From positions 520,117 to 584,116 of the forward strand of contig NZ_LMRT01000013.1 of NCBI RefSeq assembly GCF_001426225.1: a stretch of DNA of 64,000 nucleotides, written 5' to 3'. Every line of letters starts with the position of its first letter. Positions within the stretch are counted from its first letter, which is position 1. Shown in pieces: positions 1 through 64,000 of the stretch. The translations under genes were made by a program, and so were the position numbers. This DNA comes from Allobosea sp. Leaf344. Lineage in GTDB: Bacteria > Pseudomonadota > Alphaproteobacteria > Rhizobiales > Beijerinckiaceae. Below the pieces are notes generated by a model. The model did no database searches. It was given only the letters and a program-made list of their open reading frames with translations, and had not been told where the DNA came from.

Positions 1-1118
1 AACTTCGCATCGAGATCGATTACGAACGCGCCGCCGGCTGGTTCCGCGGCCCGGCGACGCTGACGCTCGACATCGTCGATTATCCCGGGGAATGGCTGCT
101 CGATCTCGCGCTGATCGGCCAGGACTACAAGGCCTGGTCGGCGCAGGCGGTGAGCGACGCGCGCAAGGCGCATCGCCGCGCCAGCGCGCAGGAATGGCTC
201 GACGATCTCGGCAGGCGCGACCCGCTCGGCCCGGCCGATGAAATGGCGGCCGAGGCGGCGAGCGATCTGTTCAAGCGCTATCTGGCGCGGCTGCGGGCCG
301 ATCCCGAGGCGGTGGCGGTGACACCGCCCGGGCGCTTCCTGATGCCGGGGGATCTCGAAGGCTCGCCCGCCTTGACCTTCGCGCCGCTCGATCTGCCCCA
401 CGATACCGACCCGCGGCCGGGCACGCTGGCGGGGCTGATGGCGGAGCGTTTCGAGGCCTATAAGCGCGTGGTGGTGACGCCGTTCTTCCGCGAGCATTTC
501 GCCAGGCTGGACCGGCAGATCGTGCTGGTCGACGCGCTGGCGGCGCTCGATGCCGGCGCCCCGGCTCTGGCGGATCTCGAGACGGCGCTGGGCCAGGCGC
601 TGGCGGCCTTCCAGGTGGGCCGCAATTCCTGGCTGAGCAGCCTGTTCTCGCCACGGATCGAGCGCGTGCTCTTCGCCGCGACCAAGGCCGACCACATCCA
701 TCATACCAGCCATGACCGGCTGGCGGCGGTGATGGCGCATCTCGTCGGGCGCGCGGCCTCGCGGGCCGAAGGCGCCGGCGCGAAGGTCGAAAGCATGGCG
801 CTCGCCGCCGTGCAGGCGACGCGCGAGGTCAGGATCCGGCAGGGGCGCGACGAGCTGCCGGCGATCGCCGGCGTGCCGGAGGCCGGCGAGGAGGTCGGCG
901 GCGAGATTTTCGACGGGACCGAGGAAGCGGCGATCTATCCCGGCGAGCTGCCGGAGAACCCGGCGGCGATCTTCGATCCCAAGGCGCGCTGGCAGATCCG
1001 CGCGCCGCGGTTCCGGCCGCCCGCGGTGGAGCCCGATGCCGGCGGGCGGACCCGACCGCCGCCGCAGATCCGCCTCGACCGTGCGCTGGAATTCCTGATC
1101 GGCGACAGGCTGGCTTGA
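1..1118 (+). CDS. YcjX-like (DUF463) P-loop ATPase, 5' end outside window
   Basis: The reading frame is already open at base 3 and gives 371 residues before the stop, so the start codon lies upstream of the window; an internal GTG at 150 is not the start. About 25 codons in, the motif DYPGEWLLDL is visible. It is the Walker B-like signature of the YcjX/DUF463 family of stress-associated P-loop ATPases; the Walker A motif would lie in the missing part. The next gene starts 13 bases later and encodes a YcjF-like membrane protein, the usual partner of this family, so the two probably form one operon. The cellular role of YcjX/YcjF is poorly defined (envelope or heat stress in enterics), so no reaction is assigned. 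Confidence 0.85.
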   Translation, partial: LRIEIDYERAAGWFRGPATLTLDIVDYPGEWLLDLALIGQDYKAWSAQAVSDARKAHRRASAQEWLDDLGRRDPLGPADEMAAEAASDLFKRYLARLRADPEAVAVTPPGRFLMPGDLEGSPALTFAPLDLPHDTDPRPGTLAGLMAERFEAYKRVVVTPFFREHFARLDRQIVLVDALAALDAGAPALADLETALGQALAAFQVGRNSWLSSLFSPRIERVLFAATKADHIHHTSHDRLAAVMAHLVGRAASRAEGAGAKVESMALAAVQATREVRIRQGRDELPAIAGVPEAGEEVGGEIFDGTEEAAIYPGELPENPAAIFDPKARWQIRAPRFRPPAVEPDAGGRTRPPPQIRLDRALEFLIGDRLA

Positions 1119-1131
1119 GGAGGAGGGCGCC

Positions 1132-2124
1132 ATGAGCAGCAAGACGCCGCGTGCGGTCCGGCTCGAAAGCGCGGGGCTCGCCAGCGAGGAAATCGTGGCC
1201 CGCGACCAGAGCGTGGCCGTCCTGCCCGAGACCGAGCCGCTGGATCCGGCCGAGCCGGTTCCGGTCGCCGTGACGCGGCGGCGGTTTTCCTGGGGCGGGT
1301 TGTTCGTCGCCGGGCTCACCGGGTTTCTGGGGCTGAGCTTCGCCGTCTGGGCGGAGCGGACCATCGCCGGGCTGATGGCGCAGAACCCGGCGCTGGGCTA
1401 TGCGGCGCTGGCTTTCGCCGCGGTCGCTCTGCTGGCGCTGTGCATCATGCTGGGCGGGATCGCCCGGGATATCCTGCGCGAGCGCAAGGTCGAGGGGCTG
1501 CGCCTGCGGGCGACGGCGGCGCTCGCCGGCGGCACCCTCGCCGAGGCCAAGGCGCTGGCCGCCGAGTTGACCGGCCTCTATGCCCGCCGCGCCGACACGG
1601 CCAAGGGCCGCGCCGCGCTGGAGGACGCGCTGCCCCAGCTCTTCGCGCCGCGCGACGTGCTGGCGTTGGCCGAGCGCCATCTGATGAGTTCCCGCGACGC
1701 GCAGGCGCAGGCGCTGATCGCGCAGGCGGCGCGGCGCGTCTCGCTCGTCACGGCGGTCAGCCCGCGGGCGCTGATCGACATCGTCTTCGTGCTGGTGGCC
1801 TGCGCGCGGCTGCTGCGCGCCATCGCCGCAGTCTATGCCGGCCGCCCCGGCACGCTCGGCCTGTTGCGCCTGGCGCGGCAGGTGCTGGGGCATCTCGTGG
1901 TCACCGGCGGCGTCGCGGCCGGGGACGCGGTGATCCAGCAGGTGGTGGGGCAGGGGCTGGCCGCGCGGCTCTCGGCCAAGCTCGGCGAAGGCGTGCTCAA
2001 CGGGCTGCTGACGGCGCGGATCGGTCTCGCCGCGCTGGCCGTCTGCCGGCCGCTGCCCTTCATCGAGGCGCGCCCGCCCTCCCTCTCCGAGGTGGTGGGC
2101 GATCTGACCGCGCTGCGGCAGTGA
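1132..2124 (+). CDS. YcjF-like (TIGR01620/DUF697) membrane protein
   Basis: A 330-residue protein with a strong ribosome-binding site (GAGGAGG) just before the ATG. Two hydrophobic helices lie at about residues 55-75 and 88-112, and a third near 213-235 precedes a C-terminal Gly/Ala-rich DUF697-type domain (GRPGTLGLLRLARQVLGH and onward). The arrangement matches YcjF, the inner-membrane partner of YcjX, whose gene ends 13 bases upstream. The basic N-terminal 45 residues are probably cytoplasmic. Function unknown beyond association with YcjX. The stop codon lies 12 bases before a palindrome that belongs to the downstream flgE promoter region. Confidence 0.82.
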   Translation: MSSKTPRAVRLESAGLASEEIVARDQSVAVLPETEPLDPAEPVPVAVTRRRFSWGGLFVAGLTGFLGLSFAVWAERTIAGLMAQNPALGYAALAFAAVALLALCIMLGGIARDILRERKVEGLRLRATAALAGGTLAEAKALAAELTGLYARRADTAKGRAALEDALPQLFAPRDVLALAERHLMSSRDAQAQALIAQAARRVSLVTAVSPRALIDIVFVLVACARLLRAIAAVYAGRPGTLGLLRLARQVLGHLVVTGGVAAGDAVIQQVVGQGLAARLSAKLGEGVLNGLLTARIGLAALAVCRPLPFIEARPPSLSEVVGDLTALRQ

Positions 2125-2136
2125 CGGCGAGTCCGC

Positions 2137-2155
2137 CCCGGCAGATTTTGCCGGG
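2137..2155. promoter_or_regulatory. Palindrome CCCGGCA-N5-TGCCGGG upstream of flgE
   Basis: A perfect 7-bp inverted repeat with a 5-bp centre (GATTT), lying about 95 bp upstream of the -24 element of the flgE sigma-54 promoter. Three further copies occur in the other flagellar control regions of this window. The placement suits an enhancer bound by an FlbD-like sigma-54 activator (ftr-type element); that assignment is inferred. Confidence 0.7.
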
Positions 2156-2237
2156 CGCGCCCGGATCTGCCCGGTCGAAAGCGCTGCGTTACCGATCGAC
2201 AACCATCTAACCCTCTGAAAAGGCGCAGAGCCGCGCA

Positions 2238-2253
2238 TGGCACGCGCCATGCA
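2238..2253 (+). promoter_or_regulatory. Sigma-54 (-24/-12) promoter of flgE
   Basis: TGGCACG-CGCC-ATGCA has GG and GC separated by exactly 10 bases, as required by RpoN, with the consensus TGGCACG half intact and a single T-to-A change in the -12 part. It lies about 60 bp before the flgE start and about 95 bp downstream of the palindrome at 2137. Confidence 0.75.
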
Positions 2254-2311
2254 AAGCCCCTCTCGAAAGTTGTGCGTCGGCTGTTAGCCGCCAGTTCGAG
2301 GTGAGGTTGCC

Positions 2312-3715
2312 ATGGGTGTTTTCAGTGCGCTGACGACAGCGGTTTCGGGGATGCAGGCGCAGTCCTATGCGCTCGAGAACATCTCGGGCAACATCGCCAA
2401 TTCGCGAACCGCCGGCTTCAAGCGTGTCGACACGACCTTCGCCGATCTGGTGCCCGATTCGGCGCTGAACCGGCAGATCTCGGGTTCGGTCGGCGCCTTC
2501 AGCCGCGCCACCAATTCGACCCAGGGCGACCTGAACGCCACCAAGATCGACACCAATGTCGCGATCAACGGCGACGGCTTCTTCGTCGTCGACAAGCGCC
2601 TCAGCGGCGTCGGCTCGAACACCACCTTCAACAATGCGAGCTACTATACCCGCCGCGGCGATTTCGATTTCGACGCCAACGGCTATCTCGTCAATGGCGC
2701 GGGATATTTCCTGAAGGGCCAGAAGATCGACACCGTCACCGGCGAGGTGATCGGCACGCAGCCGGAAGTGCTCCGCATCACCCAGGAGCAGTACCCGGCC
2801 AAGGCGACCACGGCGATCGAATACCGCGCCAACATCCCGTCGCTGCCGGCCACGACGCGCAGCAAATCCGATCCGGCCAATCCGGCACTGCGCCTGCTGA
2901 ACCCGGCCAATTACGGCGCCGGCGCCCGCAACCCGCTGCCCGCGCCCGGGACCGGCGTGGTGCAGGGGCAGGATGTCAGCACCTTCCTGAGCGATTCCAT
3001 CCCGGGCGGCTCGGTCACCGTCTATGACGCGCTCGGCCAGGCCACCACCGTCGAGATGCGCTGGGCCAAGACCGTGAACGCCGGCACACCGCCCGGCGCG
3101 GTCGATACCTGGGCGCTGTTCGTCGCCGAGAACACCTCCGCGACCGGCGCCACCCCGGCCTATCGCGCCGCCGGCCAGACCGTGACCTTCGACGGCACCG
3201 GCAAGATGACCGCCCCGGCCTCCGGCAACATCACGCTGCCGAACGTCACGATCAACGGCACCGCCATCAGCGGCATCAACCTGCAGGTGGGCACCGACGG
3301 GCTGACCCAGAACGGCGATACCAGCGGCCAGATCAACGCCCGCAGCATCCGCCAGGACGGCTATACCGCCGGCACGCTGGATCGCGTTTCGGTTACCGCC
3401 ACCGGCCAGGTGGTCGGCACCTTCAGCAACGGCCAGGTGAAGGCGCTGGCGCAGATCGCGGTCGCCCGCTTCAACGCCGACAACGCGCTGAAGCGGCTCG
3501 ATGGCGGCGCGTTCGAGGAGACGATCGAATCCGGGGCGCCGATCGTCGGCTCCGGCTCGTCCTCGCTGATCGGCGGCAATGTCGAGCAGTCGAACACCGA
3601 TATCGCCGACGAATTCTCGAAGATGATCGTCACCCAGCAGGCCTATTCGGCCAATACCAAGGTGATCAGCACGGCGCAGGAGATGCTGCGCGACGTCTTC
3701 AGCATCATCCGCTGA
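2312..3715 (+). CDS. flgE: Flagellar hook protein FlgE
   Basis: A 467-residue protein beginning MGVFSALTTAVSGMQAQSYA, the amphipathic N-terminal helix of axial proteins, followed by ENISGNIANSRTAGFKR, the rod/hook family signature (ANS-type motif). The C-terminal helix near residues 420-465 (SNTDIADEFSKMIVTQQAYS, then a NTKVISTAQEML-type heptad stretch) pairs with it in the assembled hook. The variable middle forms the exposed D1-D2 domains. FlgE is exported by the flagellar type III apparatus and polymerises on the distal rod. It heads a flgE-flgK-flgL operon served by the sigma-54 promoter at 2238. Length is normal for alphaproteobacterial FlgE. Confidence 0.96.
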   Translation: MGVFSALTTAVSGMQAQSYALENISGNIANSRTAGFKRVDTTFADLVPDSALNRQISGSVGAFSRATNSTQGDLNATKIDTNVAINGDGFFVVDKRLSGVGSNTTFNNASYYTRRGDFDFDANGYLVNGAGYFLKGQKIDTVTGEVIGTQPEVLRITQEQYPAKATTAIEYRANIPSLPATTRSKSDPANPALRLLNPANYGAGARNPLPAPGTGVVQGQDVSTFLSDSIPGGSVTVYDALGQATTVEMRWAKTVNAGTPPGAVDTWALFVAENTSATGATPAYRAAGQTVTFDGTGKMTAPASGNITLPNVTINGTAISGINLQVGTDGLTQNGDTSGQINARSIRQDGYTAGTLDRVSVTATGQVVGTFSNGQVKALAQIAVARFNADNALKRLDGGAFEETIESGAPIVGSGSSSLIGGNVEQSNTDIADEFSKMIVTQQAYSANTKVISTAQEMLRDVFSIIR

Positions 3716-3758
3716 GGCTGAGCCGTCCAGAACGGGCGGGTGAAGACGGGAGTCGGAA

Positions 3759-5621
3759 ATGGGCCTGAGCACATCCCTCAACATCGCGGTCGGCGGCCTC
3801 GCCGCCAACCAGGCCGGCATCGGCATCGTTTCGCAGAACGTCGCCAATTCCGGGCGCGCCGGCTATGTCCGGCGCCAGATCACGACGATCGAGGGCAATA
3901 ACGGCTCGACCACCCAGATGTCGGCGGTCCAGCGGCTGCTCGACCGGGTCGTCCAGCACCAGCTCTGGCAGGAGACCTCCAGCGCCGCCTATACCTCGAC
4001 CCGGGCCGGCGCCATGGCGCAGATCGACAAGCTCTACGGCGCGCCGGGCAGCGCCAATGCGCTGGACGCCGTCTACAACAAATTCACCAGCGCGCTGCAG
4101 GCCCTGCAGAACGACCCCGGCAATTACAGCCTGCGCTCGGGCGTCGTCGATTCCGCGACCCAGCTGGCGGCGCGGCTGAACGGACTGTCGGCGGGCGTGC
4201 AGGCGCAGCGCCAGCAGGCCGAATCCAATATCGCCGAAGCGGTCAAACAGACCAATTCGCTGCTGAACACGCTGACCACGCTCAATGCGCGGATCACCGG
4301 CAGCCCGCAGGATGCCGGGCTGGCGGAGCTGAAGGACCAGCGCGACCGCGTCGTCGCCGAGCTCTCGCAATATATCGACATCAAGACCAGCGAGAACGAC
4401 CAGGGCTCGCTGAGCATCGTCACCACCTCGGGCACGCAGATCTTCGACGGCCGCCCGGCCGTGACCTTCTCCTTCGACGAGCGGGCGAATGTCGGCGCGG
4501 GCTCGCAATGGGATGCTGACCCGGCGAGGCGCGGCGTCGGCACCGTGACGATGCGCGACGGCACCGGCGGCGCGATCGACGCCATCGCCAACAACCTGTT
4601 CCGCTCCGGTACCATCGCCGCCAATATCGAGCTGCGCGACAAGACGCTGAACCAGGCGCAGGCCCAGCTGGACGAACTCGCGGCGCAGATGGCGAGCGCG
4701 CTGTCCGACCGCGACATCAAGGGCACGGCCGTCACCGCGGGGGCGGCGACGGGCTTCGACGTCGACATGACCGGGCTGCAGGCGGGCAACCGCATGACGC
4801 TCGAATACAAGGTCACCCCCGGCGGCGCGGTCCGCAAATTCACCTTCGTCCGGGTCGATTCCGCCGCGTCGCTGCCGCTGCCGCAGGGCACGGGCGGGGA
4901 CGCCAACAACAGCGTCGTCGGGATCGACTTCTCGGGCGGGCCGGCTTCGGTCGCGGCGCAGATCCAGGCCGCCATCGGCGGCGGCTTCACCGTCTCGAAC
5001 ACCGGATCGACCCTGCGCATCGTCGACGACGGCGCAGGCGGCACGCGCGACGTGGTGGGGCTCTCCGCCCATCCGACCGCGACGAGCATCGCCGGCGGGA
5101 CCGCCGAACTGCCCTTCTTCGTGGATTCCGGAAAGGGCAACGCCGCCTTCACCGGATCCTATGAGGGCGGCTCGCAGACGGTGGGCTTCGCCTCCCGCAT
5201 CGCGGTCAACCCGTCGCTGATCGCCGATCGCTCCGGCCTCGTCGTGTTCAACACCTCCCCGGCCACGCCCCAGGGCGATGCCACCCGCCCCCGGCAGATG
5301 CTCGAGCGGCTGAGCACCAGCCAGCGCGACTTCACCCGGGTGACCGGGCTCGACGGGCAGACCGCGACCTCCTCGCTCTCCGTCTCCACCTATGTCCAGC
5401 GCGTCGTGTCCTCGCAGGGGCAGGCGGTCGAGGCCGCCAAGCGGCTGGATGAGGGGCAGAAGATCGCCCTGGCCGCCGTGCAGAGCCGGTTCCAGGCGAC
5501 GTCGCAGGTCAATGTCGACCGGGAGATGTCGACGCTGATCGAATTGCAGGCCGCCTATGCCGCCAATGCCCGCATCATCTCGACCGTGAAAGAGATGATG
5601 GACGTCCTGATGCGGGTCTGA
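3759..5621 (+). CDS. flgK: Flagellar hook-associated protein 1 FlgK
   Basis: A 620-residue protein that starts MGLSTSLNIAVGGLAANQAG and carries an ANSGRAGYVRR signature near residue 30, both typical of FlgK. The end (residues about 570-618) has the NVDREMSTLIELQAAYAANA heptad region characteristic of FlgK C-termini. FlgK forms the first hook-filament junction ring after export. The gene lies 43 bases downstream of flgE and 11 bases before flgL, so the three are transcribed together. The central region (about residues 230-500) is long and variable, as is normal. No defects are visible. Confidence 0.96.
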   Translation: MGLSTSLNIAVGGLAANQAGIGIVSQNVANSGRAGYVRRQITTIEGNNGSTTQMSAVQRLLDRVVQHQLWQETSSAAYTSTRAGAMAQIDKLYGAPGSANALDAVYNKFTSALQALQNDPGNYSLRSGVVDSATQLAARLNGLSAGVQAQRQQAESNIAEAVKQTNSLLNTLTTLNARITGSPQDAGLAELKDQRDRVVAELSQYIDIKTSENDQGSLSIVTTSGTQIFDGRPAVTFSFDERANVGAGSQWDADPARRGVGTVTMRDGTGGAIDAIANNLFRSGTIAANIELRDKTLNQAQAQLDELAAQMASALSDRDIKGTAVTAGAATGFDVDMTGLQAGNRMTLEYKVTPGGAVRKFTFVRVDSAASLPLPQGTGGDANNSVVGIDFSGGPASVAAQIQAAIGGGFTVSNTGSTLRIVDDGAGGTRDVVGLSAHPTATSIAGGTAELPFFVDSGKGNAAFTGSYEGGSQTVGFASRIAVNPSLIADRSGLVVFNTSPATPQGDATRPRQMLERLSTSQRDFTRVTGLDGQTATSSLSVSTYVQRVVSSQGQAVEAAKRLDEGQKIALAAVQSRFQATSQVNVDREMSTLIELQAAYAANARIISTVKEMMDVLMRV

Positions 5622-5632
5622 GGAGAACCACG

Positions 5633-7177
5633 ATGACGATCACATCCTATGGGACCGGAGCCTATCGCGCCGCCAGGACCAACGATCTCGTCAGCAATCG
5701 CTCGCAATTCGAGGAGCTGCAGCGCCAGCTCGCGACCAAGAAGCGGAGCGAGACCTTCGGCGATCTCGGCATGGATCGTCGCACCAGCCTCGACGTCGCC
5801 AGCAAGATCTCCTCGATCGACTCCTGGCTGGCGGGCATCCAGCTCGGCAACGTCAATGTCGATCTGCAGACCAAGGCGATCGAGAACTACGCGAAGATGA
5901 CCTCCGAGACGCGCAACGATCTGCGCTCGAACACCTATGTTCCCAGCGCCAGCGGCCGGTCCTCGCCGCAGACGATGGCGGAGGAGAAGTTCAAGCAGAC
6001 GCTGGATCTGCTGAGCACCCAGGTCAATGGCCGCTACCTGTTCTCCGGGCGGACCAGCGACGTGAACCCGGTCGCGAGCTACAGCGAGATCATGAACGGC
6101 GATGCGCCGGGCCGGGCCGGGCTGAGCCAGCTGATCAAGGAGCGCCAGCGCGCCGATCTCGGCACGGCGCCGAACTGGGGCCGCGTCGCCTTCTCGAATA
6201 CAGGGCCGACCAACACGACGATGACCGAGGCCGGCGGCGATTTCGGGCTGAAGCTCACGGCGGCCACCTCATCGAACACGGCGGCGATCGCCGTCGCCCG
6301 CAATGCCGGGCCGCCGGTCAATCTGAGTGTCGACGTCAACGCCCAGCCGCAGCCGGGCGATACGGTGCGGATCAAGCTCGATCTCCCGGACGGCACCCAG
6401 AAGGAGATCGAGCTCACGGCGATCGCGGCCGGCGCCACGCCGCAGCCCGGCAAGACCTTCACGATCGGCGCCGACACCACCGAGACGGCGACCTCGCTGC
6501 GCGATTCGCTGCGCGCCGGGATGAAGAAGGAGGCCGAGACGACGCTGATGTCGGCTTCGGCGATGGCGACGGCGACCGATTTCTTCGCGGCGCCCTCTCC
6601 GGGTGCGGCCCCTGGCGATCCGCCGATCCTGCCCTGGCGGGTGGTCGGGACACCGGAGACGGCGACCACCCGCATCCGCGGCACGGCCGCCGATACGACG
6701 GTCTGGTACCGGGGCGAGCTCGGCGCGGCGAACGACAAGGCGCGCACCACCGCGACCGTCCAGGTCGACAAGGGCCAGGCGGTGGCCGTCGGCGCGCGGG
6801 CCAATGAGAACGCCTTCCAGACCGGGCTCGCCGCCTTCGCCGTCCTGGCGCATGAGAATTTTCCGCAGGCGGATGCGAATTCGCAGACCCGCTACGAGGC
6901 GATGATCGAGCGTGCCCGCGAAAAGCTCGGCTTCGGCGACACCGCGCAGAAGCCGGCCGAGATCATCACCGAGCTCGGCGCCGCCAAGGCCAGCATGGCC
7001 CAGGCCAAGGAGCGCCACACGGCGACGAAGAACCAGCTGACGAGCCTCGCCGATTCCGTCGAGAACGTCACCACGGAAGAGGTGGCGGCGCAGATCCTGG
7101 CGCTGCAGAACACGATGCAGGCGAGCTATCAGGTGACGTCGATCCTGTCGAAGCTGAACCTGACCAATTATCTCTGA
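5633..7177 (+). CDS. flgL: Flagellar hook-associated protein 3 FlgL (flagellin-like)
   Basis: A 514-residue protein with a flagellin-type N-terminal coiled coil (residues 1-130, with stretches such as SQFEELQRQLATKKRSETFG and DVASKISSIDSWLAGIQLGN) and a matching C-terminal helix ending LQNTMQASYQVTSILSKLNL. This is the pattern of FlgL, the junction protein next to the filament. The ATG follows GAGGAG and lies 11 bases after flgK. At 514 residues it is longer than enteric FlgL because of an inserted middle domain (about residues 180-390), as in other alphaproteobacteria. It ends the operon just before a strong terminator. Confidence 0.92.
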   Translation: MTITSYGTGAYRAARTNDLVSNRSQFEELQRQLATKKRSETFGDLGMDRRTSLDVASKISSIDSWLAGIQLGNVNVDLQTKAIENYAKMTSETRNDLRSNTYVPSASGRSSPQTMAEEKFKQTLDLLSTQVNGRYLFSGRTSDVNPVASYSEIMNGDAPGRAGLSQLIKERQRADLGTAPNWGRVAFSNTGPTNTTMTEAGGDFGLKLTAATSSNTAAIAVARNAGPPVNLSVDVNAQPQPGDTVRIKLDLPDGTQKEIELTAIAAGATPQPGKTFTIGADTTETATSLRDSLRAGMKKEAETTLMSASAMATATDFFAAPSPGAAPGDPPILPWRVVGTPETATTRIRGTAADTTVWYRGELGAANDKARTTATVQVDKGQAVAVGARANENAFQTGLAAFAVLAHENFPQADANSQTRYEAMIERAREKLGFGDTAQKPAEIITELGAAKASMAQAKERHTATKNQLTSLADSVENVTTEEVAAQILALQNTMQASYQVTSILSKLNLTNYL

Positions 7178-7195
7178 GCCGGGCCGCGGCTCATG

Positions 7196-7229
7196 AAAAA
7201 GGGCGCCCGCGAGAACGGGCGCCCTTTTT
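7196..7229. terminator. Bidirectional intrinsic terminator between flgL and flaF
   Basis: A perfect inverted repeat: GGGCGCCCG (7201-7209), loop CGAGAA, CGGGCGCCC (7216-7224), flanked by AAAAA on the left and TTTTT on the right. It can terminate both flgL (plus) and flaF (minus), which converge here. Confidence 0.9.
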
Positions 7230-7247
7230 GCGTTCGAGGCAAAGACG

Positions 7248-7619
7248 TCAGCGGCCGCGCAGGCCCGCCGCGATGTCCCGGTTGATGTTGACGAGCACGC
7301 CGAGCTTGGCCGCCGCCGGCTCGGCGGCGACGCGGAAGGTGTGGTTGAAGATGAAATTGGCGAGGCCCAGGATATTGCGCTTGATCTCGACCGGGAGGGG
7401 GTTCTCCTCCTTGATCACGGCCGAGACGAGCAGCGTCCAGAGCTTGCGGTTATAGGTCAGGGCCTCGTCCAGATCCTGCTCGCGGGCGAGCCAGTCGTCG
7501 GCGATCAGCTGCAGCCGGGTCGCGGCCTTGATCAGGAGGGAGGCTTCCAGCTCGCGAGGCGTGTCGATCGCTTGGTTGGAGCGGGCGGCAGAGGCGTAGG
7601 CGTTAAACCCGTGTTGCAT
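7248..7619 (-). CDS. flaF: Flagellar biosynthesis regulator FlaF
   Basis: A 123-residue protein beginning MQHGFNAYASAARSNQAIDT, with the conserved RELEASLLIKAATRLQ and NRKLWTLLVSAV segments of the FlaF family. In Caulobacter and Brucella, FlaF is needed for flagellin secretion or translation and acts opposite to FlbT. Its ATG lies inside the last codons of flbT (17-base overlap), so the two are translationally coupled in a flagellin 1-flbT-flaF cluster. It is cytoplasmic and has no membrane segment. The transcript probably ends at the terminator at 7196. Confidence 0.93.
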   Translation of the reverse strand: MQHGFNAYASAARSNQAIDTPRELEASLLIKAATRLQLIADDWLAREQDLDEALTYNRKLWTLLVSAVIKEENPLPVEIKRNILGLANFIFNHTFRVAAEPAAAKLGVLVNINRDIAAGLRGR

Positions 7620-7995
7620 TCTCGATGAGTTCCGCTTCGTAAGCGATCAGCTTTTTGGCCGCCTTGAGAGCTTTGTACAGATCACCACTTAAGATGCGGT
7701 TATTGATCTCGTGAATATGCGGCATAGCGCTCGGTGCCGCCTGCAGGAAATCCCGCACCAGCTCGAAATAGGTCTGGTGCCCATGCGCCGCATCCTGCGC
7801 GAGATACATCAGCTGGATCGACAGATAGATCTTCTTCGCCGGCGAATCCGCGCTGGTCGCCGTGAGAATGTCCTTCTCGCGCAGGATCGGCGCGTCGCCC
7901 TCGATGAAGAAGCGCGTGCGCTGCTCGTCGTTGCGGATGACGACCTGGCCGATGATGATGCGCTCGCGCGGCTTGAGTTCGACCTTGAGAGCCAT
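7603..7995 (-). CDS. flbT: Flagellin mRNA regulator FlbT
   Basis: A 130-residue protein, MALKVELKPRERIIIGQVVI at the start, with the conserved FFIEGDAPILREKDIL and YLAQDAAHGHQTYFELVRDF blocks of the FlbT family. In Caulobacter, FlbT binds the 5' untranslated region of flagellin mRNA and couples its translation and stability to hook completion. The frame stays open 20 codons further upstream, but the ATG at 7995 fits the family N-terminus and has an SD-like AGAAGG 10 bases upstream. That SD lies inside the same small hairpin (GCC-AGAA-GGC, 8005-8014) found before the flagellins, which suggests autoregulation. It overlaps flaF downstream and follows flagellin 1 by 37 bases. Confidence 0.94.
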   Translation of the reverse strand: MALKVELKPRERIIIGQVVIRNDEQRTRFFIEGDAPILREKDILTATSADSPAKKIYLSIQLMYLAQDAAHGHQTYFELVRDFLQAAPSAMPHIHEINNRILSGDLYKALKAAKKLIAYEAELIENATRV

Positions 7996-8004
7996 GTCGA
8001 TCCT

Positions 8005-8014
8005 GCCTTCTGGC
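8005..8014 (-). promoter_or_regulatory. AGAA mini-hairpin overlapping the flbT Shine-Dalgarno
   Basis: In the mRNA this reads GCC-AGAA-GGC: a 3-bp stem with an AGAA loop, the GG of which forms the 3' end of the SD 10 nt before the flbT ATG. The core is the same as in the flagellin 2, 3, 4 and FlaG-like leaders, with a G-C third pair in place of C-G or U-A. Confidence 0.55.
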
Positions 8015-8032
8015 TGGAGGGGGGTGCTGCCT

Positions 8033-9361
8033 TTACTGGAACAGCCGCAATACACCCTGATCGGCCTGGTTGGCGAGCGAAAGCGCGGTCTGCGACAGCT
8101 GCTGGCGCGTGTTGAGAGCCAGCAGGCTGGCGCCCTCGGCGTTCGAATCGGCCGCGACCAGCGTATCGGCGCCGGTGGTGAGGACGTTGGCGAGTTCCTT
8201 GGTGAAATCCTGCCGGGTCTGGGCGATCGAGAGGTTCGAGCCCAGGGTCGAGGACAGGGATTTGAGCGAGGTGAGCGAGCTCGTCAACGCGGCCGTGGCC
8301 CGGTCGAGGTCGAGATCGTTCTGGAAGTTGAAGAAGCCGGCGAGCTGGGTGTTGGTCGCCAGCGAGATGCCGAGATTATCGGCGCTGAGCGTCGAGCCCT
8401 GGATGTCGAGCTTGGTCTGGTTGGTGCCGGTCTTCTCGTTAAAGATGATCGAGAGACGGTCGCCCTGCAGCAGGTTGATGCCGTTGAAGCTCGCATCCTT
8501 GGCGAGCTGGTCGATCTGCGTGCGCAGGTCGTTGAACTGCTGGATCAGATTGGAGCGGACGGCCGAGGTGATGTTCGAGGAGGTGATGGTCGAGGTGCCG
8601 ACCACGGCGTCGGCGGCGAGGAAGCCGATCGCGGTGTTGCCCGTGCCGGTACCGGCCGCCGTGCGCGCGGCCGCGGCGTCTGCGCCGACGCCATAGCCGA
8701 AATCGACGGTCTCGGAGCCGTTGCCCTTGACGTTGAGCTGGCCCTTCTCGTCGATGAAGGCGGTGGCGAGGCCGGATTTGTTGATCTCGTTGACGAGATC
8801 GCGGACCGTGGCGTTGGCATTGGCGAAATTGGCTTCGTAGGTGACCGAGCCGACGGTGATCGAGATCGCCGATTGCGGGCTGGCGCTGGTGTCGAGGCCG
8901 AGGTCGCCGGGGGTCGAGGCGGTCGCGGCATTGGCGACGGCGTCGGCGCTGGCGAGCTTCTTGTCGAGCGCGATGTCCTTCAGGCTCTTGCTGGTGACCG
9001 CCGCCTCGGCCGCCGTCGCGAGCGCCGTGCCGGCCTTGGTCGGACGGTTCTGAGCCGCATCGGCCTGGGCCTGCTTGACCGTCGACTGCAGGGACTGCAC
9101 CAGCTTGGTGATGCTGTCGATGCCCTTGGACGCCGCCTGGATGGTCTGGATGCCGTTGGAAATGCCGTCCAGCAGCCCGTTCAGCTGCGAGGAGCGGTCG
9201 TTCAGCGCGAGCGAGGTGAAATAATTGACCGGATTGTCGATGGCCGAATTGACCTTGCGGCCGGTCGCCAGGCGGTTCTGGATGACCCCCTGCTGGCTGG
9301 TCGTCTGCTGCAGGGTGAGCAGGTTGTTGCGAACGCCGCTTGATAAAATCGGTCCGGCCAT
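8033..9361 (-). CDS. fliC: Flagellin 1 (divergent leader, next to flbT)
   Basis: A 442-residue flagellin. The N-terminal D0/D1 helices (GVRNNLLTLQQTTSQQGVIQ, then NRLATGRKVNSAIDNPVNYF) and the C-terminal D1/D0 helices (TRQQLSQTALSLANQADQGV) are standard. It is 37 bases upstream of flbT, so flagellin 1, flbT and flaF may share a transcript. Its centre (about residues 90-260) is almost identical to flagellin 2, while its two ends have diverged and end in LRLFQ instead of LRLF. Unlike the other three flagellins it lacks the AGAA hairpin; its SD is AGGGG five bases before ATG. It therefore probably escapes whatever control that element exerts. Confidence 0.96.
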   Translation of the reverse strand: MAGPILSSGVRNNLLTLQQTTSQQGVIQNRLATGRKVNSAIDNPVNYFTSLALNDRSSQLNGLLDGISNGIQTIQAASKGIDSITKLVQSLQSTVKQAQADAAQNRPTKAGTALATAAEAAVTSKSLKDIALDKKLASADAVANAATASTPGDLGLDTSASPQSAISITVGSVTYEANFANANATVRDLVNEINKSGLATAFIDEKGQLNVKGNGSETVDFGYGVGADAAAARTAAGTGTGNTAIGFLAADAVVGTSTITSSNITSAVRSNLIQQFNDLRTQIDQLAKDASFNGINLLQGDRLSIIFNEKTGTNQTKLDIQGSTLSADNLGISLATNTQLAGFFNFQNDLDLDRATAALTSSLTSLKSLSSTLGSNLSIAQTRQDFTKELANVLTTGADTLVAADSNAEGASLLALNTRQQLSQTALSLANQADQGVLRLFQ

Positions 9362-9477
9362 TTCAATCCCCTGACGCGCGAATTCATGTTTGGTCTGTTA
9401 GACTTCAGACAATCATTCCTTCTTAGGGATAATAAACCGTTAACAGCGCAAACTGATTGACGCGATTGCGCTTTCGC

Positions 9478-9510
9478 AAAAAAAGGCGGCCGAGCTTTCG
9501 CCCCGCCGCC
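9478..9510 (-). terminator. Intrinsic terminator of flagellin 2
   Basis: On the minus strand: GGCGGC stem with an inner GGGC-GAAA-GCTC helix, closing GCCGCC, then seven T residues. It lies about 55 bases after the flagellin 2 stop and upstream of flagellin 1, so these two genes are separate transcripts. Confidence 0.88.
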
Positions 9511-9563
9511 ATGGTCTTCGACCACATTCTGTGGTTGCCCCGCTCCTGCGGGACGAAGAAGGA

Positions 9564-10886
9564 TCAGAACAGGCGCAGGATCGCCTGGTCGGCCTGGTTC
9601 GAGAGCGACAGAGCGGTCTGCGACAGCTGCTGGCGGGTCTGGAGGGCCAGCAGGCTGGCGGCCTCCTGGTTGCCATCGGCTGCGACGAGGTTGTCGGCAC
9701 CCTGCGACAGCACGCTGGCCAGATCCTTGGTGAAGTCCTGACGGGTCTGGACCACCGAGAGATTGGCGCCCAGCGACGAGGACAGAGACTTCAGCGAGGT
9801 CAAGGCGCCGGTCAGCGACTTGGTGGCGGCATCCAGATCGGAGTCGTTCTGGAAGTTGAAGAAGCCGGTCAGCTGGGTGTTCGTCGCCTGGGAGATGCCG
9901 AGGTTGTCGGCGCTGAGCGTCGAGCCCTGGATGTCCAGCTTGGACTGGTTCGAGCCGGTTTTCTCGTTGAACTGGATCGAGACCTTGTCGCCCTGCAGCA
10001 GGTTGACGCCGTTGAAGCCAGCATCCTTGGCCAGCTGGTCGATCTGCGTACGCAGGTCGTTGAACTGCTGGATGAGGTTCGAGCGGACGGCGGAGGTCAC
10101 GTTCGACGAGGTGAGCGTCGAGGTGCCGACCGCGGCGTCGGCGGCGAGGAAGCCGATCGCCACGTTGCCCGTGCCGGTGCCGGCCGCCGTGCGAGCGGCA
10201 GCGGCGTCGGTGCCGACGCCGTAACCGAAGTCGACGGTCTCGGAGCCGTTGCCCTTGACGTTGAGCTGGCCCTTCTCGTCGACGAAGGCGGTCGCGAGGC
10301 CGGATTTGTTGATCTCGTTGACGAGATCGCGGACCGTCGCGTTGGCGTTGGCGAAGTTGGCTTCATAGGTGGTGGAGCCGACCGTGATCGAGATCGCGGA
10401 CTGCGGGCTGGCGCTGGTGTCGATGCCGATGTCACCAGGGGTCGAAGCGGTCGCCGCGGTGGCGACGGCGTCGGCGCTGGCGAGCTTCTTGTCGAGCGCG
10501 ATATCCTTCAGGCTCTTGCTGGTGACGGCCGCTTCGGCCGCCGTGGCGAGAGCCGTGCCGGCCTTGGTCGGGCGGTTCTGAGCCGCATCGGCCTGAGCCT
10601 GCTTCACGGTCGACTGCAGCGAAGACACCAGCTTGGTGATGCCGTCGATGCCCTTCGAGGCCGACTGGATGGTCTGGATACCGTTGGAAATGCCGTCGAG
10701 CAGGCCGGTCAGCGCCGAGGAACGCTCGTTCAGCGAGGCGGCCGTGAAGAAGTTCACGGGGCTGTCGATGGCGGAGTTGACGCGCTTGCCGGTGGCGAGA
10801 CGGTTCTGGATGGCGCTCGCCTGGGACTGGACCGACGAGAGCGACGAAACGGCGTTACGAACGCCGGAGGAGAGAGTGACAGCCAT
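9564..10886 (-). CDS. fliC: Flagellin 2
   Basis: A 440-residue flagellin starting MAVTLSSGVRNAVSSLSSVQ with SAIQNRLATGKRVNSAID, and ending SLSNQADQAILRLF, the canonical terminal helices that polymerise in the filament core. It has no cysteine or tryptophan. Residues about 90-260 match flagellin 1 almost residue for residue, whereas the termini differ more; this is the reverse of the usual flagellin pattern. Two AGAA mini-hairpins precede the start (10896 and 10911) and an upstream box TGTCGTGACGTCA ends 65 bases before it. It is followed by its own U-rich terminator, so it is monocistronic. Confidence 0.97.
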   Translation of the reverse strand: MAVTLSSGVRNAVSSLSSVQSQASAIQNRLATGKRVNSAIDSPVNFFTAASLNERSSALTGLLDGISNGIQTIQSASKGIDGITKLVSSLQSTVKQAQADAAQNRPTKAGTALATAAEAAVTSKSLKDIALDKKLASADAVATAATASTPGDIGIDTSASPQSAISITVGSTTYEANFANANATVRDLVNEINKSGLATAFVDEKGQLNVKGNGSETVDFGYGVGTDAAAARTAAGTGTGNVAIGFLAADAAVGTSTLTSSNVTSAVRSNLIQQFNDLRTQIDQLAKDAGFNGVNLLQGDKVSIQFNEKTGSNQSKLDIQGSTLSADNLGISQATNTQLTGFFNFQNDSDLDAATKSLTGALTSLKSLSSSLGANLSVVQTRQDFTKDLASVLSQGADNLVAADGNQEAASLLALQTRQQLSQTALSLSNQADQAILRLF

Positions 10887-10895
10887 TGTATCGAG

Positions 10896-10920
10896 CCCTT
10901 CTGGGAGTGTGCCTTCTGGC
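10896..10920 (-). promoter_or_regulatory. Tandem AGAA mini-hairpins in the flagellin 2 leader
   Basis: Two units: CCC-AGAA-GGG (10896-10905), which overlaps the SD 10 nt before ATG, and GCC-AGAA-GGC (10911-10920) five bases further upstream. The outer pair changes from C-G to G-C while pairing is kept. A third hairpin, AGGCC-AGGAC-GGCCT, lies immediately upstream. Confidence 0.6.
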
Positions 10921-10938
10921 GTCAGGCCGTCCTGGCCT

Positions 10939-10951
10939 TGACGTCACGACA
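10939..10951 (-). promoter_or_regulatory. Flagellin upstream box TGTCGTGACGTCA
   Basis: Reads TGTCGTGACGTCA on the coding strand and ends 65 bases before the flagellin 2 ATG. Equivalent TGTCNNNACGTCA boxes are found at the same distance before flagellins 3 and 4. It may be part of the promoter or a regulator site; the sigma factor is not identifiable. Confidence 0.5.
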
Positions 10952-10987
10952 CTCATCCTCGAGCCCGTAACAATTAGTGAATCGCAG

Positions 10988-11010
10988 CCTTCAGTTTTTA
11001 AGTCTGAAGG
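10988..11010. repeat. Inverted repeat upstream of flagellin 2
   Basis: CCTTCAG (10988-10994) and CTGAAGG (11004-11010) around an A/T-rich 9-base loop, about 100 bases upstream of the flagellin 2 start. It could be an operator or a weak terminator for readthrough from flagellin 3; function unknown. Confidence 0.45.
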
Positions 11011-11093
11011 GGCAATGCTGAGCATAGTTAATCAAACTGAAAATCACGTCTCCATTCTTGTAGTACGCGCTTTCGGTCCGCGGAGAGGGCGAA

Positions 11094-11120
11094 TGCGCCG
11101 GCGATCGTCTCGCCGGCGCA
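11094..11120 (-). terminator. Hairpin terminator after flagellin 3
   Basis: An 11-bp perfect stem TGCGCCGGCGA / TCGCCGGCGCA with a 5-base loop, beginning 13 bases after the flagellin 3 stop. There is no U-tract, so termination may be Rho-assisted or the hairpin may protect the 3' end. Confidence 0.65.
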
Positions 11121-11132
11121 AGCTTCGCAGGA

Positions 11133-12431
11133 TCAGAACAGGCGCAGGATCGCCTGGTCCGCCTGGTTGGACAGGGACAAGGCCTGCTGCGACAGCTGCT
11201 GCCGCGTCTGCAGGGCGAGGAGCTTCGCGGCTTCCTCATTGGTGTCGGCCAGAACCAGATCGTCGGCGCCGGCCTTGAGCGTGCTGATCAGATCCTTGGA
11301 GAAATCCTGGCGGGTCTGGACCACGCCGAGATTGGCACCGAAGGTCGAGGCGGTCGAACGGACCGTGGCCAAGGTCGCGGTCAGGCTGTCGGCGGCCTTG
11401 GCCAGGGCACTGTCGCTCTGGAAGTTGATGTTGAAGGTCTCGGTCTTGTCGGTGGTGGCCTTCTTGATGCCGAGCGTGTCGGAATCGATGCTCTGGCCCT
11501 GGATGTCGAGCTTGTTCTGGTTGTTGCCGGTCTTCTCGTTGAAGACGACCGAGAGCTTGTCGCCGGTAAGCAGGTTGATGCCGTTGAAGCTGGCGTCCTT
11601 GGCGAGCTGGTCGATCTGATTGCGCAGATCGTTGAACTGGCTGACCAGCGCGTTGCGCACGGAGCTGACTTCCGGGTCCTTGCCGGTCTTGGCCAGGGTC
11701 TTGTCGAGCCCGAGCTTGTCGTTGGAGCTCGCGGTGTCGCTCTCGGCGGCGAGCTTGGCGGCGGCCGAATCCGCGCCGGTGCCGATGCCGAAGACCAGCT
11801 TGTCGGAGGTCGAGGTCTTGATGGAGAGCTTGCCGTCATCGCCGACGGAAGCGGTCGCCAGGCCCGATTTGTTGATGGAGTCCACCACGTCCTTGACGGT
11901 CGACGTCGCGCTCAGGCTGGTGTCGGTATAGGTCTTCTCGCCGACCGAAAGCTGCAGGTGATAGGCGGCGGGCCCCATGCCGAGCTGCTGGGCGGTGGTG
12001 GTGGTCGCGGCGCCCGCAGTGCCGCCGAGCTGAGCGGCGAGCGTGACCTCGCGCATCGTCTTGCCGGTCGCCGTGACCGAGGCCGCAGTGCCGATGGACG
12101 CGGAGCTGGTGACGGTCGGGCGGCTGCCGATATCGCCCTGCGCCTGCTTGATCGTCGACTGCGCCGACTGCACCAGCTTGGTGATGGCGTCCAGGCCCTT
12201 CGACGCCGCCTGGATCGTCTTGATGCTGTTGCCGATGCTGTCCAGCAGATTGCCGAACTGCCCGGCGCGGGCCGCCAGCGAGCTCGAGGTGAAGTAGTTC
12301 ACGGCGTTGTCGACCGCCGAATTGACCTTCTTGCCGGAGGCCAGGCGCGCCTGCGCTTCCTGGGCGGCGGAGCCGATGCCGGCGAGAGAGGTGAGGGCGT
12401 TGCGGACGCCGGCCGAAACGGAAATGGACAT
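11133..12431 (-). CDS. fliC: Flagellin 3
   Basis: A 432-residue flagellin (MSISVSAGVRNALTSLAGIG at the start, SLSNQADQAILRLF at the end). It forms a close pair with flagellin 4, sharing long stretches around residues 195-330 such as INKSGLATASVGDDGKLSIK, and differs from the flagellin 1/2 pair in the central domain. Two AGAA mini-hairpins lie in the leader; the proximal one covers the SD. A TGTCGCAACGTCA box ends 64 bases before the ATG. It is followed by a strong hairpin and is probably monocistronic. Confidence 0.97.
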   Translation of the reverse strand: MSISVSAGVRNALTSLAGIGSAAQEAQARLASGKKVNSAVDNAVNYFTSSSLAARAGQFGNLLDSIGNSIKTIQAASKGLDAITKLVQSAQSTIKQAQGDIGSRPTVTSSASIGTAASVTATGKTMREVTLAAQLGGTAGAATTTTAQQLGMGPAAYHLQLSVGEKTYTDTSLSATSTVKDVVDSINKSGLATASVGDDGKLSIKTSTSDKLVFGIGTGADSAAAKLAAESDTASSNDKLGLDKTLAKTGKDPEVSSVRNALVSQFNDLRNQIDQLAKDASFNGINLLTGDKLSVVFNEKTGNNQNKLDIQGQSIDSDTLGIKKATTDKTETFNINFQSDSALAKAADSLTATLATVRSTASTFGANLGVVQTRQDFSKDLISTLKAGADDLVLADTNEEAAKLLALQTRQQLSQQALSLSNQADQAILRLF

Positions 12432-12440
12432 GATCAGGAA

Positions 12441-12482
12441 CCCTTCTGGGATGATGTCGACGACGTCGTTTCCTTCTGGAAA
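12441..12482 (-). promoter_or_regulatory. Tandem AGAA mini-hairpins in the flagellin 3 leader
   Basis: The proximal unit CCC-AGAA-GGG (12441-12450) overlaps the SD. The distal unit TTTCC-AGAA-GGAAA (12469-12482) has a perfect 5-bp stem. The different stem bases at identical loops are compensatory and support a folded RNA element. Confidence 0.62.
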
Positions 12483-12495
12483 TGACGTTGCGACA
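12483..12495 (-). promoter_or_regulatory. Flagellin upstream box TGTCGCAACGTCA
   Basis: The same box as at 10939, ending 64 bases before the flagellin 3 ATG and directly adjoining the distal AGAA hairpin. The identical sequence recurs at 14238-14250 before flagellin 4. Confidence 0.5.
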
Positions 12496-12656
12496 CTGGG
12501 TTCGGTTGTCGCTAAAAATCGTAAATTTCGGAGCTGAGATTATAACTGACGCAGCGGAATTATTGACATGCTTAATCAATGATTAGCGCTCTCGCAGGGG
12601 GGCGGAGGAGGGCAACCGAGATGAGCGGCGGGTCGTCTGGGCGACGATCCGATCGT

Positions 12657-12679
12657 CGCCGGCAGCCGGCGGCTTTTTT
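12657..12679 (+). terminator. Orphan plus-strand intrinsic terminator
   Basis: CGCCGG-CAG-CCGGCG followed by GC and six T residues on the plus strand, inside the 391-base gap between flagellins 3 and 4, where no plus-strand gene is seen. It would end a short transcript antisense to the flagellin 3 upstream region; a TTGACA lies at 12563-12568 but no matching -10 is evident. Confidence 0.5.
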
Positions 12680-12773
12680 CGCAGGGGGAAATTTGTCTCG
12701 GTGCCAGAGGCGCCTGGAGGCGGCGCGTCACCGGAGGGGGTGGGCGGGCCGGCGTTAGGCCGGACAGGCCTGC

Positions 12774-12798
12774 GGCCGGCCGGGGAGGCCGGCCGGCC
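12774..12798 (-). terminator. Hairpin after flagellin 4
   Basis: A perfect 10-bp stem GGCCGGCCGG / CCGGCCGGCC with a 5-base loop, 25 bases downstream of the flagellin 4 stop. There is no U-tract. The rest of the 12432-12822 gap holds the flagellin 3 leader and upstream box, the plus-strand terminator at 12657 and no recognisable gene. Confidence 0.6.
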
Positions 12799-12822
12799 CT
12801 GCTTCGTCGAATGCGGAACGGA

Positions 12823-14121
12823 TCAGGAGAACAGGCGCAGGATCGCCTGGTCGGCCTGGTTGGACAGGGACAAGGCCTGCTGCGACAGCTGCTGCCGCGT
12901 CTGCAGAGCGAGGAGCTTGGCGCCTTCCTCATTGGTGTCGGCCAGCACCAGATCATCGGCACCGGCCTTCAGCCCGCTGATCAGCTCCTTGGAGAAATCC
13001 TGGCGCGTCTGCACCACGCCGAGATTGGCGCCGAAGGTCGAGGCGGTCGAGCGCAGCGTGGCGAGCACCGCCGTCAGGGCGTCGGCCGTCTTGGCGAGCG
13101 AGCTGTCGCTCTGGAAGTTGATGTTGAAGGTCTCGGTCTTGTCGGTGGTGGCCTTCTTGATGCCCAGCGTGTCAGAGTCGATGTTCTGGCCCTGGACATC
13201 GAGCTTGTTCTGGTTGTTGCCGGTCTTCTCGTTGAAGATCACCGAGAGCTTGTCGCCGGTGAGCAGGTTGATGCCGTTATAGCTGGCGTCCTTGGCGAGC
13301 TGGTCGATCTGCGTGCGCAGATCATTGAACTGGCTGACCAGCGCGTTGCGCACGGCGCTGACTTCCGGCTCCTTGCCGGTCTTGGCCAGGGTCTTGTCGA
13401 GCCCGAACTTGTCGTTGGAATTCGCCGTGTCGCTCTCCGCGGCGAGCTTGGCGGCGGCCGAATCCGCGCCGGTGCCGATGCCGAAGGTCAGCTTGTCGGA
13501 GGTCGAGGTCTTGATGGAGAGTTTGCCGTCATCGCCGACGGAAGCGGTCGCCAGGCCCGATTTGTTGATCGAGGCGACGATGTCCTTGATCGTCGCGGAT
13601 TGCGAAAAGTTCTCGGTATAGGTCTTGTCGCCGACCGCGAGGGAAAGAGTGTAGGCAGGCCCGGCGATGCCGAGCTTCTGGTTGGCGGTGGTCGTCGCAT
13701 CGCCCGCGGGACCACCGATTTCGGTCGAAAGCGTCACATCCTTGAGGGATTTGCCGGTCGCGGTGACGGAGTTCGCCGTGCCGATGGCCGCGGCGCCGGT
13801 GACGGCGGGGCGGCTGCCGATATCGCCCTGCGCCTGCTTGATCGTCGACTGGGCCGACTGCACCAGCTTGATGATCGCATCCAGGCCCTTGGAGGCGGTC
13901 TGGATGGTCTTGATCCCGGCTCCGATGCCGTCGAGCAGATTGGTGAAGCTGAGGGCGCGGGAGCGCAGCTGCGCGGAGGTGAAATAGTTGACGGCGTTGT
14001 CGATCGCCGAATTGACCTTCTTGCCGGTCGACAGGCGGTACTGCGATTCCTGCGCGGCGGATCCGATATTCGCGAGAGAGGAGAGGGCGTTGCGGACGCC
14101 GACGGACAGAGATGCGGACAT
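12823..14121 (-). CDS. fliC: Flagellin 4
   Basis: A 432-residue flagellin. The frame is open further upstream, but the ATG at 14121 gives the family start MSASLSVGVRNALSSLANIG and has an SD 10 bases before it. The C-terminus ends SLSNQADQAILRLFS. It is the sister of flagellin 3 and was probably produced by tandem duplication. One AGAA mini-hairpin (14131-14140) covers the SD. At the position where flagellin 3 has its second AGAA unit, flagellin 4 has a different inverted repeat, TTCGGAA-CA-TTCCGAA (14156-14171). Upstream TGTCNNNACGTCA boxes lie at 14174 and 14238. Confidence 0.96.
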   Translation of the reverse strand: MSASLSVGVRNALSSLANIGSAAQESQYRLSTGKKVNSAIDNAVNYFTSAQLRSRALSFTNLLDGIGAGIKTIQTASKGLDAIIKLVQSAQSTIKQAQGDIGSRPAVTGAAAIGTANSVTATGKSLKDVTLSTEIGGPAGDATTTANQKLGIAGPAYTLSLAVGDKTYTENFSQSATIKDIVASINKSGLATASVGDDGKLSIKTSTSDKLTFGIGTGADSAAAKLAAESDTANSNDKFGLDKTLAKTGKEPEVSAVRNALVSQFNDLRTQIDQLAKDASYNGINLLTGDKLSVIFNEKTGNNQNKLDVQGQNIDSDTLGIKKATTDKTETFNINFQSDSSLAKTADALTAVLATLRSTASTFGANLGVVQTRQDFSKELISGLKAGADDLVLADTNEEGAKLLALQTRQQLSQQALSLSNQADQAILRLFS

Positions 14122-14130
14122 GCTCGAAAA

Positions 14131-14140
14131 CCCTTCTGGG
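14131..14140 (-). promoter_or_regulatory. AGAA mini-hairpin in the flagellin 4 leader
   Basis: CCC-AGAA-GGG, 10 nt before the ATG from its conserved GG, exactly as in flagellins 2 and 3. Confidence 0.58.
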
Positions 14141-14155
14141 ACAGCGTCCTTCGAC

Positions 14156-14171
14156 TTCGGAACATTCCGAA
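14156..14171. repeat. Inverted repeat in the flagellin 4 leader
   Basis: TTCGGAA-CA-TTCCGAA, a 7-bp perfect inverted repeat located where flagellin 3 carries its distal AGAA hairpin. It may be a structural equivalent without the conserved loop. Confidence 0.5.
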
Positions 14172-14173
14172 AA

Positions 14174-14186
14174 TGACGTAAGGACA
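14174..14186 (-). promoter_or_regulatory. Flagellin upstream box TGTCCTTACGTCA
   Basis: Ends 65 bases before the flagellin 4 ATG, matching the position of the equivalent boxes at flagellins 2 and 3. A second, more canonical copy (TGTCGCAACGTCA) lies at 14238-14250. Confidence 0.45.
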
Positions 14187-14346
14187 ATTGCAGGGTTTGT
14201 CGAAAAGAATGGTTAACGAGTAAGCATGTTATTGAACTGACGTTGCGACATGTTCGTCATGGTTAACGGGAGGTGACCGGCCCGCAAGCGCCGGAACGCA
14301 AAACGCCCGCACGAGGCGGGCGTCGATCCGTCGTCGAGGAGGGGGC

Positions 14347-14763
14347 TCAGGCCGTCTGGGCGAGATCCGAGGAGGCGCTGGCCTTGCGTTCGAGGGCGCG
14401 CTCCGCCAGCTGCCTGGAGAAGATCCTCAGCTTCAGCAGCGTCTCGTCCGGCAGCTGCGACACGGTCTCACCGGTCTCGGGATCGAGCCGCTCGAGCACC
14501 ACCGTCTGCGTCTCGGGCTCGATGACGAGCCGATCCTTGGCGGTCTGCAGGCGCGATTGCTGATCGCTGGCCGCCCGCTGCTGGGCGCGCTGGTCCTTCT
14601 GCTGGATATCGACGCGGACGGCGTCCCCGGCTTTCAGGGACTGGACGGTCCGGTCCGGCGAGAGCTCGACCGGGACGCTGTTGCGCGTCGCGATGACGTC
14701 GGCGCGGACAACGGCTGGCGTCCCGCTGACCGGCGCACTTCTGTTGGCGCCGCTGAAGTCCAT
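14347..14763 (-). CDS. FlaG-like flagellar protein
   Basis: A 138-residue protein. The ATG at 14763 (MDFSGANRSAPVSGTPAVVR) is preferred over upstream in-frame starts because a GGAG SD lies before it. The C-terminal half holds VIEPETQTVVLERLDPETGE followed by TVSQLPDETLLKL, which resembles the FlaG domain (V-x-D-x-x-T-G-E-V-x-x-Q-I-P). FlaG proteins influence filament length or export in other bacteria. The gene stands between the flagellins and the flgI-flgJ-flgN operon and shares the AGAA mini-hairpin over its SD with the flagellins, which argues for co-regulation. Residues 75-95 are Gln-rich. Family assignment is moderate. Confidence 0.62.
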   Translation of the reverse strand: MDFSGANRSAPVSGTPAVVRADVIATRNSVPVELSPDRTVQSLKAGDAVRVDIQQKDQRAQQRAASDQQSRLQTAKDRLVIEPETQTVVLERLDPETGETVSQLPDETLLKLRIFSRQLAERALERKASASSDLAQTA

Positions 14764-14768
14764 GGCAC

Positions 14769-14782
14769 ACTCCTTCTGGAGT
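14769..14782 (-). promoter_or_regulatory. AGAA mini-hairpin at the FlaG-like start
   Basis: ACTCC-AGAA-GGAGT in the mRNA, a perfect 5-bp stem holding the SD (GGAG), with the conserved GG 8 nt before the ATG. Its third to fifth base pairs differ from all flagellin copies yet remain paired. Confidence 0.58.
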
Positions 14783-14960
14783 TTCGGCCGGCCCGACGGC
14801 CGACGGCCTGCTCGGGGCGGGGAACATACCCCACCTCTACACCTCAAGGTGGCACAGGGATCTGAATTCCCCGTAAGGAAATTAGGTCAATTTTTATAGT
14901 TTATGTGGCAGCCGCCCATTTTGCCGACCAGGCCGCGACGGGGCCAGCCGGCGCGTCCGC

Positions 14961-15449
14961 TCAGAGCTGCCGGGAAATCACCAGCGGGCCGGAATTCGGC
15001 CGGACGAAAGCGCCGGCGCCGACCGTCGCCGTCGGACCATAACCCGCGGCGCGGGACGGGCGGTTGGCGTCGCTCGCCAGTTCGCGGACGATCGTCTCCG
15101 AGACGGCGCGCGCCGTGGCGAGCACCAGCTGGTTGGTCTCGACCAGCCCCTGGAAGCCGCCATGGGCCTCCTTCAGCCGCCTGACCTGGTCCGGAGCGAA
15201 GCGGGCGAGAGCGACGGCGTTGAGCTTCACCTGCTCGACCCCGCGCATATAGATGCCGGCGAGTTCCGCCTTGCGCGGCTCGCGCTGCATCGCCTCGGGC
15301 AGACGCCCGGCGCGGACGAGCTCGGTCTCCTCGCCGATCAGATGCGACAGCGCCGCCAGCGTCTCGAGCACGGCCTCGATCAGCGCGCGCGCCTCGAGGG
15401 CGCTGGCGATGCGCGGCCTCTCGTCGAGAACGCGTTTAGCGACCGACAT
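14961..15449 (-). CDS. FlgN-like flagellar export chaperone
   Basis: A 162-residue, mostly helical protein starting MSVAKRVLDERPRIASALEA. The pattern LSHLIGEETELVRAGRLPEA followed by MQREPRKAELAGIYMRGVEQ resembles the FlgN family (short helices with an E-x-x-L-x-x-G segment and a Lys-rich turn). FlgN proteins are cytoplasmic chaperones for FlgK and FlgL. The start overlaps the end of the flgJ-like gene by 14 bases, so it belongs to the flgI-flgJ-like operon. The C-terminal 30 residues are Gly/Pro-rich. In related alphaproteobacteria the gene at this place is annotated FlbY or FlgN-like; the assignment rests on context plus weak similarity. Confidence 0.6.
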   Translation of the reverse strand: MSVAKRVLDERPRIASALEARALIEAVLETLAALSHLIGEETELVRAGRLPEAMQREPRKAELAGIYMRGVEQVKLNAVALARFAPDQVRRLKEAHGGFQGLVETNQLVLATARAVSETIVRELASDANRPSRAAGYGPTATVGAGAFVRPNSGPLVISRQL

Positions 15450-15795
15450 TCGCAGCTCCCGCAGCCTGTTCCTGGACGCGCAACAGGTCCTGCATGATCT
15501 GGTTCGACAGGCCGACGCCGCCGGCCTTCTGCAGTTGCTGGGCATATTGCTGGGTCAGCTGCGATTTGAAGATGCCGCCGCCGGTCCCGTTCTCGCCGAG
15601 CGGACCTTCGCTGCCTTCGCCGGTGGCGAAGAGATGCTGCGTCATCTGCTCCAGGAACATGGTCTCGAAATCCTCGGCCTGTTGCTTGGCCTTGGCCTTG
15701 GCCGGATCCATCGCGGATTTCACCGCATCGAGCACGGTTCCGGCGGCGCCGAGCGCGAGTTTGGCCGCGGGAGCGGCGAGCAGGGCTGCGGTCAT
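15436..15795 (-). CDS. flgJ: Rod-binding protein, FlgJ N-terminal domain (CheL-like)
   Basis: A 119-residue protein containing AEDFETMFLEQMTQHLF and GGGIFKSQLTQQYAQQL, the rod-binding domain that makes up the N-terminal half of enteric FlgJ. There is no muramidase domain, as is normal in alphaproteobacteria. It caps and scaffolds rod assembly in the periplasm. The ATG at 15795 overlaps the flgI stop by one base (TGATG), a clear sign of translational coupling; a GTG one codon earlier is possible. It sits second in the flgI-flgJ-flgN operon. Confidence 0.88.
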   Translation of the reverse strand: MTAALLAAPAAKLALGAAGTVLDAVKSAMDPAKAKAKQQAEDFETMFLEQMTQHLFATGEGSEGPLGENGTGGGIFKSQLTQQYAQQLQKAGGVGLSNQIMQDLLRVQEQAAGAANVGR

Positions 15796-16928
15796 CACAT
15801 CACCTCGATTTCAGCCTGCAGGGCACCTGCGGACTTGATGGCCTGGAGTATGGAGATCAGGTCGCGCGGACCGATGCCCAGCGCGTTGAGCCCGTCGACG
15901 AGCTCGGCCAGGGTCACGGTGTCGCGCACGAGGGCGAGCTTGTTGCCGCCCTGCGTATCGACCTTCACATTGGTCTGCGGCGTCACCACCGTCCGGCCCT
16001 CGGCCAGCGGGTTGGGCTGGCTGACCTGCGGCTGCTCGCTGATGGTGACGGTGAGGTTGCCCTGCGCCACCGCGACGGTGGAGACGCGGACCTCCTTGCC
16101 CATCACGATGATGCCGGAGCGCTCGTCGATCACGATGCGGGCGAGCTGGTCCGGCTCGATCTTGAGCTGCTCGATATCGGTGAGCATGCGGATCATGTTG
16201 CCCTGGAAGCGCGGCGGGATCTGCAGCACCACGGTCGAGGGATCGGTCGGCTCCGCCGCCTCGCCGCCCAGGAAATCATTGATCGCCGCCGCCATGCGGC
16301 GCGCTGTGGTGAAATCCGGATTGCGCAGCGAGAGGCGCAGCGTCTTCAGCTTGTTCAGGGCGAAGTCGATCTCGCGCTCGACGAGGCCGCCATTGGCGAT
16401 GCGCCCCACGGTGGGGACGCCGCGCGTGATCTTGCTGGCCTCGCCCTCGGCGGAAAAGCCGGCGATCGCCACCGGGCCCTGCGACACCGCATAGACCTCG
16501 CCATCGGCGCCGAGCAGCGGCGTCGCCAGCAGGGTGCCGCCCTGCAGCGATTTCGCGTCGCCGAGCGCGGAAACGGTGACGTCCAGCCGCGTGCCCTGGG
16601 TGGCGAAGGGCGGCAGGTTGGCCGTGACCATCACCGCCGCGACATTGGCCGTGCGCATATTGGCGCCGCGCGTATTGACGCCGAGGCGCTCCAGCATCGC
16701 CTGCAGCGACTGCTTGGTGAAGGGGGCGTTGTTCAGCGTGTCGCCGGTGCCGTTCAGGCCGACGACGATGCCATAGCCCAGGATCTGGTTGGTGCGGACG
16801 CCTTCGACCGAGGCGAGATCCTTGATCCGCGACAGGGCCTCGGCCGGCCCCGATGCGAGGACGGCGCCCAGCGCCAGCAGCGCCGCCAGCGGTCTCAGCA
16901 GGGTCGGGAAGGCGGGCAGGTTGAACAT
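15795..16928 (-). CDS. flgI: Flagellar P-ring protein FlgI
   Basis: A 377-residue protein with an N-terminal signal peptide (hydrophobic residues 8-30, cleavage expected after ASGPAEA) and typical FlgI blocks: SRIKDLASVEGVRTNQILGY, GYGIVVGLNGTGDTLNNAPF and FTKQSLQAMLERLGV. FlgI assembles in the peptidoglycan layer around the rod. Separation of flgI from flgH (47332) is common in this class. It is divergent from fliX; the shared 224-base gap carries the palindrome at 17074 and a CtrA-like box at 17096. Confidence 0.96.
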   Translation of the reverse strand: MFNLPAFPTLLRPLAALLALGAVLASGPAEALSRIKDLASVEGVRTNQILGYGIVVGLNGTGDTLNNAPFTKQSLQAMLERLGVNTRGANMRTANVAAVMVTANLPPFATQGTRLDVTVSALGDAKSLQGGTLLATPLLGADGEVYAVSQGPVAIAGFSAEGEASKITRGVPTVGRIANGGLVEREIDFALNKLKTLRLSLRNPDFTTARRMAAAINDFLGGEAAEPTDPSTVVLQIPPRFQGNMIRMLTDIEQLKIEPDQLARIVIDERSGIIVMGKEVRVSTVAVAQGNLTVTISEQPQVSQPNPLAEGRTVVTPQTNVKVDTQGGNKLALVRDTVTLAELVDGLNALGIGPRDLISILQAIKSAGALQAEIEVM

Positions 16929-17073
16929 GCAGTCACCGGTCGGAGGGCATCATCCGGTCCTGCCTTGCGAAGCCCGTGCCATGCCCGGACAAATGGAAAC
17001 ACGTGCTTTATCAGTTGTTTGGATTTCCGGTTCAGGCTCTGCGGCAGGGAGCGGGCCCTGTCGTTCCTGCCGG

Positions 17074-17092
17074 GCCGGCAGTTTTTGCCGGG
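17074..17092. promoter_or_regulatory. Palindrome (G)CCGGCA-N5-TGCCGG(G) between flgI and fliX
   Basis: A 6-bp perfect inverted repeat with a 5-bp centre (GTTTT), the second copy of the flagellar palindrome. It lies 3 bases from the CtrA-like box at 17096 in the divergent flgI/fliX control region. Confidence 0.65.
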
Positions 17093-17095
17093 CGG

Positions 17096-17112
17096 TTTAC
17101 CGGCTGTTAACC
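17096..17112 (+). promoter_or_regulatory. CtrA-like box upstream of fliX
   Basis: TTTACC-GGCTG-TTAACC, one mismatch from the CtrA consensus TTAACC-N5-TTAACC, oriented toward fliX and about 40 bases before its start. In Caulobacter fliX is under CtrA control. Confidence 0.55.
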
Positions 17113-17152
17113 CTGGCGCCGCCTAGTTGGCGGCAGGATTTGCGAGGCCGCC

Positions 17153-17572
17153 ATGATCAGGATCGACCAGCGCGCGCCCGTCATCGGCACCAACGCCGCC
17201 CATGCGGCGCGGCGCAGCGGCGGGGCGGCGTTCACGCTACCCGGCAAGACGGCGTCCAGCGCCGGCGCGAGCGCGTCCCAGGCCTTGAGCGCAGCCGGGC
17301 CGCTCGACACGCTGATCGCCCTGCAGGCCGATGAGGAGCCGGGCGAGCGCAAGCGGCGCCAGGCCCGGCGCGGCCATGATCTGCTGGACGGGCTCGATCG
17401 GCTGAAGGCCGCGCTGCTCGGCGGACGGGTGCAGCTCTCGGAGCTGGAGCGGCTGAAGACCATGCTCTCGGCACGGCGCGAGACGACCGACGACCCGCGC
17501 CTCGACGAGGTGCTGGCGCATATCGAGCTGCGCGCCGCGGTGGAGCTGGCGAAGCTGCAGCGGCAGCGCTGA
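17153..17572 (+). CDS. fliX: Flagellar assembly regulator FliX
   Basis: A 139-residue protein, MIRIDQRAPVIGTNAAHAAR at the start and HIELRAAVELAKLQRQR at the end, both FliX-like, with the conserved LLDGLDRLKAALLGGRV core. In Caulobacter, FliX couples early basal-body assembly to the activity of the sigma-54 activator FlbD. No flbD gene is in this window, but the palindromes described here are candidate FlbD sites. The gene is divergent from flgI and convergent with the cupin gene, whose end is 13 bases away. Confidence 0.85.
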   Translation: MIRIDQRAPVIGTNAAHAARRSGGAAFTLPGKTASSAGASASQALSAAGPLDTLIALQADEEPGERKRRQARRGHDLLDGLDRLKAALLGGRVQLSELERLKTMLSARRETTDDPRLDEVLAHIELRAAVELAKLQRQR

Positions 17573-17585
17573 CGCCGCCGCGCGC

Positions 17586-18131
17586 CTAGCGGATGAACTG
17601 GTCGGCGTAATCGGCACCCAGCCCGTTGGCGGCGTAATGCGCGCGGCACTTGTCGAGTCTGGTGAAGACGTCGTCATAGCCGAGGCATTTGCCGTCCGGA
17701 TCGACATAGATCATCGCGCCATTGACTTGGAACATGGTGATCATCTCCTCGGTGTCTGGGTCGACGACCAGCGTATGCGTCTCGCCCGGCGCCTCATAGA
17801 CATAGGCGCCCTCGGTCGCGACCCAATCATGCTCGAGATAGCGCCACTGGCCCTTCAGCACATAGCCATGCACCGGCTGCGGGTGGCGGTGGCGGGAAAG
17901 CACGCCGGCGCGGCGGACACGCAGCAGGTTCATCCAATAGCCGCGGGTCACGCTCAGGCAGAGCGGACGGAACCAGACATTGTCGTCGACGGGGACCCAG
18001 ACGCGCTCATCCTGCGGGATGACGTTCGGGACGATCAGCTCCGGCGGCGAATCCTTCGGCTGGGGGTGGCGATAGGGCGTCCAGCGCTCGGCATCGGAGG
18101 CGGCGACCGGGATGGGGCTGACCTTGTTCAT
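17586..18131 (-). CDS. Cupin protein, 2,4'-dihydroxyacetophenone dioxygenase family
   Basis: A 181-residue cupin. The ATG at 18131 follows GGGAG by 8 bases and is preferred over in-frame upstream codons. The first cupin motif is seen in SRHRHPQPVHGYVLKGQW (His cluster for metal binding), followed by YVYEAPGETHTLVV, which supplies the second-motif histidine. Overall this resembles the DAD family of ring-side-chain cleaving dioxygenases and ChrR-like cupins. It lies downstream of an SDR gene on the same strand (118-base gap), so they may act on one substrate. The true substrate cannot be read from the sequence. Confidence 0.7.
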   Translation of the reverse strand: MNKVSPIPVAASDAERWTPYRHPQPKDSPPELIVPNVIPQDERVWVPVDDNVWFRPLCLSVTRGYWMNLLRVRRAGVLSRHRHPQPVHGYVLKGQWRYLEHDWVATEGAYVYEAPGETHTLVVDPDTEEMITMFQVNGAMIYVDPDGKCLGYDDVFTRLDKCRAHYAANGLGADYADQFIR

Positions 18132-18249
18132 GGCGTAAACTCCCTGTGACATCTGTCGGCTGAGGCCGATCATAGGTCCCGCAGGCAAGGCGGGAAAGCT
18201 GGCGAACCGATTCAAGCGACGGCAGGAAACCCTTGCCGCAGCAGGCGTT

Positions 18250-18969
18250 TCAGACGGCGAGATAGCCGCCGTCGACCGGCAGGATGGCGCCGGTTACGAA
18301 GCCCGCCGCCTCCGAGAGCAGGAAGGCGATGGCCCCGCCGACATCGCCCGGCTCGCCCCAGCGGCCCATCGGCGTCCGGGCGAGGATCGGGGCCGAGCGG
18401 GCGCTGTCCTCGACCAGCGGCCGGGTCAGCTCCGTGGCGATCCAGCCCGGCGCCACCGCATTGACGCGGATGCCGTCGCCGGCCCAGGCGGCGGCCAGCG
18501 ATTTGGTGAGCTGGCCGATCGCGCCCTTGGAGGCGGCATAGCCCGGCGCGAAGGCCGAGCCGTGGAAGGTCAGCATCGAGGCGATGTTGACGATCGCGCC
18601 GCCGCTCTGGCCTTCCGCTTTTGCCGCGAGCTTGGGCTTGGCGGCGAGGCACATCCGCATGGTGCCGTTGAGATTGACCTCGATGGTCTGACGGAACCGG
18701 TCGATCTCGAATTCCAGCCCGTTGCGCTGGATCATCCCGGCGCAATTCACCAGTGCGTCGATGCGCGGGCAGCCGGCCACCAGCGCCGCGACCTGCTCGT
18801 CGCTGGTGACGTCAAGCCGGGCGTGCCGGATGGCCGAATGAGCCGGCGCGGCCGCGACCTCGGCCTCGGTCAACCCCGTCGCCAGCACCTCATATCCGGA
18901 TTTGGCCAGAGCGAGCGCGGCTCCGGCGCCGATGCCGCGCGCGCCGCCCGTGACGATTGCGAATTTCAT
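18250..18969 (-). CDS. Short-chain dehydrogenase/reductase (SDR)
   Basis: A 239-residue classical SDR. The NAD(P)-binding TGGARGIG motif is at residues 7-14, NCAG at 75-78, a catalytic Ser at 131, and YAASK with Tyr144/Lys148. The C-terminal VTGAILPVDGGYLAV is the usual FabG-like end. The start is taken at MKFAIVTGG (18969); an ATG five codons upstream is an alternative. It is probably transcribed with the cupin gene downstream. Substrate is not determined; a role in catabolism of a hydroxy-acid or sugar is plausible but unproven. Confidence 0.82.
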   Translation of the reverse strand: MKFAIVTGGARGIGAGAALALAKSGYEVLATGLTEAEVAAAPAHSAIRHARLDVTSDEQVAALVAGCPRIDALVNCAGMIQRNGLEFEIDRFRQTIEVNLNGTMRMCLAAKPKLAAKAEGQSGGAIVNIASMLTFHGSAFAPGYAASKGAIGQLTKSLAAAWAGDGIRVNAVAPGWIATELTRPLVEDSARSAPILARTPMGRWGEPGDVGGAIAFLLSEAAGFVTGAILPVDGGYLAV

Positions 18970-19214
18970 GATCGGCGGATCCATCGGCTGACAGGGATGC
19001 TCTGTCCTTCAATAGGACGGAAGACGCGAAGGGGGCCAGAGCCCGGCGCGCTGTGGCGGGGATGCTCGTGCCGCACGGCCGCCGCCCCCTTTCCGCCGAA
19101 AGCCGCGCTTCCCCCTGCGCCCGGAACCCGCTAGGAAGCGGCCAACCCGCCTGCGGCGTCGCTGTCGCAGCGCCGGGACCGTTTCAGTCTGGCCAGCATC
19201 AGGGGTCGTTTCAC

Positions 19215-20429
19215 ATGAACAAGATCAAGGTCGCCAATCCCGTCGTCGACATGGACGGCGACGAGATGACCCGTATCATCTGGCAGAAGATCAAGGACAC
19301 GCTGATCTTCCCCTATCTCGACCTCGAGCTGGATTATTACGATCTCTCGGTCGAGAACCGCGACGCGACCGACGACCAGGTCACCATCGACGCCGCCAAC
19401 GCCACCAAGAAGCATGGCGTGGCCGTGAAATGCGCGACCATCACCCCCGACGAAGGCCGGGTGAAGGAATTCAATCTGAAGCAGATGTGGAAGAGCCCGA
19501 ACGGCACGATCCGCAACATCCTCGGCGGCGTGATCTTCCGCGAGCCGATCATCTGCAAGAACGTGCCGCGCCTCGTGCCGGGCTGGACCCAGCCGATCGT
19601 GATCGGCCGCCACGCCTACGGCGACCAGTACCGCGCCACGGATTTCAAATTCCCGGGCAAGGGCACGCTCTCGATCAAGTTCGTCGGCGAGGACGGCAAG
19701 ATCATCGAGAAGGAGGTCTTCAAGGCCCCCGAGGCCGGCGTCGCCATGGCGATGTACAATCTCGACGAATCGATCCGCGATTTCGCGCGGGCCTCGCTGA
19801 ATTACGGGCTGATCCGGAAGTATCCGGTCTATCTCTCGACCAAGAACACCATCCTCAAGACCTATGACGGGCGCTTCAAGGACATTTTCGAGGAGATCTA
19901 CCAAGCCGAGTTCAAGGCGGAATTCGACAAGCTCGGCATCACCTACGAGCATCGCCTGATCGACGACATGGTGGCCTCCGCGATGAAGTGGTCGGGCGGC
20001 TATGTCTGGGCCTGCAAGAACTATGATGGCGACGTGCAGTCCGACACGGTGGCCCAGGGCTTCGGCTCGCTCGGCCTGATGACCTCGGTGCTGATGACGC
20101 CGGATGGCAAGACCGTCGAGGCCGAGGCCGCGCATGGCACGGTGACCCGCCATTACCGCGAGCACCAGAAGGGCAAGGAGACCTCGACCAACTCCATCGC
20201 CTCGATCTTCGCCTGGACCCGTGGCCTCGCCCACCGCGCCAAGCTGGACGGCAATGCCGAGCTCGCCCGCTTCGCGACGCTGCTCGAGAAGGTCACCGTC
20301 GACACCGTCGAGGCCGGCGACATGACCAAGGACCTCGCCCTCCTGGTCGGCGCCGAGCAGAAATGGCTCTCGACCACCGGCTTCCTCGAGAAGGTCAGCG
20401 AGAACATGAAGAAGGCCATGGCCGCCTGA
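19215..20429 (+). CDS. icd: NADP-dependent isocitrate dehydrogenase (eukaryote-like type)
   Basis: A 404-residue enzyme with the sequence of the homodimeric eukaryote-like NADP-IDH family common in rhizobia: [16 protein letters not shown] at the start, [19 protein letters not shown] in the substrate-binding region and [14 protein letters not shown] near the NADP site. It oxidises isocitrate to 2-oxoglutarate in the TCA cycle. The ATG at 19215 is preferred over an open extension from 19053 because it fits the family N-terminus and follows AGGGG. It is monocistronic, with a strong terminator at 20471. Confidence 0.96.
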
Positions 20430-20470
20430 GCCGGGAACTCCTGAAAACAGGCGTCTTGCCGAACAGACCG

Positions 20471-20497
20471 AGCCCGGCCAGACTGGCCGGGCTTTTT
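20471..20497 (+). terminator. Intrinsic terminator of icd
   Basis: AGCCCGGCCA-GAC-TGGCCGGGCT followed by a run of T, 42 bases after the icd stop. Confidence 0.92.
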
Positions 20498-20520
20498 CAT
20501 GGGCATGGGAGAAGGCAGCG

Positions 20521-20982
20521 ATGGCAGAGGCCGAGACGATCACCGGCGGGTGCCAATGCGGGGCGGTGCGCTATCGGTTGAAGCGCTCGCCGAAAGAGGT
20601 CTCGGTGTGCTTTTGCCGGATGTGCCAGAAGGCGGTGGGCGGCTATTTCGGCGCCTATGCCAGTATTGCGACCGCCGATTTGGAGTGGACCAAGGTCGCG
20701 CCGGCCATCTTCGCCTCCTCCGAGGCTGCCGAGCGCGGCTTCTGCCCGTCCTGCGGCACGCCGCTGACCTTCGCCTATACTGGCACAGGCAGGACCTCGG
20801 TCAGCGCGGGCAGCCTGGACGACCCTGCCCACCATCCGCCGACCATCGCCTACGGCATCGAGGGCCGGCCGCGTTGGTTCGACGAGCTCTGCCGCCTGCA
20901 AGGCACGCGCACGGAGGACGACATTCCAGAGCAGGACAGAGCGCGCTATCGCTCGCGCCAGCATCCGGACCACGAGGTCTGA
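20521..20982 (+). CDS. GFA family (zinc-binding, formaldehyde-activating enzyme-like) protein
   Basis: A 153-residue protein with the zinc-ligand pattern of the Gfa/CENP-V family: C11-x-C13, C30-x-C32-x2-C35 and C75-x2-C78. Other members include S-(hydroxymethyl)glutathione synthase, but most are of unknown substrate. It is soluble, with no signal peptide. The gene starts 23 bases after the icd terminator and stands alone. Confidence 0.85.
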   Translation: MAEAETITGGCQCGAVRYRLKRSPKEVSVCFCRMCQKAVGGYFGAYASIATADLEWTKVAPAIFASSEAAERGFCPSCGTPLTFAYTGTGRTSVSAGSLDDPAHHPPTIAYGIEGRPRWFDELCRLQGTRTEDDIPEQDRARYRSRQHPDHEV

Positions 20983-21210
20983 GCGCGGCATTGGCGCTGC
21001 GTCGAACGTAAGGATTGACTGCACCCCAAGCCGCGCGACCTCTCGTCTTCAGGCGGATCCGGTTACAGGCGTCGTGTTGAAAGCGAGACTGCGGAGGAAC
21101 CGTGATCGGCCGGCACTCGGACCAGCTTCCGGTGGCTCTGGCGCGGGCGTGGTGCGCGAGAGGGAGCCGCGCATGATGGCGCGACCGGGCGGCGATGAAG
21201 GGGAGGCGAG

Positions 21211-21722
21211 GTGAGCGTCCGGCTATGCGAGATCACCAAGGCGACCGTTCGCGCGGTCTGCGCCCTCGAGGTTCGTGACGAGCAGAAGCAAACCTCTACA
21301 TCAACTCTCCCGGCGGCGTCGTCACCAGCGGCTTCGCCATGTACGATACGATGCAGTACATCCAGTCCCCCATCCACACCTTGTGCATGGGTACGGCCTG
21401 GTCGATGGGGTCTTTTCTCCTGATGGCGGGCCAGCCGGGTGAGCGGGTCGCCCTGCCCAATGCCAGCATCCTGGTCCATCAGCCATCGGGCGGATGCAAG
21501 GGGCAAGCCTCCGACATGGTCATCCATGTCGAGGAAATCAGAAAAACCAAGGAGCGCATGACGAGGCTCTATGCGCAGCATTGCCGACGTCCCTATCGGG
21601 ATTTCGAGCAGGCGATGGATCGCGACCGCTTCATGTCGGCGGAAGAGGCATTGGAGTGGGGCCTGATCGACCGCATCGTCCAGAAAAGCGAGACCGAAGG
21701 GGCGACGCTCCAGCCGCACTGA
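21211..21722 (+). pseudogene. Broken clpP-like protease gene
   Basis: From 21291 the frame reads [20 protein letters not shown], then [14 protein letters not shown] with the catalytic serine (base 21402) and ILVHQPSGG with the catalytic histidine: clearly ClpP. In this frame a stop lies at 21276. The preceding residues [10 protein letters not shown], which fit the ClpP segment before LYINSPGG, are in a different frame (from 21211), so a frameshift near 21283-21292 has separated them. About 60 N-terminal residues normal for ClpP are unrecognisable. The remaining 3' part could still be translated from the ATG at 21339 but lacks the N-terminal gate loops. A decayed extra clpP paralogue is the simplest reading. 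Confidence 0.72.
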
Positions 21723-21815
21723 CGATCAAGCGTGCGGCCAAACCCTCATGCTTCCCCCACGGCAACCTGCTCTCGCAACGGGAGAAGGCGACAGAGGTGG
21801 CGGTCGTCGCGCGCT

Positions 21816-22481
21816 TCACTCGATCGTCACGGCCTGCCTCGCCAGCACGAGCACCCCGCTCAACGGCGCCTCCATGACATAGCGCAGCTCATAGGCGCCG
21901 GGCTGGTCCGGCGCTTCCAGCGTCGCCTCGATGTTCTCATGGGGGTAGAAGAGCGGGCCGGTCGCCTCGGCCGGCGATCCCGGCGGAACCAGCACCACCC
22001 GGTCGCGCTCGCCATTGGGGCCGATGCCGCGGACAGCGAAACTGGCGCCGCGCCGGATCCGGGCCGGCGCCGCGACCGTGGCGCTGGGCTCGGTGGTGGA
22101 CAGCGGCTGGCGCAGCAGGATGGCGGGGGCGCCGCCGCGATCGGCCGTCAGCCGCAACTCATAGGCTCCGGCCAGGCCGGGCAATGGCAGCGAAGCCATG
22201 CTGCGCGGCCCGAGTTCGACCACCACGATCGCCTTGTCGGCGGGGTCGTCCGGACGGGCGATGGCGAGGCGGGCGCCCGGCGGCGCGCTTCTGACCCCGA
22301 CCGTGAGCGGCGCGCCGGCCATGGCCTGGCGCGAGGCCGAGAGGGCGGGGAGCTCGGGGGCGCGCCGCGGCTGGCCCTGGACGGAGGTCGAGGCGAGGCC
22401 GACGGACAGCCAGGCGGCGGCGAGGCCGGCGAGAGCGGCACGAAGCGCGAAAGCCCGTGCCGGCCATGGCCGCGCCGTCAC
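21816..22481 (-). CDS. Exported protein with Ig-like repeats
   Basis: A 221-residue protein. A GTG at 22481, four bases after the alaS stop, is the most likely start. It has an N-terminal hydrophobic segment (about residues 13-30), so it is exported or membrane-anchored. Two similar beta-rich stretches follow, each ending in a GAYELR-type motif (GAYELRLTADRGG and GAYELRYVMEAP). This pattern occurs in Ig-like C-terminal regions of some VWA-domain and lipoprotein-like proteins of this order. It is probably co-transcribed with alaS, but no functional link is evident. Function unknown. Confidence 0.6.
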   Translation of the reverse strand: MTARPWPARAFALRAALAGLAAAWLSVGLASTSVQGQPRRAPELPALSASRQAMAGAPLTVGVRSAPPGARLAIARPDDPADKAIVVVELGPRSMASLPLPGLAGAYELRLTADRGGAPAILLRQPLSTTEPSATVAAPARIRRGASFAVRGIGPNGERDRVVLVPPGSPAEATGPLFYPHENIEATLEAPDQPGAYELRYVMEAPLSGVLVLARQAVTIE

Positions 22482-22485
22482 CGGC

Positions 22486-25128
22486 TCACCCCATCGCCGC
22501 GGCCACGGCGTCCAGCGCGGCCTGCGCCTTGTCGCCATCGGGGCCGCCGGCCTGGGCCATGTCGCGCCGGCCGCCGCCGCCCTTGCCGCCGAGCTGTTCG
22601 GAGGCGGCGCGCACCAGCGCCACGGCATCGAAGCGCTCCGTCATATCCGGCGTGACGCCGACGACGACGCCGGCCTTGCCATCCTCCGCGACGCCGATGA
22701 TCGCGACGACGCCGGAGCCGATGCGGGCCTTGGCCTCGTCGGCCAGGCTCTTCAGATCCTTCATCTCGACCCCGGTGACGGCGCGGGCCAGCAGCTTCGT
22801 CCCGCCGATCTCGCGCACCGGATCCTCGGCGGCACCGCCGCCGCCCATGGCCAGCTTCTTGCGGGCCTCGGTCAGCTCGCGGTCGAGCTTGCGGCGTTCC
22901 TCGATCAGTGCCGCGAGCCTGGCCTCGGCCTCGCCGGCCGGAACCTTCAGCAGCGAGGCGAGACCGTGCAGACGGCGGCTGTCCTCGTTGAGCTGGCGGC
23001 GGGCGGCCGCACCGGTCATGGCTTCGAGACGGCGCACGCCAGAGGCGACGGCGCTTTCGCCGACGACGCTGATCATGCCGATATCGCCGGTGCGCAGCGC
23101 ATGGGTGCCGCCGCAGAGCTCGACCGAAAACGCCTTGCCGCCCTCATGGGTACCCATCGCGACGACGCGGACCTCGTCGCCATATTTCTCGCCGAACAAA
23201 GCGCGGGCGCCGGAGGCGATCGCCTCGTCGACGCTCATCAGCCGCGTGGTCACCGGCTCGTTGCGCAGCACGATGGCGTTGGCGATGTCCTCGACCTTGG
23301 CGAGCTCCGCCTCGCTGATCGGCTTGGGATGCGAGAAATCGAAGCGCAGCCGGTCGGGCGAGACCATCGAGCCCTTCTGCGCGACATGGTCGCCGAGCAC
23401 CAGGCGCAGCGCCTCGTGCAGCAGATGCGTGGCCGAATGATTGGCGCGGATCGCGGTGCGCCTGGCATGGTCGACGGCGAGCTCGACCGGCTGGCCGCGC
23501 TTCAGCTCGCCCTGCTTCACCGTGACGGCATGGGCGAAGACATCGCCCAGCTTCTTCTGCACGTCGCCGACCTCGGCGCTGGCCTGGGCGGCGCGGATCG
23601 TGCCGGTATCGCCGAGCTGGCCGCCGGATTCGCCGTAGAACGGCGTCTGGTTGAGGATCACCAGCCCGGTCTCGCCCTGGCCCAGCGTCTCGACCTCCTG
23701 ATTGTCCCTGATCAGCGCGGTGATGACGCCCTCGGCGCTCTCGGTGTCGTAGCCCAGGAATTCGGTGGCGCCGAGCCGGTCGCGCAGCGGGAACCAGAGC
23801 TTCTCGGTGGCGGCCTCGCCGGTGCCCGACCAGGCGGCGCGGGCCTTGGCCTTCTGCTGCTGCATGGCTGCGTCGAAACCCTCGGTGTCGACGGTGACGC
23901 CGCGGGCCCGCAGCGCATCCTGCGTCAGATCGAGCGGGAAGCCATAGGTGTCGTAGAGGGTGAAGGCGACATCGCCGCGCAGGCTCTGGCCGGCGACCAG
24001 ATCCTTCGAGGCGTCGTCGAGCAGCGAGAGGCCGCGCGCCAGCGTCGTGCGGAAGCGCGTCTCCTCGAGCTGCAGGGTCTCGGTGATCAGCGCCTCGGCG
24101 CGCAGCAGCTCGGGATAGGCTCGGCCCATCTCGCGGGTCAGCACCGGCACCAGCCTGTGCATCAGCGGATCCTTGGCGCCGAGCAGCTGCGCATGGCGCA
24201 TGCCGCGCCGCATGATCCGGCGCAGCACGTAGCCGCGCCCTTCATTCGAGGGCAGGACGCCATCGGCGATCAGGAAGGCCGAGCAGCGCAGATGGTCGGC
24301 GATGATGCGGTGGCTCGCCTTCATCGGGCCGTCCGACGAGACCGAGGTGAGATCGGCGATCGCCCGGATCAGCGCGGCGAAGAGATCGATCTCGTAATTG
24401 TCATGCGTGCCCTGCAGCACCGCGGCAATGCGCTCCAGCCCCATGCCGGTATCGATCGAGGGGCGCGGCAGATCGGTCCTGACCCCGCCGGCCGCCTCCT
24501 CATATTGCATGAAGACCAGGTTCCAGATCTCGATGAAGCGATCGCCATCCTCGTCGGGCGAGCCGGGCGGGCCGCCGGGGATGTGGTCGCCGTGATCGTA
24601 GAAGATCTCGGAGCAGGGGCCGCAGGGGCCGGTATCGCCCATGCGCCAGAAATTGTCGGAGGTGGGGATGCGGATGATCCGGGAATCGGGCAGCCCCGCG
24701 ATCTTCTTCCAGAGCGCATGCGCCTCGTCATCCTCGGAAAAGACGGTGACGGTCAGCTTGTCCTTAGGCAGCCCAAATTCGCGCGTGACCAGCGTCCAGG
24801 CATGGCTGATCGCCTGTTCCTTGAAGTAGTCGCCGAAGGAGAAATTCCCCAGCATCTCGAAGAAGGTGTGGTGGCGGGCGGTGTAGCCGACATTGTCGAG
24901 GTCGTTGTGCTTGCCGCCGGCGCGGACACATTTCTGGGCGGTGGTCGCCCTGACATAGGGCCGCTTCTCCTGGCCGGTGAAGACGTTCTTGAACTGCACC
25001 ATGCCGGAATTGGCGAACATCAGCGTCGGGTCGTTGCGCGGCACCAGCGGGCTCGACGGCACGACCTCATGGCCGGTCGACTTGAAATAATCCAGGAAGG
25101 TGGACCTAATCTCGTTGACGCCGCTCAT
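22486..25128 (-). CDS. alaS: Alanyl-tRNA synthetase
   Basis: An 880-residue class II synthetase. The N-terminal catalytic core is clear ([20 protein letters not shown], then [20 protein letters not shown]). The editing domain has the zinc-type HSATHLLH motif and [13 protein letters not shown], and the C-terminal oligomerisation region ends in a Gly-rich C-Ala segment. It charges tRNA-Ala and edits mischarged Ser and Gly. The length is normal for the family. It follows recA on the same strand, an order seen in many alphaproteobacteria, but with a 496-base gap between them. Confidence 0.98.
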
Positions 25129-25624
25129 CGCTGTTTGCGCTCTGGTCTGGGGCAGGGTGGCCGGTCATCCGGCACGGGAACCCGCTTCTAGTCAGGCCGC
25201 GCGCGGCTGTCCAGAAATGGCGCGCTGCCGTGCATTTTTCACGATCGGCGCATCTTTCGCGATGGGGACATTTTCTACGGTGGGCGCATGAGGTCGGCCG
25301 GTCTGAGCCGCTGGCTATGCAAGCCCACCGAAGCGTCTCGCGCAGTAGTCGCCGGTTTAGCGCCGCCCTCACGCGCGGACGGTCTGTAGGCAGACCGCCC
25401 CTGCCTTGGTCCGCTGAAGCGCCGACCATCATGGGCGGAGCATCGCTTCATCGCGCGAGCCCCGAAAGCCGGGTCGTGGGCGCGGCGGGCCTGGCCGGAT
25501 CGAAAGCCAGGCGCGCCGCCCGGCTCGGGGCAGCGCCCGATGGATCCCGTCAGGCGGCAGCGCCGACCCGGCGCCGCCCTGTGGTATCGGCAGCAGCGGT
25601 CACGCCCGCGCCACCCGGCCCGGC
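25129..25624. other. 496-base gap between alaS and recA, no gene recognised
   Basis: No open frame here has a credible start and conserved content. A hairpin CGGTCTG-TAGG-CAGACCG lies near 25379-25396, too far from the recA stop to be its obvious terminator. The stretch presumably holds the alaS promoter and the recA 3' region. Confidence 0.5.
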
Positions 25625-26710
25625 TCAGGCCTGGCCTTCGTCCAGATCATCCTCGGTCGGCGTGGCCTCGTCCAGGATGCGCTCGGCGACCAGGCCGGAA
25701 TTCTGCCGGATCGTCGCCTCGATGCGGGCGGCCATGTCGGGATTGGCCTTGAGGAAGGCCTTGGCGTTCTCGCGACCCTGGCCGAGACGCTGGCTGTCGA
25801 AGGAGAACCAGGCGCCGGATTTCTCGACCATGCCGGCCTTGACCCCGAGATCGATGAGCTCGCCCACTTTCGAAATGCCCTCGCCGAACATGATGTCGAA
25901 CTCGACCTGCTTGAAGGGCGGTGCGACCTTGTTCTTGACGACCTTGACGCGGACCTGGTTGCCGGTCGCTTCCTCGCGATCCTTCAGGGTCGAGATGCGG
26001 CGGATGTCGAGGCGCACGGAGGCGTAGAACTTCAGCGCGTTGCCGCCCGTGGTGGTCTCGGGCGAGCCATACATCACGCCGATCTTCATGCGGATCTGGT
26101 TGATGAAGATGACCATGCAGTTGGAGCGCGAGATCGAGGCCGTCAGCTTGCGCAGGGCCTGGCTCATCAGCCTGGCCTGGAGGCCGGGCTGGACATCGCC
26201 CATCTCGCCCTCGATCTCGGCGCGCGGCGTCAGCGCGGCGACGGAATCGACGACCAGCACGTCGATGGCGCCGGAGCGGACGAGGGTGTCGGTGATCTCG
26301 AGCGCCTGCTCGCCGGTATCCGGCTGCGAGATCAGCAGATCGTCGAGATTGACGCCGAGCTTGCGGGCATAGACGGGGTCGAGCGCATGCTCGGCATCGA
26401 CGAAGGCGCAGACGCCGCCCTTGCGCTGGGCTTCAGCGATGGTGTGCAGCGCCAGCGTCGTTTTGCCGGAGGATTCCGGCCCGTAGATCTCGATGACGCG
26501 GCCGCGGGGCAGGCCGCCCACGCCGAGCGCGATATCGAGGCCGAGCGAGCCGGTCGATACCGTCTCGATCTCGATCGCCTGCTGGTTCTTGCCCAGGCGC
26601 ATGATCGAGCCCTTGCCGAAGGCGCGCTCGATCTGCGAGAGCGCCGCGTCCAGCGCCTTGGCCTTGTCCATCGAAGAGCCTTCCACGAGCTTGAGATTCG
26701 CCTGATTCAC
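25625..26710 (-). CDS. recA: Recombinase RecA
   Basis: A 361-residue RecA with Walker A GPESSGKT at residues 77-84, the [18 protein letters not shown] loop region and the [20 protein letters not shown] core. It catalyses strand exchange and stimulates LexA self-cleavage in the SOS response. Its acidic tail ([14 protein letters not shown]) is typical. An alpha-type SOS box lies about 90 bases upstream. The recA/alaS order with cckA nearby matches other Hyphomicrobiales. Confidence 0.98.
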
Positions 26711-26797
26711 GATTGCCGCTCCTTATGGCAGGGGCGCAGGGACATCTCAATCCACGCGCCGATGCGGGACATGATCATGTTTTGTTCTCAGCGGCAA

Positions 26798-26812
26798 GTT
26801 CTTTTTTTGTTC
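26798..26812. promoter_or_regulatory. LexA (SOS) box upstream of recA
   Basis: GTTC-N7-GTTC, the alphaproteobacterial LexA operator (GAAC-N7-GAAC as read toward recA), with a pure T spacer. A third GTTC lies 10 bases further on the recA-proximal side (26784-26787). Confidence 0.85.
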
Positions 26813-26971
26813 TTGTCATCCCTGACCACGTCCAGTGGGCGCGGGAGGCGAGGGTCGCCAAAAGCCTCGGCCTCGCGGCGCTGCTCCGACGGTAGTACAC
26901 TCCGCGCAATCATCCGCGGCCGGAACAAGATCTCGCCGGACCAGGTTGATCCGCTGGCGCAGGGACAGGGC

Positions 26972-27340
26972 ATGGACGGGTTTTTCTTCAAACGATCCGG
27001 CTTTGCGCTTTCCCGGTCCCGCGGCGTCGGAGCGGCCCTCGCATTCGCCGGCCTGCTCATGGTGGATAGCGCCCAGGCGCAGATCGGCACGCCGGGCAAT
27101 GCGCCGCTGACGCCCGGTGGCCCCAGGCAGGGCCTCGGTCCTCCCTCGATCACCGATCACGTGCCGGATATGCGGCTGCGGGCCCCCGGCAACGGCATTC
27201 CGGGCGCCGGCCCGCCGATCGGCGGCGGCGTGACGGGGCAGGCGGTGCCGTCCTCGCGCGCACTCACCGTCCCCATCTATCGCAATGACGGCCAAACTCT
27301 CGGCCGCCGGCAGGGTGTGCGCCGCAAGAGGCCGCGCTAG
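26972..27340 (+). CDS. Small exported Pro/Gly-rich protein, unknown function
   Basis: A 122-residue protein from the ATG at 26972. A signal peptide is clear: basic start, hydrophobic [11 protein letters not shown] core and a cleavage site after DSAQA. The mature part is rich in Pro and Gly ([20 protein letters not shown] and similar) with no known fold and a basic end ([11 protein letters not shown]). It is divergent from recA and lies upstream of the methyl-accepting gene. It is likely periplasmic; no function can be assigned. Confidence 0.55.
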
Positions 27341-27569
27341 CTCGCCCTGGCCGCATCGTGCGCGGCGCGCCGGCGGGGCTCCCTCAGCAGCGACATGGTT
27401 CGCCGACCGCTCTCGCGGCACGAGACCAGCACTGCGGCATGCCGGCCGGATGCCATCTCACGACCTGCCCCAAGGGATACGCCGACAGATATGGCGGATA
27501 ATCAGTGAAATATTTACGACCTTACGTAAAGATGGGCGGTATTACCTAAAACGGGTGAGGTCAAGGGTC

Positions 27570-29096
27570 GTGCTCGTTCAAGATGTACCGCGCAAATTCG
27601 AGTTCCTGGACCCTTCCCATGAAGAGGTCGCGGGGCGCTTGCGCGCACGTCAGATGGAGGCGGTGACGCGGCTCTCGCCGATCCTGATGTTCTGCAACAT
27701 CGTCAACGCCATGGCCCTGGCGGCGATTTTCGCGCCGACGCCGGGCTCGCTTCCGCTGCTGGTGTGGAGCCTGCTCGCTGTGACGCTCGCCGCGCTGGGC
27801 CTGCTGGACTGGATGCGCAATCGCTCCGTCACCCCGAGGCTCAGGGCCTCGCGTCGCGGCTGCCGAAAGGTCACCATCGTGGCGGGAATGCATGGCTGCC
27901 TATGGGCGGTGCCGGGGCTCCTGGTGGTGCCGCCGACGGACGATCACCGGGTCATCCTGGCGATGATGATCACCGCTCTGATGGGCAACGGCTTCCTGTC
28001 GATGATCAGCCTGCCTTCGGCCTCGATCGCCTATGCGGCGCCGATCGCGTTCAGCGGCTTCGTCTTCGTCACGATGAATGCCGGCGACCAGCTGCCTGTG
28101 ATGATCGTGATCTATCTCAACTACTTCTTCATCGTCGGCGTCATCGCCAGGATCACCTATCGCTCCTTCATCGACCGCTTCGTCGCGGAGATGCGCAACG
28201 AGCAGATGCAGGCGGCCGATGCCGAGGCGGCGCAGCTGCAGCAGGGCCGGACGAAGCGCATCGAATCCCATACCGAAGTCTTCGCCCAGGCGATCGCGCT
28301 CGTCCTGCAGCGCATGGCCAATGTCTCGTCCCAGCTGCGGGTCTCGTCGCAATCGCTGGTCGCCACGGCCGACAGGGTCGAGGCCTCGGGGCGCTCCGCC
28401 ACGCATGGCGCCTCGGTCTCGGAAGCGGCGGTGGGCCAGTCGGTCGATGCGCTGGAATCGATGCGCCATACGATCGGGGGCATCGCGGAGAAGACCGCGC
28501 AGTCGGTGACGGTGGGGCGCGCGGCGCTCGATCGCACCCGCGACACCGTCAACGCCGTCTCGGCCGTGAGCGATGCGGCGATGAAGATCGAGGGTGTCGT
28601 CTCGGTCATCCAGGGCATCGCCAAGCAGACCAATCTGCTCGCGCTGAACGCGACGATCGAGGCCGCGCGGGCGGGCTCGGCCGGAAGGGGATTTGCGGTG
28701 GTGGCGGCGGAGGTGAAGGAGCTCGCCCAGGAGACGGCGCGCGCGACCGAGGACATCGTGGCGCAGATCGGGCTGATCGAGGAGAAGGCGGCGGGCGCTT
28801 CGCAGGCGGTCGGGCAGGTCATCGGCATCGTCGAGGCGATGTCGGAAGCGGCGCTGGAGATCGCCGCGGCGGTGACGGCGCAGACGGGCATGGTCGCCGA
28901 TATCGCCGATGGCGCCGGCCAGGCCGCGGCTCGCGCGCGGGCGACCGCGGAGGATATCCTGGCCGCGACGGAAGCCGCGAGCGGGGCGGGCGCGCTGGGC
29001 GGGCAGGCGCTGGAGCTGGCGACGGCGCTGAGCAGCGAGGCCGACCAGCTGGACAAGGCGGTGACGCGGTTCCTGCGCGATATCCGCGCCGCCTGA
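27570..29096 (+). CDS. Six-helix membrane methyl-accepting chemotaxis protein
   Basis: About 508 residues from a GTG at 27570 that follows GGGTGAGG; an ATG at 27450 in the same frame is less likely because AT-rich, promoter-like DNA intervenes. The N-terminal half has six closely spaced hydrophobic helices (about residues 33-210) without a large periplasmic domain. A coiled coil and the MCP signalling hairpin follow, with [17 protein letters not shown] and [15 protein letters not shown]. No HAMP domain is evident between membrane and signalling parts. The sensor probably detects membrane or intracellular signals. It is convergent with cckA, with only 14 bases between the stop codons. Confidence 0.85.
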
Positions 29097-29110
29097 GCCG
29101 GTGCGCGGGC

Positions 29111-31612
29111 TCAGCCCATCGCCGCCTTCACCGTCTCCATCAGCTGCTTCATCGTGAAGGGCTTGGGCAGGAACTGGAAATCCTCGCCCTCGGGAAGATT
29201 CTTGCGGAAGGCCTCCTCGGCATAGCCGGAGACGAAGACGACCTTGGTGCGCGGGTTGCGCTGGCGCAGCTCGCCGAGCAGCGTCGGCCCGTCCATTTCC
29301 GGCATCACCACGTCGGAGACGACGAGGTCGATCTGCCCGTCATGCTGCAGGAAGATGTCGAGCGCCTCCACGCCGGAGGCCGCCTCGTGAACCGTATAGC
29401 CGCGGGAGACCAGCATGCGCGCATTCAGCGCGCGCACCGCGTCCTCGTCCTCGACCAGCAGGATGACGCCCGCCCCGGTATGGTCCGCCGCGAGGCGCTT
29501 GGGCGGCTCCTTCGCCGCCGCCTCGACCGCGATGTCCTCCTCGGTCGGGACATGGCGCGGCAGGAAGATGCGGAAGGTCGTGCCCTGGCCGATCACCGAA
29601 TCGCAGAAGACGAAGCCGCCGGTCTGCTTGACGATGCCATAGACCATGGAGAGCCCGAGCCCGGTGCCCTTGCCGACCTCCTTGGTGGTGAAGAAGGGCT
29701 CGAAGATCTTGTCGAGATGCTCGGGCGAAATGCCGGTGCCGGTATCCTCGACATCCAGCAGCACATAATCCTCGGCCGGGAGCGCGGCATAGCCGAGCCC
29801 GGCGCATTCGGCGGCGGCGACGTTGCGGGTGCGGACGGTGAGCTTGCCGCCATCGGGCATGGCGTCGCGGGCATTCACCGCGAGATTGACGATCACCTGC
29901 TCGAGCTGGCCGAGATCGGCCTTGACCGGCCAGAGGTCGCGACCCTGGCGGACGTCGAGCGCGACCTTGTCGGCGACCACGCGCTTCAGCATCAGCGACA
30001 GGTCGGAGAGCACGTCGCCGAGTTCAAGCACCTGCGGCCGCAGCGTCTGGCGGCGCGAGAAGGCGAGCAGCTGGCGCACCAGCGCGGCGGCGCGGTAGGC
30101 GTTCTGCTTGATCTGCATGATGTCGGGGAAGGAGGGATCCGTCGGCCGATGGCTGGCCAGCAGGAACTCCGAGGCGTTGATGATGACCTGCAGCACGTTG
30201 TTGAAGTCGTGAGCGATGCCGCCGGCGAGCTGGCCGACCGCCTGCATCTTCTGGGCCTGGTCGATATTGTCCTTCAGCTTGCGCTCGGCGGTGGTCTCCA
30301 GCGCGTAGATGATGGCGCGTTCGCCATCGGCATCCTCATTGGCGACCGGCGTCAGATACAGCCGCGCGGAGCGGCCGTCCTCGCCGACCAGCGTGACGTC
30401 GAGCGGGGTGATGTCGGCGCGGCCGGCCATGGCTTCCGAGAGGGCGCGCTCCAAAGGGGCGCCGCTGGTGAGCAGCTGCTGGATGGTCGCGGGCTGCGGG
30501 CCGTTCTGGGTCAGGCGGGTGAAGGCGGCGTTCGAGCGCAGGATCGCGCCGCTCTTGTCGACGGTGGCGATGGCCATCGGCGTGGAGTGGAAGAAGCGGG
30601 AGAAGCGGACCTCGGCGTCGCTGCGTCCATCCGCGCCCGCCTCGCCGGAGGTGCGGTTGAGGACCAGCGTGCGGGACAGGCCGGCGCGGCCGTCGCTGCC
30701 GAAGGCGACCTGGTGGTGCAGGCGCACCGGCAAAGTGGCGCCGTTGCGGCGCTTCAGGTCGACATCCAGCACCTCGATCCGCACATCGCCGGGCTGGCCG
30801 CGGATCGCCCGGATCAGGGCCGCGGCGTTGGGCGTCGCGATATCCTCGAGATGCAGCCCGCCGGAGCCGAAGCGGGCGAGATCGAAATCGAGCCAGCCGG
30901 AGAGGGTGGCGTTGAGATAGGAGACCTCGCCATCGGCATCGATGGAGACGAAGCCGGCCGGGGCGTGATCGAGATAGTCGATCGCGTGCTGCAGCTCCTG
31001 GAAGGCGTTCTCCTGGCGCTCGCGCTCGGGGGTGATGTCGGAGACGCTCCACAGCGTGCCCGGCCGCCCCTCCCGGCGCACCGGCGCGACGCGGATGCGG
31101 TACCAGCCGACGCCGCTGCGTCCGCCGAGACCGGGCTCGATGCGGATCTCCTCGGCGAGCTGTCGGCTTTCCCGCGCCGCGGTGGCGAGGCGGTAGATCG
31201 CCTCCGAGACTTCCGGGCTGCCGGTGAAGAGCCGCTCCACGGGGCGGATATCGCTGGCGCCGCGGGCGCTGGCCAGAGCGAGATAGGTCTCGTTGGCATA
31301 GACGATGCGGTTCTCGCCCTCGGTCACCACCATGCCGGTCTCGGAACCGTCCACGATCGCCTTGGTGAGATCGTTGCGGGCGGCGCGGCCGGCGAATTGC
31401 ACCAGCCCGATGGCGAAGGCGAAGAGGCCGAAGACGCCGATGACGGAGAGCAGGGCGAGCAGCCCCAGGATCAGCGGTTGCGCCCAGTGATTGGCGATGA
31501 AACCGAGCGCGATCGCGGCGCCGACCAGCAGCCCCGCCACTAGCAGGATGATGCCGACATGGCCCGGCTTGTCCGAGCGATCGATGGCGGTGGTCGCCGT
31601 GCTTCCGCTCAT
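29111..31612 (-). CDS. cckA: Cell-cycle hybrid histidine kinase CckA
   Basis: About 833 residues from the ATG at 31612 (longer in-frame starts exist). Two membrane helices at about residues 17-41 and 47-72 are followed by PAS-like domains. The HisKA motif [20 protein letters not shown] has phospho-His468, and the HATPase has [14 protein letters not shown] and [11 protein letters not shown]. The C-terminal receiver domain has phospho-Asp767 in [12 protein letters not shown]. This domain order and the HisKA sequence are those of CckA, which feeds phosphate through ChpT to CtrA. CtrA-like boxes are present in the flagellar promoters of this same window. It lies about 100 bases downstream of flhB on the same strand. 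Confidence 0.9.
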
Positions 31613-31713
31613 TGCGGCCGTTCCGTCCGTTGTTCTGGGAGCCATGCGGCCGGGCCGGGCGGCGGGCCGCATCTGCGCTCCTGGGATTCCTGGGCGTCGA
31701 GCATATCTGGGAG

Positions 31714-32781
31714 TTAGGCGCGGCGGCCCTTCAGGCGCAAGACGTATCCGATCACTTCGGCCACGGCCTTGTAGTGTTCGACAGGAATTTCGTCATCGAT
31801 CTCGACCGTTGCATAAAGCGCACGCGCGAGCGGCGGGTTTTCGACGATCGGCACGCGGTGCTCGCCGGCGACCTCGCGGATCTTCAGCGCCACCGCGTCG
31901 ACGCCCTTGGCGAGACAGAGCGGGGCGGCCATGCCGGGTTCATATTGCAGCGCCACCGCGAAGTGGGTCGGGTTGGTGATGATCACGGTCGCCTTGGGGA
32001 CGGCGGCCATCATGCGCTTGCGGACGCGCTGCGCCCGGATCTGGCGCAGCTTCGCCTTGACCTCGGGATTGCCTTCGGAATTCTTGTACTCGTCCTTCAG
32101 TTCCTGCTTCGTCATGCGCTGGCGCTGGTGCCAGGAAAAGCGCTGCCAGACGAAGTCGCCGAGGGCGATGACCGCGAACAGGGCGAGCGCGCTGCCGAGC
32201 AGCTTGATCGTCAAGGTCAGCGTCGTCGGCAGCATCGCCTGGACGTCCATCTGGACGAAGCTCTCGAGCCGGTCGTGCTCGCCCCAGAAGGTGATCCAGA
32301 GGACGACGCCGACCAGGCCGGTCTTGGCGAGGCCCTTGGCGAAGTTGATCCAGGCCTCCTTGCCGAAGACCCGCTTGAACCCCGCCATCGGCGAAATCCG
32401 GTCGAGCTTCGGCGTCATCGGCTCGAAGGTCCAGAGCGGCCTGTGCTGGATCAGCGCCCCGGCCAGGGCGGCGCAGAGAATGAAGGCGAAGGGCAGTCCC
32501 AGCGCCATGAAGCCGGTCATCACGCCCTTGCTGGTCACGGCGTAGAAGCCGGCCGCGTCGCTCGGCACCTGATGCGCGTTCATCAGGAAGCCGCGCAGCG
32601 AGAGCGCCGCATCGCGGGCCGACCATCCGGCCGAGACGAGCAAAGCGAGCGTCAGCCCCGACAGGACGAAGAAGGTCCCGATCTCGGTCGATTTGGGGAC
32701 GTCGCCCTTCTCGGTCGCCTCGTCCAGCTTTCGCTGTGTCGGCTCCTCTGTCCTGTCGTCCTGTTCGGCATCCTCGGACAT
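31714..32781 (-). CDS. flhB: Flagellar export switch protein FlhB
   Basis: A 355-residue protein with the usual four-helix membrane part and a cytoplasmic domain carrying the autocleavage site NPTH at residues 270-273. The N-terminus (DRTEEPTQRKLDEATEKGDV) is highly characteristic. FlhB controls the switch of export specificity from hook to filament. The gene ends the flgB-flgC-fliE-fliQ-fliR-flhB series, 6 bases after fliR. cckA follows on the same strand. Confidence 0.97.
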   Translation of the reverse strand: MSEDAEQDDRTEEPTQRKLDEATEKGDVPKSTEIGTFFVLSGLTLALLVSAGWSARDAALSLRGFLMNAHQVPSDAAGFYAVTSKGVMTGFMALGLPFAFILCAALAGALIQHRPLWTFEPMTPKLDRISPMAGFKRVFGKEAWINFAKGLAKTGLVGVVLWITFWGEHDRLESFVQMDVQAMLPTTLTLTIKLLGSALALFAVIALGDFVWQRFSWHQRQRMTKQELKDEYKNSEGNPEVKAKLRQIRAQRVRKRMMAAVPKATVIITNPTHFAVALQYEPGMAAPLCLAKGVDAVALKIREVAGEHRVPIVENPPLARALYATVEIDDEIPVEHYKAVAEVIGYVLRLKGRRA

Positions 32782-32787
32782 CGCCGG

Positions 32788-33546
32788 TCAGCCTACCGTC
32801 AGCTGGCGCAGGAAGGCGCCGAGCGATTCGAGAAAGACGCTCATCATCACGCCCATCACGACCATCAGCACGAGCATTCCGCCGAGGATCGAGGCCGGGA
32901 CGGCGAGGAAGAACACCTGCAGCTGCGGCATCATCCGGGCGAGCACGCCGAGCCCGACATTGAACAACAGGCCGAAGATGATGAAAGGCGAGGCGATCTG
33001 CACCGCCAGCGAGAAGCCCTGCGAGGCCGTGCGGATGGCGAGGCCGAGCGCGTCGCCCATGCCCGGCAGCCCGCCCGGCGGCAGCAGGCGGTAGCTTTCA
33101 TGGATGGCGACGATCGCCACGTGATGCAGGTCCGTCACCAGGATCAGCGTGATCCCGAGCATGGTCAGGAGATTGCCGATCGAGGGGTTCTGCAGCCCGC
33201 CCGAGGGATCGACCGTCATCGCGAAACCGAGCCCCATGCTCTGCGCGACCAGCGTCCCCGCCGTCTGCAGCGCGGCCATGACGAAACGGGCGCAGAGGCC
33301 GATGACCAGGCCGGTGAGGATCTCGCCGAGCAGCAGCCCGACGATGCCGGGGACGCTCGCCGGGATGGGCAGCAGCGGGCGCGCCATCGGCACCAGCATC
33401 AGCGCGACGAAGAAGGCGAGCGACAGCCGCGCGCGCGAGAACACGAAGCGCTCGCCGATGCCGGGCATCAGCATGACCAGGGTGCCGACGCGCGCGAAGA
33501 CGAGCGCGAAGACGGCGCTGATCTCGGGCAGGATGGCGATCTGCAT
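32788..33546 (-). CDS. fliR: Flagellar export gate protein FliR
   Basis: A 252-residue, strongly hydrophobic protein with about six membrane segments. The ATG at 33546 (MQIAILPEISAVFALVFARV) fits the family better than the open extension upstream. Typical FliR segments include ARVGTLVMLMPGIGERFV and NPSIGNLLTMLGI. FliR, FliQ and FliP build the inner-membrane export gate. It lies 71 bases after fliQ and 6 bases before flhB. Confidence 0.95.
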   Translation of the reverse strand: MQIAILPEISAVFALVFARVGTLVMLMPGIGERFVFSRARLSLAFFVALMLVPMARPLLPIPASVPGIVGLLLGEILTGLVIGLCARFVMAALQTAGTLVAQSMGLGFAMTVDPSGGLQNPSIGNLLTMLGITLILVTDLHHVAIVAIHESYRLLPPGGLPGMGDALGLAIRTASQGFSLAVQIASPFIIFGLLFNVGLGVLARMMPQLQVFFLAVPASILGGMLVLMVVMGVMMSVFLESLGAFLRQLTVG

Positions 33547-33617
33547 CGGCCGGTTCCAGGCTCCGCGCCAGTGACACGCCCGCGCGTCGGGCCGGGCCGG
33601 CGGCCGATGCGGCAGGG

Positions 33618-33884
33618 TCATTCGCCCGTGGCGATTCGGACGGCGATCCGTCCCATATAACCCGCAAGCGCGTCGCCCATGAATGGGAGAAACAGCATCA
33701 GCGCGCCGAAGGTGGCGAGGATCTTCGGCACGTAGATCAGGGTCTGCTCCTGGATCTGGGTCAGCGCCTGGAACAGCGAGACCACGAGGCCGACGGCGAG
33801 GGCCACCAGCATCAGGGGGCCGCCGGCCTTGAGGAAGACGATCATGCCGTCGCGGGCGACGTCGAGAATGGCGCCGGAGGTCAT
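33618..33884 (-). CDS. fliQ: Flagellar export gate protein FliQ
   Basis: An 88-residue protein with two membrane helices, starting MTSGAILDVARDGMIVFLKA and including the conserved LVALAVGLVVSLFQALTQIQ stretch with EQTLIYVPKI. The start at 33884 matches the family length exactly, although the frame is open 50 codons upstream. It lies 34 bases downstream of fliE. Confidence 0.95.
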   Translation of the reverse strand: MTSGAILDVARDGMIVFLKAGGPLMLVALAVGLVVSLFQALTQIQEQTLIYVPKILATFGALMLFLPFMGDALAGYMGRIAVRIATGE

Positions 33885-33918
33885 CAGCGTGATCCTGTGC
33901 TGGTGGGGACGACGGTCA

Positions 33919-34239
33919 TCAGACCGGCATCCGCATGATTTCTTCATAGGCTGCGATGACCCGGTCCCGGACCGCGACCAGCGTCTCGATCGCAGCCTCG
34001 CTCTCGGCGACCGCGGTGACGACGTCGACGACATCGGCGCGGCCGGCCGCGACGCTGGCCATCTGGGTGTCGGCCTTGCGGCCGGAATCGGCGGTCGTCT
34101 CCAGCGCCTGGCCGATCATCGCCGCGAAATCGGGCCCGCCGGCGCCGGTGGCGGCACCCTGCGGCTTGCGCATCAGATTGCCGGCGCCGAGGCCCTGCAT
34201 CGATGCGTAGGCGCCGGCAGCGAAATTCGGTGTGGCCAT
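33919..34239 (-). CDS. fliE: Flagellar MS-ring/rod junction protein FliE
   Basis: A 106-residue protein with the FliE pattern: a Gly/Ala-rich N-terminus (MATPNFAAGAYASMQGLGAG), FAAMIGQALETTADSGRKAD in the middle and ESEAAIETLVAVRDRVIAAY near the C-terminus. FliE joins the MS ring to the proximal rod. It lies 29 bases after flgC in the rod operon. Confidence 0.93.
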   Translation of the reverse strand: MATPNFAAGAYASMQGLGAGNLMRKPQGAATGAGGPDFAAMIGQALETTADSGRKADTQMASVAAGRADVVDVVTAVAESEAAIETLVAVRDRVIAAYEEIMRMPV

Positions 34240-34268
34240 GGCGTCGGCTCCAGCCGGTTGCGGCGCGC

Positions 34269-34679
34269 TCAGGCGCGCAGGATGTCGATGGTGCGCTGGA
34301 TCATCCGGCGCGTGGAGGAGATCAGGTTCAGATTGGCCTCGTAGCTGCGCTGGGCCTCGCGCATGTCCATGCTTTCGACGAGGGCGTTGACATTGGGCAT
34401 GCGGACATTGCCCGTCGCGTCGGCGGCGGGGTTGCCGGGATCGAACTTGCTGCGGAACTGGCTCTGGTCGCGCTGGACGCGGCCGAGATCGACGAGCTGC
34501 GCGTCGAGCTCCCGGTCGAAGCGCTGCTTGAAGGTCGGGATCTTGCGGCGATACGGGTCGCCGCCGGCGCGTTCCGGGCCGGAATCGGCGTTGGCGATGT
34601 TCTCGGCGATGACGCGCATGCGCCCGGACTGGCTGCGCAGTCCGGATGCGGCGACGGCGATGCTCTTGAGCAGGTCCAT
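34269..34679 (-). CDS. flgC: Flagellar basal-body rod protein FlgC
   Basis: A 136-residue rod protein, MDLLKSIAVAASGLRSQSGR, followed by MRVIAENIANADSGPERAGG with the rod signature, and a C-terminal helix MDMREAQRSYEANLNLISST. It forms part of the proximal rod. It lies 10 bases after flgB. Confidence 0.96.
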   Translation of the reverse strand: MDLLKSIAVAASGLRSQSGRMRVIAENIANADSGPERAGGDPYRRKIPTFKQRFDRELDAQLVDLGRVQRDQSQFRSKFDPGNPAADATGNVRMPNVNALVESMDMREAQRSYEANLNLISSTRRMIQRTIDILRA

Positions 34680-34689
34680 GGCGATTATC

Positions 34690-35085
34690 CTAGCGGCCCT
34701 TGCCGATGGCGATCTTCATCAGGCCGAGGCTCTTGCTGTAGAGCGAAGCGGCGAGCTGGAACTCGCCCTGGTTCTGCGCGACCTTCAGCATCTCGTCCTC
34801 GAGATTGACCGCATTGCCGCGGGGCGTGACCTCGAAACGCCGGGCCGCCGCGCCGTCGAAGCCGTTGCGCTGGCCGGCCGGGCCCATATGCGCCGGGCTG
34901 GTCTGCACCAGCGCGACCGAACTCTTCTCCGTGGCGGGCGCGCGCAGATCGCGCGGACGGAAGCCCGGGCTGTCGGCATTGGCGACGTTCTCGGCCAGGA
35001 GCTTCTGGCGGGTCTGGTTCCAATGCATGCGCGTCTTCAGCGCCTGCATCAGGTTGCCACCGGCGCCAAGGGTCGTGTTGGCCAT
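34690..35085 (-). CDS. flgB: Flagellar basal-body rod protein FlgB
   Basis: A 131-residue rod protein with QKLLAENVANADSPGFRPRD, the rod signature, and a C-terminal QNQGEFQLAASLYSKSLGLM helix. It is the first gene of the flgB-flgC-fliE-fliQ-fliR-flhB operon. Its upstream region holds the flagellar palindrome at 35157 and a near-perfect CtrA box at 35182, both reading toward flgB. Confidence 0.96.
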   Translation of the reverse strand: MANTTLGAGGNLMQALKTRMHWNQTRQKLLAENVANADSPGFRPRDLRAPATEKSSVALVQTSPAHMGPAGQRNGFDGAAARRFEVTPRGNAVNLEDEMLKVAQNQGEFQLAASLYSKSLGLMKIAIGKGR

Positions 35086-35156
35086 GCTGATCTGCCCCGT
35101 TTCGCGCGCCGCACCGGGCCTCGCGCCCCGTCGGCACCGCGATCAGGCGGGGCCAA

Positions 35157-35175
35157 CTCGGCAAATATTGCCGGG
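35157..35175. promoter_or_regulatory. Palindrome C(T)CGGCA-N5-TGCCG(G)G upstream of flgB
   Basis: The third flagellar palindrome, with centre AATAT; the outer arms carry one mismatch. It lies about 72 bases upstream of the flgB start and 6 bases from the CtrA box. Confidence 0.65.
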
Positions 35176-35180
35176 CATAG

Positions 35181-35197
35181 GGTTAACGGGTGGTTAA
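35181..35197 (-). promoter_or_regulatory. CtrA box of the flgB operon
   Basis: On the minus strand TTAACC-ACCCG-TTAACC, a perfect match to the CtrA consensus (TTAACC-N5-TTAACC), reading toward flgB about 100 bases away. Confidence 0.75.
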
Positions 35198-35221
35198 TCC
35201 CGCAGTTTTCCGTGGACGGCG

Positions 35222-35238
35222 TTAACCACGCATTCACC
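35222..35238 (+). promoter_or_regulatory. CtrA-like box upstream of fliO
   Basis: TTAACC-ACGCA-TTCACC, one mismatch from the consensus, on the plus strand about 105 bases upstream of fliO. Confidence 0.45.
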
Positions 35239-35342
35239 ATGTTTTTCGTCAGACGGAAGCCTGTGCTATAGGCAAGGCGTTGAAGCTTGTGCGGAATTGC
35301 CGATCACGCGCAGCTTGTCGTCGTCGTTCATGAGGCCCGCCC

Positions 35343-36893
35343 TTGCAGACGTTGTTTGGCTTCGATCTCTCGACCGCCCAGAAGGTCATGGTGGCCTCGG
35401 TCGTCATCCTGGTGTTGCTCGTTCTGCTGGGCCTGTTCGTCCGCCAGATCCAGGGCGGCCGGCTGCGGATGAAGGGGCAAAGCGGCGGGCGCGCCCGCCA
35501 GCCGCGGCTCGGCATCGTCGACACCCATGATCTCGACCGGCAGCGCCAGCTCGTCCTGATCAGGCGGGACAATGTCGAGCATCTCATCATGATCGGCGGC
35601 GCCTCCGACGTGGTGGTGGAGACCAATATCGTCCGCGCCGGCCGCGCCCCCGCGCCCTTGCCCTTCGACCAGGCGCCGCCGATGGAGCGCCCGCCGGCCT
35701 ATGAGCCGGCGCCGGCCGAGCCTGCGCGTGCCGAGACCATCCGCACGGAGCCCGTCGCCCCGGATCTCCTGCCGACGCTGCCGACGCGCGCCGCGCCGCC
35801 GCCCGCGGCCGAGCCCCCGCCCGGTGCCGCGCCGCAGCCGAGCGCGCCGCGATCCGCCCCGCGCAATCCCGCTGCCGAGGTCGAGGCCGCGCTGGCGGTC
35901 GGAGCGGCTTTGGGCGCCGCGGCCGGGGTGACGGCGAAACCGGCGCAGCCCGCGCCGGAACCGGCGCCGAGCGTGTCGCCGCCGCCCTTCACGCGCGACC
36001 ATGCGCCCTCGCCGACGGCGAGCACGGTCGAGCTCGACGCCATGGCCCGCCAGCTCGAGGAGGCGTTGAAGCGGCCTTTCTCCGCCGTCCGTCCGGCCGG
36101 CTCGGCTCCGGCCCCCGCGGTCGAGCCCCAGGATCGCGCGCCGCCGCCGCCGAGCCGTGCGCCGGAGGTGCGCATGGAGCCGCGGACGCCGCCCGCCTTC
36201 CTGACCGAATCCCGGCGCGCGCCGGAGCCGGAGGACGAGCCGGAGCCGGAGCTCGATGCGCCGGCCGCCGAGCCCGCCATGGCGCCGCAGGCCGCCGCAC
36301 GGCCGGTGCCGACGCCGATCGATGTCGAGGCCGAGCTGGAATTCGCGCTCGGTCTCAAGCCCAAGCGCACCGATACGCCGGCGCCCGCGCAGCCGGCGCC
36401 CGCAGAAGCCGATGTGGAGCCGGGCGCGCCGCGGCCGGGCGCCCAGCCGGCGCCGCCGCCCGTGCCGGCCATCGGCCGGAGCGAGGGGCCCGCGCCCGCG
36501 GCTCCGGCTCCGGCTCCGGCGAACGGCAGGTCGGGCGCCGCGGCCGCGAGCGTCTTCGCTCCCGCAGCCGAGGCGTCTGTCGCCGAGGCGCCAGCCATGG
36601 CGGAGCGGCAGGCCTCCGGCACCGGCGCGCCGGCCTTCGTCCAGCCGGAGCCCGAGCCCGACTATGAGCCGGAGCCCGAGCCCGAACATGAGCCGGAGTC
36701 CGAGCCCGAAGCGCCCGAACCGGTGCTGTCGGAGGCGGATGAGGATGAGAGCCTGCCGCCCGCGACGAAGGCCGAGGAGCCGAAGGACGAGAAGGCGGAT
36801 GTCCAGCCTGCGGCGATCGATCCCTTCTCGGTGGATGCGATCGAGGCGGAATTCGCGCGGCTGCTCGGCCGCGATCCGAAGGCCAAGGGCTGA
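35343..36893 (+). CDS. fliO: FliO-like export-gate assembly protein with a very long acidic/Pro-rich tail
   Basis: 516 residues from a TTG codon preceded by GAGG at a suitable distance. A single membrane helix lies at about residues 15-34 (MVASVVILVLLVLLGLFV). A small basic domain follows (RLGIVDTHDLDRQRQLVLIR, then RRDNVEHLIMIGGASDVVVE), which is the FliO/MopB core. Residues about 100-516 are a low-complexity tail rich in Ala, Pro and Glu, with Glu-Pro repeats near residues 435-460 (EPEPEPEHEPESEPEA). Usual FliO proteins are 100-250 residues. fliP follows after 154 bases on the same strand. Confidence 0.8.
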   Translation: MQTLFGFDLSTAQKVMVASVVILVLLVLLGLFVRQIQGGRLRMKGQSGGRARQPRLGIVDTHDLDRQRQLVLIRRDNVEHLIMIGGASDVVVETNIVRAGRAPAPLPFDQAPPMERPPAYEPAPAEPARAETIRTEPVAPDLLPTLPTRAAPPPAAEPPPGAAPQPSAPRSAPRNPAAEVEAALAVGAALGAAAGVTAKPAQPAPEPAPSVSPPPFTRDHAPSPTASTVELDAMARQLEEALKRPFSAVRPAGSAPAPAVEPQDRAPPPPSRAPEVRMEPRTPPAFLTESRRAPEPEDEPEPELDAPAAEPAMAPQAAARPVPTPIDVEAELEFALGLKPKRTDTPAPAQPAPAEADVEPGAPRPGAQPAPPPVPAIGRSEGPAPAAPAPAPANGRSGAAAASVFAPAAEASVAEAPAMAERQASGTGAPAFVQPEPEPDYEPEPEPEHEPESEPEAPEPVLSEADEDESLPPATKAEEPKDEKADVQPAAIDPFSVDAIEAEFARLLGRDPKAKG

Positions 36894-37047
36894 GGCGGCG
36901 ACGCCGCACCGGCCGGGACCGGGTGCGGTCAACAGGAAAGTTCGGGGCCGCGCCCCGATGTCACGGCACGGGCCGTTGCCCCGCACCGGGGCGGGGCTCT
37001 AGCGTCTGACGGCCCGGTCGCCTGAGTCGGGCGCCGGTCCGAGAGAC

Positions 37048-37815
37048 GTGTCGCCGAACGAACCGAAATCCCCGAGCCGGCCCCTGCCGCTGAGCCTGTT
37101 CGCCGCCGCGGTCCTGCTCGTCGCTGGGCTGGCGGGGACCGCGGAGGCGCAGACGCTGTCGCTCGATCTGGGCCAGGGCGGTGGCGTGGCGGAACGGGCG
37201 CTGCAGCTGATCGCCGTGATCACGGTGCTCTCGCTGGCGCCGTCGATCCTGATCATGGTGACGTCCTTCACCCGGATCGTCGTGGTGCTGTCGCTGCTGC
37301 GCTCGGCGCTCGGCACGCAGACCGCTCCGCCCAACGCGGTCATCCTCGGTCTGGCGCTCTTCCTGACCGGCTTCGTGATGGCGCCGACCCTGCGCGAAGC
37401 CTATACCAATGCGGTCGAGCCGCTGGTCGCCGGGCAGATCCAGCCGCAGGAGGCGTATAATCGCGGGGTGGTGCCGTTCAAGACCTTCATGCTCAAGCAT
37501 GTCCGCGAGAAGGATCTGATGCTGTTCATGGAGATGTCGCGGGAGCCGCGCCCGCAGCGTCCGGAAGACATCCAGATCCAGGTGCTGGTGCCGGCCTTCA
37601 TGATTTCGGAGCTGCGCCGCGCCTTCGAGATCGGCTTCCTGCTGTTCGTGCCCTTCCTGATCATCGACCTCGTCGTCGCCTCGATCCTGATGTCGGTCGG
37701 CATGATGATGCTGCCCCCGGTCACGGTGGCGCTGCCGTTCAAGCTAATCTTCTTCGTGCTGGTCGATGGCTGGGGGCTGGTCGCGGGCTCGCTGGTCAAG
37801 AGTTACGGAAGCTAG
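37048..37815 (+). CDS. fliP: Flagellar export gate protein FliP
   Basis: A 255-residue protein from a GTG with GAGAGA before it. A cleavable signal peptide (to about residue 35, GTAEAQ) is followed by four membrane helices with family segments LAPSILIMVTSFTRIVVVLS, LRSALGTQTAPPNAVILGLA and the PFKLIFFVLVDGWGLVAGSL end. FliP is the pore-forming core of the export gate with FliQ and FliR. It is convergent with the large TPR-like gene. Confidence 0.97.
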   Translation: MSPNEPKSPSRPLPLSLFAAAVLLVAGLAGTAEAQTLSLDLGQGGGVAERALQLIAVITVLSLAPSILIMVTSFTRIVVVLSLLRSALGTQTAPPNAVILGLALFLTGFVMAPTLREAYTNAVEPLVAGQIQPQEAYNRGVVPFKTFMLKHVREKDLMLFMEMSREPRPQRPEDIQIQVLVPAFMISELRRAFEIGFLLFVPFLIIDLVVASILMSVGMMMLPPVTVALPFKLIFFVLVDGWGLVAGSLVKSYGS

Positions 37816-37896
37816 CGCAGCTCCGGCCAAAGCGCTGCTGCGACAAGGCCCTGCCGTCCTTGTCTCGACCGGTTTGCGAAGAGCGTCCGCGCTGTG

Positions 37897-40800
37897 TCAG
37901 CCGCGGGCGGCGGCGGCGGGGGCCGCGGCGTCGGTCCCGGTCGCGGGCGGCTGCTCCGGCTTCGGCCGCTGGCGCACGGAGGTGGAGTAATCGGGATAGC
38001 GCTCGCGATAGGCCTTCATGAAATCGGTGAAACTATCGGCCCCGGCGGCGCGGCGCGCCATTTCGCGGATATCGGCGGCGCTGGCGCGGCTCGAGCCGGT
38101 GATGAAGGCGAAGGTCCTGGCATCGCTGCTATGGGTCATCTTGCCCGCGAATTTGCTGCGCAGCCGGTCCAGCGACAGGGTCTCATCCGCCATCACATAG
38201 GAGATGGCGGTGCGCATCACCTCGGCGCGCTCGCCATCGGTCAGCGGCGCGTCGCCGCGCCAGCTCTCGCCGAGCAGCCGCTCATGCGCCTCGCCGGCGT
38301 CGCGCCAGCGGCGCCCCGTCCAGTAGATGTCGGCGCGCAGCCGGTCGATCTCCGGGCCCTTCTCGCCCTCCAGCATTTCCAGCGCCTGGTCGGTGCGCGA
38401 GAGATCCGACAGCGCCTTCGCCTCGAGCAGGAGCCGCGCCCGCTGCACATCGCTGGCGAGCTCCACGAGGCGGGTGCGGTTCAGATTCTGGATCGCCTCG
38501 GCCGGCTTGCCGTTCATCAGGTTGATCATGGCGAGCCGCGCCGCGACCGTGGAGCGGGCGGCGCCGCTCAGCCGCTTGTCGAGCTGGTAGAGCAGGATCT
38601 CGGAGGCCTGGTCGAGCAGATCGAGCTCGACCAGACGGTCGGCGAGCAGCCTGGTGATCTCGTCGCCGCGCCGTCCGACCGGCAAGAATTCCTTGAAATC
38701 ATAGAACAGGGCGAGGGCGTCGATCCGCGGCAGCGTCGAGGCCTTGTCGCCGCCGAACAGCTCGGCGAAGCGCTGGGCGGTCTCGTCATGCATGCGCCGC
38801 GTCAGCGGGTCGTTGGGGAAGACCTCATTGGCGCGCCGCGCGATCATGAAAGCGTCGCGCCAGCGCTGGCTGTCGGCGTAAAACCGGCTGAGCTCGGCCA
38901 GCGCCTCCATCTCGATCGGCCCGCCGCGCCAGATCATCGAGACCGTCTCGAGCCTGGCGATGGCCTCGTCCGGCGTGAAGTCGCTGCGTTTTTCGGCCTG
39001 GGCCAATTGCACGGCGCGCAGCTGCGCCTCGGCGGCGACGGGCCGGTCGGGAGAGTCGAACAGCGCCCTGTAGCCGTTCAGCGCGGCTTCCGGCCGGCCG
39101 CTGAGATCGTCCAGCATCGCGCGCAGCAGCGCCGTCTGCTGGTCCGGCGCGACGGCGGCGGGCAGGACGGTGAGCTTCTCGATCTCGCGTTCGGCGATGG
39201 TGACGTCCCGCATCGCCAGCGCCGCCCGGGCGAGAGCCGGGCGCAGCTCGGCCTGGAGCGCCGGCGGATACCGGTCGAGAAACGCCTCGCCGCGGCGGAA
39301 GCCGAGCAGCGCGGCGCCGTTGCGGCCGAGCCTCTGCTCGGCGAGCGCGCGCCAGAGCCCGGCCTCGGGATCCTGCTTGATCGGCGGCGCGTCGAAGGCC
39401 GCGAGCGCCTCCTGGTTGCGGTGGAGGCGCAGCGCGGCGAGGCCGGTCAGGAACAGCGCCTCGCGATGGCCGCGCATCGAGGGATCGTCCTTGAGCAGCG
39501 CGATCAGCGGGCCTTTCGCCTCCGGCATCAGGTCATTGGCGGCGTAGAAGCGGGCGAGCCCGAGGCGGGCCTCGGATTTGCGCCCGCGCGAGGCGTCGGC
39601 GACGTCCTGCATGATCTCGCGCGAGCGGCCGAGCACATCCTCCGTGCGCAGCGCCGCCCATTGCGCGGGGTCGATCAGCGGCGTGGCCGGCGCGGGACCC
39701 TTCTGCTCCTCGCTGCCCTTCTCGCCGAGCGGGTCGAGCGAGACGGTCAGCCCGTTGCCGCGGCTGATGCGCAGCTCGTCGGCGCCGGCATGGACCACGA
39801 CATCGTCGGCACGTGCGCCGACGGCGATGCCATGCGCCGTCTGCGGCAGGCCGAATTCGACATAGTGATAGGGCTTGGGCAGGTTGCGCACCGGCCCGGT
39901 CGCCGTGGCGATCGCCAGCGGCGTGCCGGAGAGGCCGGCATCCAGCCAGTGAACCCCCGTGAGGCCGGGCAGCGGGATCGACAGGATGGTCTGGCCGCGT
40001 TCGTCCAGCGCGCGGCGCGGGGCCACCGGCTCCGCCGCCTTGCCGGGTTGGTCGCCGAAGCGCAGGGACCAGCGGTTGCCGTCATCGACCAGCCGCATGA
40101 TCTGCTGGCTCTTCAGCGACAGGCGCAGCAGCGTCAGGCGGCCCTCGCGCGTCACGGCGGTGCTCTCGACGAGCTCCGGCAGCACGGCCTTCAGATCCTC
40201 GGGATCGATCGTGTCACGCGTGTCGAAGGCCAAGGTCAGGACACCGGCCTCGATGAAGGCGGCGGCGCCGGTGGGGCGCGGGAAGCGGAAATCGATGCGC
40301 GGCCCGGGCGCCGCCGAGGAGGCCTCGATCCTCACGGGCTGCGGCGCCGGATCGACCGTCGCCGCCGGCGCCACGACCGGAGCCGGTGCGGGGGCGGGGG
40401 TGGGCGCCGCGACAGCTTGCTGGGGCTTCGCCACCGGCGCGGCGGGCGGGGCGGCCTGAAGTTGTGCCGGAGGCTGGGGCGCAGGCTCCGGCGGGGCGGC
40501 GGCGGCCTTCGCCTCCAGCGCCGCGAGCGTCAGCGCGTCCGGGCTCGGCGGGTGCAGGAGATCGACGATCAGCCCGTCCTCGTCGCGGAAACTGCGGATC
40601 TGGCGCTGTTTCGGGACGGTCAGGGTGAGGCGCGTGGCGGTGTCGGTGGTCTCGTGACCGACGAGGGACAAATCCGACGGCAGCCCCGTGCGGATCTTCG
40701 CCGGGTCGACCGGCATCGGCTTGTCGAAGGTCAGGGTCAGCCTGCCATCCGCCAGCTCCGGCTTGACGGCGGCGTCCTCCACCGTGCCGAAGGTCAGGCG

Positions 40801-41349
40801 CTCGAGCGTCGGCAGCACGGCGCCCCTCACGGTCAGCTGCCGCGGCTGCGGCGCCGGGCGACGCGATTCCCGGGCCCGCGCCTCCGCCAGCCGCAGCCGC
40901 TCGGCCATCTCGGCCAGAACCTCGGGCGGCGGCCCGGGAAGCACGCCGGTCCAATTGACCGGCAGGAGATCGATGAAGGCCTTGTCCCCCGCCTCGATCA
41001 GATTGGCGCGGAAGGGCCTGGTCAGGGCGAAGCGCAGCCCACGGCGATCGGGATCCAGCCGCGTGACCGTGAGATAGCCCGGCAGCTCGTCGGCGATTTT
41101 CGCGACATCGACGGTGACCGGCTCCGAGAAGGCGACGATCAGCACGCTGTTGGAGACGCGCACCCGGGTGGTCGTGGGGCCGTCGAAGCTGATGGCGAGC
41201 CGGCCGAAACCCTGCTGCATCGGCTGCCCCTGCAGGGTCGCGCCGGCAGCCAGAGCCGGAGCCTGCAGCTGCGCCCCCAGCGCCAGCGCCGAGAGGCCGA
41301 TACCGAGGAGAAGGGAACGCGGGACACGCAAACCGGCAAACTCACGCAA
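37897..41349 (-). CDS. 1150-residue exported protein with three AMIN-like repeats and a TPR-like C-terminal half
   Basis: About 1150 residues, probably from a TTG at 41349; no ATG occurs before residue 44. An N-terminal signal sequence (LLLGIGLSALALGAQLQAPA, cleavage near LAAG) points to export. Three similar beta-type units follow, at about residues 47-130, 172-267 and 340-435, each of the form L-x-F-x-x-P-x-x-V/I-D-x-x-K-I-x-x-x-L-P, with D-G-L-x-V-D-L-L-like ends. They resemble AMIN-type peptidoglycan-binding domains. A Pro/Ala-rich linker lies near 268-335. The C-terminal half (about 560-1140) is helical and TPR-like. It is the last gene of fliL-fliM-DUF6468-motE-like. A periplasmic motor or ring accessory role is inferred from context. 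Confidence 0.72.
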   Translation of the reverse strand: MREFAGLRVPRSLLLGIGLSALALGAQLQAPALAAGATLQGQPMQQGFGRLAISFDGPTTTRVRVSNSVLIVAFSEPVTVDVAKIADELPGYLTVTRLDPDRRGLRFALTRPFRANLIEAGDKAFIDLLPVNWTGVLPGPPPEVLAEMAERLRLAEARARESRRPAPQPRQLTVRGAVLPTLERLTFGTVEDAAVKPELADGRLTLTFDKPMPVDPAKIRTGLPSDLSLVGHETTDTATRLTLTVPKQRQIRSFRDEDGLIVDLLHPPSPDALTLAALEAKAAAAPPEPAPQPPAQLQAAPPAAPVAKPQQAVAAPTPAPAPAPVVAPAATVDPAPQPVRIEASSAAPGPRIDFRFPRPTGAAAFIEAGVLTLAFDTRDTIDPEDLKAVLPELVESTAVTREGRLTLLRLSLKSQQIMRLVDDGNRWSLRFGDQPGKAAEPVAPRRALDERGQTILSIPLPGLTGVHWLDAGLSGTPLAIATATGPVRNLPKPYHYVEFGLPQTAHGIAVGARADDVVVHAGADELRISRGNGLTVSLDPLGEKGSEEQKGPAPATPLIDPAQWAALRTEDVLGRSREIMQDVADASRGRKSEARLGLARFYAANDLMPEAKGPLIALLKDDPSMRGHREALFLTGLAALRLHRNQEALAAFDAPPIKQDPEAGLWRALAEQRLGRNGAALLGFRRGEAFLDRYPPALQAELRPALARAALAMRDVTIAEREIEKLTVLPAAVAPDQQTALLRAMLDDLSGRPEAALNGYRALFDSPDRPVAAEAQLRAVQLAQAEKRSDFTPDEAIARLETVSMIWRGGPIEMEALAELSRFYADSQRWRDAFMIARRANEVFPNDPLTRRMHDETAQRFAELFGGDKASTLPRIDALALFYDFKEFLPVGRRGDEITRLLADRLVELDLLDQASEILLYQLDKRLSGAARSTVAARLAMINLMNGKPAEAIQNLNRTRLVELASDVQRARLLLEAKALSDLSRTDQALEMLEGEKGPEIDRLRADIYWTGRRWRDAGEAHERLLGESWRGDAPLTDGERAEVMRTAISYVMADETLSLDRLRSKFAGKMTHSSDARTFAFITGSSRASAADIREMARRAAGADSFTDFMKAYRERYPDYSTSVRQRPKPEQPPATGTDAAAPAAAARG

Positions 41350-41432
41350 CGCAGCCTGGGCGACTGCGCCACCGGAAGGTCAGCGCAGGCCGAGACGCAG
41401 CCTAGCGCGGCAAGGATAATGCCGGGTTAAGG

Positions 41433-42245
41433 TCAGCGGCGTCGGGGCGGGGCGATGGCGGGGAGTTCGTTTCCGCCGGGGCTCGCCAGCTCGGTCACCA
41501 CGCGCTCGACGCTGGCGGCGCGCCCGCTGCCGGCGAGCGCCACGGTCAATTTCTCGGCCCGCTCCGGCGCCATCGCCGCCAGGACCTCCGACATCTTGCG
41601 CGGGTTCATCTGCTGGACCACCGGGACGAGGACGTCGAGCCCCAGCCGGTCGAAGACGCGCGCGGCGTCCTTGGGCTTCATCGCCTCATACATGATGACG
41701 AGGTTCTTGATCGCCTTGGCCTCTTCCTCGCTGCCCTTGCCGCGCGGCCCCTCGACCTTGTCTTCCATCGCCTTCAATTCGTCGACGCGGCCGTCGAGCT
41801 TCTTTTCGGCGGTGCCGAGCAGGCGCTCGCGCATTTCGAGCTCTCGCATCCGCGCCTCGATCTCGTCGCGGCGGGCGGAGAGCTTCTCGAGCACGGCGCG
41901 CTCGGCCGGCGACATCGGCTGCGCGGTGCCGTTGGCGAGGCCGGATTTGTCCTGCGGGTGGGGCGGGGCCGCTTCGGCCTTGGGCTTGTCCTTGCCCTCG
42001 GGCTTGTCCACCGAGCCGGTGGTCTCGGGATCGCGCAGCACGAGGTCGGGCAGGGGGGAGGCGCTGGCGACGGTCCGGGGCGCGGCCTGGAGCTCCGGCC
42101 TGGCGGGGGCCGAGATCGGGAAGGCGACGTCGCTGGCCGGGACCTTGCCGGGGTGAGGCTCCGCCGTCCACGCCATCAGCCGCAGCGCCAGCAGAGCCAT
42201 GGCGCCGAGGATGACTGCGGGGATGAGGCGGGGCCTCTCGATCAT
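41433..42245 (-). CDS. MotE-like flagellar protein (MgtE N-domain family)
   Basis: 270 residues from the ATG at 42245 (MIERPRLIPAVILGAMALLA). A single N-terminal membrane helix is followed by a coiled coil (residues about 115-190, ERAVLEKLSARRDEIEARMR onward) and an MgtE-N/MotE-like helical domain (MYEAMKPKDAARVFDRLGLD, then QQMNPRKMSEVLAAMAPERA). In Sinorhizobium, MotE is a periplasmic chaperone of the motor protein MotC. Its ATG overlaps the stop of the DUF6468 gene (ATGA), so translation is coupled. The 1150-residue gene follows. Confidence 0.82.
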   Translation of the reverse strand: MIERPRLIPAVILGAMALLALRLMAWTAEPHPGKVPASDVAFPISAPARPELQAAPRTVASASPLPDLVLRDPETTGSVDKPEGKDKPKAEAAPPHPQDKSGLANGTAQPMSPAERAVLEKLSARRDEIEARMRELEMRERLLGTAEKKLDGRVDELKAMEDKVEGPRGKGSEEEAKAIKNLVIMYEAMKPKDAARVFDRLGLDVLVPVVQQMNPRKMSEVLAAMAPERAEKLTVALAGSGRAASVERVVTELASPGGNELPAIAPPRRR

Positions 42246-42694
42246 GCGGCCTGCCCGTCGAGGCGGCGGGCCGCGCGCTGGCGGATGGCGGCGGCGGCCT
42301 CGGCCGCATTGGCCAGACGCGAGATCGGCGCCGGAGCAGGGGCGGCCGGCTCCGCGGCTTTGGGAGCGACTAGCGAGGCGGCGCTGACGATCTGGGTGAT
42401 GCGGTCCATGACCGCCTGCCCGGCCTCGACCTGCGCCGCGAGATCGGCGGCGTAGCGCTCGGCGGTGCGCAGGCGGTCGGCGAGGGTGCGGTCGCAATCA
42501 TGCAGCGTCGACTTCAGCCCGGCGATGGCGCGCTCGGCGGTGTCGGTCGCGGCGATCAAGGCGCCGATCGTCTGCCGCATGGCCCCCTCATCCGCCTTCA
42601 GGCGCTCGATTCGCTTCGACAGGACGTAGCAGGTCACGATCGTCGCGACGAGGAGGGAGGCGACCAGGGCATCGGCGAACAGAGTGAGGGTCAT
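42242..42694 (-). CDS. DUF6468-type flagellar-locus membrane protein
   Basis: 150 residues from the ATG at 42694 (MTLTLFADALVASLLVATIV). One N-terminal membrane helix is followed by a coiled coil (residues about 22-105, e.g. LSKRIERLKADEGAMRQTIG). The C-terminal 45 residues are Ala/Pro-rich. This is the position and shape of the DUF6468 family found between fliM and motE-like genes in Hyphomicrobiales and Caulobacterales. Function unknown. The gene starts 20 bases after fliM and ends in an ATGA overlap with the next gene. Confidence 0.68.
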   Translation of the reverse strand: MTLTLFADALVASLLVATIVTCYVLSKRIERLKADEGAMRQTIGALIAATDTAERAIAGLKSTLHDCDRTLADRLRTAERYAADLAAQVEAGQAVMDRITQIVSAASLVAPKAAEPAAPAPAPISRLANAAEAAAAIRQRAARRLDGQAA

Positions 42695-42713
42695 GGGATG
42701 GGCTCGATCCGGT

Positions 42714-43847
42714 CTAGATGGGGCTGCCGAGATGGCTGGTGGCGCTGTCGAAGGCGGCGATGGTGGTCTTGGAGCGCCGCAGCGGGCTGACGACCTGCAC
42801 CGCGATCTTGCCGTCGACCCGGCCGATGCGGCCGTCGCTGACCATGAAGTCGCCGCAGCGAAGCGCGACGGTGGTGTCGGGGCGGGCATCGAACATCAGC
42901 GTGTCGCCGATTTCGAGCTTCATCACCCGCTTCAGCGGCATCTGCGTCTCATGCAGCACGCAGGTCACGTTGACGTCGGTCTGCCAGACTTCGGTGGCGA
43001 GGTGGTTCTCCCAGATCGGGTCGCGCCCCAGCTTCTCGCCCATGAAGCTTTCGAGCAGAAGCTCGCGAATGGGCTCGATCGTCGCATAGGGCAGCAGCAG
43101 ATGCACCGCGCCGCCGCGCCCTTCCATGTCGAAGCGCAGCTCGACCCTGATGGCGGCATTGGCCGGGCGGGAGATCGAGACGAAGCGCGGGTTCGATTCG
43201 ATGCGGTCGACCGTGAAGGTCACCGGCGAGAGCGGCTGGAAGGCCGCCTCGGCATCGCTCAGGATCAGCGCGATCACGCGCTTCAGCAGATTGATCTCGA
43301 TCGAGGTGAAGGGGCGGCCGTCGATGCGCGGGGCGGGCTGGCCGCGCTTGCCGCCGAACATCGTGTCCAGCACCGAATAGATCAGCGAGGATTCGATGGT
43401 GATGAGGCCGAAATTATCCCATTCCTCGGCCTTGAACACCGAGAGCATCGAGGGCAGCGAGATCGAGTTGATGTAGTCGCCGAAGCGCACCGAGCGGATG
43501 CTTTCGAGCGAGACCTCGACATTGTCGGTGAAGAAATTGCGCAGGCTGGTCGAGAGCAGCCGCACCATGCGCTCGAAGATGATCTCGAGCATCGGCAGCC
43601 GCTCATAGGCGACCGATCCGGAATCGACGATGGCCTGGATGCCGTTGCGGGCGTCCTTGTCCTCGCCGGTGGAGAAACCGAGCATCGTGTCGATTTCTTC
43701 CTGCGACATCAGGCGGTCGGTACCGCCTTCCTGTTCGCCGTCTTCGTCCACGATGTCCGGCATTGCCGCCCATTCGGCCGCCATCCCCTCGGGGGTCAGC
43801 GGCTCGTCCTTGGGCTTGCCGGTCTTGTCGAGATCGTCGCTGCTCAT
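42714..43847 (-). CDS. fliM: Flagellar motor switch protein FliM
   Basis: A 377-residue C-ring protein. The conserved CheY-binding segment LMSQEEIDTMLGF lies at residues 46-58, not at the extreme N-terminus, because of a 45-residue acidic extension with an EWAAMPD motif. The middle domain includes FGDYINSISLPSMLSVFKAE and the SPOA C-terminal part LKRVMKLEIGDTLMFDARPD. FliM transmits chemotaxis signals to motor rotation. It lies 53 bases after fliL. No fliG or fliN is in the window. Confidence 0.97.
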   Translation of the reverse strand: MSSDDLDKTGKPKDEPLTPEGMAAEWAAMPDIVDEDGEQEGGTDRLMSQEEIDTMLGFSTGEDKDARNGIQAIVDSGSVAYERLPMLEIIFERMVRLLSTSLRNFFTDNVEVSLESIRSVRFGDYINSISLPSMLSVFKAEEWDNFGLITIESSLIYSVLDTMFGGKRGQPAPRIDGRPFTSIEINLLKRVIALILSDAEAAFQPLSPVTFTVDRIESNPRFVSISRPANAAIRVELRFDMEGRGGAVHLLLPYATIEPIRELLLESFMGEKLGRDPIWENHLATEVWQTDVNVTCVLHETQMPLKRVMKLEIGDTLMFDARPDTTVALRCGDFMVSDGRIGRVDGKIAVQVVSPLRRSKTTIAAFDSATSHLGSPI

Positions 43848-43900
43848 GATGCCATCTTGCTATCGTCGGAAGGGAGAGATGCGCCGTGGGGTTCCTTGCC

Positions 43901-44413
<513 letters not shown>

Positions 44414-44478
44414 CGCACTCGCCTTCGCGGGCGGCCGCATCATCGGGCTGCCCTTGCGGTCACCCTGCGCAATCACGG

Positions 44479-44493
44479 TTAACGTCCCGTTAA
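44479..44493 (-). promoter_or_regulatory. CtrA box upstream of fliL
   Basis: TTAA-N7-TTAA (TTAACG-GGACG-TTAACC on the minus strand), reading toward fliL about 65 bases from the start. It directly adjoins the palindrome at 44495. Confidence 0.7.
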
Positions 44494-44494
44494 A

Positions 44495-44513
44495 CCCGGC
44501 AATTCCTGCCGGG
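44495..44513. promoter_or_regulatory. Palindrome CCCGGCA-N5-TGCCGGG between fliL and flgF
   Basis: A perfect copy with centre ATTCC, about 110 bases upstream of the flgF sigma-54 promoter and next to the fliL CtrA box. It is placed to activate flgF and modulate fliL. Confidence 0.72.
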
Positions 44514-44611
44514 TCATTCGTGCCGGGAGGACGGCCGCTGCCGGTCTGGGCGCGAGCCTCGATTTTGGCATTTTCCGAACTGCCTCAAAGACTTGTCCGG
44601 CTTTAACCATG

Positions 44612-44627
44612 TTGGCACGGCGCTTGC
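44612..44627 (+). promoter_or_regulatory. Sigma-54 promoter of the flgF-flgG-flgA-flgH operon
   Basis: TTGGCACG-GCGC-TTGC, a perfect -24/-12 element with GG-N10-GC spacing, 70 bases upstream of flgF. Confidence 0.85.
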
Positions 44628-44696
44628 GGAGCAGCGGGGGCAACCACTGCGCTGGGGAGCGTCGAAGCGGTTGCGGGACAATTCGGGAGACCAGCC

Positions 44697-45440
44697 GTGG
44701 AGAATGCTCTTCTCGTCGGCCTGTCGCGTCAGATGGCACTGACGCGGGAGCTGGACGTCATCGCCAACAACATCGCCAATACCGGCACGAACGGCTTCAA
44801 GGCGCGTTCGTCGCGGTTCAACGAATTCATCATGCCGGTGGCGAGCGCCGAGGCCTTTCTGCGCCCGGACCGCCCGGTCTCCTATGTCGTCGACAAGGGC
44901 ACCCCGCTCGATCTGAGCCAAGGCCCGGTGCAGCGTACCGGCAATCCGCTGGATGTCGCGCTGCGGGACGACAACTACCTCGTCGTGCAGTCGCCCAATG
45001 GCGAACGCTACACCCGCGCCGGCTCGCTGCAGGTCAACCAGCGCGGCGAGCTCGTGACGCAATCCGGGATGCGGGTGCTGGGGGAGGGCGGCCCGATCGT
45101 CTTCGGGCCCGGCGAGGCCGACGCCAAGATCGCCGCAGACGGCACCGTCTCCAGCGATCAGGGCATTCGCGGCAAGCTGCGCCAGGTGCGCTTCGCCAAT
45201 GCCCAGGCGCTCGTCAATGACGGGGCCAATCTGTTCTCCTCGCCGACACCGGCTCTGCCGGCCGGCCCGCAGGCGCGGCTCGAAACCGGCGCGGTCGAAG
45301 CCTCCAACGTCAAGGCCGTGGTCGAGCTGACCCGGCTGATGGAGGTGCAGCGCTCCTATCAGAGCCTCGCCAACATCATGTCGAAATCCGACGAGCTGCG
45401 CAGCAGGGCGATCAGCCGCCTTGCCGACCAGCAGGCCTGA
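44697..45440 (+). CDS. flgF: Flagellar proximal rod protein FlgF
   Basis: A 247-residue rod protein from a GTG at 44697. It opens with LLVGLSRQMALTRELDVIAN and the rod signature NNIANTGTNGFKARS, and its C-terminus has VVELTRLMEVQRSYQSLANI. It forms part of the proximal rod and heads the flgF-flgG-flgA-flgH operon behind a consensus sigma-54 promoter. Confidence 0.96.
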   Translation: MENALLVGLSRQMALTRELDVIANNIANTGTNGFKARSSRFNEFIMPVASAEAFLRPDRPVSYVVDKGTPLDLSQGPVQRTGNPLDVALRDDNYLVVQSPNGERYTRAGSLQVNQRGELVTQSGMRVLGEGGPIVFGPGEADAKIAADGTVSSDQGIRGKLRQVRFANAQALVNDGANLFSSPTPALPAGPQARLETGAVEASNVKAVVELTRLMEVQRSYQSLANIMSKSDELRSRAISRLADQQA

Positions 45441-45460
45441 TCCGGAACGGAACCCAGAGA

Positions 45461-46252
45461 ATGCGCGCCCTTCAGACCGCCGCGACCGGCATGATGGCCC
45501 AGGAACTCAACGTCCAGGTCATCTCCAACAACATCGCCAACGTCCGCACCACCGGCTACAAGCGCCAGCGGGCGCATTTCCAGGACCTGCTCTACGAGAA
45601 TTACCGCCGCGCCGGGTCCGCCACCTCCGACCAGAACACGCAGGTGCCGGCCGGCATCGCGATCGGCTCGGGCGTCAAGACCGTCTCGACCGGCCGGGTG
45701 ATGACCCAGGGCAACCTGACCCCGACCGAAAAGCAGTTCGACGTGGCGATCCGCGGCGACGGCTTCTTCAAGGTCCGCATGCCGGATGGCCGCACCACCT
45801 ATTCCCGCGACGGGTCCTTCGACCTCGATGCCCAGGGCCAGCTCGTGACCCGCGACGGCTATCAGGTGGAGCCCGGCATCACCATCCCGAACAACGCCAC
45901 CAGCGTCAGCATCAACGCCCAGGGCACGGTCGAGGTCCAGATCCCGGGGCAGACGGCGGCGCAGGCGGTGGGGCAGATCCAGCTCTCGCGCTTCGTCAAC
46001 AAGGTCGGGCTGGAATCGATCGGCGACAACCTCTTCGTCGAGACCGGGGCCTCCGGCGCGGCGATCGACGGGTTCGGCGGCGGCGAGGGCTTCGGCACGC
46101 TGCAGCAGAACTATCTCGAGGAAGGCAATGTGCAGGCGGTGACGGAGCTGTCCTCGCTGATCGCCGCGCAGCGCGCCTATGAAATGAACTCCAAGGTCAT
46201 CACCGCCGCCGACCAGATGATGTCGGCGACGAGCCAGATGTTCCGCGGCTAG
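45461..46252 (+). CDS. flgG: Flagellar distal rod protein FlgG
   Basis: A 263-residue distal rod protein: MRALQTAATGMMAQELNVQV at the start, then SNNIANVRTTGYKRQR and FQDLLYENYRRAG, and the C-terminal EGNVQAVTELSSLIAAQRAY helix. All are highly conserved FlgG features. It starts 20 bases after flgF. Confidence 0.97.
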   Translation: MRALQTAATGMMAQELNVQVISNNIANVRTTGYKRQRAHFQDLLYENYRRAGSATSDQNTQVPAGIAIGSGVKTVSTGRVMTQGNLTPTEKQFDVAIRGDGFFKVRMPDGRTTYSRDGSFDLDAQGQLVTRDGYQVEPGITIPNNATSVSINAQGTVEVQIPGQTAAQAVGQIQLSRFVNKVGLESIGDNLFVETGASGAAIDGFGGGEGFGTLQQNYLEEGNVQAVTELSSLIAAQRAYEMNSKVITAADQMMSATSQMFRG

Positions 46253-46267
46253 GCCTGAGGACGCATC

Positions 46268-47305
46268 ATGATCCGCCCCATCGCCAGCCTTCTCGCTCTC
46301 GCCTTCGCCGCCTCCGCGGCCGCGGCGCAGCCATCCCCGGCGCCGGTGACGCTGGCCTCGACCGCGCAGGAGCCCTCCAAGCCGCAGGCGCGGCTGCAGC
46401 TGCGCCCGGAAATCACGCTGTCCACCGATCTCGTCCGCTTCGGCGATCTCTTCGCCGGGCTTAGCGGCGACCTCGCCTCCCAGGCCGCTTTCCGCGCCCC
46501 CGCCCTCGGCGAAACCGGCACCATCCAGGTCAGCCGCATCATCCAGGCGGCGCGCGCGGCCGGCGTGCTGCCGGAGGCCGCGGAGCCCCGCAGCGACGGT
46601 TTCGCGCAGGTCGTGGTGACCCGTGCCGCCCGCCGGCTGATGGCGGCGGATCTCGAAGACGCGGTGAAGACCGGCCTGCAGGATCGCTACGGCTTCGACG
46701 CCCGGCCCTATGGCCTGTCGATCGACGGCGGCGCGCCGGCGATCGTGGTGGAGCCGGAGCTGACCGGCGACCTCGCCATCCAGGAGCTGAGCTATGATCC
46801 GCGCACCCGCCGCCTGCAGGCGCGGCTCGCCGTTCCCGGCAGCGCCGCGATGCGGCTGAAGCCGGTGCGGATCAGCGGCCAGCTGGTCGAGACGGTCGAT
46901 GTCGTGGTGCCGCGCCGCTCGATCGCCCGCGGCGAGACGCTGACGGCCGCCGACATCCTGGTCGAGCGGCGCCCCCGCGACGGGCTGCCGACCGAGCTGC
47001 TGGCCGATGCGCGCGCCGCCATCGCCAAGGTGGCGAAGCGGACGCTGACCCCCGGCATGCCGCTGCGCGCCGGCGACGTGCAGCGCGAGGAGATCGTCGG
47101 CAAGGGCGAGCTCGTCACCATCGTCTACCAGTCGCCCGGCCTGCTGATCACCATGCGCGGCAAGGCCGAGGAGGCCGGCGCGATGGGCGATGTCATCAGC
47201 ATCGTCAATCTTCAATCCAAGCGGACCCTGCAGGGCACCGTCAGCGGCTCCGGCCGGGTCTCCGTCCAGACCTCCTCCGCCGGCCGCGTGGCCCGCGCCC
47301 CCTGA
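46268..47305 (+). CDS. flgA: P-ring assembly chaperone FlgA
   Basis: A 345-residue protein with a signal peptide (MIRPIASLLALAFAASAAAA), an SAF-type domain and the C-terminal RRSIARGETLTAADILVERR-type segment of FlgA. It assists FlgI assembly in the periplasm. It is longer than enteric FlgA (about 220 residues) because of an N-terminal addition common in alphaproteobacteria. It lies 15 bases after flgG. Confidence 0.93.
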   Translation: MIRPIASLLALAFAASAAAAQPSPAPVTLASTAQEPSKPQARLQLRPEITLSTDLVRFGDLFAGLSGDLASQAAFRAPALGETGTIQVSRIIQAARAAGVLPEAAEPRSDGFAQVVVTRAARRLMAADLEDAVKTGLQDRYGFDARPYGLSIDGGAPAIVVEPELTGDLAIQELSYDPRTRRLQARLAVPGSAAMRLKPVRISGQLVETVDVVVPRRSIARGETLTAADILVERRPRDGLPTELLADARAAIAKVAKRTLTPGMPLRAGDVQREEIVGKGELVTIVYQSPGLLITMRGKAEEAGAMGDVISIVNLQSKRTLQGTVSGSGRVSVQTSSAGRVARAP

Positions 47306-47331
47306 CCCACCAGCGAGTTGAAAGACACGCC

Positions 47332-48084
47332 ATGACCACGCGCCGTTTCACGCAGATCACCAGCCTCCTCGCCCTCGGCGTCGCCCTCAGCGGCTGCGGC
47401 GCCGCCGACCGCCTCGCCAATGTCGGCGCGGCCCCGGCCCTCTCGCCGATCGAGGATCCCACGGCGCTGAAGGGCTACAAGCCCGTGCAGATGCCGATGC
47501 CGGCGATGGAACACGCCTCCTTCGCGCCGAATTCGCTCTGGCGCACCGGCTCGCGCGCCTTCTTCAAGGATCAGCGGGCGCGCATGGTCGGCGATCTGGT
47601 GACGGTGAAGGTGCGCGTCACCGACCGCGCCCAGCTCGACAACACCACCAAGCGCAGCCGCAAGAACGGCGAAGATGTCGGCGCCGACAACGCCTTCGGC
47701 TTCGAGAAGAAGCTGGACAATTTCCTGCCCAACGGCGCCAAGGCCGATTCGCTGCTCAAGCTCGATTCCGCCGCCTCCAGCGAAGGGTCCGGCTCGGTGC
47801 GGCGCGCCGAACAGCTGGCGACCAATGTCGCGGCCGTCGTCACCCAGACGCTGCCCAACGGCAATCTGGTGATCGAGGGCAAGCAGGAGATCCGGGTCAA
47901 TTTCGAGGTGCGTGAGCTAATCGTCGCCGGCGTGATCAGGCCCGAGGACATCGAATCCGACAATACGGTCGATTCCACCAAGATCGCCCAGGCGCGCATC
48001 GCCTATGGCGGGCGCGGGCAGATCACCGATGTGCAGCAGCCGCGCTACGGCCAGCAGGTGATGGACATCCTGCTGCCCTTCTGA
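47332..48084 (+). CDS. flgH: Flagellar L-ring lipoprotein FlgH
   Basis: A 250-residue lipoprotein with lipobox LSGC at residues 19-22 (lipidated Cys22) and family segments SLWRTGSRAFFKDQRARMVG, DLVTVKVRVTDRAQLDN and NLVIEGKQEIRVNFEVREL. It forms the outer-membrane L ring. It is last in its operon and starts 26 bases after flgA. Confidence 0.96.
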   Translation: MTTRRFTQITSLLALGVALSGCGAADRLANVGAAPALSPIEDPTALKGYKPVQMPMPAMEHASFAPNSLWRTGSRAFFKDQRARMVGDLVTVKVRVTDRAQLDNTTKRSRKNGEDVGADNAFGFEKKLDNFLPNGAKADSLLKLDSAASSEGSGSVRRAEQLATNVAAVVTQTLPNGNLVIEGKQEIRVNFEVRELIVAGVIRPEDIESDNTVDSTKIAQARIAYGGRGQITDVQQPRYGQQVMDILLPF

Positions 48085-48219
48085 GCCGCGCTTTCCCCGA
48101 TCCGGCCGGCGCGGAACGCTCCCCGCTTTCTCCGCGCCCGCCGGCGGGCGGTCTCTCCCGAGCCGCCCCTCGTCCCGGCCGCACGCCACGCTCCCCAAGC
48201 TCTCAGGCTGGCGGCCAGC

Positions 48220-48250
48220 AAAAAGCCCCGCGCTCTCCCGGCGCGGGGCT
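48220..48250 (-). terminator. Intrinsic terminator of dksA
   Basis: On the minus strand AGCCCCGCGC-loop-GCGCGGGGCT followed by TTTTT. It lies 30 bases after the dksA stop and could also stop flgH readthrough. Confidence 0.9.
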
Positions 48251-48279
48251 CTCGCGATCCGGATGGACGGCGTCCTGCT

Positions 48280-48702
48280 TCAATCGTCGCGGAAGACGCG
48301 CTCGTTGCGCTCGTGCCGCTCCTGCGCCTCCAGCGACAGGGTGGCGATCGGGCGGGCCTCGAGCCGCTTCAGCGAGATCGGCTCGCCCGTCTCCTCGCAA
48401 TAGCCATAGGAGCCATCGTCGATCCGGGCGATGGCGGCATCGATCTTGGCGATCAGCTTGCGCTGCCGGTCGCGGGCGCGCAGCTCGATCGCGCGGTCGG
48501 TTTCGGAGGAGGCGCGGTCGGCGATGTCGGGGTGGTTCTCGTTCTCGCTCTGCAGCGTCACGAGCGTCTCCTTGGCCTCCTTCAGGATCTCGTCCTTCCA
48601 GGCCATGAGCTTGCCGCGGAAATATTCGCGCTGCCGCTCGTTCATGAACGGTTCGGCATCCGTGGGCTTGTAGTCCGCGTCGAGAATGATCTGCTTCGAC
48701 AT
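48280..48702 (-). CDS. dksA: RNA-polymerase-binding transcription factor DksA
   Basis: A 140-residue protein with a coiled-coil N-terminal half (YFRGKLMAWKDEILKEAKET) and the TraR/DksA zinc-finger region GYCEETGEPISLKRLEARPI. Only one finger cysteine is left; the second pair is replaced (ATLSLEAQERHE). This is normal for alphaproteobacterial DksA. It acts with ppGpp on transcription in the stringent response. Confidence 0.95.
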   Translation of the reverse strand: MSKQIILDADYKPTDAEPFMNERQREYFRGKLMAWKDEILKEAKETLVTLQSENENHPDIADRASSETDRAIELRARDRQRKLIAKIDAAIARIDDGSYGYCEETGEPISLKRLEARPIATLSLEAQERHERNERVFRDD

Positions 48703-48888
48703 AGGCGCACTCTCTGAGTTGTCGTCTCGTCGCGCCCACCGACTTTGCCGAGGGTGGCCCGCCGATTTCGCGCCCTTATAGCGAGGGACATCGGTGGGAA
48801 CAATCGGATTGCAGGCCGCTATCCATACTGAATTTCAGGCGCGTCAAACTGGGGCGAGCCAGAGCGGGTCGGCCCTCCCGCGCGGGGC

Positions 48889-49917
48889 TCAGCGCAGCCT
48901 GGCCAGGGCCGCCGCGATGTCGGCCTCGATCAGCCGGGCGATCGGGCTGCGGTAATGCGAATGGTCGAAGAACTGATTCGGATCGCGCAGCTCCGGCCGG
49001 TCGCGCCGCCAGTCGATCAGCACCGTCTTGGGGCGGCGTTCGGCGAGCGCCGCGAAGGCTCTCGTACAGGCCTCGTTGGCCGCGGCATCGGCGCTGCCGG
49101 GCAGCGGCAGAGCGGTGGCGTAGAGCGGCGGGCGCAGCAGGACGAGGGCGGTGTCGGGCGCGGCGCTCAGCAAGGCTTCGAGCCGGGACGCGGCCGGGAA
49201 GGGGCCGGTCGCGTTACCGCCGCCGCCGCCATCCGAGCGCGCCTGCAGCCTGGCCCGGATCTCCGGATTGCTGGCGTAGCCGAGGCCGACATAATTCGGC
49301 TCATAATCCCAATAGCCGTCGGGCCGGGCGCGCTCGGCCTTGCGCGACAGCAGCAGGGCGACGCGGCGCGGCAGTTCCTCGACCACGTTCAGGCTGACGA
49401 GACCGGCGAGATACTCGCCCCAGCCGCGGGCGAAGAGCCAATAGGGGAAGGGCTTGTCATTGGGGAAGGCGGGGTCCGCCGTGCACCACATCGCGTCGAC
49501 GCCGACGATCACGGCCCGCGCGGCGCCCGGGTGATGGCGCAGGAACCAGTCGATCAGGGTCAGCGTCTCGCGCGGGCCGGTGGCCGGCGCGATCAGCGAG
49601 ACGAAGGGGATGCCGGTGGCCCGCGTCAGCTCCGCCGGGGAGAGCTGCTGCACATGGGAGTTGCCGAAGATCGCGGCCTGGAAGGCCGGATCGCGGCCGC
49701 GGCTGGCGGCGGCGGTGCGCGGCCCCTGCGGGCGGACCCCGCTTTCGAATGCGAGCGGCGTGCGGCCGGTATCGAAAGGATCGAGCAGCAGCGCCAGCCC
49801 GAGCAGGGCCGCCGTCAGCCCCGCCGCCGTGAGCAGCATCAGCCGCGAGAAGAGGCGCCAGTTCCGGGCGTCAGGCCCGGGACCTGCCGTCTCAGAACTG
49901 GAAATAGATGAATTCAT
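48889..49917 (-). CDS. SGNH/AlgJ-like acyl-transfer partner protein
   Basis: 342 residues from the ATG at 49917, which overlaps the upstream MBOAT gene by 26 bases. One N-terminal membrane helix lies at about residues 27-46. A GNSH motif (IFGNSHVQQLSPAEL) and a C-terminal FFDHSHYR segment give the Ser and Asp/His elements of an SGNH-type hydrolase, as in DltD/AlgJ/AlgX proteins. Such proteins transfer or remove acyl groups on exported polysaccharides together with MBOAT proteins. The polymer cannot be told from this locus, which lacks glycosyltransferases. Confidence 0.65.
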   Translation of the reverse strand: MNSSISSSETAGPGPDARNWRLFSRLMLLTAAGLTAALLGLALLLDPFDTGRTPLAFESGVRPQGPRTAAASRGRDPAFQAAIFGNSHVQQLSPAELTRATGIPFVSLIAPATGPRETLTLIDWFLRHHPGAARAVIVGVDAMWCTADPAFPNDKPFPYWLFARGWGEYLAGLVSLNVVEELPRRVALLLSRKAERARPDGYWDYEPNYVGLGYASNPEIRARLQARSDGGGGGNATGPFPAASRLEALLSAAPDTALVLLRPPLYATALPLPGSADAAANEACTRAFAALAERRPKTVLIDWRRDRPELRDPNQFFDHSHYRSPIARLIEADIAAALARLR

Positions 49918-51265
49918 AGTTCGAATCGTCGCCGATCTTGAGCAGGACGAGGACAAACAGGATGCCGGCGAGGATGGCGAGCCAGCGCGCGGGCGGCAAT
50001 CTGTGCACCAGCGCCCAGGCGGTGGGGCCGAGCATCGCGAAGGCCGCGGCCGGAAGCAGCGCCCGCCATTTGAAGCCCTGGCCGACCGGGGCGAGGCCGA
50101 ACAACCCCTTGTAGATCGCCATCGCGGCCTCGAAACTGGTGGCGCGGAACAGCACCCAGCACAAGGCCACGAAGACGAAGGTCAAAAGCCAGCCGAGCGG
50201 CTTCGGCATCGGCCAGCCGGCGCGGCGCCAGAACAGCGCGACGATCAGGGCCAGTCCATGCGCCACGCCCCAGGCGACATAGGTGAGGCCGGCGCCGTGC
50301 CAGAGCCCGCCCAGCGCCATGGTGGCGAACAGCGCCCAGACCTGGCGCGGCAGCCCGTGTTTCGAGCCGCCGAGCGCGATGTAGAGATAGTCGCGCAGGA
50401 AGCGCGACAGGGTCATGTGCCAGCGCCGCCAGAAATCCTGGATGCTGAGGGCGCGGTAGGGAATCTCGAAGTTCTGCGGCAGCACGATGCCGAAGAGCAG
50501 TGCGAGCCCCAGCGCCATGTCGGTATAGCCGGAGAAGTCGAAATAGATCTGGAAGGTGAAGGCCAAAGTCGCCTGCCACGCCTCGGCCATGGTGACGACC
50601 TTGCCGGCCGCCGCCGCGGCGAAGACCGGATTGGCGTATTCGGCGAGGGGATCGCCGATCAGCACCTTCTTGGCGAGGCCGGCGGTGAGCAGCATCAGTC
50701 CGCGGGCGATGCGCTCGGCCGCGTCCGGGCGCTGATAGGGGCGCTCCTCGAACTGGTGCATGATCTCGCGCCAGCGCACCAGCGGCCCGGCCAGCACCTG
50801 CGGGAAAAACGCGATGTAGAGTGCATAGCGCAGCAGATCATAGCGCGGCGCCTGGCCCCGCCTGAGATCGGTCAGATACATCACGTGGTGGAAGGTGAAG
50901 AAGGAGATGCCGAGCGGCAGCGCCAGATCGAGCTTCGGCGCCGGCAATCCCGGAATCATCCCCGCGAGATCGGCGAAGAAGTTGAAGTATTTGAAGAGCG
51001 CGAGGACGACGAGGTTGAGCACGATGGCGAGCGTGATCAGCCCGCCCGAGCGCGTTTTCTGGAAGAGCTCGGCGATCAGCCAGTTGACCAGAATCGAGGC
51101 CGCCAGCAGCGGCACGAAGCGCCAGTCCCAATAGCCGTAGAAGGCGAAGGACAGGGCCGCCAGCACGGGCAGCCGCCATTGCGGCGCGAAGCGCTCCGCC
51201 AGCCAGTGCAGGCCGAGCGCCAGCGGCAGGAAGGCGAGGAGGAAGGCGAAGGAGTTGAAGAGCAT
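49892..51265 (-). CDS. MBOAT family membrane O-acyltransferase (AlgI-like)
   Basis: A 457-residue protein with about ten hydrophobic helices. It carries WHMTLSRFLRDYLYIALGGS and GGLWHGAGLTYVAWGVAHGL, the latter with the catalytic MBOAT histidine; these match the AlgI/DltB type. It probably moves an acyl group across the membrane for modification of a surface polymer. It overlaps the SGNH gene downstream, which forms a two-gene acylation module like algI-algJ. Confidence 0.88.
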   Translation of the reverse strand: MLFNSFAFLLAFLPLALGLHWLAERFAPQWRLPVLAALSFAFYGYWDWRFVPLLAASILVNWLIAELFQKTRSGGLITLAIVLNLVVLALFKYFNFFADLAGMIPGLPAPKLDLALPLGISFFTFHHVMYLTDLRRGQAPRYDLLRYALYIAFFPQVLAGPLVRWREIMHQFEERPYQRPDAAERIARGLMLLTAGLAKKVLIGDPLAEYANPVFAAAAAGKVVTMAEAWQATLAFTFQIYFDFSGYTDMALGLALLFGIVLPQNFEIPYRALSIQDFWRRWHMTLSRFLRDYLYIALGGSKHGLPRQVWALFATMALGGLWHGAGLTYVAWGVAHGLALIVALFWRRAGWPMPKPLGWLLTFVFVALCWVLFRATSFEAAMAIYKGLFGLAPVGQGFKWRALLPAAAFAMLGPTAWALVHRLPPARWLAILAGILFVLVLLKIGDDSNYEFIYFQF

Positions 51266-51385
51266 CGGGCCGGCGGGATCGAGGGACGCGCCGGATTAGC
51301 CGATTATGCGGGGGCTGTCATGTCGCGGTGCCCGAGGCGCCGGCCGGCGCCGTCGGGGCCGGGGCGGTGAGTCCCGCGCGTCGCC

Positions 51386-52915
<1,530 letters not shown>

Positions 52916-53014
52916 GGCGGCGCTCCCGGGCAAAACTTTCTGCAACCGGATTAAGCAGCGCCGCCGCGCGAGTCCATCATCTGTTGGTAGCGGAATAGGC
53001 CGACGCGTTTCGCC

Positions 53015-53803
53015 TCAGCCGGCGAGCAGCAACAGGACGGCCGCGTCATATTCGATTCGCCGGATGGCGCGCCGCTCGGCCGCCTCCTCGTCCTGGCCCC
53101 AGATGCCGATCTGGTAATCCTCGTCGCAATGCGCGGCAGCCCAAATCGCGTCGGCATCGCGCAGCCCCTCGGCCAGCGCCAGCATCAGGATGGTGGAGCC
53201 GGTGAGCGTCATCACGTTATGGGCTCCCGCCAGCGCCAAAGGCGCGGGAAAGGCCTCGACCCGGCGCGCGACGGCGGCGAGCGTCGTCTCCGGCTGCGGC
53301 GCGAAGATCACCCCCTGGGCGAGGATGAAGCGGGCCTGCAGCCGCTGCTCGACCGCGTCCAGAACCGGATCCCAGGCGTCGGACTGGCGGGCGATCAGCG
53401 CCTCGGGCTCGGCCGCGCGGTAGCACAGGGCGTCGCTGCCGGCATAGCGGACGATCTCGTCCCGCACGGCCTGCTGCTGTTCGGAGACCCCGTCGAGCGC
53501 CGCATTCACCAGCCGGGTCAGCGGCATGCGCGCGGGGTCGATCACCTCCTGCATGGCCTGCCATTCCGCGGCCAGCGCGTCCGCGACCGGCCTGGAGCCG
53601 ACCGCCAGCGGATTGCGCGCCGGAGTGCGGGCGGTGCGCCCGTCGAGCGCGACATGATACAGCCCGTCGCGGGCGAGCACCTCGGCGCGCTCGTAGAAGC
53701 GCCTGGGCAGCGGGTTGCGCATCGCCTTCTGCGCCGCGGCGACGGGATCCGGCTGGCGCTGCCCGGCAGCGCCGAAACGGGCGAGAAAATCATCGGTCGA
53801 CAT
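53015..53803 (-). CDS. ATP12-family F1-ATPase assembly chaperone
   Basis: A 262-residue protein with FYERAEVLARDGLYHVALDG, ARMPLTRLVNAALDGVSEQQ and GSDALCYRAAEPEALIARQS, all typical of the ATP12 family. In mitochondria ATP12 assists assembly of the F1 alpha subunit; in alphaproteobacteria its role is presumed similar. It lies about 100 bases downstream-strand of the pccB start, possibly in a shared transcript. Confidence 0.9.
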   Translation of the reverse strand: MSTDDFLARFGAAGQRQPDPVAAAQKAMRNPLPRRFYERAEVLARDGLYHVALDGRTARTPARNPLAVGSRPVADALAAEWQAMQEVIDPARMPLTRLVNAALDGVSEQQQAVRDEIVRYAGSDALCYRAAEPEALIARQSDAWDPVLDAVEQRLQARFILAQGVIFAPQPETTLAAVARRVEAFPAPLALAGAHNVMTLTGSTILMLALAEGLRDADAIWAAAHCDEDYQIGIWGQDEEAAERRAIRRIEYDAAVLLLLAG

Positions 53804-53845
53804 GGCCGGGGCTTTAGCATGGGCCGGCGCGGCTTGTCGCGGGGT

Positions 53846-54841
53846 CTAGCCGAAGCGGTCGCGCCAGGCGGGCAGGGCGCCGGGAAAGGGCAGGGCGGTG
53901 GCGGCGTGGACGCCGCGCGCCACGGCCCGGGCCAGCACATCGGCCGCCGTGGCGCAGAGCTCCGCCAGCGCCAGCGCATCGGAGGGCGCGCCGGACCGGC
54001 CCGTCGCGGCGGCGAAGACGATGTCGCCGTCGAGCGGCGCATGGACCGGGCGCAGGGCGCGCGCGAGGCCGTCATGCGCCGCCAGAGCGAGCCGCTTGCA
54101 TTGCGCCTTGGTCAGCACCGCATCGGTGGCGACGAGCGCGATGGTGGTGTTCTCGCCGGGGCCGCCCTTGAAGCGGATGGCGAGATCCCGCGGGTCGATC
54201 CTGGCGGGCCAGCCCAGGCCGCCGAACTCGCCCTCCTGCTCATAGGGCGCCGCCCAGAAATGCGGCCCCTCGCCGATGGTGGCGGAGCCGACGGCGTTGA
54301 CCGCGACCAGCGCCCCGACAATCTGCCCGGTGGCGGCGCGGGCGCTGGCCGAGCCGATGCCGCCTTTCAGGTTCCGCGTCGTCGCGCCGAAGCCCGCCCC
54401 TTGCGTACCCAGCGCGAAATCGGCCGCGGCGCTCGCGATCGCAGCGGCGCCCAGCGCGCGGTAGGGCGAAAGCGCGCCGGTCCTGGCCCAGGGCTTGTCG
54501 CCGCCATTCAGCAGGTCGAACAGAATGGCCTGCGGCACGATCGGCACCCGCAGCCCGCCGACCGGGAAGCCGCGGTTCTGCGAAACGAGCCAGCCCATCG
54601 CGCCATCGGCCGCGGCCAGCCCATGCGCCGATCCGCCGGAGAGCACGATCGCGTCGACATGGCCGACCGTCATCTCCGGCTCGAGCAGCGCCGTCTCGCG
54701 GGCGCCCGGCGCGCCGCCCAAAATCGCGACCGAGGCGACGGTCGGACGGTCGAACAATGCGACGGTCACGCCCGTCGCGGCGGCCATGTCGTGCGCCTGA
54801 CCGATTTGCAGACCCGCGACATCGGTGATGAGATTGCGCAT
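53846..54841 (-). CDS. P1 family peptidase (DmpA-like Ntn hydrolase)
   Basis: 331 residues from the ATG at 54841 (MRNLITDVAGLQIGQAHDMA), preferred over an upstream ATG because the family starts at NLITDVxGxxVG. Conserved segments are VDAIVLSGGSAHGLAAADGA and ATTRNLKGGIGSASA, the latter around the self-processing Ser region. Members are self-cleaving aminopeptidases or amidases. It follows on the same strand as the ATP12 gene. Substrate unknown. Confidence 0.85.
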   Translation of the reverse strand: MRNLITDVAGLQIGQAHDMAAATGVTVALFDRPTVASVAILGGAPGARETALLEPEMTVGHVDAIVLSGGSAHGLAAADGAMGWLVSQNRGFPVGGLRVPIVPQAILFDLLNGGDKPWARTGALSPYRALGAAAIASAAADFALGTQGAGFGATTRNLKGGIGSASARAATGQIVGALVAVNAVGSATIGEGPHFWAAPYEQEGEFGGLGWPARIDPRDLAIRFKGGPGENTTIALVATDAVLTKAQCKRLALAAHDGLARALRPVHAPLDGDIVFAAATGRSGAPSDALALAELCATAADVLARAVARGVHAATALPFPGALPAWRDRFG

Positions 54842-55021
54842 GGAGGGCAGGGGCTGGAGGCTGGCTGGCGGGAGGCGAGGGAACGGCGGGCGGGCCGCCG
54901 CGTTGCCCGAGATCGGCACATTACTTTTTTTTCATGCTCGCGCCATCGCCGGGTGAGACCCTGGGGCGCAGCTTGCGGCGACCGAGCCCCGCCTGAACGA
55001 TCAGCCATCGGAGATCTGCCC

Positions 55022-55921
55022 ATGAAACGCATCGCCCTCATCGCCGCTTCCTCCGCCGCCCTGATCGCCGCCTCGCTGGCGGTGGCGCAGACGCAGAGCA
55101 CCCCGCCGGCCACGCCGCCGGCGACCACCAGCCAGGACCGCCCCGCCGCCTCCGGCTCCGAGACCCGCGACAGCAGCGAGGTCCGCAAGGAATCGCGGGA
55201 GGATCGCCGCGCCGAGCGCCGCGAGCGCATGGCCGAGCGGATGGAGGCCCGCATGAACGAGCGGCTGGCCCGGCTGCGCACCGAGATGGATCTGAAGCCG
55301 GAGCAGGTGCCGCTGTTCGAGCGCGTCGAGACGCTGATCAAGCAGAACGCCCAGCAGCGCCGCGAGCGCATGGGGTCGATGCGGGAGATGCGCGAGAGCT
55401 TCCGCGACGCCGACATCATGGAGAAGCTCGACATGATGGCGAGCCGCCAGAGCGAGCGCGCCACCCGCACCAAGGACATGGCCGATGCCGTGCGGCCGCT
55501 CTGGCAGACGCTGAGCGACCGGCAGAAGACGGTCGTGCGCCGTGCGGTGCGGGAAGTGATGGCCGAGGGGCGCAGCATGATGATGATGCGCCATCACGGC
55601 ATGCATCATGGCGGGCACGGCATGCGCGGCGGGTCCGACAGCGAGGGGCATCACGGCATGCGCGGCCAAGGCGGCCATCATGGCGGCTATGGCGAGGGCC
55701 GGGGCTATCGCCAGGGCGGCTCCGACGGCGACTGGCGCCAGGGCCAATATGGCCGCTATGAGCGCAACGATCTCTGGAGCGATGGCGAGGGTGGCGGCTA
55801 TCGCCGCAGCGACGCCGGCGGAGACGATGATCGCGGCTTCGATGGCGAGCGCGGTCGCTATGGCGGCGATGGCTACGGGCAGCGGCGCTGGGGCGGCGAG
55901 TGGCGCGACCAGCGCAACTGA
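55022..55921 (+). CDS. Spy/CpxP-like periplasmic protein with His/Gly-rich tail
   Basis: 299 residues from the ATG at 55022 with a signal peptide (MKRIALIAASSAALIAASLA, cleavage after VAQ). The central part (about residues 65-185) is a charged helical domain with two LTxxQ-like segments (MDLKPEQVPLFERVETLIKQ and LWQTLSDRQKTVVRRAVREV), as in the Spy/CpxP family of envelope chaperones. The C-terminal 110 residues are rich in His, Gly, Arg and Asp (MMMMRHHGMHHGGHGMRGG and later GYGEGRGYRQGG), possibly metal binding. Such tails are not usual in Spy. Confidence 0.75.
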   Translation: MKRIALIAASSAALIAASLAVAQTQSTPPATPPATTSQDRPAASGSETRDSSEVRKESREDRRAERRERMAERMEARMNERLARLRTEMDLKPEQVPLFERVETLIKQNAQQRRERMGSMREMRESFRDADIMEKLDMMASRQSERATRTKDMADAVRPLWQTLSDRQKTVVRRAVREVMAEGRSMMMMRHHGMHHGGHGMRGGSDSEGHHGMRGQGGHHGGYGEGRGYRQGGSDGDWRQGQYGRYERNDLWSDGEGGGYRRSDAGGDDDRGFDGERGRYGGDGYGQRRWGGEWRDQRN

Positions 55922-55942
55922 GCCGGCGCGACCGCAGTCACG

Positions 55943-55973
55943 AAAAGGGGCGGCTCCTGCGAGCCGCCCTTTT
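55943..55973 (+). terminator. Intrinsic terminator of the Spy-like gene
   Basis: GGGCGGCTC-CTGC-GAGCCGCCC with AAAA before and TTTT after, 25 bases past the stop. Confidence 0.88.
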
Positions 55974-56041
55974 GTCATCGCTCCTGCCGGGCTACGCCTG
56001 AAGCAGCGCTGCAGCCCGGGCGAGGCGAGGGCTCCCTAATT

Positions 56042-56281
56042 TCAGGAGCCGACGGAATCCTTGACGCATTTGGTGGTGAAGCTGGTCTTCGCCGCACCGT
56101 TGAGCTTGCGGTCCGCGGCCTGCTTATCGCAGGCGGCCGTGGCGTCCTTCTCGCATTTCGTCAGGAAGCTGGTCTTGGCGGCGCCGGCCAGCTTCTTCTC
56201 GCCGGCCTGGATCGTGCAGCTCTGGGCCTGGGCGAAGCTCGACACGCAGCAGAGTGCGAGAGCGGCAATCAGCGTCTTCAT
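56042..56281 (-). CDS. PsiF-repeat protein
   Basis: A 79-residue protein from the ATG at 56281 (MKTLIAALALCCVSSFAQAQ), with a signal peptide cleaved at about AQA. The mature part has two PsiF-type repeats (KKLAGAAKTSFLTKCEKDA and RKLNGAAKTSFTTKCVKDS), each with a Cys. PsiF proteins are phosphate-starvation-inducible periplasmic proteins of unknown activity in enterics. No Pho box could be identified with confidence. Confidence 0.85.
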   Translation of the reverse strand: MKTLIAALALCCVSSFAQAQSCTIQAGEKKLAGAAKTSFLTKCEKDATAACDKQAADRKLNGAAKTSFTTKCVKDSVGS

Positions 56282-56628
56282 CGGCGTCATCCTCGTTCGG
56301 GACAGGGTCACCAGAGCTAGCTGAGTCGCGACATTTTGTCAGGGTGCCCGCCTCGGCAGCGCCCGCTCGTGACGGGTGTGACGACGGATGCGGAGACGCC
56401 GCGCCGCCATAGGCCGGTGCAGTTGCCCAGAATGGGCCGGTCAGAGCTAAAAGCGGCGGCGAGGGTGCCAAGGCCGCGCCATCGTAGACAGGTCCGCCCG
56501 GTGGCGCGGGCCGGCCGGCGGCGCTCCGCCGTTAAGGGATGGAAAACGCCGGTTTACCATAGTCGTTCAAATTCGATTCATATCTGCCTGTTTACGTTTC
56601 GGCAGGATTGATCAACGGAGGGCGAACC

Positions 56629-56781
56629 GTGAAAAATTCCTGGGCGATCTGGATGATGCGCAGCTTCATCGCGCTGGTCTTCGTTTCCAGCCTGTTCGGG
56701 CCCTATGCAATCTCGATCATGCTGGGCGTGCTGATGCTGGGCTATCACTATTTCCGCGACGAGGTCGGCTCCCGCCTGTGA
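56629..56781 (+). CDS. 50-residue membrane protein
   Basis: From a GTG at 56629 preceded at good distance by GGAGGG. The product is 50 residues with one or two hydrophobic segments (MRSFIALVFVSSLFGPYAIS and IMLGVLMLGYHYF) and a charged end (RDEVGSRL). The strong ribosome-binding site and consistent hydrophobicity support a real gene. Function unknown. It lies at the left edge of the compositionally different region. Confidence 0.6.
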   Translation: MKNSWAIWMMRSFIALVFVSSLFGPYAISIMLGVLMLGYHYFRDEVGSRL

Positions 56782-57089
56782 GCTCCGTGCGGCGCCTCGC
56801 TGCCGCACATCATCCGCATCCCTTAGGCTGACGGCGAATGTCAGCAGGCCGTCGAAGAGCGCGGTCTTCCTGCAGCAGTCATCGGCGCTGAATTTCGTGC
56901 CGTGGTTTTGGTCGCGGCTCTCGACCGGCCCGAGCCAGAGCAGGGGCGGGGGTTTTGGCCCGGGAAGGGCGGAGCTACCGGCTGCCCCGCGAACTTGTCG
57001 TCTCCGGCATCGGCCGTCGCCACGACAAACCAAAATCCGCCTTTGCCTTCGATGTGATCAGCCCTAGAGGGTAAAGCCTGATCAGCTCT
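56782..57089. other. 308-base gap, no gene recognised
   Basis: Open frames here lack ribosome-binding sites and protein-like composition. Nothing else stands out. Confidence 0.4.
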
Positions 57090-57371
57090 GTGTGGTCGGA
57101 GACCGTCGAGGACTACGAGGCGGACTGTCAAAAGAAGAGGCTGGTCCAGCCGATCAGGAACGCATCGGCCGCCTTCAGCGCCACTCGGACAGATGAATTG
57201 GGGACGGCGGCGGAAGTCCAGTGGATTGAAGATCACTTCCCCGGCACGCTTCACAAGACCATTGCCGAAGTCCTTAAGGTTTCGCCAGCTCTCATTACCC
57301 GGCATATGAATCAACGGGTGGCGCAGCTCGGACAATGCAAGAGGTTCCAGGATGCGCTCCAAAACTCGTGA
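57090..57371 (+). CDS. Possible 93-residue protein, unknown
   Basis: From a GTG without a clear SD. The product (TVEDYEADCQKKRLVQPIRN, then VQWIEDHFPGTLHKTIAEVL) has ordinary amino-acid composition and could be a C-terminal fragment of a DNA-binding protein, but no family is recognised. Neighbouring DNA is non-coding. Confidence 0.35.
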   Translation: MWSETVEDYEADCQKKRLVQPIRNASAAFSATRTDELGTAAEVQWIEDHFPGTLHKTIAEVLKVSPALITRHMNQRVAQLGQCKRFQDALQNS

Positions 57372-57716
57372 AATCGCTGCGTCATGCGGATTGATTCGAG
57401 TACATAACCCAAGACATTTACACTCGGAAAATGGCCGCGTTCGGCCATCAGCGGCGTTCTCGCTGTCAAAACCGGCTATCGTTCCGGTAGATCTGTGAGT
57501 TCTCGACTAACATCGAAGGACTATTTGGGTGAACGTGACCCGGAACGGTTCATGAAGGCAGAGCTTAATGGAACGCGCGGCGGATTGAGCTCGACTGAGC
57601 GGCTTTTGATTGCCAGCGTTAGCCAAAGGCAGGCGAGGTCTGTGGCTTCAAGCGAGCGCCTCATGGGGCGGAACCCGCGTATCTGATGACGCCACGGCCG
57701 AGAGGAGCAAAAGAAG
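57372..57716. other. 345-base gap; only a weak short ORF
   Basis: A 63-residue frame from a GTG at 57495 has no SD and no recognisable content. The sequence is less GC-rich than the core genome. Confidence 0.35.
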
Positions 57717-58088
57717 ATGTGGCGGCTGCTTACTGGGATCGGTTGGGCCATAAAGATCGGCACCCTGCCTTGGAAGCAGCCGGCGATCATCGCAGGTGTG
57801 GCCGCAGTTGCGCTAGGCGCTTGGGAGTACCTGCATCAAGCGCCCGCGCCGGTCGCAGCATTGGCCGGACTTGGCTTTTTCACGATGGTGTTCGTAATCA
57901 TCATCGTGCCAACTGCCTACCTCTTCCAGCCGGCAACAGGCACATTCACGCCGCGATACCTCCGGTTCTACCTGTTGCCCCTAGGACGCCTCTCATGGCG
58001 CTTCGACAACTTTCTAGGTGGTAGTACACCTCCTGTCCGTGTCACGTGCTTCCAACCCGCTTTTCGGATCAACGTGGTCAGGGCATAA
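57717..58088 (+). CDS. Small two-helix membrane protein, unknown
   Basis: A 123-residue protein with an SD-like AAGAAG directly before the ATG (GAGAGGAG slightly further). Two hydrophobic helices (PAIIAGVAAVALGAWEYL and LAGLGFFTMVFVIIIVPTAY) are followed by a basic tail. No family is recognised. It is in the accessory stretch between psiF-like and rpsD. Confidence 0.5.
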   Translation: MWRLLTGIGWAIKIGTLPWKQPAIIAGVAAVALGAWEYLHQAPAPVAALAGLGFFTMVFVIIIVPTAYLFQPATGTFTPRYLRFYLLPLGRLSWRFDNFLGGSTPPVRVTCFQPAFRINVVRA

Positions 58089-58108
58089 AGCCGCGCAGGG
58101 CAGAAATC

Positions 58109-58420
58109 TGATCGCCCCGCACTGGCGAGCGTGCTGACGTTCTGATCGAGTGCGGAAATCCCTACGTTAAGGCTGATGCGATTGCGTTCATGCCGCAGGG
58201 CAAGTGGTATCATTGTCAGGTTTTCTTCGGTGACGCCGGCCTATCGAAGGAGGAGTTCTTGACCCGCTACGATGGCTTTGAGTTCGTCTTCGAGTACGAC
58301 GAAACTGAGTTCAAGAGGACCTTCGACCGCGCAGAGATTGAAAGACTGTTTGATAACTTCGCCCGCATGACGAGTTCACGGCCAGAAGTCAGGCCCACGC
58401 TGCGATCTGACCGCCCGTAG
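58109..58420 (+). CDS. Possible small protein or gene fragment, unknown
   Basis: The ATG at 58190 opens 76 residues (MPQGKWYHCQVFFGDAGLSK). The same frame is protein-like for about 27 codons before the ATG (ERADVLIECGNPYVKADAIA) back to a stop near 58106, without a usable start. It may therefore be the 3' part of a damaged gene. The composition is acidic and aromatic-rich (FEFVFEYDETEFKRTFDRAE). No family is recognised. Confidence 0.4.
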
Positions 58421-58625
58421 AACTCCCTCGCCCAGGACCCCGGTAAGGTGCGTGATGTCACCTACAGGAAAGGCGAGGGGGCCACGGAGGGGAGATGGGA
58501 AAGCGGCCGGAGAGGGGACGGCTTTGAGCTTTTGGCTCCCAAATATGGGGGTTGGAAGCAACTATATTAGGTCGGAGCGCGTAATGAGGATGCGCATTTG
58601 TCGCTCCGCAACCTACAGGTGACAA

Positions 58626-59669
58626 GTGTACTTCAAGCTAACTTATTCAATCCATGGAATGCACGTTCGGCGCCAGGACGAACTCCCCGCAACATGCCGC
58701 CTCGATAGTGCGAATATCGTCACTTTCTGGAGTCGTAAAACACAGCAGGGCAATCATTCCGCAAGTGATTTGTGCGTCGATCTTATCTCCCTACGCCAGC
58801 CTCCTGTGCGTGTATCGGAGACGCTGAAAGAGATGAAGAAGGGGAACCTACTACTGGATGATCCACTACAGGACGGTCTCCCTTACCATGCGGGAGGCGA
58901 TCTAATCGTGGATGAAAAGGGCAACATAAAGCCCAGCTGGATTGTGCCTTTCGGCCTTCTTCCAAAAGGTGCCAAGCCATGGCTGCGGGAGCTCAAGAAG
59001 GACGCATCCGATTTGCTGACTGAGTACATCCGGGCAATGCGCTGGCGACAAGCAGCGTCGGGGGCTCACCGGCCTTTTGCAATGGTGGGGTTTTATTGGT
59101 CAGACGACAGCGTGACATGGAACAATGTCCCTACTGAGTATCAGGTCTTTGCACGCCAGCCTCGAGGCTTCGATATTCGGCCCGACGCACTAGCTGCGAC
59201 GGCTGACCTGATTGCTGCGAATGCTGCGGAGCCGTTCGCGCACGAGCTTATACGCGAGGCCGGCCATTTGGCTTCTAACGCGCCGCGCAGTGCGCTGCTA
59301 ATCGCCTTTTCGGCGCTGGAAACAGGTTTAAAGGCCCATGTCGCCTACTTGCTGAAGGGTAGTGAGACCTTGCTCGCGAAGTTGCCGTCTCCACCGGTGC
59401 AGACGTTATTAGGCGAGGTGATACCCGAGCTGCACTCGAAGGCAGGCATCAAGACAGAACACCTGCCGCTAGCGGAACCTGCACGAAAATACCTGACGAA
59501 GTGGGTGACTCAGCGAAATCAAGTAGCGCACGGCGTCAAACAGACCGTTGACGGAGAAGATCTTAGAGAGCTGATTCGCTTCGTTTCAGACATCCTGTAC
59601 ATTCTCGATGCCTGCCGGGGCCAAGAGTGGGCACTTGCCCACCTTCGCAGCGCCCACTTCGCCGCCTGA
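58626..59669 (+). CDS. HEPN-domain-like protein, unknown (possible defence gene)
   Basis: 347 residues from a GTG with AGGTGA before it. The N-terminal half (residues 1-180) is of unknown fold. The C-terminal part is helical (APRSALLIAFSALETGLKAH) and ends with RNQVAHG: Arg297-x4-His302, the R-x4-6-H motif of HEPN RNases, in the usual position near the end of the last helices. HEPN proteins often act in toxin-antitoxin and anti-phage systems. No MNT partner is adjacent, but a second HEPN-like gene lies 0.3 kb away on the other strand. Confidence 0.5.
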   Translation: MYFKLTYSIHGMHVRRQDELPATCRLDSANIVTFWSRKTQQGNHSASDLCVDLISLRQPPVRVSETLKEMKKGNLLLDDPLQDGLPYHAGGDLIVDEKGNIKPSWIVPFGLLPKGAKPWLRELKKDASDLLTEYIRAMRWRQAASGAHRPFAMVGFYWSDDSVTWNNVPTEYQVFARQPRGFDIRPDALAATADLIAANAAEPFAHELIREAGHLASNAPRSALLIAFSALETGLKAHVAYLLKGSETLLAKLPSPPVQTLLGEVIPELHSKAGIKTEHLPLAEPARKYLTKWVTQRNQVAHGVKQTVDGEDLRELIRFVSDILYILDACRGQEWALAHLRSAHFAA

Positions 59670-59899
59670 AAGTGCCCTGGGTGGCGAGCGAAGTTGCGTC
59701 CATCACCGCTCTCAGAACGTGAGCGCCACGCCGTCTCGGCCCCCTTCAGATCCATCTCAAACTCCACCAAATCCCCGGATAGCGGCACCTTCCGCAAATC
59801 CTCATCGAACCCCCAGCCGGAGTGCCTCTGCCCCTCCGGCCCTTCAAAATCCTCCATCCGGTAAGGGCAAGCGGAGCTACCGAATGCCTCGCCAGCCAT
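59519..59899 (-). pseudogene. Possible remnant of a small gene overlapping the HEPN-like 3' end
   Basis: The minus strand between 59899 and about 59700 reads like a genuine protein (YRMEDFEGPEGQRHSGWGFD, then EDLRKVPLSGDLVEFEMDLK), then runs antisense into the HEPN-like gene. The frame stays open to 59519, but that part looks like a shadow. It may be a gene cut off by an insertion or deletion. Confidence 0.25.
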
Positions 59900-59903
59900 G
59901 TTG

Positions 59904-60473
59904 TTAGGGCGACCCAGCCAGCTTCTCCCGTAGGTCGATTGGAGGCATCGCCGAGCCGATCCGAAACATATAGGGCACTTGCTTGCCGATCATCTCATCA
60001 AGCAGATTGACTGCAAGCGAAGCAGAGGCAGTGAACTCAACTGGATTGTCCACTATTCTTGGCGTTACCTCGGCGATTTCCTTCACATGAGCGATATAGG
60101 TGTTTCGATGTCCCACTTTCAGGCCGTTGACTAACTGCCGGTAGGACTTGACGGTCTTGTCGATACTGCGTGTGCGTTCAGGTTCCAGACCCTCCCGCTT
60201 CATCGCGGAAAAGGCTGACTGGAAGGACCGCAATCCTTTGCCGTCGTCATCAAGCGCAGTAAGACGGGCGATTATGTCCCGAGTGGCGCTCTCCAATAGC
60301 ACGAGCTCAAGGGCCAAAGCCTCATAGCTCATTGTACGAAGAGTCGGAAGAACAGCCCGCTCTCGGTGCGCGTAGATCAAGATGAGCAGCCAGAGAATGT
60401 CCTGCCTAAGTCCGTCAAGGAGCGTCGCCGATGATGTGAAGCTCTTGGCCATTTTTCTGCGATCCGATTCCAT
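59904..60473 (-). CDS. HEPN/AbiU2-like protein
   Basis: A 189-residue helical protein. The segment HRNTYIAH contains Arg123-x5-His129, consistent with the HEPN R-x4-6-H motif, and the general shape (two long helical hairpins, SYEALALELVLLESATRDII) recalls AbiU2-type HEPN proteins. ATGs at 60473 and 60452 are possible starts. It follows the nuclease-like gene by 15 bases, so the two form an operon. A toxin or defence role is inferred only. Confidence 0.48.
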   Translation of the reverse strand: MESDRRKMAKSFTSSATLLDGLRQDILWLLILIYAHRERAVLPTLRTMSYEALALELVLLESATRDIIARLTALDDDGKGLRSFQSAFSAMKREGLEPERTRSIDKTVKSYRQLVNGLKVGHRNTYIAHVKEIAEVTPRIVDNPVEFTASASLAVNLLDEMIGKQVPYMFRIGSAMPPIDLREKLAGSP

Positions 60474-60488
60474 ACGTCGGCTGCACCC

Positions 60489-60911
60489 CTAGGGAGTGGA
60501 AGAGAGCAATGGGCTTCCTAGCCGCTTCCATGCTTCCCGGTAGGCGTCCACCTCATAGGCTTTCGGCTGTACCCAATACGACAGCTTGCCGGTGGGGTTC
60601 ACGCCCTTGTGCGAAGCGGCCTTTACCTCGTCCAGGGTGAGGACAAAACACGTTGGCATGTCGGAGTTGGCGTTGATTGTGATGACCCACCAAGGCGAGC
60701 GCAGGGTGTCGAGAGAGCCCTCTAGCGGGACGGGGGCTCGCTTTGAAAGCGCCTTGGATTGGATAGCCAGAACGCGGGTTTCATCGTCGCTCGCCGCGTA
60801 AAGGTCAGCGCCTCTGGCATTTCGCACGGTCGGCATCACGTGCCAGCCGCGCCGGGAAAGCTCTCGCGCTACGTGGTAGAGGCCAGCATTGCCGGTGAGT
60901 TGGTGTCGCAC
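60489..60911 (-). CDS. PD-(D/E)xK nuclease-like protein
   Basis: 140 residues from a GTG at 60911 (MRHQLTGNAGLYHVARELSR). The order of elements, a helix with Glu17, then GADLYAASDDETRVLAIQSK with Asp36 and Gln51-x-Lys53, resembles the core of PD-(D/E)xK endonucleases, with Gln in the usual D/E position. Short proteins starting QLTGNAGLY are seen with restriction or defence genes in many genomes. It is directly upstream of the HEPN/AbiU2-like gene. Confidence 0.5.
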   Translation of the reverse strand: MRHQLTGNAGLYHVARELSRRGWHVMPTVRNARGADLYAASDDETRVLAIQSKALSKRAPVPLEGSLDTLRSPWWVITINANSDMPTCFVLTLDEVKAASHKGVNPTGKLSYWVQPKAYEVDAYREAWKRLGSPLLSSTP

Positions 60912-61102
60912 AGTTAGGCATATCCCGCGTTGGCGTGCGGGGCGTAGGCGGGCCGGAGCGGACGCTCAACAGCCGGACCAGAGATGCCCCCGCCAAAAGT
61001 GTGAGGGGGAAAACGTGGGGGGTGGCGTGTGGGGGAAGGCAAAATCTGGCCATCCCCCAAGTTCTTAAAAATAAACGGGTATTTGCTTCCGCGCCGAACG
61101 GC

Positions 61103-61720
61103 TTACCGCGAGTAGAACTCGATGACCAGGTTCGGTTCCATCTGCACCGCATAGGGCACGTCCGTCAGGGTCGGCGTGCGGGTGAAGGTGGCGGTCGACT
61201 TGCCGTGGTCGGCGTCGATGTAGTCGGGCACGTCACGCTCGGCGAGAGCGGCGGATTCGATGACCAGAGCGAGCTGGCGGGAGCTCTCCTTGACCGCGAT
61301 CACGTCGCCCGGCTTCACCTGGTAGGAGGCGATGTTGACGCGCTTGCCGTTCACGGTGACATGGCCGTGATTGACGAACTGGCGGGCCGCGAAAACCGTC
61401 GGCACGAATTTGGCGCGGAAGATCACCGCATCCAGCCGGCGCTCGAGCAGGCCGATCAGGTTCTCGCCCGAATCGCCCTTCAGGCGGATCGCCTCGGCGT
61501 AATAGCGGCGGAACTGCTTCTCGGAGATCGAGCCGTAATAGCCCTTCAGCTTCTGCTTGGCGCGCAGCTGCGTGCCGAAATCCGAGGGCTTGCCCTTGCG
61601 GCGCTGGCCGTGCTGGCCGGGGCCGTATTCGCGGCGGTTGACCGGTGACTTCGGACGGCCCCAGATGTTCTGACCGAGACGGCGGTCAATCTTGTATTTC
61701 GCCTCATGGCGCTTCGACAT
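61103..61720 (-). CDS. rpsD: Ribosomal protein S4
   Basis: A 205-residue S4: [20 protein letters not shown], the [20 protein letters not shown] region, and the S4 RNA-binding domain with [20 protein letters not shown] and [16 protein letters not shown]. It is a primary 16S rRNA-binding protein of the 30S subunit. The ATG follows a GAGGACA-type SD. It stands alone, downstream of murI but separated from it by a terminator. Confidence 0.98.
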
Positions 61721-61819
61721 TTCGCGTGTCCTCTCGAGTTCGCGAGGTGAGGACCGCGCCCTCCTGTCCCCGTGCGGGGCGACAGATCCGGCTCGCAGGC
61801 GAGCGGATCACGGGTGCGG

Positions 61820-61851
61820 AAAAAGCCACGCGGGCCGTGTTCGGGCCCGCG
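61820..61851 (-). terminator. Intrinsic terminator between murI and rpsD
   Basis: On the minus strand CGCGGGCC-loop-GGCCCGCG, then TGGC and TTTTT. It lies about 100 bases after murI and ends that transcript before rpsD. Confidence 0.78.
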
Positions 61852-61922
61852 CGACGCCGGTCCTATAGGCCGATGCGGGATCACAAGTCAATTCGCTGGC
61901 TCGCTTTTCGCCCAGGCCGGAC

Positions 61923-61947
61923 GCGCCGCCGGGCCTGACGGCGGCGC
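61923..61947 (-). repeat. Hairpin immediately after the murI stop
   Basis: GCGCCGCCG-N7-CGGCGGCGC starts at the base after the murI stop codon. It has no U-tract and probably acts in 3'-end stability upstream of the real terminator at 61820. Confidence 0.6.
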
Positions 61948-62817
61948 TCAATGCTCCAGCGGCATCGGCAGGATGGCGATGTCGGCCAGCCCATAGCCGG
62001 CGAGCGCGATGCGCAGCGGGCCGGTCAGCCCGGTCCCGGCGGTGAAGACTGCGACCGCCTCGGGCGGGCCGGAAGGCGCAGAACCGGGATCGGGCCCGAG
62101 CAGCTGGGCGACGCGCCGGGCGATCGCCGGCGCCGGGTCGATCCAGGAGACGGGCCAGGGCGCCAGCTGCTTCATCCGCTCCAGCAGCAGCGGATAATGC
62201 GTGCAGGAGAGGGTGACGACATCGGTCCGCCGGCCCTCCGCCGTGACGAAGCAAGGCGCGATCTCCTCGCCGATCGCCGCATCGTCGGCGTCCTCGCCGC
62301 GCAGCACGGCTTCCGCCAGCCCGGCGAGGCGGGTCGAGCCGACGAGGGTGACGGCGCAGGCGCCGGCATAGGTCGCGATCAGGCCGCGCGTATAGTCGCG
62401 GGCGACGGTGCCGGGCGTCGCGAGCACCGAGATCAGCCCGCTGCGCGTGGTTTCCGCCGCGGGTTTGATCGCCGGCACCGTGCCGATGAAGGGCATGCCG
62501 AAGCGGGCCCGCAGCGCCGGCAGCACCAGGGTCGAGGCGGTGTTGCAGGCGATGATCACCAGATCCGGATGGTGGCGCGCGATCAGCCGCTCCATCACCG
62601 CCAGGACGCGCGCCACCAGCAACTCTTGGTCGAGCCTGCCATAGGGAAAGCCGGCATCGTCGGCGGCGTAGACGATGCGGGCATCGGGCCGCGCGCGGAT
62701 GGTCTGGGCCAGGACGGTGAGACCGCCGAGGCCGGAATCGAAAACCAGGATGCGCGGGCTGGGGCGCGGCATGACGAGAGCGCCGTAGACCGTTCCGGCC
62801 AGAAGATCGACCTGCAT
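61948..62817 (-). CDS. murI: Glutamate racemase
   Basis: A 289-residue enzyme with both catalytic cysteines: Cys91 in IIACNTASTLVLP and Cys205 in LSCTHYPLL, plus the DSGLGG substrate loop at residues 27-32. It makes D-glutamate for peptidoglycan. The ATG at 62817 follows GCGGAAG; an ATG at 62772 is an alternative closer to the conserved domain. Confidence 0.95.
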   Translation of the reverse strand: MQVDLLAGTVYGALVMPRPSPRILVFDSGLGGLTVLAQTIRARPDARIVYAADDAGFPYGRLDQELLVARVLAVMERLIARHHPDLVIIACNTASTLVLPALRARFGMPFIGTVPAIKPAAETTRSGLISVLATPGTVARDYTRGLIATYAGACAVTLVGSTRLAGLAEAVLRGEDADDAAIGEEIAPCFVTAEGRRTDVVTLSCTHYPLLLERMKQLAPWPVSWIDPAPAIARRVAQLLGPDPGSAPSGPPEAVAVFTAGTGLTGPLRIALAGYGLADIAILPMPLEH

Positions 62818-62940
62818 GGCTGCTTCCGCGACGAGGAAAGCGCGATTGCGCCAGAGGCCGGTTAAGGCGAGGTCAAGGATGGGCGGCAGGGCCCTGACAA
62901 TTTAGTTGACTCCGTCCAGTATCTGCCGCCTCCTGCCGCG

Positions 62941-63885
62941 ATGGACGCGGATCTCGACGCCATCGCCGCCATTCGCGGCTTCAACCGGTTTCACACGCGC
63001 TGGGTCGGGGCCGTCGGCGGCAGCCTGCACGGGTCGGGCCTGGCGCTGAGCGAGGCGCGGGTGCTCTACGAGCTGGCGCAGCGCGACGGCGTGCTGGCCA
63101 GCGTGCTTTCCCGCGAGCTCGACCTCGACCCCGCCTATCTCTCACGCATCCTGAAGCGTTTCCTCCAGGCCGGCTGGCTGACGCGCGAGACGGCCCCGGT
63201 GGACCGGCGTGCGCGCCTCCTGCGGCTGACGCCGGCGGGGCACGCCGCCTTCCGCCCCCTCGACCAGGCCTCGCAGCGGCAGGCCGCGACGGCGCTGGCG
63301 CGGCTGGCGCCGGGCGAGAAGCGGGAGCTGGTCCAGGCGCTCGGGCGCGTCCAGGCGCTGCTCGGCGATGGCGAGGCGCGGCGCGATCCGTCGCCGCCGA
63401 TCATCCGGCGCCATCGGCCCGGCGATATCGGCTGGATCATCGCCAGCCATGCCCGGTTCTATGCGGAGGAATTCGGCTGGGACGCCAGTTTCGAGGTGCT
63501 GGTGGCCGAGATCGCCGGCGCCTTCTTGCGCGATTTCAAGCCGGGGCTGGAGGCGGGCTTCATCGCGGAATGGCGCGGCGAGCCGGTGGGGTCGAGCATC
63601 GTGGTGCGGGAGGACGAGGAGACCGCGCGGCTGCGCCTTGTGCTCGTGGACAAGCGGGCGCAGGGGCTGGGGCTCGGCAAGAGGCTGGTGCGCGAGGCGA
63701 TCGCTTTCGCGCGCAGTGCCGGCTATCGCCGCATGGTGCTCTGGACCAACGACATCCTGCATGCGGCCCGCGCGATCTACCAGGCGGAGGGGTTCAGGCT
63801 CGTCGCGGAGGAGCGGCACCAGTCCTTCGGACAGGATCTCGTCGGCCAGAGCTGGCAGCTCGATCTGCGAGGCGCTACGCCTTGA
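62941..63885 (+). CDS. MarR-type regulator fused to a GNAT acetyltransferase
   Basis: A 314-residue fusion. Residues 1-145 form a MarR winged helix (LSEARVLYELAQRDGVLASV, then LDPAYLSRILKRFLQAGWLT); residues 150-310 are a GNAT domain with acetyl-CoA loop KRAQGLGLGKRLVREAIAFA. This two-domain type is common in Proteobacteria, but its substrates are mostly unknown. It is divergent from murI. Its 3' end overlaps the convergent flavin oxidoreductase gene by 11 bases. Confidence 0.9.
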   Translation: MDADLDAIAAIRGFNRFHTRWVGAVGGSLHGSGLALSEARVLYELAQRDGVLASVLSRELDLDPAYLSRILKRFLQAGWLTRETAPVDRRARLLRLTPAGHAAFRPLDQASQRQAATALARLAPGEKRELVQALGRVQALLGDGEARRDPSPPIIRRHRPGDIGWIIASHARFYAEEFGWDASFEVLVAEIAGAFLRDFKPGLEAGFIAEWRGEPVGSSIVVREDEETARLRLVLVDKRAQGLGLGKRLVREAIAFARSAGYRRMVLWTNDILHAARAIYQAEGFRLVAEERHQSFGQDLVGQSWQLDLRGATP

Positions 63886-64000
63886 GCCGCGCCACGGCGG
63901 CGGCTGCGGCCTGTCCGGCCAGGGTCGCGCCGCCGACGGTCATGGCGCCGCCGCCGGCGGTCGCCTCTCCCGCCAGCCAGAGCCGCCCGCCGATCGGCTC
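63875..64000 (-). CDS. Flavin-dependent amine oxidase-like protein, 3' end only
   Basis: The minus strand from 64000 reads 41 codons to a TAG at 63877-63875. The sequence GRLWLAGEATAGGGAMTVGG with GQAAAAAVARLK is the typical C-terminal FAD-binding end of flavin-containing amine oxidases and related FAD oxidoreductases (GE-A-T... G-A-x-x-S/A-G). The rest of the gene lies beyond the window. It overlaps the MarR-GNAT gene tail to tail. Confidence 0.68.
   Translation of the reverse strand, partial: EPIGGRLWLAGEATAGGGAMTVGGATLAGQAAAAAVARLKA

What the first reader, a model, noticed from the sequence alone, without database searches (positions are those of the whole stretch)
8005..14782. Covarying CC-AGAA-GG mini-hairpin over the Shine-Dalgarno of flagellin, FlaG-like and flbT genes
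Seven copies of the core CCAGAAGG occur in the leaders of five genes: flbT (8005), flagellin 2 (10896, 10911), flagellin 3 (12441, 12469), flagellin 4 (14131) and the FlaG-like gene (14769). Each folds into a stem with an AGAA loop. The outer pairs differ yet still pair: CCC/GGG, GCC/GGC, TTTCC/GGAAA, ACTCC/GGAGT. In the proximal copies the conserved GG lies 10, 10, 10, 10 and 8 nt before the ATG, so the SD is both loop and stem. Sequence that changes while pairing is kept indicates an RNA element, not just a ribosome-binding site. FlbT is known to bind flagellin mRNA leaders in Caulobacter, and its own gene carries the element. A compact FlbT-responsive RNA motif, with autoregulation of flbT, is a reasonable hypothesis. 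Flagellin 1 lacks it. The core also appears by chance inside coding sequence (for example 6397, 20162, 20622, 35378), so location and pairing are what matter.
Basis: partly seen in the sequence, partly recalled or inferred. Interest (0 to 1): 0.85.

Follow-up and report, generated by a model that had tools for sequence, protein, structure and literature searches.

The report
Flagellin mRNA hairpins, likely FlbT sites
In Bosea and its relatives, the messages for many flagellins (and in Bosea also those for the regulator FlbT and a FlaG-like protein) carry, just before the coding part, small RNA hairpins that keep one loop and their base pairing while the stem letters change; these are likely the long-missing landing sites of FlbT, which is predicted to hold flagellin production back until the flagellum is ready, much as CsrA does in other bacteria.

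Summary
All seven CCAGAAGG hairpins are where stated, and flagellin 2 has a further one (AGGCC-AGGAC-GGCCU). In Bosea the core lies within 75 nt upstream of flbT in 26 of 33 cases, fla2-type flagellins 33 of 34, the FlaG-like gene 26 of 31, flagellin 1 in 0 of 31. The first pair outside the core pairs in 93 of 101 leader contexts (GC, UA, CG, AU) against 22 of 50 elsewhere; 0 of 500 shuffles reach the covariation score. Outside Bosea the same element recurs with AGAA, AGGA or AGTA loops and stems of up to 10 pairs: AGRA-loop hairpins in 56 of 97 flagellin leaders against 2.9% of other windows. No Rfam match was found in the leaders tested. CsrA is absent (0 of 101 genomes), FlbT present (87 of 101), and in the class the two rarely coexist (5 of 385). 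FlbT's N-terminus resembles CsrA weakly; structure searches did not confirm it. Best reading: FlbT-bound, CsrA-like translational operators, with one flagellin usually exempt. The RNA element is well supported; FlbT as its binder is inferred.

The parts
8001..8018 (-). hairpin in the flbT leader, UCC-A-GCC-AGAA-GGC-A-GGA (core 8006-8013)
   Evidence: exact core in 26 of 33 Bosea-group flbT leaders
10896..10905 (-). flagellin 2 proximal (SD) hairpin CCC-AGAA-GGG
10911..10920 (-). flagellin 2 middle hairpin GCC-AGAA-GGC
   Evidence: orthologues such as GGCC-AGAAC-GGCC
12441..12450 (-). flagellin 3 proximal (SD) hairpin CCC-AGAA-GGG
12463..12488 (-). flagellin 3 distal hairpin ACGUC-A-UUUCC-AGAA-GGAAA-C-GACGU (core 12472-12479)
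14131..14140 (-). flagellin 4 proximal (SD) hairpin CCC-AGAA-GGG
   Evidence: in the minimum-energy fold but not the centroid
14769..14782 (-). FlaG-like gene hairpin ACUCC-AGAA-GGAGU over the SD
   Evidence: exact core in 26 of 31 Bosea-group genes
7603..7995 (-). flbT (130 aa), proposed binder of the hairpins
   Evidence: Pfam PF07378 E 1.7e-41
7248..7619 (-). flaF (123 aa), flagellin chaperone partner
   Evidence: Pfam PF07309
8033..9361 (-). flagellin 1, no hairpin in its leader
   Evidence: 0 of 31 Bosea-group orthologues carry the core
9564..10886 (-). flagellin 2
11133..12431 (-). flagellin 3
12823..14121 (-). flagellin 4 (start at ATG 14121)
14347..14763 (-). FlaG-like gene (138 aa)
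   Evidence: weak Pfam FlaG match, E 0.012, below cut-off

Best explanation
The leaders carry a covarying RNA hairpin whose AGRA loop is likely bound by FlbT, which would hide the Shine-Dalgarno and so repress translation of the flagellins (and, in Bosea, of FlbT itself and a FlaG-like protein) until export begins. Shown here: the hairpins, their pairing, their loop conservation, their position over the SD with one or two more copies upstream in flagellin leaders, their concentration in certain flagellar leaders, and one hairpin-free flagellin in the window and in 18 of 21 non-Bosea two-flagellin clusters. Inferred: FlbT binds the loops; two or three hairpins let an FlbT oligomer bridge sites, as CsrA dimers do; the hairpin-free flagellin serves as the FljJ-like partner of FlbT; its export relieves repression. 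Weakly supported: the FlbT N-terminal domain is a diverged CsrA-type fold that took over CsrA's flagellin operators in lineages that lack CsrA.
For: RNA element: outer pair 1 paired in 93 of 101 distinct leader contexts against 22 of 50 elsewhere in the same loci. Covariation score 0.375 against 0.115 shuffled (0/500 as high), at most 0.097 when slid; cells changed on both sides 66 against 30.0 (0/500). Sense core in 88 of 132 Bosea flagellar leaders, antisense core in 0. Loop starts AGAA 41, AGGA 27, AGTA 8 of 97 non-Bosea leaders against 1.0, 0.9, 0.5 in shuffles. AGRA-hairpin leaders 53 of 87 (Bosea) and 56 of 97 (non-Bosea) against 824 of 28,355 and 453 of 15,458 other windows. Different stems with the same loop: GCGUCUC/GAGGCGU, GAACUC/GAGUUC, CAACC/GGUUG, a 10-pair stem in Microvirga. 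FlbT as binder: flbT in 87 of 101 genus/order genomes, CsrA in 0 of 101; in the class FlbT 135, CsrA 76, both 5 of 385 (26.6 expected, Fisher 4e-10, phylogeny not corrected). Reviews say FlbT binds, or is proposed to bind, flagellin 5' UTRs, mechanism unresolved (PMC4347634, passages; PMC3930126, passages). CsrA link: with 44 CsrA sequences FlbT 2-46 aligns with CsrA 1-50, pairwise E 1-5e-4, 0 of 100 column shuffles as high in four comparisons, local and global, FlbT R39 on CsrA R44; 0 of 92 windows of 15 unrelated families reach the local score. Exempt flagellin: in Bosea other flagellins 43 of 43 with a hairpin, flbT-adjacent ones 12 of 40 (p 5.5e-13); non-Bosea 25 of 36 against 10 of 26 (p 0.02).
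Against: No binding or expression data. Some Bosea stems are only 3 bp before a mismatch, and window energies are close to shuffles. Two of the five covariation measures do not exceed shuffles: pairs with a change on both sides 3 against 3.0, further pair types 12 against 12.9. Outer pair 2 pairs in only 44 of 101. In Bosea other loop starts are enriched too (CGAA 16, TAAC 13, AACA 12 of 87), from other conserved leader sequence. 41 of 97 non-Bosea flagellin leaders lack an AGRA hairpin. In genomes with the second FlbT type the signal is weak: AGRA 11 of 31 and A[ACT]AA 13 of 31 near flbT, but 4 and 1 of 20 elsewhere. FlbT-negative leaders are not free of AGRA loops (14 of 40; AGGA in 10 of 30 CsrA-bearing ones). 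CsrA homology: comparisons with 10 and 24 CsrA sequences were not significant (15 of 200 and 31 of 200 shuffles as high); the local score rests on 15-17 columns, and the CsrA profile reached 19.1 against an unrelated window, near the 21-22 seen with FlbT. Foldseek and VIA-align listed no CsrA for the whole or the N-terminal model; no PDB sequence match. Seven of 33 Bosea flbT leaders lack the exact core (several keep the stem with AGAC, CGAA or GGAA loops). In loci with three or more flagellins the rule of one exempt gene often fails.
Confidence: 0.62

Rival explanations
1. The hairpins are real but act without a dedicated protein: they are intrinsic translation-tuning or mRNA-stability hairpins over the SD.
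For: Proximal copies overlap the SD; predicted folds are moderately stable.
Against: The loop letters are conserved beyond what folding needs (in non-Bosea leaders 53 of 99 AGAA occurrences start a closed loop against 6.8% for all 4-mers) while the stem is free; distal copies do not cover the SD; one paralogue is usually exempt in two-flagellin clusters.
Confidence: 0.15
2. Another trans factor reads the loops: an unknown RNA-binding protein or a small RNA with a CCUUCUGG-like seed.
For: FlbT binding is not shown; Bosea loops are mostly identical within a genome.
Against: AGAA, AGGA and AGTA loops coexist, even within one leader (L139, L162, L163), which suits a tolerant protein better than a fixed seed; CsrA itself is absent.
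Confidence: 0.15
3. Only a strong Shine-Dalgarno shared by recent duplication, with chance pairing.
For: AGAAGG at the right distance in proximal copies.
Against: Distal copies and outer pairing 93 of 101 against 22 of 50 elsewhere, covariation score, recurrence outside Bosea with unrelated stems.
Confidence: 0.03
4. A DNA operator: an imperfect palindrome bound by a dimeric transcription factor.
For: Flanks are inverted repeats.
Against: The asymmetric centre is in the sense orientation only (88 sense, 0 antisense of 132 leaders); flank letters vary so that only pairing is kept; copies lie within about 50 nt of the ATG, the proximal ones over the SD.
Confidence: 0.03

Closest known systems
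CsrA/RsmA binding hairpins in flagellin and other mRNAs (CsrA-FliW-flagellin switch)
   Same: Hairpin with a purine-rich loop over the SD plus upstream copies; flagellin target; partner protein and a flagellin in the circuit. CsrA-bearing, FlbT-less alphas show AGGA-loop hairpins in 10 of 30 flagellin leaders.
   Different: Main loop is AGAA, without GGA; no CsrA gene in 101 genus/order genomes. AGAA-loop hairpins in 42 of 97 non-Bosea FlbT leaders against 2 of 30 CsrA leaders (p 1e-4); AGGA does not differ (29 of 97, 10 of 30, p 0.82).
FlbT control of fljK mRNA in Caulobacter (Anderson and Gober 2000; Ardissone 2020; neither read)
   Same: FlbT present, flagellin leaders are the targets, one specialised flagellin stands apart.
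   Different: No RNA motif is described in the passages read (PMC4347634 lists none and calls the mechanism unresolved). Whether Caulobacter leaders carry the loop was not tested by name; genomes with the second FlbT type show it only weakly.
flg-Rhizobiales RNA (Rfam RF01736)
   Same: Cis-regulatory hairpins of flagellar mRNAs in the same order; a sub-threshold copy is in this window.
   Different: Lies at flgF (44640-44742), 141 positions, GGGA loops; no match in 7000-16000.

Membership tests
CsrA/RsmA target hairpin | GGA in the hairpin loop | tested here: not met
   Seven of the eight window hairpins have AGAA loops; only the distal flagellin-2 copy has AGGAC
CsrA/RsmA target hairpin | a CsrA gene in the genome | tested here: not met
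   PF02599 in 0 of 101 genomes, own included
CsrA/RsmA target hairpin | site over the SD with a second site nearby upstream | tested here: met
   flagellin 2 and 3 leaders; non-Bosea 23 of 70 leaders with hairpins at two or more places. Not met for flbT, flagellin 4 and FlaG-like, which have one exact copy each
CsrA protein family (for FlbT) | match to the Pfam CsrA model | tested here: not met
   FlbT matches only PF07378 at E up to 1
CsrA protein family (for FlbT) | profile similarity over the whole CsrA length | tested here: inconclusive
   Above all controls with 44 CsrA sequences but not with 10 or 24
CsrA protein family (for FlbT) | CsrA fold | tested here: inconclusive
   Whole model: five strands then a helix bundle; N-terminal model alone: four strands; CsrA not among PDB matches
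flg-Rhizobiales RNA RF01736 | match to the covariance model at the hairpins | tested here: not met
   No RF01736 match in window 7000-16000 at E up to 10
FlbT-controlled flagellin leader | flbT in the genome and an element in flagellin leaders | tested here: met
FlbT-controlled flagellin leader | FlbT binds the leader and lowers its translation or stability | not testable with these tools
   needs protein-RNA binding and reporter assays

The most novel reading that the evidence does not exclude
FlbT is a diverged CsrA that replaced CsrA in flagellated Hyphomicrobiales and inherited its flagellin operators, shifting the loop code from AGGA to AGAA/AGGA/AGTA. The result is an alphaproteobacterial twin of the CsrA-FliW-flagellin switch, FlbT-FlaF-flagellin, in which a cluster keeps one flagellin free of the operator to report export, even though flagellin coding sequences keep being homogenised between paralogues.
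Probability: 0.42. Interest if true: 0.88.

Novelty: new variant of a known kind. Interest (0 to 1): 0.78.

Why it matters
FlbT has been reported since 2000 to act on flagellin mRNA leaders, yet a 2015 review leaves its recognition element blank and its mechanism unresolved (PMC4347634, passages). A compact, covarying hairpin with a fixed loop, found in many relatives, gives a concrete site to test with a gel shift and two reporter mutants. It also suggests why CsrA and FlbT rarely coexist in the class and gives a sequence test for which flagellins are under feedback and which one may be the sensor.

Tried and rejected
Rfam: no family at the hairpins in the window or, at gathering thresholds, in five loci of relatives (L139, L173, L178, L180, L181). 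One non-Bosea leader gave only sub-threshold matches, best SorY E 0.0012 at 26.9 against 111 bits. Wider regulon: all 45 own-genome places with CCAGAAGG 4-11 nt before an ATG were looked at (30, 15); the reversed control pattern had 10. Besides the five flagellar starts only L003, L268, L271 (motB) and L272 look like possible real starts. The motB copy is not conserved: 1 of 22, the own gene itself, among 30 loci of which 8 gave no start. Tandem copies in the genus: of 16 with 7-nt spacing in the 30 fetched loci, 13 precede a flagellin start by a simple motif test; most matches beyond these loci were not examined.

A clean negative control was not obtained. FlbT-negative flagellin leaders show AGRA loops in 14 of 40: 11 of 30 CsrA-bearing and 3 of 10 with neither regulator. 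I read the CsrA ones after the fact as CsrA operators; that was not predicted beforehand. The second FlbT type (A-rich loops) looked promising in 31 leaders but failed in 20 more; I do not claim it.

The idea that hairpin-free flagellins form one FljJ-like clade across genera is rejected: on a tree of 102 flagellins the label needs 31 changes against 31.4 in shuffles. In Bosea the flbT-adjacent flagellins, flagellin 1 among them, do group (8 rows, 95/99 support, 6 without a hairpin). In L096, L162, L167, L175, L177 and L179 the exempt gene is not the flbT-adjacent one.

CsrA homology: tries with 10 and 24 CsrA sequences failed (the script missed the 20 alphaproteobacterial CsrA genes just fetched). 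Adding those 20 gave the positive result. This is a later try and should be weighed so. The structure searches did not list CsrA.

Rows dropped or moved: eight loci (L066, L070, L075, L081, L083, L089, L096, L099) were kept out of the Bosea counts because their FlbT and leaders are diverged; two of them (L070, L096) bear the same-genus label. Their leaders are in the non-Bosea counts, together with 13 class-level leaders; the non-Bosea background uses L138-L181 only. Leaders shorter than 70 nt were left out. Identical leaders were counted once. differ slightly (41 and 42 AGAA, 27 and 29 AGGA) because one search also asks for two GC pairs and a Watson-Crick closing pair. One search's printed list was cut in the middle. 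One search stopped on an error and was redone.

Literature: nine searches listed no paper that I could see describing these hairpins or a FlbT-CsrA homology. Only passages of PMC4347634, PMC3930126, PMC4894983, PMC7591256, PMC2864571 and PMC3765529 were read; the other listed papers were seen as listings. Anderson and Gober 2000, Llewellyn 2005 and Ardissone 2020 were not read, so a site description there cannot be excluded.
Full report
WHAT IS THERE. The window lies in a Bosea-like genome: the nearest named relatives of its FlbT are Bosea. On the minus strand the order of genes is FlaG-like, flagellin 4, 3, 2, 1, flbT, flaF. CCAGAAGG is found seven times in five of these leaders, always sense, and five more times on the other strand. 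The minimum-energy folds of the flbT, flagellin 2, 3, 4 and FlaG-like leaders contain these hairpins and add a third flagellin-2 hairpin, AGGCC-AGGAC-GGCCU (10924-10938). For flagellin 4 the fold is only 12% of the ensemble and the centroid lacks the hairpin; flagellin 1 shows no such hairpin. Energies alone do not distinguish these leaders strongly from shuffles (z -0.3 to -1.8; -1.7 to -3.2 in three relatives). The case therefore rests on comparison.

BOSEA. Stretches of up to 20 kb round FlbT were fetched for 40 genomes; 32 of them plus the window form the Bosea group. Gene order is largely kept. The exact core lies within 75 nt upstream of flbT in 26 of 33, fla2-type flagellins 33 of 34, fla3-type 2 of 2, fla4-type 1 of 1, the FlaG-like gene 26 of 31 and flagellin 1 in 0 of 31. 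Cores sit 7-16 nt before the assigned ATG or 23-44 nt upstream; the latter are too far for Shine-Dalgarno sites of that ATG. Of 101 distinct contexts chosen by the 8-nt core alone, 93 pair at the next position, with GC 48, UA 24, CG 12, AU 8 and UG 1. For the same core elsewhere in the loci it is 22 of 50; at the second outer position leaders pair in only 44 of 101. On 72 distinct 18-nt contexts the covariation score is 0.375, shuffled mean 0.115, 0 of 500 as high; slid structures reach at most 0.097. Two measures, pairs with a change on both sides (3 against 3.0) and further pair types (12 against 12.9), do not exceed shuffles. Where the next letter breaks the pair, the loop often grows by one and the stem re-forms: UACC-AGAAG-GGUA, ACUCC-AGAAG-GGAGU, and likewise UACC-AGGAA-GGUA. 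The core is on the antisense strand in 0 of 132 leaders and on the sense strand in 88.

BEYOND BOSEA. Eighty named FlbT loci were fetched; L102-L137 of them were treated as Bosea. Flagellin leaders outside Bosea often show hairpins near -15 and near -30 to -50, with unrelated stems: GCGUCUC-AGGAA-GAGGCGU (Devosia), GAACUC-AGAAA-GAGUUC, GGUUC-AGGAA-GAACC and AUCCU-AGGAAA-GGGAU in one leader (Tepidicaulis), CAACC-AGAAA-GGUUG (Rhodoplanes), a 10-pair stem UGCUCCGGAC-AGGAA-GUCUGGAGUG (Microvirga). At least one hairpin is found in 44 of 70 distinct leaders, two or more places in 23 of 70 (some single matches there may be chance). Without naming a loop in advance, hairpins of 4 or more pairs begin with AGAA in 41, AGGA in 27 and AGTA in 8 of 97 non-Bosea leaders, against 1.0, 0.9 and 0.5 in shuffles. 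AGRA-loop hairpins occur in 56 of 97 such leaders and 53 of 87 Bosea leaders, against 453 of 15,458 and 824 of 28,355 other 80-nt windows of the loci. The flbT leader hairpin (3 or more pairs) is in 43 of 47 distinct Bosea flbT leaders, 5 of 50 of the non-Bosea set and 10 of 42 of the class set.

WHICH FACTOR. CsrA is not found in any of 101 genus and order genomes, FlbT in 87 of them. In 385 genomes of the class FlbT is in 135, CsrA in 76, both in 5 where 26.6 are expected (Fisher p 4e-10, not corrected for kinship). FlbT is reported, or proposed, to bind flagellin leaders in Caulobacter, with the recognition element blank and the mechanism unresolved (PMC4347634 passages; PMC3930126 passages). 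It is said to interact only with FljJ, one specialised flagellin, with which it represses the other flagellins (PMC7591256 passages, citing Ardissone 2020). FlbT is therefore the best candidate; that it binds these hairpins is inference.

A LINK TO CsrA. FlbT's model has five short strands in residues 2-39 followed by a helix bundle (pLDDT 91); the N-terminal part modelled alone has four. With 44 CsrA sequences, 20 of them alphaproteobacterial, profile alignment is collinear over FlbT 2-46 and CsrA 1-50, with E 1e-4 to 5e-4 and probability 31-53%. No column shuffle of 100 reaches the score in any of four comparisons, local or global, and FlbT R39, nearly invariant, falls on CsrA R44. That R44 is a key RNA contact of CsrA is recalled, not looked up. 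None of 92 windows of 15 unrelated families reaches the local score, best 14.8 against 21.0 and 22.2; but that score rests on 15-17 columns, and the CsrA profile itself reached 19.1 with an unrelated window. With fewer CsrA sequences the result was not significant, and structure searches with the whole model and the N-terminal part listed no CsrA. CsrA-bearing, FlbT-less genomes carry AGGA-loop hairpins in 10 of 30 flagellin leaders and AGAA loops in 2 of 30, against 29 and 42 of 97 in non-Bosea FlbT genomes. The AGAA difference is significant (p 1e-4), the AGGA one is not (p 0.82). An analogy between CsrA-FliW and FlaF-FlbT was already suggested in print (PMC4894983 passage); homology was not found in the searches made.

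ONE EXEMPT FLAGELLIN. In Bosea the flagellins not next to flbT carry a hairpin in 43 of 43, the flbT-adjacent ones in 12 of 40 by the looser criterion and flagellin 1 in 0 of 31 by the exact core. Outside Bosea the figures are 25 of 36 and 10 of 26 (p 0.02), and 18 of 21 two-flagellin loci have exactly one hairpin leader (binomial 7e-4 at one half), though in six of the 18 it is the flbT-adjacent gene that carries it. Loci with three or more flagellins are mixed. On the flagellin tree the label is unclustered, 31 changes against 31.4 shuffled. Outside Bosea, paralogues of a locus are often sisters while their leaders differ, which points to homogenised coding sequences under fixed leaders; in Bosea the flbT-adjacent flagellins form a group of their own. 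This fits a sensor flagellin that must escape repression, but that role is inferred.

MECHANISM PROPOSED. Before export begins, the exempt flagellin would keep FlbT active; after hook completion its export would release the block. FlbT, likely as an oligomer, would grip the SD hairpin and, where present, an upstream hairpin of flagellins 2-4 and the FlaG-like mRNA, blocking initiation or speeding decay, and in Bosea also damp its own mRNA. FlaF would counter this by chaperoning flagellin to export. The RNA facts are shown; every protein step is inferred.

LIMITS. No binding or expression data. Covariation counts treat related sequences as separate, though control (b) and the unrelated stems across genera ease this. 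Start codons were assigned by homology. The decisive primary papers could not be read. On checking I corrected several figures and added contrary results; none of them moved the odds, which already allowed for the weak CsrA link and the imperfect negative control.

Noticed in passing
window 44640-44742 (+): flg-Rhizobiales RNA (RF01736), 49.1 bits, below the gathering score of 55; it overlaps the start of flgF (GTG 44697). Its hairpins have GGGA loops, so a shared binder with the AGRA hairpins is worth a thought.
   Followed up: partly
L271 (own genome, contig C13 near 589600): The motB start carries GCCAGAAGGC, but it is the only one of 22 Bosea motB leaders examined that does; many others have CCAGTAGG or CCAGCAGG there.
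   Followed up: yes
L206-L245 flagellin leaders: Genomes with the second FlbT type (NGAV motif) show hairpins with AAAA, ACAA or ATAA loops near flbT (13 of 31 leaders), but only 1 of 20 further leaders does; a possible second loop code.
   Followed up: partly
L352, L355, L357, L362, L363, L370, L375: FlbT-less, CsrA-bearing alphaproteobacteria carry AGGA-loop hairpins in flagellin leaders, which look like CsrA operators.
   Followed up: partly
L067, L071, L091, L094 flagellin 1 leaders: Flagellin 1 leaders have a different possible long stem, CCCCTGAA...TTCAGGGG, enclosing a GC-rich hairpin and covering the SD.
   Followed up: no
L138:2882 and L146:2467: Alsobacter has a second flaF-like gene before its flagellins, with an AGAA hairpin-like leader of its own.
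   Followed up: no
window 14156-14171 (-): Palindrome TTCGGAA-TG-TTCCGAA directly upstream of the flagellin 4 hairpin, where other flagellins have a distal AGAA copy.
   Followed up: no
L158, L160, L164, L181 and other non-Bosea flagellin loci: Flagellin paralogues of one locus are often each other's closest relatives while their leaders differ, which suggests gene conversion of the coding parts (tree).
   Followed up: partly
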